Shown one piece after another: positions 1 to 33,090 of a DNA stretch of 33,090 nt. The DNA comes from Tychonema litorale BBK16 (GTDB lineage: Bacteria; Cyanobacteriota; Cyanobacteriia; Cyanobacteriales; Microcoleaceae), in contig NZ_JAKJHX010000007.1 in the NCBI RefSeq assembly GCF_021648855.1, positions 1 to 33,090 on the forward strand. Reading direction: 5' to 3'. The position numbers and the translations under genes were made by a program. Position 1 is the stretch's first letter. Each line of letters begins with the position of its first letter. The notes under the pieces were generated by a model. That model had not been told where the DNA came from and searched no databases. It worked only from the letters and a program-made list of their open reading frames with translations.

Positions 1-120
1 GATTCAGGTTGAGAAGATTCGATAATTTCATCTTCTATTTCTGCAACTGGTTCTGATTCAGATTCAGAAGATTCGATAATCGCATCTTCTATTTCTGCAA
101 CTGGTTCTGATTCAGACGGA
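1..120 (-). repeat. 54-bp in-frame tandem repeat in ABC ATPase tail
   Basis: Two copies of a 54-bp unit are visible, one starting near base 13 and one near base 67. Each encodes an 18-residue acidic unit containing EPVAEIED and IIESS. The array may continue beyond the left edge. Because the period is a multiple of three, copy number can change without breaking the frame. Confidence 0.75.
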
Positions 121-1229
121 GAATCATAAAGTAATTCTTCCCTTTCCGCAATTGGCAAACTTTCTACAACTGGTTCCAACTCTATCGGAGAAGATACGAT
201 CGCATTTTGAGCCTCTCCAGTTGCCAGATTTTCGGCGACTTCAGGTTCCGTTTCAATCAAAACATCACCCTGCTTCTTGTCAGCAGTTGTCAGCTTCAAA
301 AACACATCTTCCAAAGTAGCCCGATTGCGACGCATTTCGCACAGCCCAAACCCAGAAGCGATGATAGCTGCGGCAATTTCTCGTCCGGGTTCTATGTCCG
401 GTTCGCACAAGGCCCGCAGGCGATAACGACCGGCTAAAGAGTCTGGATTTGCGATCAATTCGATCGATCGCACTCCAGGCAAATTTTCCACCGCAGGTAG
501 CAGTAAACTGTTAACCAACTCCTCCTCGCCTTCAACTTCCAATTCATAACCAGAACCAGCCGCCAACTCTCCAGTCAAATTTTGCGGACTACCGGCTGCG
601 ACTATTTGACCACGATTAATGATGGTGACCCGGTTACAAGTCATGCTAACTTCCGGCAAAATGTGAGTCGAAAGGATGATTGTGTGCTGTCCCCCAAGGC
701 TTTTGATTAAATTCCGAACTTCGATGATTTGTCTGGGATCGAGGCCTACAGTTGGTTCATCTAGGATAATCACTGGCGGGTCATGGACGATCGCCTGAGC
801 GATGCCTACACGTTGCTTAAAGCCCTTGGAAAGTTTGCGGATTAAAACTTTCCGTTTTTCGGTCAAACCACAGCGTTCGATGGCTGAGGTGACTCTGCGT
901 GCGCGATCGCCCGCCGGTACTTGCTTAATTCTGGCTACAAAAAACAGAAATCCTTCCACTGACATTTCAGGATACAGTGGTGGATTTTCGGGCAAATAGC
1001 CGATACGCTGTCTGACAGCCATCGAATTTTCGTGAATGTCTAGGCCGGCAATGCGGGCTGTGCCGCTGGATGCCGGCAAGTATCCCGACAAAATCCGCAT
1101 GGTTGTGGTTTTACCGGCACCGTTGGGCCCCAGAAACCCCAGAATTTCTCCTGTTTCGACAGAAAAAGACACATCCGCGATTGCTGCGGTGGAACCGTAA
1201 GTTTTGCTTAAGTGTTCTACTTCAATCAT
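1..1229 (-). CDS. ABC transporter ATP-binding protein, GldA-like (3' end beyond window)
   Basis: This is the nucleotide-binding subunit of an ABC-2 type exporter, which hydrolyses ATP at the inner face of the membrane. I translated the open frame from ATG 1229; it runs off the left edge after about 409 codons. Visible motifs are Walker A GPNGAGKT (about residues 34-41), an ABC signature in LSKGFKQRVG, Walker B with VIILDEPTVGLDP, and an H-loop in ILSTHILPE. The order and spacing match the GldA/CcmA-like class of about 310-330 residues. The protein is longer than that class: after about residue 310 it carries an acidic Glu/Ser/Pro-rich extension with an 18-residue repeat at the window edge. 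Cyanobacterial relatives are usually followed by an ABC-2 permease and a GldG-like protein, which would lie outside the window. Family is certain; substrate unknown. Confidence 0.9.
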   Translation of the reverse strand, partial: MIEVEHLSKTYGSTAAIADVSFSVETGEILGFLGPNGAGKTTTMRILSGYLPASSGTARIAGLDIHENSMAVRQRIGYLPENPPLYPEMSVEGFLFFVARIKQVPAGDRARRVTSAIERCGLTEKRKVLIRKLSKGFKQRVGIAQAIVHDPPVIILDEPTVGLDPRQIIEVRNLIKSLGGQHTIILSTHILPEVSMTCNRVTIINRGQIVAAGSPQNLTGELAAGSGYELEVEGEEELVNSLLLPAVENLPGVRSIELIANPDSLAGRYRLRALCEPDIEPGREIAAAIIASGFGLCEMRRNRATLEDVFLKLTTADKKQGDVLIETEPEVAENLATGEAQNAIVSSPIELEPVVESLPIAEREELLYDSPSESEPVAEIEDAIIESSESESEPVAEIEDEIIESSQPE

Positions 1230-1314
1230 TTGTCAGCAGGGGATTTTATATTTTAGATTCTAGTGTTTCAGTTTAGTCCAACAAAAACTAAATCTATCAC
1301 AACTCAGTATCTGG

Positions 1315-1710
1315 CTAACTTTTGTTTAAATATCTTTCAATGAGGACGATCGCCACAATATCATCCACTGGCCTCGGCGGTGTCCGCATTCCCAGGGGAA
1401 TCAACCGATTGAGTCCCGTCGGAGGGTACATTTGCCAGTAGCGTTCCTTTGCTTCTAAACTACTGAACCTCTCATCAACCTGAATAATTTTGATGAAAGG
1501 TGACAAACTCTGAGTTAGTTTTTGTTTCCAACTCTTAGAAGTAGTTTGATCTCCCATCACCAATAACTCAATAGGAAACTGTTGACATAGAGATTGAATA
1601 GTTGAAATTGTATTCTCGGAAGGTACAACTTGATGGTAGGAAACCTTTCTGTCTCTACCCATGACGGCGATACCACACTTATCTTTCCCTGGATCGAAAC
1701 CTAAAATCAT
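1315..1710 (-). CDS. YqgF/RuvC-like RNase H-fold nuclease
   Basis: 131 residues, close to the usual length of the YqgF (Holliday-junction-resolvase-like, pre-16S rRNA processing) family. The N-terminal strand with LGFDPGKDKCGIAV carries the first metal-binding Asp (about residue 6). A central LVMGDQTTS segment, the conserved VDERFSSLEA block and the C-terminal VDDIVAIVLIERYL with paired Asp residues follow in the family order. This cyanobacterial branch is more diverged than E. coli YqgF, so a role in rRNA maturation is inferred rather than shown. The gene is on the same strand as the downstream ABC ATPase gene and the upstream DUF3084 gene. The start at ATG 1710 places the catalytic strand at the very N-terminus, as expected. 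Confidence 0.75.
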   Translation of the reverse strand: MILGFDPGKDKCGIAVMGRDRKVSYHQVVPSENTISTIQSLCQQFPIELLVMGDQTTSKSWKQKLTQSLSPFIKIIQVDERFSSLEAKERYWQMYPPTGLNRLIPLGMRTPPRPVDDIVAIVLIERYLNKS

Positions 1711-1901
1711 AGTTATTGGTAATTAGTAATTGGTAATTGGTAATTGGTAATTGTTATTTGGTAATTGTTAATTGGTAATTGTTATTTGTTTTTATTGGTT
1801 GCCAATGCCCCATGCCCCATGCCCCATGCCCAATGCCCTATGCCCAATTCCCCATTCCCAATTCCCCATTCCCAATTCCCCATTCCCCCATTCCCCATTC
1901 C
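1711..1901. repeat. Low-complexity tandem repeats between genes
   Basis: The stretch is built from two simple arrays. About 1713-1790 is a run of TAATTGGTAATTGGT-type heptamers, and about 1803-1900 is a run of CCCCATGCC and then CCCATTCCCCATTC-type units. Short heptameric arrays of this sort are common between cyanobacterial genes. A 64-codon open frame across it is composed of repeat-encoded residues and is not a credible gene. Confidence 0.8.
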
Positions 1902-3605
1902 TTAATTTTGTTTTCCAGTGCGAAAAACAACGACTCCATTGTGCATGGCAACTAAATCTATCTTAAGTGGCCCAGCAATGTATGTCACATCTGTCGCGAT
2001 CGCCTGAACCTCCAAAGGTCTACCATATTGTTGCACGCGATCGACAAAACTACCCAAAGTTTCAATCCGATTATCCGCAACTTGAACCCTACCGCCCACA
2101 ACACCAATCAAACGAGCCCGAAATTGGCAAGCTTCAATTAATTCCTGCAACTGCTGTCGTACCTTTTCATCTTTCAAGGCTATAGGATCTACAGACACCC
2201 CTGAAATCACATCTCCAGCGCGGAACACAACTCGATTGATTTCTGCTTCTGCAAATACCTTGATGCGCTTTTCTTCTCGTAAGTAGTTAGCACCGGCGAC
2301 TATTCGGACTACATAATCTTGACCATCTTTAATTTGATTAATTAGTTGCTCAATTTCAGCATTAGTAATTTCAACCACCTGCTCTTTAACCGAATTGTTT
2401 TGTGGTTCCATAAGTCTAACAGTGGTTTTATTCGCTTCTTGCAATAGTCGATCGATGGCGCGACTTGCTAATGCCGGATCGATTATGCTAACCACCCCAG
2501 CCGCTAGAATTTGACCGCGCCTAATGGCAACAGTACCTTCGCGAATTGCCTGAAAATCTCGTTCCAAAACTTGCATTTGCTGTTGCAATAAAGCTTGTTG
2601 CTTTTCTAACTGAGTTTGTTGATCTCCCAAGGTTTCTAAGAGTTCTTCCCTCTCCGCAATCACTTTGTCACGATCGACTATGGCCCGATCGCGATCGGCA
2701 AGATTTTCCACCCGCTGGGCAATTTCCTTGTCCCGCTGAGCAATTAGTTCATTGCGCTGGGCAATTTCCTTGTCCCGCTTGGCAATTTCTCCCTCTCGTT
2801 TGGCAATTTCCTGGTCACGCTGAGCAATTTGAGTTTTCACCTGCTCTCGTTGCTCAATCAACTGTTGGCGTTCCCCTTGTAGTTGCGCGATTTCCGAACC
2901 CAGATTCATTTTTTGAGCAGAAACCGTGTTCAATTGATTTTCTGTGCGATCGAGCTGAGATTTTGTAGTTTCCCGTGCCGCTTGCACCATTTTCAATTGT
3001 GATTCAGTCCGAGATTTAGCCGCTTCTACACTCAGTAATTGTGATTCAGTCTGAGATTTAGCCGCTTCTACACTCAGTAATTGTGATTCAGTCTGGGATT
3101 TAGCTGCTTCTACCTCACTTAACTGTTTTTCGGTTTTAGATTTAGCAGCTTCCACGCTATTCAGTTGGGTTCGTAGTGAATTTAATTTTGCTTGCGTTTT
3201 AGCTTGTTCAGCATTAGCTGTTTGCAAAGAACGATTAATCTTTTCTAAATTGGCTTTAGCTTGGGCTTGAGCAGCCCTAGCTTGACCTAACTCAGTTTCA
3301 ACTCGATTTTTTTCTTGCGTGGCTTGGTTGAGTTCTCTGCGGGCGTTACTGAGTCTTTTTTGAATTTCGTCTATTCTAAAAACCCCCGTTCGCAGGGGCT
3401 TGCTAGTAGCAAACAGGATGCCAAGAGTTGTGGCTGATAGAATGCTACCAGCCATCACTGTCACGACAACAGCAGTATCGCGGGGGCGAAGTTTGAACAG
3501 ACTCAATCTTGCCTTGCCGACTTTTGTCCCAAGGCGATCGCTGACAGTAGCGATCACACCCCCCAAAATTAAAATTACAAATACTAGGATATATCCAGCA
3601 GTCAT
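1902..3605 (-). CDS. DUF3084 coiled-coil membrane protein
   Basis: 567 residues, matching the cyanobacterial DUF3084 family in length and layout. Two hydrophobic segments lie near the N-terminus (about 3-22 and 45-67), separated by a basic stretch with LGTKVGKARLSLFKLRPRDT. A long Gln/Glu/Lys/Ala-rich coiled coil follows from about 78 to 355, and then a compact alpha/beta C-terminal domain. The coiled coil holds internal repeats: a 14-residue unit (LLSVEAAKSQTESQ, 42 bp at about 3000-3120) and a 7-residue unit (IAQRDKE, 21 bp at about 2690-2830). Function is unknown; an envelope-associated structural role is inference from the architecture. The start at ATG 3605 puts the first membrane segment at residue 3. 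Confidence 0.85.
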   Translation of the reverse strand: MTAGYILVFVILILGGVIATVSDRLGTKVGKARLSLFKLRPRDTAVVVTVMAGSILSATTLGILFATSKPLRTGVFRIDEIQKRLSNARRELNQATQEKNRVETELGQARAAQAQAKANLEKINRSLQTANAEQAKTQAKLNSLRTQLNSVEAAKSKTEKQLSEVEAAKSQTESQLLSVEAAKSQTESQLLSVEAAKSRTESQLKMVQAARETTKSQLDRTENQLNTVSAQKMNLGSEIAQLQGERQQLIEQREQVKTQIAQRDQEIAKREGEIAKRDKEIAQRNELIAQRDKEIAQRVENLADRDRAIVDRDKVIAEREELLETLGDQQTQLEKQQALLQQQMQVLERDFQAIREGTVAIRRGQILAAGVVSIIDPALASRAIDRLLQEANKTTVRLMEPQNNSVKEQVVEITNAEIEQLINQIKDGQDYVVRIVAGANYLREEKRIKVFAEAEINRVVFRAGDVISGVSVDPIALKDEKVRQQLQELIEACQFRARLIGVVGGRVQVADNRIETLGSFVDRVQQYGRPLEVQAIATDVTYIAGPLKIDLVAMHNGVVVFRTGKQN

Positions 3606-3613
3606 TCCGATTC

Positions 3614-3747
3614 TATAGCTCGTCTAAATCATTTATACAAATTCAATATGTAGGGGTAGTGCCCCCGTGCCTACCCCCGACCGATCAGGGCAACCACGGG
3701 GGGATTGCCCCTACAAAAATCACACAAATCATTTAGGCTCGCTATAT
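3614..3747. repeat. Palindromic MITE-like element, about 134 bp
   Basis: Long imperfect inverted repeat. The inner arms are GTAGGGGTAGTGCCCCCGTG (3650-3669) against CACGGGGGGATTGCCCCTAC (3695-3714). The outer arms continue with CTAAATCATTTAT against the complement of ACAAATCATTTAG and end near TATAGC. It would fold into one long hairpin and has no coding capacity. Similar GTAGGGGCAATCCCCCCGTG palindromes are recurrent intergenic elements in cyanobacteria. Confidence 0.75.
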
Positions 3748-3748
3748 A

Positions 3749-3798
3749 TTTGGGATTTCGGATTTTGGATTGAATTTAAAATCCCAAATCCCAAATCC
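3749..3798 (-). terminator. Heptamer-built hairpin downstream of ntcA
   Basis: TTTGGGATTTCGGATTTTGG pairs imperfectly with AAATCCCAAATCCCAAATCC across a short AT-rich loop. It lies 16 bp past the ntcA stop codon, so it could act as a transcript end, but it is equally an example of the AAATCCC repeat family common in these genomes. There is no clear U-tract. Confidence 0.4.
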
Positions 3799-3813
3799 TA
3801 TACTTTCTCGACA

Positions 3814-4503
3814 TCAAGTGAATTGCTGGCCTAAAGCCACCGGGTTATGGACTGTGATCTTTTTCTTGTGAATCGAGATCATTTTCTCTTGTCTGAGATC
3901 TCCGAGCAAACGAGTCACTGTTACCCGTGTTGAGCCGATCGCCTCTGCGATCGCCTGATGGGACAGTTTCAAATCGATCGTAATCCCCTCACTACCGGGC
4001 ATACCAAAATCCCGGCATAGTATCAACAAAAAGCTCACCAGTCTCGAACCCATATCTCGGTGAGCCAGCGTTTCGATCATCATCTCGGTTTGCAAAATCC
4101 GAGATGAGAGTCCCCGCAGCATCACCATCGATAATTCTGGGTCTTCCTTGAGAGCTTTTTCGACTTGTTCGATCGGCAACGAGATCAATTCCACCGGCGT
4201 AAAGGCTACTGCGTGGTAGAACCTGTCAGAGCGGTGTCCCGTAATTAGAGACAGCACCCCAAACACACTATTTTCACGCAGTAGAGCCACTGTAATCTCT
4301 TCTCCTGCCTCATAGACCCTGGAGAGCTTTACAGCACCTTTAATGAGAACGTAGACGCGCTCAGCCGGGTCTCCAGGGAAAAAAATTGTCTTGCCCCGTT
4401 CAAAGCTTTCCACAATGGGTGGAAAGGCCCCGCCACTAATTTGGCGAAACACGGCTGCTAGCGGTCTATCATGGGTCACGACCTGATCCTTTCTACTAAT
4501 CAA
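3814..4503 (-). CDS. ntcA: Global nitrogen regulator NtcA
   Basis: A CRP/FNR-family transcription factor that senses 2-oxoglutarate and activates ammonium-repressed nitrogen assimilation genes at GTA-N8-TAC sites. 229 residues, near-collinear with Anabaena NtcA as I recall it. Conserved blocks include [38 protein letters not shown] and [20 protein letters not shown]. The C-terminal helix-turn-helix [20 protein letters not shown] (about 183-202) is conserved in full. The ATG at 4503 gives a tail about six residues longer than the familiar form; a GTG at 4479 would align better with it. The gene is divergent from fabI with about 300 bp between. I looked for a perfect GTA-N8-TAC autoregulatory site upstream and did not find one. 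Confidence 0.97.
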
Positions 4504-4682
4504 TGCTCTTTAACTTGCAGATTAACATTATTGAGTAAATATACTTCCCAAACTCCTGTATCCGGGGATTTAGTTACTTCTATCTAATGTTAAGGTAAAC
4601 ACACACTGTATGATTAAATATAGCCCTTCTCTTAACTTTCTCAATTCCGCCCCATGCAGCTCCACAGCAAAATTAATATAAG

Positions 4683-4742
4683 TTGTGTCTCAATTGTGTC
4701 TCAATTGTGTCTGATTCAGTTAAATCTGAATCAGTTGTGTCT
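4683..4742. promoter_or_regulatory. TTGTGTCT repeats and perfect palindrome upstream of fabI
   Basis: TTGTGTCT occurs four times, at 4683, 4694, 4705 and 4735; the first three are exactly 11 bp apart, about one helical turn. Between the third and fourth lies a perfect 9-bp inverted repeat, CTGATTCAG (4711-4719) and CTGAATCAG (4726-4734), with a 6-bp spacer. It sits 66 bp before the fabI ATG in the ntcA-fabI divergent region, a plausible place for a regulator site. The cognate protein is unknown. Confidence 0.5.
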
Positions 4743-4807
4743 AAATAGGCGGGGTTATCGAATCTAGCCAACGAGAACGGTGCAAGTTGCTTTTACATGA
4801 ATTACCG

Positions 4808-5584
4808 ATGATAGATTTAACCGGAAAAAATGCTCTTGTTACGGGCATTGCCAACAATCGCTCGATCGCCTGGGGCATTGCTCAGCAACTCCACAAAGCA
4901 GGCGCAAACCTTGGCATAACTTATTTGAAGGACGAGAAAGGCAAGCACGAGCGCAAAGTCGCCGAACTCGTGGAACCGCTGAATCCCAGTCTGTATTTGC
5001 CATGCAACGTTCAAGATGAGAGCGAAATTGAGTCTACTTTTAAGACGATCACCGAAAAATGGGGCAAGTTAGATATTCTGGTGCACTGTTTAGCCTTTGC
5101 CGGCAAAGACGAACTATCGGGAGACTTCACCAAAACTTCCCGCCCAGGTTTCTCCAATGCTTTGGATATTAGTGCTTACTCTCTCATACGTCTATGTGCT
5201 GCGGCGAAACCCCTGATGGCGGAAGGTGGCAGTATTATCACCTTGACTTATCTCGGCGGTGTCCGAGTAATTCCCAATTATAACGTGATGGGAATTGCTA
5301 AAGCAGCATTGGAAATGAATGTGCGCTATCTGGCGGCGGAACTTGGCCCGTTAAATATTCGGGTAAATGGGATTTCTTCGGGCCCAATTCGGACTCTGGC
5401 TTCGTCAGCAGTTGGCGGCATTCTGGATATGATCCACCATGTTGAGGAAGTCGCCCCCCTCCGGCGCACGGTGACTCAACAGGAAGTAGGAAATGCTGCG
5501 ACTTTTTTGTGCAGCAGTATGGCTAGTGGGATTACTGGTCAGATTTTGTATGTGGATGCTGGTTACGAAATCATGGGAATGTAA
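4808..5584 (+). CDS. fabI: Enoyl-[acyl-carrier-protein] reductase (NADH) FabI
   Basis: Catalyses the last reduction of each type II fatty-acid elongation cycle (trans-2-enoyl-ACP to acyl-ACP) in the cytoplasm. 258 residues from ATG 4808, the usual length. I chose this start because MIDLTGKNALVTGIANNRSI matches the family N-terminus; an upstream TTG at 4787 would only add seven non-conserved residues. Motifs are the Rossmann glycine motif GIANNRSIAWG (13-23), the first active-site Tyr in LTYLGG (Y148), the Tyr-X6-Lys catalytic pair (Y158, K165), and the substrate loop with SSAVGGILDMIHHVEEVAP. The C-terminus YVDAGYEIMGM is typical of cyanobacterial FabI. The promoter region carries an unusual repeat cluster. 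Confidence 0.97.
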   Translation: MIDLTGKNALVTGIANNRSIAWGIAQQLHKAGANLGITYLKDEKGKHERKVAELVEPLNPSLYLPCNVQDESEIESTFKTITEKWGKLDILVHCLAFAGKDELSGDFTKTSRPGFSNALDISAYSLIRLCAAAKPLMAEGGSIITLTYLGGVRVIPNYNVMGIAKAALEMNVRYLAAELGPLNIRVNGISSGPIRTLASSAVGGILDMIHHVEEVAPLRRTVTQQEVGNAATFLCSSMASGITGQILYVDAGYEIMGM

Positions 5585-5598
5585 CTTTTAAGATACAA

Positions 5599-5659
5599 GG
5601 GGTGGGTTCACCAAGAACTTTAAAGGTGACAAACAGTTTAAATAAACCCGCCCCCACCC
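5599..5659 (+). terminator. Imperfect inverted repeat between fabI and hisB
   Basis: GGGGTGGGTT at 5599 pairs imperfectly with AAACCCGCCCCCACCC ending at 5659. The long intervening loop contains a smaller pairing of TTCACC with GGTGAC. It lies 14 bp after the fabI stop, where a transcript end or a mobile palindromic repeat is plausible. There is no U-tract. Confidence 0.4.
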
Positions 5660-5678
5660 ACTAACTATCAATTATTTA

Positions 5679-6344
5679 ATGAATCACAAATTGCAAATTA
5701 TGGAAATAATCGATCGCGCTTCTATTCCTGTTCCTCCCGCACCTCCGCTGCACGTCGCCCGCGCCGCTTTCGTCAAGCGCACGACACTGGAAACTGATGT
5801 GAATGTTAGTCTGAATCTCGACGGTTTGGGAACTTGCAAAGCGGCGACAGGAATTCCGTTTTTAGATCATATGTTGGATCAGATTGCTTCCCACGGATTG
5901 ATCGATTTGGATGTTCAGGCGATCGGGGATTTAGCCATTGACGATCATCACACGAACGAAGATGTGGGGATTACGTTAGGACAAACTTTGGCAAAAGCTG
6001 TGGGGGATCGATCGGGCATTTCTCGTTTCGGCCACTTCATCGCCCCGTTAGATGAAGCTTTGGTTGAAGTAGTCCTAGATTTTTCGGGACGGCCTCACTT
6101 AAGTTACAATTTGCAGATTCCAAATCAGCGGATTGGTACTTACGACACCGAGTTAGTGAGAGAGTTTTTTTCGGCGATTGTGAATCACAGTCAAATGACA
6201 CTGCACATTCGACAGTTGCAGGGTGGAAATTCCCACCACATTGTGGAAGCGGCGTTTAAGGCGTTTGCGCGGGCTTTGCGGATGGCTGTGGCGATCGATC
6301 CACGGCGCGCTAGTCGGATTCCTAGTTCTAAAGGGGTTTTGTAG
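5679..6344 (+). CDS. hisB: Imidazoleglycerol-phosphate dehydratase HisB
   Basis: Dehydrates imidazole glycerol phosphate to imidazole acetol phosphate, step six of histidine biosynthesis, using Mn2+ bound by histidines. The protein is the monofunctional form typical of cyanobacteria and plants. Visible motifs are the metal-binding [14 protein letters not shown] and [11 protein letters not shown] blocks (about 60-98), [15 protein letters not shown], and the second half-site [20 protein letters not shown] near the C-terminus. The ATG at 5679 gives 221 residues; an in-frame ATG at 5700 gives 214 and is about as likely, and neither has a clear ribosome site. It stands alone downstream of fabI on the same strand. 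Confidence 0.96.
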
Positions 6345-6350
6345 TTTGAG

Positions 6351-6384
6351 GGTTTGTAGTTGCGCGATCGGGCTACTGCAAACC
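6351..6384. terminator. Hairpin between convergent hisB and restriction gene
   Basis: GGTTTGTAG (6351-6359) pairs with CTACTGCAAACC (6373-6384) with a small bulge. It occupies the 46-bp gap between two convergent genes, so it could serve either as a bidirectional end. Weak evidence. Confidence 0.35.
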
Positions 6385-6390
6385 TGTAAA

Positions 6391-7341
6391 TTAAAATATA
6401 TCTGCTATGTAGTTAAAAACACCTTGACTTCCCTCGCCGTACTTTCCGATAAATTCAGCGATTAGTCGATCGCTACACCTTTCTATAGCTTCATCAAGAG
6501 AACTTTGAGCTAAAACTTGACTAGCCGACTGACGCAAAACCTCAAACAGATTCACAGTATAGCAAGTATCTTCACTGACAAAATCCCACAGTTCTCGACC
6601 GATTAAAGTGATCATTTCCGAATTAGGCAAAATTTGCTTCAGCAAACCAAGTGTTACAGTTTTATTAGTTCTTTTGCCGTAAGCTATACCAATATAAGCG
6701 CGATCGCCCTCCTGAATTTTTTCCTCAATTTTCGCAGCCCAATATACTATCTGGTCTTTATCCATATCATTTGGGCCGCTTTTTACCTGTATCCAGCATT
6801 TCTTGCCATCACTGGTAGTTTTAATTGCATCCCATCCTGACTTTCCCGGCGGACTTTCTGCACTTTCAGAGCAAGATATCAATAATTTTTCGATAAAAAA
6901 TCCCATTGAAGTGACAATAGACCTAGTGGCAGTCATATAAACATTGAGCCTGACAACTTCTTCGGGAGTGTTAAGATTTAACGCTCTGATTAAAAATGGG
7001 TTGGGATGAATTTTTCCTAAAGTCAGATTTTCCACCATAGCTAGCTGTCGCCCAGTAAAATCCCGACAAATACTGCCTAAGAAATTTTCAGCGATAGTAA
7101 GTTGCAGCGAAAGCTTCCCTGAAGATATAAATGCTAAAATTCGTTCAATCTCATCGGGAGTAAATTTAAGTGCTCTTTTCCCAGATATGCTGCTGATGCC
7201 GTTTATGAGTGTTTCTACTTGTAAGTTAAAAAATTCTTCTAACTCCGCAAAGTGACTGGCGAAAGATCGAGATTTGCTGGTCGGCAGTCCTACTTCTTTT
7301 TCTAAAACAAATGCTAATAATTCATGAAGTTGCTCAGACAC
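6391..7341 (-). CDS. Type II restriction endonuclease, PD-(D/E)XK-like
   Basis: 316 residues. The likely role is cleavage of DNA that lacks the modification made by the adjacent methyltransferase. The N-terminal half is helical, with NPFLIRALNLNTPEEVVRLN and ATRSIVTSMGFFIEKLL. The C-terminal half carries a PD-(D/E)XK-like centre, SGWDAIK followed by CWIQVKSGPN, giving Asp171 and the variant triad Q185-x-K187 in place of the usual E-x-K. From memory it resembles the PmeII family, but I could not confirm this. It begins 33 bp after the methyltransferase stop and is surely co-transcribed with it. The recognition site cannot be read from the sequence. Confidence 0.8.
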   Translation of the reverse strand: MSEQLHELLAFVLEKEVGLPTSKSRSFASHFAELEEFFNLQVETLINGISSISGKRALKFTPDEIERILAFISSGKLSLQLTIAENFLGSICRDFTGRQLAMVENLTLGKIHPNPFLIRALNLNTPEEVVRLNVYMTATRSIVTSMGFFIEKLLISCSESAESPPGKSGWDAIKTTSDGKKCWIQVKSGPNDMDKDQIVYWAAKIEEKIQEGDRAYIGIAYGKRTNKTVTLGLLKQILPNSEMITLIGRELWDFVSEDTCYTVNLFEVLRQSASQVLAQSSLDEAIERCSDRLIAEFIGKYGEGSQGVFNYIADIF

Positions 7342-7374
7342 TTATATTTTTCCTCATTCTATTTTAAATATTAG

Positions 7375-8562
7375 TTAACTGAAAAGAGACAACTGTTGAC
7401 TTATTTCTCTTCCTCTAACTCGATCGCCTTTAATTACCTGGTAAAGGTACTTACCGATCGCCTCTCCTAATAATACAGGAACAGCATTCCCAATTTGTCG
7501 GTATTTAGAAGCAGTCGATCCATAAAAAACCCAATCATCTGGAAAAGTTTGAATTCGCGCGCACTCTCTGACACTCAAAGGACGCAACTCATCAGGATGA
7601 CACATATCTGTAGCCTTTTGATGGGGACTGGTTGTGACAGTAGGCGACGGTTTATCCCATGCCAAACGTCGGTAAAAACCAACTTTACCGCCTTCAGATT
7701 TATAAGCTCCTCCCATTGCTTCTTGCTGTAATTCGCTGGGTAAATGCCTCCAGTTTTGACCTGCTGTTAACAGACGCAGATACTTGAGGCGATTTTCTGA
7801 ATAAGGGACAAATTCTGGCTGAGAATCTACTAAATCTTTGAATCCTTCTCTAATCGTCAACCATTTTGGTTTTTTACCAGTACCTTTCTGACTGTAAGTT
7901 GGTAATGGCAAAGTAACTGAATCATTACCTTTATAACCAATAAAAATCACTCTTTCTCTAGCTTGAGGAACGCCGTAGTCAGCAGTATTTAGTAAGTCAT
8001 ACATAACTTCATAACCAATGCGTTTCATCTCTGCCAAAATCACTTGTAAAGCTGAACCTGGCATTTCATCATGTTCTAATTGTGGGCAGCCTAAACCTCT
8101 GCGATCGTGAGGTCGATGTCGAATCGGAGCTGACAGCAATCCCTTAACATTTTCCATGATAAAAAAACGCGGTTTAATTTCATCAACAATGCGTATGAAA
8201 TCCATAAATAAGCTGCCGCGCGGATCGCCAACAGACCCTCGTTTTCCTGCTGTGCTGAAGGGTTGACACGGGGGGCCGCCAGTCACTAAATCTACTTCGT
8301 CAGCGCGTAGAGGTCTATCTAAACCTAAGATTTGTCCGCCTTCTTCTAAGAGAGTTTGGGCGCTGACTTCGCAAATATCTCTCGGTACAGCACATGGGGA
8401 TAAGTGAGGACGATTTAGAGAGATAGTTTTGGTAGCATCAGGTTCGATCTCTACTAAACTTACTGTCTGAAATCCTGCTTTTTCTAGACCTAAATCTAAA
8501 CCGTAGGCTCCAGCAAAGAGGCTAATAGTTATCGGTTTGTTATTAATCAACTGCTTCTTCAC
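7375..8562 (-). CDS. DNA (cytosine-5)-methyltransferase
   Basis: Transfers a methyl group from S-adenosylmethionine to C5 of cytosine. 395 residues with the full set of m5C motifs in order: I (FAGAYGLDLGLEKAG, 16-30), IV (GGPPCQPFSTAGKRG, 95-109, catalytic C99), VI (IMENVKG, 135-141), VIII (GVPQARERVIFIG, 197-209), IX (RECARIQTFPDDW, 332-344) and X (YRQIGNAVPV, 354-363). The target-recognition region lies between VIII and IX. It is followed directly by the restriction endonuclease gene, forming an M-then-R operon, the order that lets methylation start before cleavage. Intact and probably active. Confidence 0.95.
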   Translation of the reverse strand: MKKQLINNKPITISLFAGAYGLDLGLEKAGFQTVSLVEIEPDATKTISLNRPHLSPCAVPRDICEVSAQTLLEEGGQILGLDRPLRADEVDLVTGGPPCQPFSTAGKRGSVGDPRGSLFMDFIRIVDEIKPRFFIMENVKGLLSAPIRHRPHDRRGLGCPQLEHDEMPGSALQVILAEMKRIGYEVMYDLLNTADYGVPQARERVIFIGYKGNDSVTLPLPTYSQKGTGKKPKWLTIREGFKDLVDSQPEFVPYSENRLKYLRLLTAGQNWRHLPSELQQEAMGGAYKSEGGKVGFYRRLAWDKPSPTVTTSPHQKATDMCHPDELRPLSVRECARIQTFPDDWVFYGSTASKYRQIGNAVPVLLGEAIGKYLYQVIKGDRVRGREISQQLSLFS

Positions 8563-8624
8563 TTGTTACTTTATATTCAGTATGCTCTAGATTAGGAAAT
8601 CTCAAGATTTTACGATATTCCAGC

Positions 8625-8969
8625 CTACCATTCATAGCCGTGTTCTTTTCCCCATTGTATCCATGCTTGAGCCATTTGTTTTATTCGACCACGCTGTTCT
8701 GGTTTTACCGGATTCTCACCAGTAATTGCTCTCAACGCCCAAAACCAATGATCTGGTTTTTGTTCGAGATCCCGGAAAATCAACGGTACAATAGGCTGTC
8801 CCATGCCAATAATTCTCTGATAAGCTGGGTTCATTGACTTTTGTGTAACTAATGACAGCATCCTTGTCTGGTCGCGCCATTCTTCTACGAGGCTATTAAA
8901 CTCCGCTTCGAGTTCTACGTGGCTTTTAATCGGGTATTTATAAGTTGTGATGCGATCGGGTAGTTTCAT
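8625..8969 (-). CDS. Conserved hypothetical protein beside the RM system
   Basis: 114 residues, soluble, with no signal peptide or membrane segment. The central and C-terminal region is the best-defined part: NPAYQRIIGMGQPIVPLIFR, KPDHWFWALRAITGENPV, and the closing AQAWIQWGKEHGYEW. I have the impression that this WFWALRAITGENPV block recurs in a family of small cyanobacterial proteins near mobile or conflict genes, but no function is known to me. It is on the same strand as the methyltransferase, 62 bp upstream of its start, and between it and the toxin-antitoxin array. The composition looks coding and the ATG at 8969 gives a sensible start. Confidence 0.65.
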   Translation of the reverse strand: MKLPDRITTYKYPIKSHVELEAEFNSLVEEWRDQTRMLSLVTQKSMNPAYQRIIGMGQPIVPLIFRDLEQKPDHWFWALRAITGENPVKPEQRGRIKQMAQAWIQWGKEHGYEW

Positions 8970-9020
8970 GTCAAGCCGTGGCTACTTCATAAATCTATAT
9001 TACCCGATCGGGGCTCTGCG

Positions 9021-9051
9021 GGCGATCCTCTCCGAGGGCTGCGCTAACGCC
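9021..9051. repeat. Small interspersed repeat, copy 1
   Basis: GGCGATCCTCTCCGAGGGCTG followed by CGCTAACGCC, identical to the copy at 9795-9825. It lies just past the antitoxin stop in both places and forms part of the duplicated toxin-antitoxin unit. The contained CCTCTCCGAGG is itself palindromic. Confidence 0.8.
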
Positions 9052-9056
9052 CAAAA

Positions 9057-9428
9057 TCAAACCTTACCAACCTCCACCAACTCAACAGCACTAACAGAAC
9101 TTTCCTCTTCCCCTTCATCTTCAGTAACCGCAACAGATAACTTCAATCCCAGAGTATTCAGCCAATTAGCCAAAGCATAAATAGTTGCAATCCCTTCTTT
9201 TGGCAACAAAATATCTAATTTTTCCAGATGCAATTTAGCATCCTCCGCAGACATATTTGGTTCTCCAAGAGCTTCAAATACATCTCGAAGTGCTTTTCGC
9301 ATGATTCCTAATTCCAAATCTCCTTCTTCTTCCTCAAATATCTCTGTAAGGTAGCCAGCAGAATATGCCGGATCTTTGAGATTTGAAATTTTATAGGGGT
9401 GATAAGGTAAACTCTTAGACATTGTCAT
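9057..9428 (-). CDS. Antitoxin of tandem TA copy A (HI1420-like)
   Basis: Antidote protein of 123 residues, expected to bind and neutralise the toxin encoded just upstream and to repress the operon. The core AYSAGYLTEIFEEEEGDLEL, GIMRKALRDVFEALGEPNMS and IYALANWLNTLGLKLSV fits the HigA-like/HI1420 addiction-antidote family. The segment between, EDAKLHLEKLDILLPKEG, does not look like the usual helix-turn-helix of that family. An acidic tail EDEGEEESSVSAVELVEV ends the protein. The ATG at 9428 follows an AGGAG site by 8 nt; that site lies in the last codons of the toxin gene, so translation is probably coupled. A second ATG is at 9422. Confidence 0.85.
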   Translation of the reverse strand: MTMSKSLPYHPYKISNLKDPAYSAGYLTEIFEEEEGDLELGIMRKALRDVFEALGEPNMSAEDAKLHLEKLDILLPKEGIATIYALANWLNTLGLKLSVAVTEDEGEEESSVSAVELVEVGKV

Positions 9429-9432
9429 TGTG

Positions 9433-9759
9433 TTAACTCCTGTAATCTGTCCAGTATGTTTTAGCCTTGCGGATATCTTGCTCCTGAGTGCTTTTATCCC
9501 CGCCTATCAACAAAAGTACAATTGTTTCTTCTACTTGTCCAAAATAGACCCGATAGCCAGGGCCGTAATTTATCCTCAACTCACAGACACCTTCCCCCAC
9601 TGAACGATAATCTCCAAGATTGCCTTCCTGAACTCGATCGAGTCGCCCATCAATCTTAAATTTTGCCTTGAGATCACGGAGGGAGTCTAACCACTCCGAA
9701 AAAGGAACTTTGCCATCTGGTGTCGTGTAACGCTGAATTTCCCTGGGTTGTACTTCCAT
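9433..9759 (-). CDS. RelE/ParE-type toxin of tandem TA copy A (HigB-like, HI1419 family)
   Basis: 108 residues, the normal size of the phage-derived Gp49-like/HI1419 toxin family, whose studied members act as ribosome-dependent mRNA interferases. Family blocks are TPDGKVPFSEWLDSLRDLKA near the N-terminus, GVCELRINYGPGYRVYFGQ in the centre and LLLIGGDKSTQEQDIRKAK towards the C-terminus. The stop is 4 bp before the antitoxin start, with toxin first, as in other HigBA-type operons. Toxins B and C in this window are close paralogues. It appears intact. Confidence 0.9.
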   Translation of the reverse strand: MEVQPREIQRYTTPDGKVPFSEWLDSLRDLKAKFKIDGRLDRVQEGNLGDYRSVGEGVCELRINYGPGYRVYFGQVEETIVLLLIGGDKSTQEQDIRKAKTYWTDYRS

Positions 9760-9760
9760 A

Positions 9761-9779
9761 AATGCGATCGCAACTACTC
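9761..9779 (-). promoter_or_regulatory. Conserved leader of TA copy A
   Basis: AATGCGATCGCAACTACTC is identical before all three toxin genes and starts 1 bp upstream of the ATG. It includes a HIP1 octamer. Identity across otherwise diverged copies could mark a control site, or just be shared ancestry. Confidence 0.4.
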
Positions 9780-9794
9780 GTCAATCATCATAAA

Positions 9795-9825
9795 GGCGAT
9801 CCTCTCCGAGGGCTGCGCTAACGCC
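9795..9825. repeat. Small interspersed repeat, copy 2
   Basis: Identical to 9021-9051. It lies 6 bp past the stop of antitoxin B and upstream of toxin A, which makes it a boundary of the duplicated unit. Confidence 0.8.
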
Positions 9826-9830
9826 CAAAA

Positions 9831-10193
9831 TCAAACCTTAGCAACCTCCACCAACTCAACAGCACTAACAGAACTTTCCTCTTCCCCTTCATCCTCTTGA
9901 ACAACCGCAACTGCTAACTTCAATCCCAAAACATTCAGCCAATTAGCCAAAGCATAAATAGTTGCAATCCCTTCTTGCGGCAACAAAACATCTAATTTTT
10001 CAAGATGCAATTTAGCATCCTCCGCAGACATATTTGGTTCTCCAAGAGCCTCAAATACATTGCTAAGTCCGAGTTCGAGCAAACCGGCTTCAGGCTCATC
10101 ATCTTCCAAATGTGCCGTTAGATAAGCAGCAGCGTGTATTTTATCCTTAAGCGCTTCAATCAGATAGTCCTGGTAACTATCGCTAGTTGGCAT
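9831..10193 (-). CDS. Antitoxin of tandem TA copy B (HI1420-like, mosaic)
   Basis: 120 residues from ATG 10193, which aligns with the starts of antitoxins A and C; an in-frame ATG at 10208 and a longer open frame to 10280 overlap the toxin. The N-terminal third, SYQDYLIEALKDKIHAAAYL then LGLSNVFEALGEPNMS, is the classic antidote pattern and differs from A and C. From about 10030 to the stop the DNA is nearly the same as antitoxin A, including the acidic tail. The gene therefore looks recombinant. It overlaps the toxin B stop by 11 bp. The AGGAG site of copies A and C has changed here to GAAGA. Function as for copy A. Confidence 0.85.
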   Translation of the reverse strand: MPTSDSYQDYLIEALKDKIHAAAYLTAHLEDDEPEAGLLELGLSNVFEALGEPNMSAEDAKLHLEKLDVLLPQEGIATIYALANWLNVLGLKLAVAVVQEDEGEEESSVSAVELVEVAKV

Positions 10194-10524
10194 TTTCGCG
10201 TTCTTCATATTCTTTCCAATACTCCTTAGCTTTACGAATATCTTGTTCTTGACTGCTTTTATCCCCACCACAGAGGACAAGCACTATTGTTGACCCAAAT
10301 TGTCCGAAGTACACGCGATACCCCGGCCCAAAGTCTATTTTCAATTCGCAGACTCCTTCCCCAACAGACTTGGTGTTTCCTAAATTCCCCAAGCGAACTC
10401 GGTCAAGCCTTTGTTCAATTTTAACTACCGCATTCAAATCTCGCAGGGAACTAAGCCATTCTGCGAAAGGATTTCTACCGTCTGGGGTAATATAACGCCG
10501 AATGTCCCTTGGTTGTACTTCCAT
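10183..10524 (-). CDS. RelE/ParE-type toxin of tandem TA copy B (HigB-like)
   Basis: 113 residues, paralogous to toxins A and C: PRDIRRYITPDGRNPFAEWL, LGNTKSVGEGVCELKIDFGP, GYRVYFGQFGSTIVLVLCGG and DKSSQEQDIRKAKEYW. The extra C-terminal residues EERENAN result from the frame running further into the antitoxin start. All family blocks are present, so the toxin looks intact. The small differences from A and C over its whole length suggest it is the most diverged of the three toxins. Confidence 0.9.
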   Translation of the reverse strand: MEVQPRDIRRYITPDGRNPFAEWLSSLRDLNAVVKIEQRLDRVRLGNLGNTKSVGEGVCELKIDFGPGYRVYFGQFGSTIVLVLCGGDKSSQEQDIRKAKEYWKEYEERENAN

Positions 10525-10525
10525 A

Positions 10526-10544
10526 AATGCGATCGCAACTACTC
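10526..10544 (-). promoter_or_regulatory. Conserved leader of TA copy B
   Basis: Same 19 bp as at 9761-9779, again 1 bp upstream of the toxin ATG. Confidence 0.4.
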
Positions 10545-10574
10545 ACCAATCATAATATGGGCGATCGGCCTCAA

Positions 10575-10610
10575 TCAAGCATTACCAACTTCTGCCAACC
10601 CAGCACAATT
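10575..10610 (-). pseudogene. Antitoxin C-terminal remnant
   Basis: Read on the minus strand this gives NCAGLAEVGNA and a stop, matching the end of antitoxin C (ANIVELAEVGNV and stop) with closely similar DNA. It has no upstream coding part: the palindromic element at 10612 follows at once. It is the stump of a lost or duplicated antitoxin copy. Confidence 0.65.
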
Positions 10611-10611
10611 A

Positions 10612-10673
10612 GTAGGGTGCGTCAGTTGGAAAACCCTAATTTTTCCGAATAACCTTAAGACTGACGCACCTAC
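10612..10673. repeat. MITE-like palindrome in the TA array
   Basis: Terminal inverted arms GTAGGGTGCGTCAG (10612-10625) and CTGACGCACCTAC (10661-10673) enclose about 35 bp without coding capacity. The GTAGGGTGCGTCAG palindrome is a recurrent small element in many cyanobacterial and other bacterial genomes. It separates two closely similar antitoxin 3' ends. Confidence 0.75.
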
Positions 10674-10708
10674 AGGCTACAAGCTGCGGTTACAAAAGAT
10701 CCCCAAAA

Positions 10709-11071
10709 TCAAACATTACCAACTTCTGCCAACTCAACAATATTCGCAGAAATTTCCTCATCCCCTGCATCAACCGCAACTGTTAGCTTCAATCCCAAAA
10801 CCTTCAGCCAATTTGCCAAAGCATAAATAGTCGCCATTCCATTATGTGACATCAAAACATCTAATTTGTCAAGAAGCAATTTAGCGTCATCTGCTGACAT
10901 ATTTGGTTCTCCAAGAGCTTCAAATACATCTCGAAGTGCTTTTCGCATGATTCCTAATTCCAAATCTCCTTCTTCTTCCTCAAATATCTCTGTAAGATAA
11001 GCCACCGCAAATAAGGGATCTTTGAGAGATTTAATTTTCAAGGGATGGTAAGGTACACTTTCATTAGACAT
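10709..11071 (-). CDS. Antitoxin of tandem TA copy C (HI1420-like)
   Basis: 120 residues from ATG 11071. This start aligns with copy A and follows AGGAG by 8 nt inside the toxin end; the longer open frame to 11149 lies wholly within the toxin gene. The sequence SLKDPLFAVAYLTEIFEEEE, MRKALRDVFEALGEPNMS and IYALANWLKVLGLKLTVAV is the same family as A. A 101-bp block (10896-10996) is identical to 9250-9350 in antitoxin A, while both flanks diverge. That pattern points to recent gene conversion or recombination. The ATG overlaps the toxin C stop by 8 bp, so translational coupling is likely. Function as for copy A. Confidence 0.85.
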   Translation of the reverse strand: MSNESVPYHPLKIKSLKDPLFAVAYLTEIFEEEEGDLELGIMRKALRDVFEALGEPNMSADDAKLLLDKLDVLMSHNGMATIYALANWLKVLGLKLTVAVDAGDEEISANIVELAEVGNV

Positions 11072-11402
11072 TTTTTCGACTCCTGTATTCTGTCCAATAT
11101 TTCTTGGCTTTACTAATATCTTGCTCTTGAGTGCTTTTATCTCCGCCACACAACAGAAGCACTATAGTTGTTTCTACTTGTCCAAAATAGACGCGGTAGC
11201 CCGGTCCAAAGTCAATTTTAAATTCCCAGACTCCCTCTCCGAGCGATCGAGCATCTCCCAGATTACCATCGCTAACCCGCTCAAGTCTTTTCACAATCTT
11301 GGCTTTACCCTGAAAGTCTCGGAGAGATTCCAACCACTCCGAAAAAGGAATTTTGCCATCCGGTATCTTGTACTGCTGAATTTCTCTGGGTTGTACTTCC
11401 AT
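11064..11402 (-). CDS. RelE/ParE-type toxin of tandem TA copy C (HigB-like)
   Basis: 112 residues with the same blocks as toxins A and B: KIPDGKIPFSEWLESLRDFQ, GNLGDARSLGEGVWEFKIDF, GPGYRVYFGQVETTIVLLLC and GGDKSTQEQDISKAKKYW. It is the first copy in the direction of transcription, and its leader is 216 bp from typA, which is divergent. Intact by eye. Cross-neutralisation between the three pairs cannot be judged from sequence. Confidence 0.9.
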   Translation of the reverse strand: MEVQPREIQQYKIPDGKIPFSEWLESLRDFQGKAKIVKRLERVSDGNLGDARSLGEGVWEFKIDFGPGYRVYFGQVETTIVLLLCGGDKSTQEQDISKAKKYWTEYRSRKNV

Positions 11403-11403
11403 A

Positions 11404-11422
11404 AATGCGATCGCAACTACTC
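11404..11422 (-). promoter_or_regulatory. Conserved leader of TA copy C
   Basis: Same 19 bp as at 9761-9779 and 10526-10544. The sequence diverges just beyond it, so the duplicated unit ends close to here. Confidence 0.4.
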
Positions 11423-11451
11423 GCTCATGATCATAAAGGCATCGACCAAAA

Positions 11452-11493
11452 TCAAACCTTCACAACCTCCACCAACTCAACAGCACTAACAGA
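11452..11493 (-). pseudogene. Remnant of a fourth antitoxin 3' end
   Basis: On the minus strand it encodes SVSAVELVEVVKV and a stop, nearly the same as the ends of antitoxins A and B (SVSAVELVEV-KV). The preceding coding sequence is missing; unrelated DNA of the typA upstream region abuts it. The array therefore once held at least one more pair. Confidence 0.75.
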
Positions 11494-11618
11494 ACCATAA
11501 TCCTGATTTTAGCCACGATCGCACCCCAATATTGCCACCACCCGATCGCCTCTTGACTTCATGCGCTACAATCGTTAAGAAATCTTTAGTTAAATCCGTT
11601 TAACGTCCCAGACGCATT

Positions 11619-13409
11619 ATGAGTCTTCCCATTCGCAACGTTGCTATCATTGCTCACGTCGATCACGGCAAAACCACCCTTGTGGACGCTCTTCTCAGAC
11701 AGTCCGGGGTCTTCCGCGAAGGGGAAGAAATCCCAGATTGCGTCATGGACTCCAATGATATCGAGCGCGAGCGTGGCATCACCATCCTTTCCAAAAATAC
11801 CGCCGTCCGTTACGGAGAAACCCTGATCAACATCGTCGATACCCCCGGACACGCCGACTTCGGTGGCGAAGTTGAACGAGTTCTCGGCATGGTAGATGGT
11901 TGTTTGCTCATCGTAGACGCCAACGAAGGCCCGATGCCACAAACCCGCTTCGTACTCAAAAAAGCCCTGGAAAAAGGACTCCGCCCGATCGTATTTGTCA
12001 ACAAGATTGATCGCGATCGAGCCGACCCCCACAAAGCCGTCGATAAAGTCTTAGACTTGTTCCTCGAACTAGGCGCTGACGACGATCAGTGCGAATTTCC
12101 CTATCTCTTCGGTTCCGGCCTAAGCGGTTACGCCAAAAAACACCTCGAAGACGAAGGGGTAGATATGAAGCCCCTCTTTGAAGAAATCCTCGACCACGTA
12201 CCACCCCCAGTCGGCGACCCCAACAAGCCACTACAACTGCAAGTAACCACCCTAGATTACTCAGAATACGTCGGTCGTATCGTCATCGGCCGCATCCACA
12301 ACGGCACAATCCGAGTCGGTCAACAAGCGGTCTTAATCACCGAAAGTGGCGCCCTTGTCAAATCAAAAATCAGCAAATTGATGGGCTTTGAAGGCCTGAA
12401 GCGGATTGATATCGCAGAATCTACTGCTGGTAATCTAGTCGCCGTTGCTGGTTTTGCTGACGCCTATATTGGCGAGACAATTACTTGTCCCAACGACCCG
12501 CAAGCTCTACCTTTAATCAAAGTAGACGAACCAACTTTGCAGATGACTTTCTCTGTGAACGATTCGCCGTTCTGCGGTCAAGAAGGTACTTTGGTAACAT
12601 CGCGTCAAATTCGCGATCGGCTAATGCGAGAACTCCAAACCAACGTCGCCTTGCGCGTCGAAGAAACCGAATCTCCCGACAAATTCCTCGTATCCGGCCG
12701 TGGCGAACTCCACCTCGGAATCCTGATCGAAAATATGCGCCGCGAAGGATACGAATTCCAAGTATCTCAACCGCAAGTAATCTTCCGCGAAGTCGGCGGT
12801 CGTCCCTGCGAACCCTTTGAATGTTTGGTCTTAGACGTACCCGAAGAAGCAGTCGGCGGCTGCATCGAACGCCTCGGTCAGCGGAAAGCAGAAATGCAAG
12901 ATATGCACGTCAGCAGCACCGGCCGTACCCAAATCGAATTTTCAGTCCCCGCTCGCGGTTTGATTGGATTCCGAGGCGAGTTTATGCGCTTGACTCGTGG
13001 CGCTGGAATCATGAACCACAGCTTCCTCGACTATCGCCCCCTCGGTGGAGAAATTGTCGCCCGTCGCAACGGAGTATTGATTTCCTTTGAAGAAGGAACT
13101 GCAACTACTTATTCACTGAAAAATGCTGAAGACCGTGGCGTATTTTTCATTACCCCCGGAACCAAGGTTTACAGAGGGATGATTATCGGTGAAAACAACC
13201 GAGATGATGACATGGAGCTGAATATTTGCAAGTCGAAGCAGTTGACAAACCACCGCGCATCTGGCGGTGAAGAGTTGGCGCAATTGCAAGCACCAGTCGA
13301 TATGAGTTTGGAACGTGCTTTGGAGTACATCGGCCAGGATGAATTGGTGGAAGTAACACCAAAATCAATTCGCTTGCGGAAGGTTTCTAAGAAGTTGGTC
13401 AAACGGTAA
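11619..13409 (+). CDS. typA: Ribosome-associated translational GTPase TypA/BipA
   Basis: 596 residues, the standard TypA length. It binds 70S ribosomes and helps ribosome assembly and stress adaptation. GTPase motifs are G1 AHVDHGKTT (12-20), G2 RGITI (52-56), G3 DTPGH (74-78) and G4 NKID (128-131). These are followed by the beta-barrel domain, EF-G-like domains III and V ([40 protein letters not shown]) and the TypA-specific C-terminal domain ending in [21 protein letters not shown] at 11567-11572 is a possible -10 element, but no matching -35 is clear. A strong hairpin follows the stop. It is a core gene bordering two accessory clusters. Confidence 0.98.
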
Positions 13410-13416
13410 AATAACT

Positions 13417-13444
13417 TGATGGCTGGCAAAATTGCCAGCCATCA
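13417..13444 (+). terminator. Perfect 13-bp hairpin after typA
   Basis: TGATGGCTGGCAA (13417-13429) and TTGCCAGCCATCA (13432-13444) form a perfect stem with a 2-nt loop, 7 bp after the typA stop. The position fits a terminator, although no U-tract follows, which is common in cyanobacteria. Confidence 0.75.
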
Positions 13445-13498
13445 GTGTCAACTTCAAACTGTATATAATCGACTTGGGCTTGTAAGTGCAAAGTCTTG

Positions 13499-13548
13499 TA
13501 GGATAACAGATGTATTTATAATCAATCCTTAAGTTTATCGTTATCCTA
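13499..13548 (+). promoter_or_regulatory. Perfect inverted repeat upstream of AAA ATPase gene
   Basis: TAGGATAAC (13499-13507) and GTTATCCTA (13540-13548) are exact inverses, 32 bp apart, ending 19 bp before the ATPase ATG. A TATAAT lies just upstream at about 13463. The pair could be two operator half-sites or an mRNA leader hairpin. Confidence 0.4.
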
Positions 13549-13567
13549 ACTTTTATAAATAAAAATT

Positions 13568-14719
13568 ATGCTGAAGAGAATTTATGTAAATAATTTTAGG
13601 TGCCTGGTCAATTTTGAATTGAGAGTAGATAGTTTAAATCTATTTCTGGGTTCAAATGGATCGGGAAAAACTACCGTTTTCGAGGTTTTAAGAAAATTAC
13701 AGAAATTTATTTTAGGCGATCAAGCTTTCCAGCAAGATTATAAAGTATCAGATTTGTTTGCAAGCAAGGATTTAACAAGATGGCAAAAATCAAACATTCA
13801 AAAATTTGAATTAGATATTGAAGGAAATGGTGGCATTTATAAATATACCCTAGAGATCGAACATCAAAGAGACTATGCACCTCCTAGAATGCGACTAGAA
13901 AGCTTAACTTTTGACGGACAACCTCTGTTTAATTTCTGGGTTGATCCAGGCGATATAGGTATAACTGTAGGCCAAGCTAGGTTGTATAATGACGATCCTA
14001 ATCGTGAAAGTGTTTACTTACCGTTCTTTGATGGGTCGCGTTCTGGTATTAGTTTTATTTACGAGAGGCCTGACAATCTAAAGCTTACATGGTTCAAAAA
14101 ACGGATTTCTAACTTTTTTATTGTACAGATCAATCCTTATATAATGGAATCAGAAAGCCTTAAGGAGGAAAGTTCACCTAACTGGGATATGTCAAATTAT
14201 GCAGCTTGGTACAGCTATTTATCTCAAGAATCTCAAGGTAAAATATTTAAGTTAACGCTGGAATTACAAAAAATTATCCCAGGATTTGATTCATTTCAAA
14301 ATTCTAAATCCGGTGATGTGAGGATTTTAGCGGCATCTTTTACCCGTCCCAGCAAGGCTGCTTATAGGCTTAATGAATTATCGCACGGTCAAAGAGTTTT
14401 AATTGCTCTATACACCTTAATATATTGTTCTCCTGATGAGGATTTTACTTTGTGTATTGATGAACCAGAAAATTTTCTGGCTTTACCGGAAATAAAACCT
14501 TGGTGGGGTAAGGTGATGGACTATTGTCTGGAAAATAAAGCACAAGTAATGTTAATTTCTCATCACCCTTTGTTAATTAATTATTTAGCTAGCAATTCAG
14601 GTTATTGGTTTGAACGAGAAGATAATGAAGCTGTTCGCGTGCGCCGAATTACTGATACGGTCGAAGAAGGCTTATCAGTTGCTAAGCTTATAGAACTTGG
14701 ATGGATTTATGACGAGTAG
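13568..14719 (+). CDS. AAA/ABC-type ATPase of a putative defence pair
   Basis: 383 residues of the RecF/SMC/OLD-like ATPase group. Motifs are Walker A GSNGSGKTT (28-36), the ABC-like signature LNELSHGQR (268-276), Walker B LCIDEPEN (295-302) and an H-loop SHHPL (331-335). The insert between Walker A and the signature is about 230 residues with no recognisable domain and no coiled coil long enough for an SMC. The downstream gene, encoding a Toprim-like protein, overlaps the last 11 bp, so the two form a translational pair. In family terms this resembles OLD/Gabija/PARIS-style systems, in which such an ATPase senses phage and licenses a Toprim nuclease. That role is inference. The DNA is more AT-rich than typA next door, consistent with transfer. 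Confidence 0.85.
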   Translation: MLKRIYVNNFRCLVNFELRVDSLNLFLGSNGSGKTTVFEVLRKLQKFILGDQAFQQDYKVSDLFASKDLTRWQKSNIQKFELDIEGNGGIYKYTLEIEHQRDYAPPRMRLESLTFDGQPLFNFWVDPGDIGITVGQARLYNDDPNRESVYLPFFDGSRSGISFIYERPDNLKLTWFKKRISNFFIVQINPYIMESESLKEESSPNWDMSNYAAWYSYLSQESQGKIFKLTLELQKIIPGFDSFQNSKSGDVRILAASFTRPSKAAYRLNELSHGQRVLIALYTLIYCSPDEDFTLCIDEPENFLALPEIKPWWGKVMDYCLENKAQVMLISHHPLLINYLASNSGYWFEREDNEAVRVRRITDTVEEGLSVAKLIELGWIYDE

Positions 14720-15305
14720 AGATGATTTACCCGAAGTAACTATTCTCTGTGAAGATATTGACCAAGAGCGATTTATCAGAGAATATCTGATCTGCTGCGG
14801 CCTGGACGATCGCAAAATTATAGACTTTGATAATCCTAAAGGGAGAGTAATTAAGAATAACAATGCTTCGATAGTCAAGTATTATCCAGCTCTTATGAAA
14901 AGTTATAGAAGAACACGTAAGTATAAAAATATTGCTGTAGTGGTAATGATTGATGCTGATGAAGATAGCTTGGACGATCGAATGCGTTCTTTAAATATAG
15001 CATTAGACGAAACAGCAGGTAATTTAAACAGAGATCCGCGACTGCGTGACGAGAAAGTTGCTATTTTTGTGCCCGCCCGAAATATTGAAACGTGGTTTTA
15101 TTATATTAATAGCGATCTATCTGGTCACGAATGCAATGAAATCACAGATTATAAAGATAAAAAAATGAACACAAAAGAGAGGATTGAATTAGCTAAAAAA
15201 TCGGCAAGAATATTGGCTTTAGAAATATGTCCCCAGGGAGTCGATCGCATTGCTTTGCCTTCTCTTCGTTATGCGTGTAGCGAGTTGCAACGGCTAAAGT
15301 TGTAA
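14709..15305 (+). CDS. Toprim-like protein, partner of AAA ATPase
   Basis: 198 residues from ATG 14709, which overlaps the ATPase end by 11 bp; a TTG at 14697 is a less likely start. The layout fits a small stand-alone Toprim domain: a beta strand ending in an acidic residue (VTILCEDIDQERFIREYL, E15), then VVVMIDADEDSLDD with the D-x-D pair D82/D84, then FVPARNIETWFYYI, a motif typical of DUF4276/DUF4435-like Toprim proteins. These residues could bind Mg2+ for nucleic-acid cleavage. The rest of the protein is not recognised. Paired with the ATPase it makes a two-gene unit similar in plan to AriA-AriB (PARIS), but I see no direct similarity that would let me name it so. Confidence 0.7.
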   Translation: MTSRDDLPEVTILCEDIDQERFIREYLICCGLDDRKIIDFDNPKGRVIKNNNASIVKYYPALMKSYRRTRKYKNIAVVVMIDADEDSLDDRMRSLNIALDETAGNLNRDPRLRDEKVAIFVPARNIETWFYYINSDLSGHECNEITDYKDKKMNTKERIELAKKSARILALEICPQGVDRIALPSLRYACSELQRLKL

Positions 15306-15408
15306 AGAATTAGTCAGTTGATTTGACCCTAGTATACGATCGCCCTCTGCACTAACCTCCACAATATGTTTTAATTTATATTTGAGCAAAATCTAGACAA
15401 AGCCAGCC

Positions 15409-16308
15409 ATGAGTCCAAAATCCATAGCCGTGATCAACTTCAAAGGCGGTGTCGGGAAAACTACCGTCACTTGGAGCCTGGGAAATATTATATCCCAAAG
15501 CACAGACTTAGAAGTCCTTATGCTAGACTTAGACCCGCAGATGTCGCTCACAGAGGCGATCGGGCTTAACGAGAGTACGGGCCATTTAGATGACAAATTT
15601 GGCAAATGGTACGAAAAATCACTTAGGGAAAGACGAACAATTTACGACGCTCTCGAATTATTTAAAAAAAACGGACAAAATTTTAAATTTCCCGTAGGTT
15701 TCGACACCATTTACGAAATTGATGAACAATTACATTTTGTCCCATCCGTAGAAGAATTATATTGGTTAGATTTGGATGGATTTGAAGGCAAAAATGTTAA
15801 AGACTTCATCCGTAGATTCATCGGCAAAATTACTAACTCTGCCAACTCTATAAACTCTGCAAACTCTGTCAATCTACCCAAATATGATTTGATGCTGTTT
15901 GACTGTTCTCCTTCCTTTAGTCTCCTCACTTACAGTGTACTTTCTTGTTGCGACTTAGTATTAATTCCCGTGAATCCAGATTACTTTGGTTCTAGGGGAT
16001 TGAGTTTAGTCTTAAACTCTCTGCAAAAGCGGATTGAACCTTATCCTTTTCCCAAGATTGCAGTGTTTATGAATAAAGCTAAAATCTATGGAGGACTGCT
16101 AACTAACGAAGTTCAGTTTTACATGAGAGAGGTGAAAAGACTTTGCGCTGATATTTCCAAAGACAATAATATAGAAGTTAAGTTTCTAGAATCGACTATT
16201 CGGGAAAGCGTCGGTCTGAAACGAGCTATTAATGAAGGGGAATTGCCACGAGAATTAGTCAGGGAATTTGAACAGCTTTGGGCAGAGTGTGCGGAGTATC
16301 TGAAATGA
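15409..16308 (+). CDS. ParA/MinD-family ATPase
   Basis: 299 residues of the deviant-Walker ATPase family, which partitions plasmids, chromosomes or protein cargo by patterning on DNA. The deviant Walker A is KGGVGKTT (12-19) with the signature lysine. The A' block is LMLDLDPQMSLTEAIG, and the Walker B strand is YDLMLFDCSPSFSLL. A late VLIPVNPDYFGSRGLSLV segment also fits. A short insertion with NSANSINSANSVN (about 144-156, DNA repeats at 15835-15873) breaks the fold before Walker B and looks like a microsatellite expansion. The stop overlaps the next ATG (ATGA), so expression is coupled. It begins 103 bp after the Toprim-like gene, so all four genes may be one transcript. There is no parS-like array in sight. 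Confidence 0.9.
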   Translation: MSPKSIAVINFKGGVGKTTVTWSLGNIISQSTDLEVLMLDLDPQMSLTEAIGLNESTGHLDDKFGKWYEKSLRERRTIYDALELFKKNGQNFKFPVGFDTIYEIDEQLHFVPSVEELYWLDLDGFEGKNVKDFIRRFIGKITNSANSINSANSVNLPKYDLMLFDCSPSFSLLTYSVLSCCDLVLIPVNPDYFGSRGLSLVLNSLQKRIEPYPFPKIAVFMNKAKIYGGLLTNEVQFYMREVKRLCADISKDNNIEVKFLESTIRESVGLKRAINEGELPRELVREFEQLWAECAEYLK

Positions 16309-16754
16309 TTAAAAAAGAAGTTTTGGCTGATGATGAAAGCTCGCAGTTAGTTGATGAAATTAGCGAACTTAAGGAAATCCTGCGCGAGGTTTCTAAAAAA
16401 TTAACTAGGATTGAGGCTAAAGTCAAACGGGGAGGCATTTCTGCAACTCCCAAAGCTTCCGAATCTACCATATCTCAACCAGATGGAACTAACGAAAAAC
16501 CTGCTAATTTATCCGCAGAACAGGTCATCCAAATCTATGAACAACTGCGTTTAAAAGCTAAAAACGGGAAGGAAGAAGAGGTGAGGAAAAAGTTGTTATC
16601 TATGACTGCAACTGACTTGAGTTTGATTTGTTTGGAATTAGGTATGCCTCCCACCGCCAAGAATCCATCGCGCAAAAAGATGATCGAGGTAATCCTTGGT
16701 AGAATTAAACAAAGTTTGATGCTGTCGCGACATATCGATCGACAAGCACTTTAA
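16305..16754 (+). CDS. Small coiled-coil protein coupled to ParA
   Basis: 149 residues from the ATG that overlaps the ParA stop by 4 bp. Residues about 11-42 (SSQLVDEISELKEILREVSK and onward) form a likely coiled coil. A polar linker follows, then a helical basic C-terminal domain with EQVIQIYEQLRLKAKNGKEE, LICLELGMPPTAKNPSRKKM and IEVILGRIKQSL. It has no ParB N-terminal box and no obvious helix-turn-helix. Small, unrelated partners next to ParA genes are usual and often act as the cargo adaptor or DNA-binding component; here that is inference from position. The family is not known to me. Confidence 0.75.
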   Translation: MIKKEVLADDESSQLVDEISELKEILREVSKKLTRIEAKVKRGGISATPKASESTISQPDGTNEKPANLSAEQVIQIYEQLRLKAKNGKEEEVRKKLLSMTATDLSLICLELGMPPTAKNPSRKKMIEVILGRIKQSLMLSRHIDRQAL

Positions 16755-16760
16755 AAGTAA

Positions 16761-16878
16761 CCGAGGACACTATAGAAGACACGTGCCGTGTCCCTATAAT
16801 TAATCAGGTAGGGACACGGCAATGCCGTCTCCTCCTCTTGGCGGTCAACCATCAGGACACGGCAATGCCGTGTCCTCT
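16761..16878. repeat. GGACACGGCAATGCCGTGTCC-type palindromes
   Basis: Nested palindromes built from GGGACACGGC and GCCGTGTCCC: one pair at about 16785-16820 and another at about 16854-16876. The unit is a widespread cyanobacterial intergenic repeat. It fills the gap between two convergent genes and could end transcription from both sides. Confidence 0.75.
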
Positions 16879-16890
16879 TACAAAATATTC

Positions 16891-18555
16891 TTAAATTGGA
16901 GCAGATGCGATAATCTTTTTCTCTTTTAATTGTTGGCGAGCTTCCAATTCATCTAAATCAACTTCCTCATGTTTTTCATCCTGCACCTGTTTGTCAATTT
17001 TTGGCAACTTTAAGATCGCCCCAGCCAAAACCCAGTAATAAACCGATACTGGATCTACATCCAGAGGATAATATTGAGTATTGACCGTAATAAATGCCAC
17101 AAACACCCAAAAACTAGCTCCATAAGTGCGTAAACTTTTGTCTTTCACAGAACGATAAGCTCTAAAAGTTAGAAAAGCTAAGTGTAAAACCATTAGCTGA
17201 AAAGCAATCATTCCCGGATAACCCAGTTCGTACATCAACTTAGGTTGAAAAGTCTCAATTAGTTGCGTCGCACCAAATGTTCGAGTTGAATTAGTGGCTC
17301 GCCCCACACCTCTACCCAGATGTCTGTCAATGATAAAATTGTGGCTCTGCTCAAACTGATTAAACAGAAATTGTTGCGGTGGTGCAGCATTCCAGCGGTT
17401 AACAAAACTCTCCCACCGCTGCTCCATAATTCCTGGGTTAATTGCTGTACCAGCAAACAACAGAACAGCAAGTCCTACACCAATCGGAATAAATCGTTTC
17501 AAATTAACGACTTGACCAGTGAGAATTAGCAGCACAAAAGTGGCAACTGGAACCATTACTAAAGCAGCTCTTTGACCGGAAATAACGGCGTTTGCAAATA
17601 CTAATGCCATGCCAAATAAACCGATCATTCTCCACCAGAATGAAGGGTCACAAAAAGCAGAAGCAAAGGTCAAGAAGGCATTCCCAATTAAAAACCAAGC
17701 CCACTGCCAAGGGGCGACAAAAGTTCCCGGTAAACGGATAAATTTGACTTCTGGACTAAATACAAGAGAACCGCCGACAAAACATCTAGCTTCTAAGGTA
17801 GCTTTATACAATTCTGCTCCTGACATTCCTCGCGTACCCGCACACCTTCCACTTTGTAGTAACAGGTACTGAATTAAACCTAGAATGCAGCAAACGATTG
17901 CCAAAATTATGTGCATTCGACTAAAAAATATTAAATCTTTTTTAGTCCGAATTAGATAATAAGTACAAGTGATGAGCGGTATATAACCGATCAATACTTT
18001 TAAGCCCAGAATTCCTTGGAGTAAGGGTTTCTCACCTTTCATCGGGTTAAGCTGCATATCCCCGTTAACAAAAATTAAAGTCAGCAGCGCCATCATCAAT
18101 AGGATACTGAAGGTGGGCATCAGTTGTTTTGGAAGGAAGATGGGTAGTTGTTTATTTTTGCAGCTTTGAATGAGGGCGATGAGAGCTGGTATGTAGAAGG
18201 CATCTTTAGCTACTTGAAATGCTGCATTTCCGCCGCCAATGGCGTAGGTAATTGTACCGCTAAAAGGCAGGTAAATTAGAAATGCCCACAAAGCTTGACG
18301 GGGATATTTGTAGGAAAATATCAAGATTGCTACGGCGCAACCTGCTGCAATGGCAAGCTTGGCGCGGATAACGAATAACAGGGGAATGGTGACAGCAGCG
18401 CTGATTAAGCTATTAATCACGATCGCCTGGACGAGTTCATTACGCTTCTGTGAAATTTTGCGTTTTTGTGCACTTACTTCTTTCTTACTGAGTGCGGTGT
18501 TGTTTTCCTTTCGCTTGTGTTTGGATTTCTGGGATTTGCGCTTGGTTTTAAACAT
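16891..18555 (-). CDS. hpsL: Probable hormogonium polysaccharide biosynthesis protein HpsL (polytopic membrane protein)
   Basis: 554 residues from ATG 18555; the TTG at 18591 adds only non-conserved residues. A very basic cytoplasmic N-terminus (FKTKRKSQKSKHKRKENN) precedes about ten or more hydrophobic segments. The segment with SYKYPRQALWAFLIYLPFSG and TYAIGGGNAAFQVAKDAFYI is the part I recognise from HpsL proteins. The layout, with a large loop near ARCFVGGSLVFSPEVKF and a late GRGVGRATNSTRTFG, is that of O-antigen ligase/polymerase-like proteins. HpsL belongs to the gene set for the polysaccharide that supports gliding hormogonia. The name rests on memory of the family; the class, a polysaccharide polymerase-like membrane protein, is surer. 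No other hps gene is adjacent. Confidence 0.7.
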   Translation of the reverse strand: MFKTKRKSQKSKHKRKENNTALSKKEVSAQKRKISQKRNELVQAIVINSLISAAVTIPLLFVIRAKLAIAAGCAVAILIFSYKYPRQALWAFLIYLPFSGTITYAIGGGNAAFQVAKDAFYIPALIALIQSCKNKQLPIFLPKQLMPTFSILLMMALLTLIFVNGDMQLNPMKGEKPLLQGILGLKVLIGYIPLITCTYYLIRTKKDLIFFSRMHIILAIVCCILGLIQYLLLQSGRCAGTRGMSGAELYKATLEARCFVGGSLVFSPEVKFIRLPGTFVAPWQWAWFLIGNAFLTFASAFCDPSFWWRMIGLFGMALVFANAVISGQRAALVMVPVATFVLLILTGQVVNLKRFIPIGVGLAVLLFAGTAINPGIMEQRWESFVNRWNAAPPQQFLFNQFEQSHNFIIDRHLGRGVGRATNSTRTFGATQLIETFQPKLMYELGYPGMIAFQLMVLHLAFLTFRAYRSVKDKSLRTYGASFWVFVAFITVNTQYYPLDVDPVSVYYWVLAGAILKLPKIDKQVQDEKHEEVDLDELEARQQLKEKKIIASAPI

Positions 18556-18726
18556 GAACTGCAATAGGTTGTATGGATAAGAAGCTGGCAAGTTACAAAT
18601 AATAATTATGTAGTTGCTCGAGTAAATTATTTTAAAAGTTGATGTTGAAAATAAATATGGCTCAAGATTGTATGTGTGGGTGTTATAAAAATTTGGGTTG
18701 CGAGCTTGTAGAATATAACTGCTGCA

Positions 18727-18742
18727 TCTACAATAATGTAGA
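18727..18742. promoter_or_regulatory. Short palindrome upstream of DUF1400 gene
   Basis: TCTACAATAATGTAGA is a perfect 6-bp inverted repeat with a 4-bp centre, 32 bp before the ATG at 18775. It could be an operator or a small leader hairpin. Confidence 0.35.
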
Positions 18743-18774
18743 AGGCTCCAATTAGTTTTAATTTTGCAGTCATT

Positions 18775-19470
18775 ATGAAGTTAACAAAATTTGTATCGAT
18801 CGGCATCACCGTATTTCTAGCAGCAAGCGCTAGCATATTGTCGGCGCACACTAAAGCATTAGGGGCCCAAAAAGTTGTGCTGACTTTTGGCCCGCTTAGA
18901 CAAAGCATTAATGTCAGCGACTTAGAAGACTTTGCCAAAGATGGCACAACCACCCCAACCATCCGACAAATCATCGGATTCTCAAAAATGGATGCGGGAA
19001 CCCTACGCGGGTTGATTGGTTTAGAAGTTGGCTTAAAGCCGGCTAATTTGGCCCGAATACTTTACAGCACTCCAGGAGAAAAAATTGTCAATGAAATCGG
19101 TGAAGCAATTCGGACTCAGCGCAACACCGAAAATGGTAAAGCTTTGCGCGCTGCGGTAATTCTCGCAGCCAGCGATGATGGTAAATTATCGCTGCTAGAA
19201 ATTCTGCAACAATATCCCCTAGCGGAAATGTATGTAGATGTTCCCAAAATTACGGCGACAGTGGCGAAAATTCAAGGTTTAGCCGGAAATATGCAAACGT
19301 TGCTTCAAGATAGTATGCGATCGACTACTACAACTGAAACAACTACTACCGAAAATGCGATCGAACCACGGCGTAGCGTCCAGCCCACCACGCCCCCTCC
19401 GCGTCCCGTCATCGCACCCGCACCCGCACGGATACCGCAGCCAGCAAGACCTGTTAGAGGACTGTGGTGA
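18775..19470 (+). CDS. Secreted DUF1400-type protein
   Basis: 231 residues with an N-terminal signal sequence (MKLTKFVSIGITVFLAASAS, cleavage plausible after ALGA). The mature part, QKVVLTFGPLRQSINVSDLE, followed by LRGLIGLEVGLKPANLARIL and LAASDDGKLSLLEILQQYP, is the DUF1400 module that precedes an alpha/beta-hydrolase domain in many cyanobacterial lipase-like proteins. Here it stands alone with a Thr-rich and then Pro-rich tail (TTPPPRPVIAPAPARIPQPA), which suggests an extended cell-wall or export linker. There is no hydrolase domain, so no enzyme activity is implied. Function unknown. Confidence 0.8.
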   Translation: MKLTKFVSIGITVFLAASASILSAHTKALGAQKVVLTFGPLRQSINVSDLEDFAKDGTTTPTIRQIIGFSKMDAGTLRGLIGLEVGLKPANLARILYSTPGEKIVNEIGEAIRTQRNTENGKALRAAVILAASDDGKLSLLEILQQYPLAEMYVDVPKITATVAKIQGLAGNMQTLLQDSMRSTTTTETTTTENAIEPRRSVQPTTPPPRPVIAPAPARIPQPARPVRGLW

Positions 19471-20058
19471 AGGGGCTCAAAACTCAAAAGTTGTGAGTTG
19501 GGAATTTTGACTTTTGATTTTGGAGTTTTGATCTAAGTCCTGCTTTTTGGCTTCCTGTGAAGCTATTAACAAGGTAATGGTCAAAATCTTAAAGATTTAG
19601 TCAAATTTTCAAGATTCAGACCCCAGAAAGATTCAACCAATGGGCATAACTCTTACAATAAAAATAATACGGTTTACAGCCGACGATCGACCCGGAGGCC
19701 CCAATCGCCTCTCAACCGCGATCCCCGACTCTCCCTCTCATCCTGGGAACTTGACAAATCTGCCAACTAAGACTAAAATTCCGACCACCGACTTTCTCGG
19801 TATCTGGAAAAATCAAGCAGTTTGACCAGAAAATTCATCCACGTCCCGACTCTATTCAATGCACCGCGAATCAACTAGGTGCGTTTGAAAAATTCCAGTC
19901 GTAAAAAGTAGCGCGTGAAATTTTTTATGGTGGGTAGCCTGTTAGCAGGGTAGAAATTTTTTAGAGATTGCCTCGACTCAAGCAATTGAGCAAAAGTCGA
20001 AGTCTTTCCTAAATACCGCCGTCATTGTACTAACCAAAAAGGATTTCAACCTCACACC
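19471..20058. other. 588-bp region without a supported gene
   Basis: It opens with a hairpin-forming stretch of CTCAAAACTCAAAAG and GGAGTTTTGATC type (about 19476-19534) that may end the DUF1400 transcript. A 61-codon open frame at 19640 has no family features and an unlikely composition. From about 19918 GAAATTTTTTATGG and TAGAAATTTTTTAG form a direct repeat around TAGCCTGTTAGCAGGGTAG. I see no tRNA or known small RNA. Confidence 0.5.
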
Positions 20059-20307
20059 ATGCTTCAAGACACCCAAACAATTCGCCATTACCAAAAACTC
20101 ACCGACGCCCTCGTCGAAATGTGGAATAGAGGTTATCGTTTTGATGACCTGCGGCTTTACTTAGACGGGTATTTAGCAGCCCTCCGTCATTCAAACAGTT
20201 TGGAACCCTACCTGATTCACAAATTAGAGGAAGAAGCCGCCCGTTACATTCACGACACCTCCAATTTTGAAATGCCCATGCCCCAAGCAGAATCAGGCTA
20301 TTATTAA
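20059..20307 (+). CDS. Small conserved cyanobacterial protein (DUF6761-like)
   Basis: 82 residues: LQDTQTIRHYQKLTDALVEM, WNRGYRFDDLRLYLDGYLAA, LRHSNSLEPYLIHKLEEEAA. It is soluble, mostly helical and acidic, with no signal sequence. The wording is strongly conserved among cyanobacteria as I remember it, in a family I believe is named DUF6761. Function is unknown. It stands alone between two repeat-rich spacers. The start at ATG 20059 places the conserved part at residue 1. Confidence 0.75.
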   Translation: MLQDTQTIRHYQKLTDALVEMWNRGYRFDDLRLYLDGYLAALRHSNSLEPYLIHKLEEEAARYIHDTSNFEMPMPQAESGYY

Positions 20308-20317
20308 TAGTCATGTC

Positions 20318-20420
20318 ATATCAATTCCGGTTGCACCGTCAGGTAATGTTGACTGCGTTGCCCTGAGCGGAGTCGAAGGGTTGACTGTTTGAACAATACC
20401 GATGCCACCGGAAACGATAT
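20318..20420. repeat. MITE-like element with REP core
   Basis: The ends ATATCAATTCCGGTTGCA and the complement of TGCCACCGGAAACGATAT form an imperfect inverted repeat. Inside is the REP-like CCCTGAGCGGAGTCGAAGGG (20361-20380), itself nearly palindromic and a well-known dispersed unit. A diverged relative, CCTGAACGGAGTCGAATGG, occurs near 25427. Confidence 0.65.
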
Positions 20421-20459
20421 CCACTGGTTGCAAGCTATTGGTAAAAAAAAGGATAATTT

Positions 20460-20488
20460 GTAGGGTCGGTCGCGTATGTCCGCCCTAC
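20460..20488. repeat. GTAGGG palindrome
   Basis: GTAGGGTCGGTCGCG and TATGTCCGCCCTAC form a short imperfect inverted repeat just beyond the glutaredoxin stop codon, where it could also act as its terminator. Confidence 0.5.
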
Positions 20489-20516
20489 AGTCATTAAGGT
20501 TGAGGATTTTAGGAAA

Positions 20517-20840
20517 TTAAGAAGCTAAAGCAACTTCTACGGCTTCTTGCAATTCGCCTTTCTGATACATTTCGATCAGAATATCCGAACCGCCAAGAAA
20601 TTCGCCATTGATATAAACTTGGGGAATTGTCGGCCAGTTGGAATACTCTTTGACTCCCTGACGAATTTCCTGGTCTGCCAAAACATCAACTGTTTCGTAA
20701 GGCACTCCCAAGGTGTTGAGAATTTGCACTACGTTGTTAGAAAAACCGCACTGGGGCATTAATTTATTGCCCTTCATAAAGACCATGATTTTGTTTTGCT
20801 TAACTAAGTCGTCAATTCTTTGATGTGCTGCTGTACTCAT
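20517..20840 (-). CDS. grxD: Monothiol glutaredoxin, Grx4/GrxD type
   Basis: 107 residues. It binds a labile [2Fe-2S] cluster with glutathione and acts in iron-sulfur cluster trafficking. The active site is MPQCGFSNN (CGFS at 31-34), with [19 protein letters not shown] (69-87) holding the cis-Pro and glutathione-binding parts. It lies downstream of bolA on the same strand, 104 bp apart; the two proteins are known partners across bacteria and eukaryotes, so the pairing supports both calls. The start at ATG 20840 gives the usual length. Confidence 0.96.
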
Positions 20841-20944
20841 GGTTGCTCCTTATATTACTTGAATATTTTTGAATGGTGAGAGTTGTTTGTTAAGCAACTA
20901 TTGACATATCGACAAACTTGTGATATGAGTTTGCTGCTCAACAG

Positions 20945-21205
20945 TTAAGCCGCCTGACTTTGGGCTTCCCATTCTTGGGGAGTGAAAGTTTGCAAGGCCA
21001 AAGCGTGGATGGCTTCACTAGCCATTGCTTGTTTGAGAGCACCGTAGACCAGTTGATGTTGCTGTACTCGGTTTTTCCCTTCAAAGGCTGCGGAAACTAC
21101 TCTTGCTTGGTAGTGGTCGCCGCCACCAGTCAAATCATCAACTTTTACTTTAGCGTCTGGCAATCCAGTCTGAATCATTTCTGCTACTTGAGATGGTGTA
21201 ACCAT
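20945..21205 (-). CDS. BolA family protein
   Basis: 86 residues with the BolA pattern: [20 protein letters not shown], then [20 protein letters not shown] with H31, then [20 protein letters not shown] and the invariant C-terminal His (H67) in IHALALQTF. BolA proteins bind monothiol glutaredoxins and share an Fe-S cluster with them; the glutaredoxin gene follows directly. It sits 43 bp after the TPR-like gene on the same strand, so a three-gene run is likely. Confidence 0.93.
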
Positions 21206-21248
21206 TGCTTTTTTTTGATAAAGGGCTGCAATTTAGATTTTAGATCAA

Positions 21249-21875
21249 TTATTTCTTAGGGGGAGTCGGCTGAGTGTTGGCGGCTGGTCGAGGATAGGGC
21301 ATATCTACAAACCCCAACTCCACTAGCTGCTGGTAAGCTTTTTTTCCTAAGTCGCGAGTTGGCTGCTGGGAACGAATAATCTGAATCAGCAATGGGACGG
21401 CGAGTTCGGGCTTGTTTTGGGCGCGGTGTACTAATGCTAGCCGATAGGTGGCTTCGTCACGCATTTGGGCTGTTTCGACGGCTTTGGTGCGGTTGCTGTC
21501 GGCTAGGCGGATATCGATTCCGGCAAAACTGCTGGATAGTTGTTGGTAGAAGTTGGATAATTGATTGAAAATTTGGCGGGATTCTTGAAGTTTTTGAGAG
21601 GCTAAAGTGTAGTTCTGGTTGGAAATAGCGCTGCTAGCTTCTGTCATCAAACGCTGGCCTCCGGGAATGCTCAAGATGCTGTTGCTTTGGGAGACGGGGC
21701 GGAGATTGTTGGGGTCGGTGGGGTCATCGGCTGGTTCGATTTGTGATGGGTTTCCTTGCCCGGATGGTTGTTGTGCTTGGGCTTGGGGTGGTTGAAATAG
21801 GGTTAAGGTGGCGATCGCGACTAGGGCAATCCGGGCAGTGGAGCGAAGCCAGTAAACAGTTCCAGAGTATACCAT
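21249..21875 (-). CDS. Exported TPR-like protein
   Basis: 208 residues. A signal sequence (about 10-35, STARIALVAIATLTLFQPPQ, cleavage after AQA) precedes a Pro/Asn-rich linker. Helical repeats follow: LMTEASSAISNQNYTLASQK, LQESRQIFNQLSNFYQQL and ATYRLALVHRAQNKPELAVP, which look like two or three tetratricopeptide-type units. The tail ends in NTQPTPPKK. TPR proteins usually bind other proteins; the partner is unknown. It lies at the head of the bolA-glutaredoxin run, divergent from the HigBA locus. Confidence 0.7.
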   Translation of the reverse strand: MVYSGTVYWLRSTARIALVAIATLTLFQPPQAQAQQPSGQGNPSQIEPADDPTDPNNLRPVSQSNSILSIPGGQRLMTEASSAISNQNYTLASQKLQESRQIFNQLSNFYQQLSSSFAGIDIRLADSNRTKAVETAQMRDEATYRLALVHRAQNKPELAVPLLIQIIRSQQPTRDLGKKAYQQLVELGFVDMPYPRPAANTQPTPPKK

Positions 21876-22028
21876 GAAATTACTTTGCGCCCTGGGCGCT
21901 TTTAAAAAGATATTTAGCTTGAGCAGATCTTACCATTGGCGATCGCAACCGGATGAGTGTAAACCAAATTTGTGCAAATGTCAAACTGTGGCTGTCTTTG
22001 AGAAATCAAACTAGAAACTTGACATTTT

Positions 22029-22045
22029 GTTCTCGTTATGAGAAC
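22029..22045 (+). promoter_or_regulatory. Operator-like palindrome before higB
   Basis: GTTCTCGTTATGAGAAC is a perfect 6-bp inverted repeat around a 5-bp spacer, 33 bp upstream of the toxin ATG. A TTGACA (22019-22024) lies just before it. Such sites are typical targets of HigA-type repressors, so autoregulation by the antitoxin encoded in this operon is likely. Confidence 0.65.
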
Positions 22046-22078
22046 ATAGAGCTATAGTTCAGAAACGATAAAGATGAT

Positions 22079-22396
22079 ATGAGACTAATTTCTCAAAAAA
22101 ATCTTCTGATTGCGATCGAACCTTATCCCGATGCCAAAACTGCGATCGAATCCTGGTATCAGCTAATCAAAGACAACGATTGGCAATCTCTAGAAGAGAT
22201 GCGAAATGGATATTCTAAATCGGTAGATGAAGTTTATGGATATACTATATTTAATATTAAAGGTAATCGGTATAGATTAATTGTACAAATTAACTATAGA
22301 ACCAAAATTATATTTTTCAAAACTTTTTTAATTCATGCTGAATATAGCAAAATCAACTGGAATGATCAAGATGAAGTCAAACAAAAACTAGGTTAA
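22079..22396 (+). CDS. higB: HigB-type toxin (mRNA interferase family)
   Basis: 105 residues of the HigB_toxin family: AIESWYQLIKDNDWQSLEEM near the start, VYGYTIFNIKGNRYRLIVQI in the centre, and KIIFFKTFLIHAEYSKINW at the C-terminal active region. Members cleave mRNA on the ribosome. It belongs to a different family from the three Gp49-like toxins at 9.4-11.4 kb. The antitoxin gene follows after 92 bp, in the toxin-first order typical of higBA. Confidence 0.9.
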   Translation: MRLISQKNLLIAIEPYPDAKTAIESWYQLIKDNDWQSLEEMRNGYSKSVDEVYGYTIFNIKGNRYRLIVQINYRTKIIFFKTFLIHAEYSKINWNDQDEVKQKLG

Positions 22397-22411
22397 ACTT
22401 TTACTCGAATG

Positions 22412-22442
22412 TATCAGGGAAATTGATCCCGTACCCCTGATA
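22412..22442 (+). promoter_or_regulatory. Hairpin between higB and higA
   Basis: TATCAGGG (22412-22419) and CCCTGATA (22435-22442) form a perfect 8-bp stem over a 15-nt loop; an alternative small stem, GGGA with TCCC, competes with it. It may act as a partial terminator or RNA-stability element that sets the toxin-antitoxin ratio. No U-tract. Confidence 0.4.
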
Positions 22443-22488
22443 TATTCAAGAAATCTCAAACATTCATAATCCACAATCTAGAAGAACT

Positions 22489-22887
22489 ATGAATATTACA
22501 ATTGAAAAAATAGCTTACGGCCAACTGCTAGCAAAATCGCAGCCTAAGCCCATCCTAAATGAAGAAGACTATTCTGTCGCCCTCGCAGAAGTCGAAGCCC
22601 TAATGTCTCAGGAGAAATTAAGCCTCGAAGCAGAAACTTTACTTGATCTCTGGGCGCTGTTGATCGAAAAATATGAAGCCAAGTATTACCCAATTCCCGA
22701 AGCGACTCCCCAGGATGTTCTATTACACCTGATAGAAGTTCGCGAGCTCAAACAAGCTGATCTAGTAGGTGTAATGGGTTCAAAAGGTGTAGTTTCTGAG
22801 GTGGTTAATGGCAAACGGGCGATTAGTAAGGCCCAAGCTAAGGCCCTGGGGGAATTTTTCAAGGTTAATCCTAGTGTATTTATCTGA
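22489..22887 (+). CDS. higA: HigA-type antitoxin with XRE helix-turn-helix
   Basis: 132 residues. The N-terminal part, NEEDYSVALAEVEALMSQEK, resembles the acidic arm that covers the toxin. The C-terminal part is an XRE-type DNA-binding domain: HLIEVRELKQADLVGVMGSK, GVVSEVVNGKRAISKAQAKA, LGEFFKVNPSVFI. The palindrome upstream of higB is its likely binding site. Downstream comes an unrelated protease gene after 101 bp. Confidence 0.92.
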   Translation: MNITIEKIAYGQLLAKSQPKPILNEEDYSVALAEVEALMSQEKLSLEAETLLDLWALLIEKYEAKYYPIPEATPQDVLLHLIEVRELKQADLVGVMGSKGVVSEVVNGKRAISKAQAKALGEFFKVNPSVFI

Positions 22888-22988
22888 TGGGCTTTGTGCC
22901 GATCGCCCAAAAAAACCAACTAGATCGTTTCAACCGTCGAATATTACGGCAAAATCAAATGGTTAAACATTGAATAGGAGATTTTCTG

Positions 22989-25316
22989 ATGGTACAACCA
23001 AACCAACCCGACACCAGCACTCTCCTCAATTATCAAGGTATCGGAGTCCCAGATGAAAGTCTGTCATTGATTTTACAACGAGGCGGCGATGAATTGCTGC
23101 TGTCAAAAGTGACCGATCGCTTTACAGTCCGCCCTTCATCCACAGCATCAGCCTCAAACCCTTGGTTAGCCAACGCCCAGGCGAAATTCAATCGCCGTAT
23201 TGGAAACACTAATCTTGAAGAATATCTGGTTGCGCCGACGCTGTTGAATACGGCTATGCAAGCGGCTAGGGCTAGCGATGCCGTTGTTTTTGCTAGCCAT
23301 GTCTATTCCCCAGCCAAAAATCCGGGAACATTCTTTTACTTAACCGATCGCGTTACCATACAATTTGGTGAACAAGTAGATGAACAATCGCGAAATGCGA
23401 TCGCCAATGCAGCAGCTTTAAAAATAGTCCGACAAGTAGAAGGAATTCCCAACACATTTATCTGTGAAGTCACCAAACAAGCCACAGAAAATCCGATTAA
23501 AATTGCCAATCGCCTCACAAGATACTCAGAAGTTCTCGTCGCTGAACCAAATATTATAGTACAAACTCAACAACATTATATTCCCCGCGATCCGCTGTAT
23601 GCCAAGCAGTGGTATCTCAACAACAAAGGCGGTAGCCAAATGGTGGCGGGTTCTCACATTTTTGCAGAGAAAGCTTGGGACATTACTCGTGGAGTACGAT
23701 CAATTGTAGTTGCGATCGCGGATGATTCCGTGGACATGACACACCCAGATTTTGAAGGCCAAGGCAAAATCGTTTTTCCCCTCGATTTAAAAGACAACGA
23801 TTTGTCACCAATGCCTGTTTTAGATTCAGACAATCATGGCACATCCTGCGCTGGTGTGGCCGTTGCGGAAGAAACTGGCAAAGGCATTGTCGGTGTCGCG
23901 CCTGGATGCGCCCTGATGCCCATCCGTACCACGGGCTACCTGGATGATGATTCTGTTGAACAAATCTTCAATTGGGCGATCGAAAAAGGGGCCGCCGTCA
24001 TTTCTTGCAGTTGGGGGCCATCAGCGGTGTATTTTCCCCTTTCCCTGAGACAAAGTGCCGTCATCACCAAAGCAGCCACCCAAGGGCGCGGCGGCAGAGG
24101 TTGCGTAATAGTCTTCGCTGCGGGGAACGCCAATCGCCCTGTCAACGGTACGATTAACGAAAAAGGCTGGCCGGATGACATGATCAGCGGTGAAACTCAA
24201 TGGCTGAGTGGCTATGCTGTTCACCCAGATGCGATCGCAGTTTCAGCTTCCACTTCCCTGAATAAAAAAGCAGCCTATAGCAATTGGGGTAGTAGCATTT
24301 CGGTTTGCGCCCCCAGCAACAACGCCCCGCCTGGAACCTGGATGCAGCAAACTGGATATATCAGCACTCCGCCGGAGGTAACACAAAATTTGCCCGGTTT
24401 GGGGGTGTTTACTGCCGATCGCATCGGCATTGCCGGCTATGATTCAGGGGACTATACAGACTCTTTTGGTGGTACTTCCAGCGCGACTCCAGTAGTGGCT
24501 GGGGTGGCAGCTTTGATACTTTCGGCAAACCCTCGTTTGACAGCGCGGGAAGTGCGGGGAATTCTGGAACAAACTGCGGACAAAATTGTCGATCCCGATC
24601 CCGATCCCCAATTGGGTATTCGCATGGGTAGTTATGATGCTAACAACCGCCGTAGTGGTTGGTTTGGTTATGGAAAAGTGAATGCTTTTCAAGCTGTACA
24701 AGCTGCTGTGAGAAAGGGTGGTGGTAATCCGAATATCGGTGAACCAAAGTTTAATGATATTTCTGGACATTGGGCTCAGAAGTTTATTGAGGCGCTGGCG
24801 GATGCGAATATGATTAGTGGTATGCCGGATGGTTCTTTTCGCCCGGATGAGAGTTTAAATCGCGCTCAATATGCTTCGCTATTGGTGAGTGCGTTTAGTC
24901 CGATTCCAAAGATGCCGGCTACGAATTTTATTGATGTTTCTGCTAGTTTTTGGGCGAGAAGTGCGATCGAACGAGTTAATCGGGCTGGGTTTTTGTCGGG
25001 GTTTCCGGGGTTGAAGTTTGGCCCGAGTTTGAATTTGACGAAGACTGAGGCGATCGTATCTTTGGTTAATGGTTTGGAACTGAAGGGGAGAAATGCTGAC
25101 AATTTGAAAGTTTACACCGATCGCGCTCAAATTCCTAATTTTGCTTTAAGTGCGATCGCTATAGCAACTAGCTTGAAGATTGTAGTTAATTATCCTTCCC
25201 GCGATTGGCTTTCACCCCAGCGCCAGATTACCCGCGCTGAAATTTCTGCCTTGATTTACCAGACTTTGGTGGCCATTAAACGCGCAAAGGCGATCGATTC
25301 TCCTTATATTGTTTAA
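22989..25316 (+). CDS. Subtilisin-like S8 peptidase with SLH repeats
   Basis: 775 residues in three parts. An N-terminal region of about 200 residues (VPDESLSLILQRGGDELLL, PRDPLYAKQWYLNN) looks like a propeptide-type domain. The S8 catalytic domain has Asp245 (AIADDSVDMTHPDFEG), His283 (DSDNHGTSCAG), oxyanion Asn380 (FAAGN) and Ser497 (GGTSSATP). Three SLH repeats from about 590 follow (FNDISGHWAQKFIEALADAN, FIDVSASFWARSAIERVNRA, and a weaker third). The triad is complete, so the protease should be active. SLH domains normally bind the cell wall, yet no N-terminal signal peptide is visible. AGGAGA precedes the ATG by 7-12 nt, which supports this start. Substrate unknown. Confidence 0.92.
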   Translation: MVQPNQPDTSTLLNYQGIGVPDESLSLILQRGGDELLLSKVTDRFTVRPSSTASASNPWLANAQAKFNRRIGNTNLEEYLVAPTLLNTAMQAARASDAVVFASHVYSPAKNPGTFFYLTDRVTIQFGEQVDEQSRNAIANAAALKIVRQVEGIPNTFICEVTKQATENPIKIANRLTRYSEVLVAEPNIIVQTQQHYIPRDPLYAKQWYLNNKGGSQMVAGSHIFAEKAWDITRGVRSIVVAIADDSVDMTHPDFEGQGKIVFPLDLKDNDLSPMPVLDSDNHGTSCAGVAVAEETGKGIVGVAPGCALMPIRTTGYLDDDSVEQIFNWAIEKGAAVISCSWGPSAVYFPLSLRQSAVITKAATQGRGGRGCVIVFAAGNANRPVNGTINEKGWPDDMISGETQWLSGYAVHPDAIAVSASTSLNKKAAYSNWGSSISVCAPSNNAPPGTWMQQTGYISTPPEVTQNLPGLGVFTADRIGIAGYDSGDYTDSFGGTSSATPVVAGVAALILSANPRLTAREVRGILEQTADKIVDPDPDPQLGIRMGSYDANNRRSGWFGYGKVNAFQAVQAAVRKGGGNPNIGEPKFNDISGHWAQKFIEALADANMISGMPDGSFRPDESLNRAQYASLLVSAFSPIPKMPATNFIDVSASFWARSAIERVNRAGFLSGFPGLKFGPSLNLTKTEAIVSLVNGLELKGRNADNLKVYTDRAQIPNFALSAIAIATSLKIVVNYPSRDWLSPQRQITRAEISALIYQTLVAIKRAKAIDSPYIV

Positions 25317-25331
25317 TCGCAATTGGTCTGT

Positions 25332-25402
25332 TAGACATCTCCAAAAAAGCCTGTGAAGAACAGGCAAGATGCCTGTTCCACAATAATTATGGGAGATGTC
25401 TA
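25332..25402. repeat. Nested palindromic element
   Basis: TAGACATCTCC (25332-25342) and GGAGATGTCTA (25392-25402) are exact inverses. Inside them AACAGGCAAGATGCCTGTT forms a second hairpin. The CAGGCAAGATGCCTG core is a common dispersed cyanobacterial repeat. It lies after the protease stop and could end that transcript. Confidence 0.75.
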
Positions 25403-25466
25403 TTCGACACTTCAGCTTCGTGGTTCCTGAACGGAGTCGAATGGTCGAATACAAGCATAAATAAAT

Positions 25467-26501
25467 TTACCAGATTTTTGGCTGTTTAAACACGGGAAAT
25501 CCATCAGGAGTTTTCACTATTTTCCCCTGTTTGTCCCGTTCAAAATCACAGAATACATAGTTACCAATCGCATCTCGCATCAAAACAGGTTTCCCGTTAA
25601 CTATTCTGTACGCTGGACGACAAAATTGAACTATGTCTTGATTTTCCACAATTTGTCCATTTTCATCCCTCAAAATCGGACAGGTAACTAATTTATCTTC
25701 CGCATCAATCACCCAAGAATTAGTAGCCGGATCGAGCAACAATTCCGGGTAAATGGGTTGACCGCTAGATGACTTCAGCAATTCAGCTTTGTCATCAACT
25801 AAGGGCATCAAGAAAACAGGTTCTCCTTGAGAATCGCGCAGGAGTTCGTTAGTTTGCGGGTGGCGCAGCGCAATTGCTCTCGGTGCAGGCAATTCGACAT
25901 CGGGCAATTCGGGATGGGGCGGGTGCAAGCTGGGTAATTCAGCATTAGTGGGAATGTCATAATGGCGAGTATATTGCACTGCTGCTTTAGTAAATCCAGC
26001 CCGCTGCAACATGGCTTGAATGCCCGTTTGGTCGGCAGCAATTAGTAAATCTATATCGCTAACTTTCATAGTTTTGGCGTGGTCGATCGCACTTTTTGCT
26101 AACATTTGAATTGCTTCTGATTTCCGATGTTCTGGTTGAACGTACATCCCCAAAACGGAACCGACGCGGCGGGATTGAAAGGGATTTTCAATGTGGTGTT
26201 GCTGAATCAAATATTCGGGGAGATTTGCGGGCGGGGCTTCGTCGTAATAGTAGATAAACAAACAGCCGATGATGCTGTCATTGTGTTCTGATAACCAACA
26301 GAAAGAAAGGGGTTTTTCGATTTGGTTGGTGACGTATTTTTCAAAGTCGAAGTTAGGTTTGACGAGCATTGAGGGGTCGATCGCTTCGCGTTCAGCAGCG
26401 AATGCTTGCCAGAGGCGGGCAAGATCCTTTGCGTCTGCTGCGGTGGCTAGACGGTGGCTGTAAGGGGCGATGGAGGCGATCGGCATAGTTGTGGCTGTCA
26501 T
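25467..26501 (-). CDS. GNAT-family acetyltransferase with repeat-like C-terminal tail
   Basis: 344 residues. The first 180 or so are a GNAT domain: HRLATAADAKDLARLWQAFA, IGCLFIYYYDEAPP, the acetyl-CoA strand-helix VGSVLGMYVQPEHRKSEAIQ, and LLIAADQTGIQAMLQRAGFT. It would transfer an acetyl group from acetyl-CoA to an amine; the acceptor is unknown. The C-terminal half is different: short units of the form D-x-x-G-x-P-V (RDSQGEPVFLMP, KSSSGQPIYPEL, RDENGQIVENQD, KTPDGFPVFKQP) that look like a beta-rich repeat. I know of no function for that part. The start at ATG 26501 gives the full domain. Confidence 0.85.
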   Translation of the reverse strand: MTATTMPIASIAPYSHRLATAADAKDLARLWQAFAAEREAIDPSMLVKPNFDFEKYVTNQIEKPLSFCWLSEHNDSIIGCLFIYYYDEAPPANLPEYLIQQHHIENPFQSRRVGSVLGMYVQPEHRKSEAIQMLAKSAIDHAKTMKVSDIDLLIAADQTGIQAMLQRAGFTKAAVQYTRHYDIPTNAELPSLHPPHPELPDVELPAPRAIALRHPQTNELLRDSQGEPVFLMPLVDDKAELLKSSSGQPIYPELLLDPATNSWVIDAEDKLVTCPILRDENGQIVENQDIVQFCRPAYRIVNGKPVLMRDAIGNYVFCDFERDKQGKIVKTPDGFPVFKQPKIW

Positions 26502-26632
26502 CGGTTTTTGGGGCGTAAATTTGCATGGAAGGTGAAAGCCTTCTATTGTGTATTGGGATTTCGCGGGGTATTTTTACGCAAAGACCGAGTTTTTGTAATA
26601 AAAGTTAATATATAGAACTCAAACATAGGCCC

Positions 26633-26790
26633 CAGAAACCGGGTTTTTTACGCAAATACTGAATCACAGCCTTTAATCTGCTGAAAAACCCGGTTTCTTT
26701 AGTTGGCGGGCGCAGGAGCGATCGGAAACCGGGTTTTTAGGAAAAAACTTAGTTACAGCAGGCAAAAACCGACAAAAACCCGGTTTCTTT
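26633..26790. repeat. Cluster of four AGAAACCGGGTTTTT units
   Basis: Copies at 26633-26648, 26684-26700, 26724-26739 and 26774-26790 alternate in orientation (GAAACCGGGTTTT and AAAACCCGGTTTC), so adjacent pairs can form long hairpins. The whole gap 26502-26822 is filled by this and AT-rich DNA; there is no gene in it. Confidence 0.8.
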
Positions 26791-26822
26791 TTCTTTAATT
26801 ACTGAAATAATGATAAATCTCA

Positions 26823-27266
26823 CTACAAAATCGTCAAATAAGTTTCCGTTGGATTGATAGGTAATGGTTTCAAAATTTGATTTTGCAAATCGATTTCTAA
26901 CCCCAAAGCTTCTAAAGGTATGACTCCCAAAAGAGCATCTTTACCTCCCGGTAACTCCAAGCACTCGAAGGTTCCTTCCCGATCGAACATTGATATGGTA
27001 GCATCTCGGAAAATTCGGGCTTTGCCAATGCCCATTGCGGTGGCTACGTCTACTTCTTTGAGGAGTTTCAGTCCCAGTTTGGCGATTGTATCTTGTGGCA
27101 AACACAAGGTAGTTGCACCCGTGTCTACTAATACATTTTTGAGAGTTATCGATCGAATTTGGTCTTCCAATCTCACCCCTGCCTCTGCCAGGATTTGGTC
27201 GGCTCGATTAATGATTGTCAGAGTGGCGAAGACTTTTCCCATTACGTTGTTGCTTTGAGTTTGCAT
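26823..27266 (-). CDS. Retropepsin-like aspartyl protease family protein
   Basis: 147 residues. The catalytic-type motif VLVDTGATTLCLP (D48) lies in the expected place, followed by hydrophobic strands and the second conserved block ALLGVIPLEALGLEIDL (111-127), as in single-domain retropepsins that act as dimers. Small soluble members like this are common in cyanobacteria and have no known substrate. A start at the internal Met9 (GKVFATLTIIN) is also possible. It is on the same strand as the HEPN/MNT pair but about 100 bp away. Confidence 0.85.
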   Translation of the reverse strand: MQTQSNNVMGKVFATLTIINRADQILAEAGVRLEDQIRSITLKNVLVDTGATTLCLPQDTIAKLGLKLLKEVDVATAMGIGKARIFRDATISMFDREGTFECLELPGGKDALLGVIPLEALGLEIDLQNQILKPLPINPTETYLTIL

Positions 27267-27363
27267 ATTTTTCTCCTACTTAAGAGTTGGAGTGATTACA
27301 TCCTTTAATTGTAACTTGTGTTGATTGCCGATCGCAATTTAAAAAAGCAGGCTATCTCCTCAA

Positions 27364-27759
27364 TTAAGGAGAGGATGGAGGAATATAATCAATATTTGCC
27401 AAAGCAAAGTTGAGCATTTCTTCTGCCCGATCTATTGTTTGCACTGCATCTGTTTGTGAGATTTGTATATCAGCGTTATAGTCGGCTTCTAATCGAGTTT
27501 TTTGGGCATCTATTAGGTAACGATGGAACTGCACCGGAACCCGCCCCGAACGAGCGAATTTTTGACCGAAACCGGCGATGACAGCGGAGTGGCGAGAATA
27601 AGATAATTTCTCTGACTCTAAAAATGCAGTGACTATGTAAAACATCACATAATAAGCGCGGGAAGCGGCAGAATCAAAAAAGCCTTGGTCACATAAAACC
27701 CGTGCAGCCTGCAAAGTTCTATCAGCTTTATCAAGTAACCTTTGTTGCTCTGGGTTCAT
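27364..27759 (-). CDS. HEPN domain protein of an MNT/HEPN pair
   Basis: 131 residues of the UPF0332-type HEPN family: LLDKADRTLQAARVLCDQGF, FDSAASRAYYVMFYIVTAFL, SRHSAVIAGFGQKFARSGRV and TRLEADYNADIQIS. The start codon overlaps the nucleotidyltransferase stop by 4 bp (ATGA). In HEPN RNases an R-X4-6-H motif is catalytic; here the matching place reads RLEADY, without the His, so RNase activity is doubtful. Likely function, by family: one half of a toxin-antitoxin or stress module with the nucleotidyltransferase. Confidence 0.85.
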   Translation of the reverse strand: MNPEQQRLLDKADRTLQAARVLCDQGFFDSAASRAYYVMFYIVTAFLESEKLSYSRHSAVIAGFGQKFARSGRVPVQFHRYLIDAQKTRLEADYNADIQISQTDAVQTIDRAEEMLNFALANIDYIPPSSP

Positions 27760-28091
27760 ATTGAGACTCCTTCGCGACGGATATTGCGAAAAAAACCGCT
27801 TTCATACTCTTGGTACTTCTGAAGTGTGGCAAACATACAGCTAATCACGACGGTATGTTCTAAGCATATATCGGCAATCAAAACAGAAATACGCTCGCTT
27901 TCTTGGGAGTAATTGAAGGGTTCTTTGATAAGGATTAATATATCAATATCGGAGTCCGGTCTAGCATCGCCTCTGGCTTGGGAACCATAGAGAATAATTC
28001 GGATTAACTGTTCGCCATAAAGATTTTCTAATCCCTGGCGGGTTTGGGAAATAATTTCTTTGAGTTGAACATTTATCGTTGGAGTTGGCAT
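27756..28091 (-). CDS. Minimal nucleotidyltransferase (MNT) of an MNT/HEPN pair
   Basis: 111 residues of the MNT/polymerase-beta fold. The catalytic motif is complete: ILYGSQARGD (33-42) and SDIDILI (47-53) with D48 and D50. Known members attach AMP to their HEPN partner and so silence it. The gene is upstream of the HEPN gene with a 4-bp overlap, so the two are translated together. The start at ATG 28091 gives the standard length. Confidence 0.9.
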   Translation of the reverse strand: MPTPTINVQLKEIISQTRQGLENLYGEQLIRIILYGSQARGDARPDSDIDILILIKEPFNYSQESERISVLIADICLEHTVVISCMFATLQKYQEYESGFFRNIRREGVSI

Positions 28092-28197
28092 AGTTGTTTA
28101 TCAACCGATCGATGATTTTTTTAGCTAAGATATTGGCAATATACCAATTATACAAAGGTTTGGTGAATTTTGTTGTTGAAAAGGAGAAGATAGCATT

Positions 28198-28530
28198 ATG
28201 GATAGACTAGATTACCGCGAAGTAATTGAAAAAATAATTCAGCAACACGGTAGGGAGCAATCTGAAAAAGACTTGGATCGAGTTCAAGTAGTTTTTGATG
28301 CTGAGCGCGATCGCTATTTGTTGTTGTATGTGGGATGGCACGATGAAGAACGAATTCATGGATGTCCGATTCATATCGATATCAAAGATGGAAAAATTTG
28401 GATACAGCAAGATTTTACCGAAGAAGGATTAGCTAATCAGTTGGTGGAACTAGGTGTACCGAAAACGGATATTGTTTTGGGATTTCGAGCGCCTTATGTG
28501 CGGCAGTTTACAGGGTTTGCAGTGGCTTGA
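28198..28530 (+). CDS. xisI: XisI-type protein, solitary
   Basis: 110 residues of the XisI family, named after a protein controlling excision of the fdxN element in Anabaena heterocysts. Blocks: YREVIEKIIQQHGREQSEKD, VQVVFDAERDRYLLLYVGWH, CPIHIDIKDGKIWIQQDFTE and LVELGVPKTDIVLGFRAPYV. XisH, its usual partner encoded just upstream, is absent: the neighbouring genes are the divergent MNT gene and an unrelated repeat. AAGGAGA (28181-28187) gives a good ribosome site 10 nt before the ATG. No XisF-type recombinase is in the window, so a direct excision role here is unlikely. Confidence 0.92.
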   Translation: MDRLDYREVIEKIIQQHGREQSEKDLDRVQVVFDAERDRYLLLYVGWHDEERIHGCPIHIDIKDGKIWIQQDFTEEGLANQLVELGVPKTDIVLGFRAPYVRQFTGFAVA

Positions 28531-28560
28531 ATTGTGATTTTGAAGGGGCGTGCGTGGATC

Positions 28561-28625
28561 GAGAAACCGGGTTTCTTCCTAAATATTTCGGTAGGATGCA
28601 AAAGTTATCGCAGAAACCCGGTTTA
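28561..28625. repeat. GAAACCGGGTTTC repeats, second cluster
   Basis: Copies at 28561-28577 (GAGAAACCGGGTTTCTTCC) and 28611-28625 (CAGAAACCCGGTTTA) belong to the same family as the cluster at 26633-26790. The first is itself a near-perfect palindrome. Confidence 0.75.
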
Positions 28626-28699
28626 TGGAAAATTAACTTTTAGGTAAAATTTTTTATTTTCGTCTATCATCCGTCGCCACCAATCCTGTGTGCTTTTGA

Positions 28700-29626
28700 C
28701 TATGGCATAAACCTTATATTGATCCCTCGATAACTGTTAAAACTGCCACGACCGCCACCACCGCCACCACCACCACCGCCACCGCCACCACCGCCGCCCC
28801 CTCTGTATCCACCTGTTAAACCACCATATCCACCACTTATAGGAGGAATTCGCGAAATTGGTTGGTTACTATAACCACTCCGTGTCGGAACATTCCATCG
28901 ACTGAGATCGAGTTTTTCGCATTTACCGCCTCCCCCAGTTTGAGTACCCTGAATATTGTTGTTACCTTGTCCTGTAGGCGGAGTAGGCAGACTGATATTT
29001 GGCTGCGATAAAGGTGGCAGACCTAAATTCCGTCGAGAAGGAACCTGCGGATTTGGATCGAGCCCAGAAGGATCGGTTAAATTCACTGGTTCATTAACAA
29101 TATAACCGTACAAATTCCCATCTCCACCACCAAACCCAATCGGATCTTTCGCCGTCCACTTCCCCGCAACAGCATCATAATCCCTAAACCCAAACCGCAC
29201 TAACTCCGTATCCACATCTATTAACCCCCCGGCAAAACTAATATGCAGTTCAAACTCTGGGTTGCGATCGACAATAACTTGACCAAAGCTATCGTATTCC
29301 AGAACTTTAACGACTTCACCATTAACATCGCAGACGACTCGCGGGGTGCCTAGTTGGTCAGTGGTAATGTAATACCAGTTGCGATCCCGTTCTAGGGCAA
29401 AGAGTAAGCCAAAATCATCATAGTGATAGCGGCTTAAACTGCCTGATGGTGAACGGACGGCGGTGAGTTGAAAGGGATGGTTGGGGTTGCCGTAGAGGTA
29501 TTGGGTTGTGCCATTTTCATCGGTACGAGCAACCCGGCGGTTCATGCTGTCGTAGGTGTAGGTGATTTTTTTGATCGCTGTCATACAATCGAATGCTGTG
29601 AGATTTTTGCACGGCAATTCTTGCAC
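28700..29626 (-). CDS. Displaced RHS core with alternative C-terminal tip
   Basis: Orphan RHS tip of up to 308 codons; starts at GTG 29626 or ATG 29584 are both weak, so it may be silent. From ITYTYDSMNRRVARTDENGT to NLYGYIVNEPVNLTDPSGLD it parallels the end of the large RHS protein encoded just upstream (29705-33090), with the core's closing block KWTAKDPIGFGGGDGNLYGY. After the core, the tip is unrelated to that of the main gene: a Pro/Asn-rich part, then a run of about 17 glycines (28750-28800) and RGSFNSYRGINIRFMP. Displaced tips of this sort serve as a store of alternative toxin ends that recombine into the main gene. This tip has no recognisable toxin domain and no evident immunity gene. 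Confidence 0.8.
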   Translation of the reverse strand: MQELPCKNLTAFDCMTAIKKITYTYDSMNRRVARTDENGTTQYLYGNPNHPFQLTAVRSPSGSLSRYHYDDFGLLFALERDRNWYYITTDQLGTPRVVCDVNGEVVKVLEYDSFGQVIVDRNPEFELHISFAGGLIDVDTELVRFGFRDYDAVAGKWTAKDPIGFGGGDGNLYGYIVNEPVNLTDPSGLDPNPQVPSRRNLGLPPLSQPNISLPTPPTGQGNNNIQGTQTGGGGKCEKLDLSRWNVPTRSGYSNQPISRIPPISGGYGGLTGGYRGGGGGGGGGGGGGGGGGRGSFNSYRGINIRFMP

Positions 29627-29704
29627 AAGAGAAGCTTGATATCCTTATCTATAGTCAGAATTTATGGATTTGAGAATCTCTTTGTCACAAAAACAAAATT
29701 TACA

Positions 29705-32700
29705 CTAATGTACAGGGCAAGTTCTTGATCTAGTACCTATTATCGTGTCCCGGATGAAACTTGTTCTATTGACATTGCCAGAGGAGTCGTACATCAGTGC
29801 TTGCTGCTTACCATCCACATCTGGATAAAACCTAGAATCACAGTAGCCAGTGGCATGGTAGCAGGTTATTGCCCAAATTCCAGAAACAGATTCTCCTTGC
29901 CAATGCTCATTTGATATTCTTTTCTCCTCGTCCGTGTATCGTTTCCTATTGGGTAGGTCAGTAGTATATAAACCAATCCACTTTCCTAAACCTAAAAGCT
30001 GACCAATACCACTGGCTCTCGCAGTATTCGGGGTGTAGCTAAAAGTTATGGCTGGACGAGATAATAAAGTCCCAGAGGGAGTATAAGGGTACGAATAACC
30101 ACTTGAAGTTTTGGGAGTAATTTGTGGTTGATACCAACCATCAGTTGAAGGTTTCAAATGTGACTCATTCACGGCATACCAACCATTACTTGAAGCACCA
30201 TTTCCAGTATCTGGTGCTAATCCATTTAAGTCAGTAAGGTTAATAGGATTATTGAGAACATATCCATATAAGTTCCCATCACCACCACCAAAACTGATCG
30301 GATCTTTCGCTGTCCACTTCCCCGCCACAGCATCGTAATCCCTGTAACCAAAACGCACTAACTCTGTATCTGATTCGATCAATCCACCAGCAAAGCTGAT
30401 AGGCAATTCAAACTCTGGGTTACTATCACCAATACCTTGACCAAAACTGTCAAATTTAAGAACCTTAACAAGTCGATCGCTCTCATCAAAAACTACTTTT
30501 GGGGTCCCCAATTGATCGGTAGTAACGCCATACCAACTAGCACCACGCCGAATAGCCATCAAAGAACCAAAATCATCATATTCATAAACACTCAACTTTC
30601 CCGAATTATCGCGCACCGCCGTCACCTGAAACGGATGATTAGGATTCCCATAAAGATACTGCACCGTCCCCTTTTCATCAGTCCGCGCCACCCGCCGATT
30701 CATACTATCGTAGGTATAGTTAATCGCCTTACCATCAGGCCAACTCACCTCTAACAATTCCCCAGTCGCACTGTACTTGAGCGTCATATCCCCACGCTGC
30801 ATTAAGAAACCATCGGCATCAAATTCATAAGGCGTTCCATCCAACTCAATCAAACGATCTTGAGCGTCATAACTGGCGGTATGCTGCTCCGTTCCCAACT
30901 GCCACTCAGTCCGGTTGCCATTGTCATCATAAACATACCGCTCGACTATTTCACCGTCACACTTGACTAAAATCAATTGACCATCAAGATCGTAAGTGTA
31001 ATCGTAAATATGGGTTGTACCCGTCACCATTTCCCGCTTCTGGACAATGCGACTGAGAAGGTCATAACTAAGCTGTAATTGATAGATGACTCGCCCGTTA
31101 ACCAGATTTGTCCGAGAAATGACGCGACCGGAATTATCGTAATCAATGTCAACATTCATCTTGCCATCAGTAATCTGAGTCGGCGCACCAGTTGCCAGAT
31201 TTCGTACTACTTGAAATTGACCGTATTGGGTCAGCAACCCGTCCGCATCTCGCTTCATTTCGATTTCCGGTTCGTCATCTAACTGCATCCCGACTAGGGA
31301 AAAATTATTATCGTAACGATAGCGGTAAGTCCCATTTGCAACGCCATTCCAAGCCATTTCAGTCACCAAACCGCCGTCATAAGTAAAGGTCATTTCTTGG
31401 GGAGTCTCGCCATTTGCGGGAGTGCGGACGAGTTTTGTCACCCGTTTCGACTCTTTTTCGTAGGTGACATCTACCGTTGCTTCTGGGTAGGTTGCCCGTT
31501 CTAAATCGCCAGATTGATTGTAAATTCCTTGGACAGTTCGACCGCTGGGAAGGGTAGAGTTTGTCAGTTGTTGTTCTGTGTCGTAGGTGCTGGAATAACC
31601 CCCCCCGCCCCCCTTGCTAAGGGGGGAGTTAGAGAGGTTCTCATAGCCCCCCCTTAGCAAGGGGGGGTTCTCATAGCCCCCCCTTAGCAAGGGGGGGTTG
31701 GGGGGGTTCTCTTCGCTATTAACCAGGAGGGAGTTAGAGGGATCGATCGCAGGCGGTACATAACCCGCTTCTAAATTTCCTGGCGTATAGTTAAGGCTAT
31801 GCACCGCACCATTTGGCACGATAATTTGAGTCAAGTTGCTATTAGCATCATAAGCAAAATTGTAAGTTCTGCCACTGGGTAAAGTCGTCTGAATAATTCG
31901 CCCAACTTCATCGTAATTGTACTGAACTTGATTGCCTTCTGCATTGCGAAGACTACTGAGGCGACCTTGTTCATCGTAGCTGTAATTAAGAATCGTTTGA
32001 TTACCTTGCATGGCACTAATTAAACGCCCGCGATCATCGTAGTTAAAACTGACAGATTCTAAGCCAGCAGTCTCAGTTTTAATCACCCTTCCTCCTTCAT
32101 CTAAATTTAGAATGCTGCGCCGTCCTGCTGGAGATTGGTAGATAATTTGCTTGTTTTCCGCATCAAAAGTAGTAGTCGATTTACGTCCGTTGAAATCTAC
32201 CGTATCGGTGAGAGAAATTAAACTCAAAGGGTCATTAGGATCGGCGAGATTGCAAGACCGGGTTAATGATAAATTTGCTGTCAATCCCCCAGGAGTTTTC
32301 AGGACAGTTCGCTTTAATAAAGATGCTTGTTTGCCAAAACGCGGATCGGGTTGTTGTTCTTGGATGAAAGTGCTGCCATCAGGATAAGTAATTGTTTCTG
32401 TACCATCTTTACCAGTTAGCGCCACGATCGCACCTGTCCCCCCGCAACCCGTATTAACCTGACGTTCCTCACCTGTGGACAAGCGCTCAGTTAAATAGGT
32501 AGATTCGCGTCCTGTAGCGGTAATTTTAGCGACTGTGAAGCCATTTTCAGTGCGAGTTCGCGCCAATAAATCGAAACTACCATCGGGTTCTTGACGGCTT
32601 TTCAAACGTCCTAATTCATCGTATTCAAATTGGTAGAGATTGCCTTTGGGGTCGGTGAAGCTGGTTAACAAACCATGATTGGTATAGTTAAATGCGCTGC

Positions 32701-33090
32701 TTTCATTGGCAGGATTGGTGACGCTTTCCAAGTAGCCGTCTGCATTGAGATTTAAGTTAGTACGCTGACCGTAAGGGGCAATAATGGCAATGGAAAAACC
32801 ATCAGCGTGGCCGTCTATTTGGGTAATGTTGTTGTCACCATCGGCAATAGATTTTAAATAGCCAGCATCATCGTATTCAAAGCAATAGATTAAGGCTTGA
32901 GTGAGAGTGCTGATGGTGTACAGATGACGACCTGTGTTGTCGAAAATGTAGAGTTGACCGCCACCTTCACTGGGAATAGCTATTTCGTTAGTTTGGTTTT
33001 TGTTCGCTGCGTTGTTATCCCGCCGGGGATTGTGGGCTGCGTTGTTATCCCGCCGGGGATTGTGGGCTGCGTTGTTATCCCGCCGGGGAT
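29705..33090 (-). CDS. RHS/YD-repeat polymorphic toxin (5' end beyond window)
   Basis: About 1,128 codons are visible and the frame stays open to the right edge. The TTG at 32731 is not a real start, because typical YD repeats (YIFDNTGRHLYTISTL, YDDAGYLKSIADGDNNITQI) continue upstream in the same frame. Tens of repeats such as YDEQGRLSSLRNAEGNQVQY form the shell that encloses a toxin. The RHS core ends with KWTAKDPISFGGGDGNLYGY. The C-terminal tip of about 150 residues (GIGQLLGLGKWIGLYTTDLP, NEHWQGESVSGIWAITCYHA, then a CPVH end) is unique and not recognised. It would be the effector of a contact-dependent or insecticidal-like system. Only 78 bp separate it from the next gene, so no immunity gene is adjacent. 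Confidence 0.93.
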   Translation of the reverse strand, partial: PRRDNNAAHNPRRDNNAAHNPRRDNNAANKNQTNEIAIPSEGGGQLYIFDNTGRHLYTISTLTQALIYCFEYDDAGYLKSIADGDNNITQIDGHADGFSIAIIAPYGQRTNLNLNADGYLESVTNPANESSAFNYTNHGLLTSFTDPKGNLYQFEYDELGRLKSRQEPDGSFDLLARTRTENGFTVAKITATGRESTYLTERLSTGEERQVNTGCGGTGAIVALTGKDGTETITYPDGSTFIQEQQPDPRFGKQASLLKRTVLKTPGGLTANLSLTRSCNLADPNDPLSLISLTDTVDFNGRKSTTTFDAENKQIIYQSPAGRRSILNLDEGGRVIKTETAGLESVSFNYDDRGRLISAMQGNQTILNYSYDEQGRLSSLRNAEGNQVQYNYDEVGRIIQTTLPSGRTYNFAYDANSNLTQIIVPNGAVHSLNYTPGNLEAGYVPPAIDPSNSLLVNSEENPPNPPLLRGGYENPPLLRGGYENLSNSPLSKGGGGGYSSTYDTEQQLTNSTLPSGRTVQGIYNQSGDLERATYPEATVDVTYEKESKRVTKLVRTPANGETPQEMTFTYDGGLVTEMAWNGVANGTYRYRYDNNFSLVGMQLDDEPEIEMKRDADGLLTQYGQFQVVRNLATGAPTQITDGKMNVDIDYDNSGRVISRTNLVNGRVIYQLQLSYDLLSRIVQKREMVTGTTHIYDYTYDLDGQLILVKCDGEIVERYVYDDNGNRTEWQLGTEQHTASYDAQDRLIELDGTPYEFDADGFLMQRGDMTLKYSATGELLEVSWPDGKAINYTYDSMNRRVARTDEKGTVQYLYGNPNHPFQVTAVRDNSGKLSVYEYDDFGSLMAIRRGASWYGVTTDQLGTPKVVFDESDRLVKVLKFDSFGQGIGDSNPEFELPISFAGGLIESDTELVRFGYRDYDAVAGKWTAKDPISFGGGDGNLYGYVLNNPINLTDLNGLAPDTGNGASSNGWYAVNESHLKPSTDGWYQPQITPKTSSGYSYPYTPSGTLLSRPAITFSYTPNTARASGIGQLLGLGKWIGLYTTDLPNRKRYTDEEKRISNEHWQGESVSGIWAITCYHATGYCDSRFYPDVDGKQQALMYDSSGNVNRTSFIRDTIIGTRSRTCPVH
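31595..31715 (-). repeat. CCCCCCTTAGCAAGGGGGG palindromes inserted in RHS gene
   Basis: Three G/C-rich palindromes of CCCCCCTTAGCAAGGGGGG type lie in the coding frame. The last two sit in exact 30-bp tandem units (about 31638-31697). They are translated as NPPLLRGGYE and related runs between two ordinary YD repeats. This palindrome is normally an intergenic element in cyanobacteria. Confidence 0.85.
33001..33090 (-). repeat. 30-bp tandem repeat inside RHS coding sequence
   Basis: Three consecutive 30-bp units: the copies at 33031 and 33061 are identical, and the one at 33001 differs at two bases near its start. In the RHS frame each encodes PRRDNNAAHN. The array reaches the window edge, so more copies may follow. 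There are no spacers, so it is not a CRISPR array. Confidence 0.9.

Follow-up and report, generated by a model that had tools for sequence, protein, structure and literature searches.

A cassette of two overlapping genes, encoding an ABC ATPase and a small protein with a predicted Toprim fold, was found between two core genes in the window (the whole analysed stretch of 33,090 nucleotides from Tychonema litorale BBK16). We lean towards regarding it as a small two-gene relative of PARIS, AbiL and HEC-01, that is, a sensor-effector immune module of the OLD-ABC plus Toprim kind. Since OLD-ABC ATPases paired with Toprim proteins or other nucleases are already well described (PMC12839542, in the part available), the kind itself is not new; from sequence comparison we call the pair a distinct family within it. 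To the OLD-ABC plus Toprim systems it adds a family that is compact and widely spread, has no name in the libraries searched, and comes with a precise residue list.

The gene pair and the typA-ParA slot

The pair and its flanks were arranged as follows.

11619-13409, plus strand: typA/bipA-type GTPase (taken to be typA from its sequence), core left flank of the slot in 28 of the 29 genomes of the genus
13461-15336, no strand: replaceable segment with the pair, its edges drawn from comparison with 16 congeners that lack the pair
13568-14719, plus strand: ABC ATPase gene, 383 aa, OLD/PtuA/Rad50-type, stop codon TAG at 14717-14719
14709-15305, plus strand: gene of the Toprim-fold protein, ATG at 14709, 198 aa, probable two-metal nuclease by analogy with OLD
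15409-16308, plus strand: ParA-like ATPase, core right flank in 28 of 29 genomes, outside the pair's system
16278-16754, plus strand: small protein gene 3' of ParA, in the same place in three congeners with the pair, not counted with the pair

The open reading frame coordinates confirmed the 11-bp overlap of the two genes, on the same strand, that had been described in a sequence-only reading of this DNA; an alternative TTG start of the Toprim gene at 14697 would give a product of 202 aa. The placing of the pair in AT-rich DNA between core genes also held, as the GC content at 13001-16000 was 0.36-0.39, AT-richer than most of the window, and both flanking genes occur in nearly every genome of the genus. 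ParA was considered as an additional component and rejected, because it is found in 28 of 29 genomes with or without the pair. No Rfam match at E <= 0.1 was detected in 11000-19000, although some retron RNAs may be missing from Rfam, and no tRNA genes were found across the window.

The slot was readable, with typA and ParA on one contig, in 20 of the 29 genus genomes, and the interval ranged from 510 to 10,207 bp. The pair filled a segment of about 1.9 kb in four of these. In the 16 slots without it, similarity to the window ended at 13414-13468 and restarted at 15324-15365. Two of the slots (G006 and G003) held an ATPase and a DUF3226 protein, a PDC-M38-type pair; that of G006 scored 2.5e-75 for PDC-M38A, 4.5e-11 for PDC-M38B and 4.3e-33 for DUF3226, and G003 was assigned from its frames and from a match to DUF3226. 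Two others (G016 and G007) held an ATPase and a DUF4276 protein, a DUF4276/HEC-01-type pair, with scores in G016 of 5.4e-48 for HEC-01A, 1e-4 for HEC-01B and 3.7e-8 for DUF4276; G007 was assigned from reading frames and its DUF4276 match. In both types, as in the window, the ATPase comes first and the Toprim-like protein second. Across the genus (188.6 Mb) there were 45 DUF3226 and 58 DUF4276 matches over cut-off, and four were observed in 64 kb of slot against 0.035 expected (P 6e-4 if they represent two events), a count that excludes the window's own pair, in a slot picked post hoc owing to that pair.

An EAD4-NACHT-HEAT protein was also present in the slot of G006, and in two pieces in that of G007. 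The remaining slots contained TPR proteins, frames reading like YoeB, or little beyond spacer; from our reading of these frames, several congeners may carry YoeB-like toxins there. The argument for defence is stronger when made from the slot, where sister strains carry other OLD-like pairs and also NACHT genes. An anti-virus role of the pair is likely, though not proven, because some sister strains carry other pairs of like kind at the same spot. With one slot alternating among three types of ATPase-Toprim pair, guilt by location becomes directly testable within one genus. An EAD4-NACHT-HEAT-NCAB1 protein of 1396 aa (L163:2531-6718, minus strand) lies in the same slot of another strain and has a two-piece relative in L177, and a frame in the G025 slot resembles the EAD4-NACHT-HEAT protein by its look.

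The two proteins and their relation to known systems

The first protein proved to be an OLD/PtuA-type ABC ATPase with intact Walker A (GSNGSGKT, K34), signature (LSHGQ, S272/G274), Walker B (DEP, D298, E299) and H-loop (H333). These are the motifs from which it had been recognised before, and G28, N30, G31, G33, K34, S272, G274, D298, E299 and H333 were invariant across 42 aligned ATPases. It passed the thresholds of AAA_15 (4.2e-16), AAA_21 (1.3e-15), ABC_tran and AAA_23, all four generic Pfam families, and of none of the 25 NCBIfam families listed of 49, falling far short of the defence models MAD3 (41.6 of 420 bits) and PtuA (31.7 of 500). The best PADLOC match was HEC-01A (PDLC04182, 1.5e-24), with further matches to AriA (PDLC02980, 4.3e-17), AbiLi (2.5e-16) and mad3 (1.6e-15). 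Compared by sequence with solved structures, it matched the OLD protein 6p74 (3e-6) and three ABC-F type entries. Its nearest relatives were PtuA and SMC-like heads; it was like Rad50/SMC and weakly like RecF.

For the second protein, structure prediction gave a Toprim-like fold (pLDDT 87). The best structure rows were four structures of two OLD proteins, at a moderate score, and in the model the E and DxD acids are found where the expected strands end. The small Toprim domain proposed earlier from E15, D82/D84 and a PARNIETW block is therefore borne out at the level of the model. By analogy with the metal-site residues of OLD (PMC7049728, in the part consulted), E15, D82 and D84 would belong to metal A and N125 and E127 to metal B of a two-metal pattern. 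In 60 aligned Toprim proteins D82, D84, N125, E127 and W129 were invariant and E15 was E in 59, but most of the rows came from loci retrieved with a peptide pattern spanning either E15 or N125-W129, so that one of these motifs is partly guaranteed in each row, while D82/D84 are unaffected. The sole exception at E15 was L069, whose ATPase gene is broken.

In the family libraries the Toprim protein was below the cut-off of both Pfam families listed, DUF4276 (PF14103, 16 vs 30.2 bits) and DUF3226 (PF11536, 14.3 vs 27 bits), and had no NCBIfam match at E <= 1; its profile, compared by sequence with solved structures, gave a single meaningless row (E 0.39). The best PADLOC match, to HEC-01B (PDLC04200, 4.5e-6), was distant and covered residues 66-164 only. 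Among the 60 members, 14 matched DUF4276 at E <= 1 (best 0.00071) and 21 matched DUF3226 (best 0.0017). Compared as profiles, the family reached E 0.0012 with DUF4276 over 24 columns and 0.0011 with DUF3226 over 49, against 0.16 for an unrelated control, and the likeness is at motif level only. A search of the openly licensed literature on DUF4276, DUF3226 and PDC-M38 found nothing.

The PADLOC candidate HEC-01 (the ATPase HEC-01A plus HEC-01B) has the same two-gene plan and was the best PADLOC match of both proteins; however, genuine HEC-01 genes near family members score 2e-135 and 1.6e-71, against 1.5e-24 and 4.5e-6 for the window's pair. The commonest HEC-01B model was matched by 31 of the 60 members at E <= 0.01. 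PARIS (AriA/AriB, OLD class 4) likewise consists of an ABC ATPase and a Toprim effector as adjacent genes, and AriA matches the window ATPase, but the AriB model was not among the five PADLOC families listed for the Toprim protein at E <= 1, where filters drop weak matches, and DUF4435, presumably AriB's family, was not among its two Pfam families listed. AbiL (AbiLi/AbiLii-RloB) and MADS (mad3/mad4) have the plan in common too, and AbiLi and mad3 models match the ATPase, whereas RloB matched 1 of the 60 members (E 0.017) and mad4 two (best 0.0034). The Toprim model is closest to OLD C-terminal structures, and the E, DxD, x-x-E metal pattern is shared with OLD class 1 and class 2 (GajA), but those are fusion proteins and the window's ATPase and Toprim protein are separate genes. 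Gabija differs in that the pair is followed by a ParA-like gene and not by a UvrD-like GajB helicase, and retron effectors (OLD class 3) in that the flanks are typA-like and ParA-like, with no reverse transcriptase; the pair belongs to neither. The likeness to the OLD and PARIS plan noticed in the sequence-only reading thus stands, ATPase and Toprim-like protein being adjacent. Its view that no named system fits survives for the most part: the Toprim protein passes no Pfam or NCBIfam cut-off and the ATPase only generic Pfam ones, with the qualification that PADLOC gives distant matches, best to HEC-01.

Distribution, decay and proposed function

Among 98 genomes, counting the window's own with those of its relatives, 27 had a Toprim match (E <= 0.001), and in three of these (G039, G047 and G048) it was a fragment of fewer than 50 residues; the other 71 had no match. 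Within the genus the family occurred in 13 of 29 genomes, four with the window form and ten with a shorter form of 185 residues, one genome having both. The shorter form sits elsewhere in the chromosome and not in the typA-ParA slot. Scanning of GTDB species genomes yielded 127 confirmed stretches, of which the best 80, equal to 77 loci, were kept; the taxa among these best 80 of 127 were cyanobacteria, Thiotrichaceae, Chloroflexota, desulfobacteria, Myxococcota, Poribacteria, Calditrichota and others. In 75 of these 77 loci ATPase sequence lay no more than 263 bp upstream on the same strand, and the remaining two were cut by a contig end. ATPase and Toprim distances co-varied (Mantel r 0.89, 0 of 2000 permutations) in a set of the window and 61 loci that left out broken and contig-cut loci. 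A quick ATPase tree of 64 rows had two main cyanobacterial branches. The window's branch of 12 rows, together with four Thiotrichaceae rows, formed a group of 16 (SH-aLRT 100), and the second branch held the shorter form; the window ATPase stands nearer to its Thiomargarita counterpart (60%) than to that of the shorter form within its genus (50%).

Counted without self-matches, 65 of the 75 pairs look whole and 10 were flagged as broken. Both genes were broken in L049 and L091, the ATPase in L038, L069, L103 and perhaps L104, which may be a false alarm, and the Toprim gene in L048, L088, L090 and L102. The Toprim frame was whole beside the broken ATPase in L038 and L103, which suggests that the Toprim protein needs the ATPase or a trigger to act. 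In L049 (Okeania hirsuta) a deletion seems to have left a relic of the pair, in which the beginning of the ATPase gene is fused to the last part of the Toprim gene.

Between the window and three congeners synonymous divergence was 0.11-0.17 for the pair, 0.81-0.92 for ParA and 0.60-0.64 for the large gene after ParA. That of typA was low too (0.17-0.22), perhaps from codon bias. The pair's divergence from two other lineages, 0.29-0.38, was still below that of ParA between the window and the congeners. Recent horizontal exchange of the cassette is the simplest reading, but codon constraint within the pair may be an alternative source of the low values.

In PARIS the tRNA-cutting AriB is sequestered by AriA, which responds to phage proteins (PMC12409363); AAA:TOPRIM_OLD pairs of E. 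coli act as antitoxin and toxin (PMC10440598); and OLD and GajA enzymes cut DNA (PMC10568477), each as given in the part of the source available. From these precedents we infer the same logic for the window's pair, and with it a defence role, complex formation, trigger, substrate and phage protection. The ABC ATPase would assemble, bind the small Toprim protein and hold it inactive. When a phage infects, the ATPase would be altered by a product of the phage or by a shift in nucleotide state. The Toprim protein, holding two metals at E15/D82/D84 and N125/E127, would then cut nucleic acid, either host tRNA, like AriB, or DNA, like OLD and GajA, aborting the infection as a suicide nuclease. The family bears on how Toprim effectors divide into those that cut tRNA and those that cut DNA, an open question of the field. 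A more far-reaching proposal, offered tentatively, is that the pair founds a separate OLD-like immune class whose small Toprim effector carries an N-x-E motif for metal B and whose members range across Cyanobacteriota, Thiotrichaceae, Chloroflexota, desulfobacteria and further groups; the Microcoleus typA-ParA interval would then be a hotspot of three interchanging ATPase-Toprim pairs.

The main rival is a housekeeping role, in which a RecF/Rad50-like ATPase and its Toprim partner would form a chromosomal module of DNA repair or the cell cycle. The Rad50/SMC and weak RecF likeness of the ATPase agrees with this, as does the precedent of Cran1, an OLD protein of archaea that appears to be essential rather than antiviral in the available portion of PMC12796447. 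It is also favoured by the pair's repeated location in Nostocales and by the lack of any copy on the mobile elements searched: the family alignment gave 31 pattern matches and 0 confirmed in viral contigs, the window Toprim protein had no match in phage and plasmid records, and the type B protein had none in plasmid records. However, the pair is patchy, decaying and replaceable, and a housekeeping role is therefore unlikely. It is missing from 71 of 98 genomes and cleanly replaced at the slot in 16 of 20 congeners, so that the conserved core locus named earlier as the case against defence is absent; 10 of 75 pairs are flagged as broken, and dN/dS of the Toprim gene (0.44-0.50 vs the window, 0.25-0.29 among the other three strains) contrasts with 0.03-0.05 for ParA.

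Somewhat less probable again is an addiction module resembling toxin-antitoxin systems, with the Toprim nuclease as toxin, the ATPase as antitoxin and defence as a secondary effect. The overlapping two-gene layout, the AAA-neutralised TOPRIM_OLD toxins of E. coli (PMC10440598, in part) and the genes we read as YoeB-like in the same slot of several congeners point in this direction, but the ATPase alone is broken beside a whole Toprim frame in L038 and L103, and the whole cassette is missing from 16 of 20 readable slots. This explanation overlaps with the immune-module reading and is compatible with it. Defence against plasmids or other mobile DNA instead of phage, by a Septu- or Wadjet-like logic that would suit an ATPase nearest to PtuA and SMC-like heads, is improbable.

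Other genes of the window and neighbours outside the genus

Two further features of the window had been taken as support for defence.

6391-8562, minus strand: EcoO109I-like type II restriction endonuclease (PF14511, 2.7e-15) and an adjoining C5-cytosine methylase
9057-11402, minus strand: three tandem copies of a two-gene unit, perhaps a repeated toxin-antitoxin array

In the one copy scanned, the first protein of the unit (MEVQPR...) was weakly Gp49/HigB-like (22.4 bits vs a cut-off of 23.9) and the second had no Pfam match. Two YD/RHS-like frames of 308 and 1008 aa at 28700-32731 (minus strand) share a similar stretch by eye.

The restriction-modification genes and the array are separated from the pair by the core gene typA, and their proximity counts for less than the sequence-only reading had supposed, as loci outside the genus showed no clear excess of defence genes either. 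At 29 such loci with full flanks, 105 nearest genes (up to two a side) were compared with 97 distal genes (up to two a side beyond 5.5 kb), after dropping 11 same-genus loci, short-flank loci and genes over 900 aa; PADLOC families at 1e-15 numbered 59 nearest vs 41 distal, which is no convincing enrichment. Many of the matches were to PD-T4-6 models, which we take to represent a kinase.

In Nostocales with the shorter form, a gene of 369-389 aa repeatedly starts 4 bp past the Toprim stop (L052, L056, L058, L060, L063, L067, L069, L070, L077 and L102) and is possibly co-transcribed with the pair. We take it for a MerR-type regulator in L052 and L056, the other loci being placed by position and length. 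A gene of about 640 aa repeatedly lies upstream on the opposite strand, presumably a heavy-metal P-type ATPase in L052.

HEC-01 stood out near the family, with 2 of the 105 nearest proteins for each component; L050:10723-11829 is probably one of them. In this Hormoscilla locus (L050:10723-12520) a second ABC-ATPase gene, probably of HEC-01 type, follows the pair, so that two OLD-like pairs may stand there in tandem.
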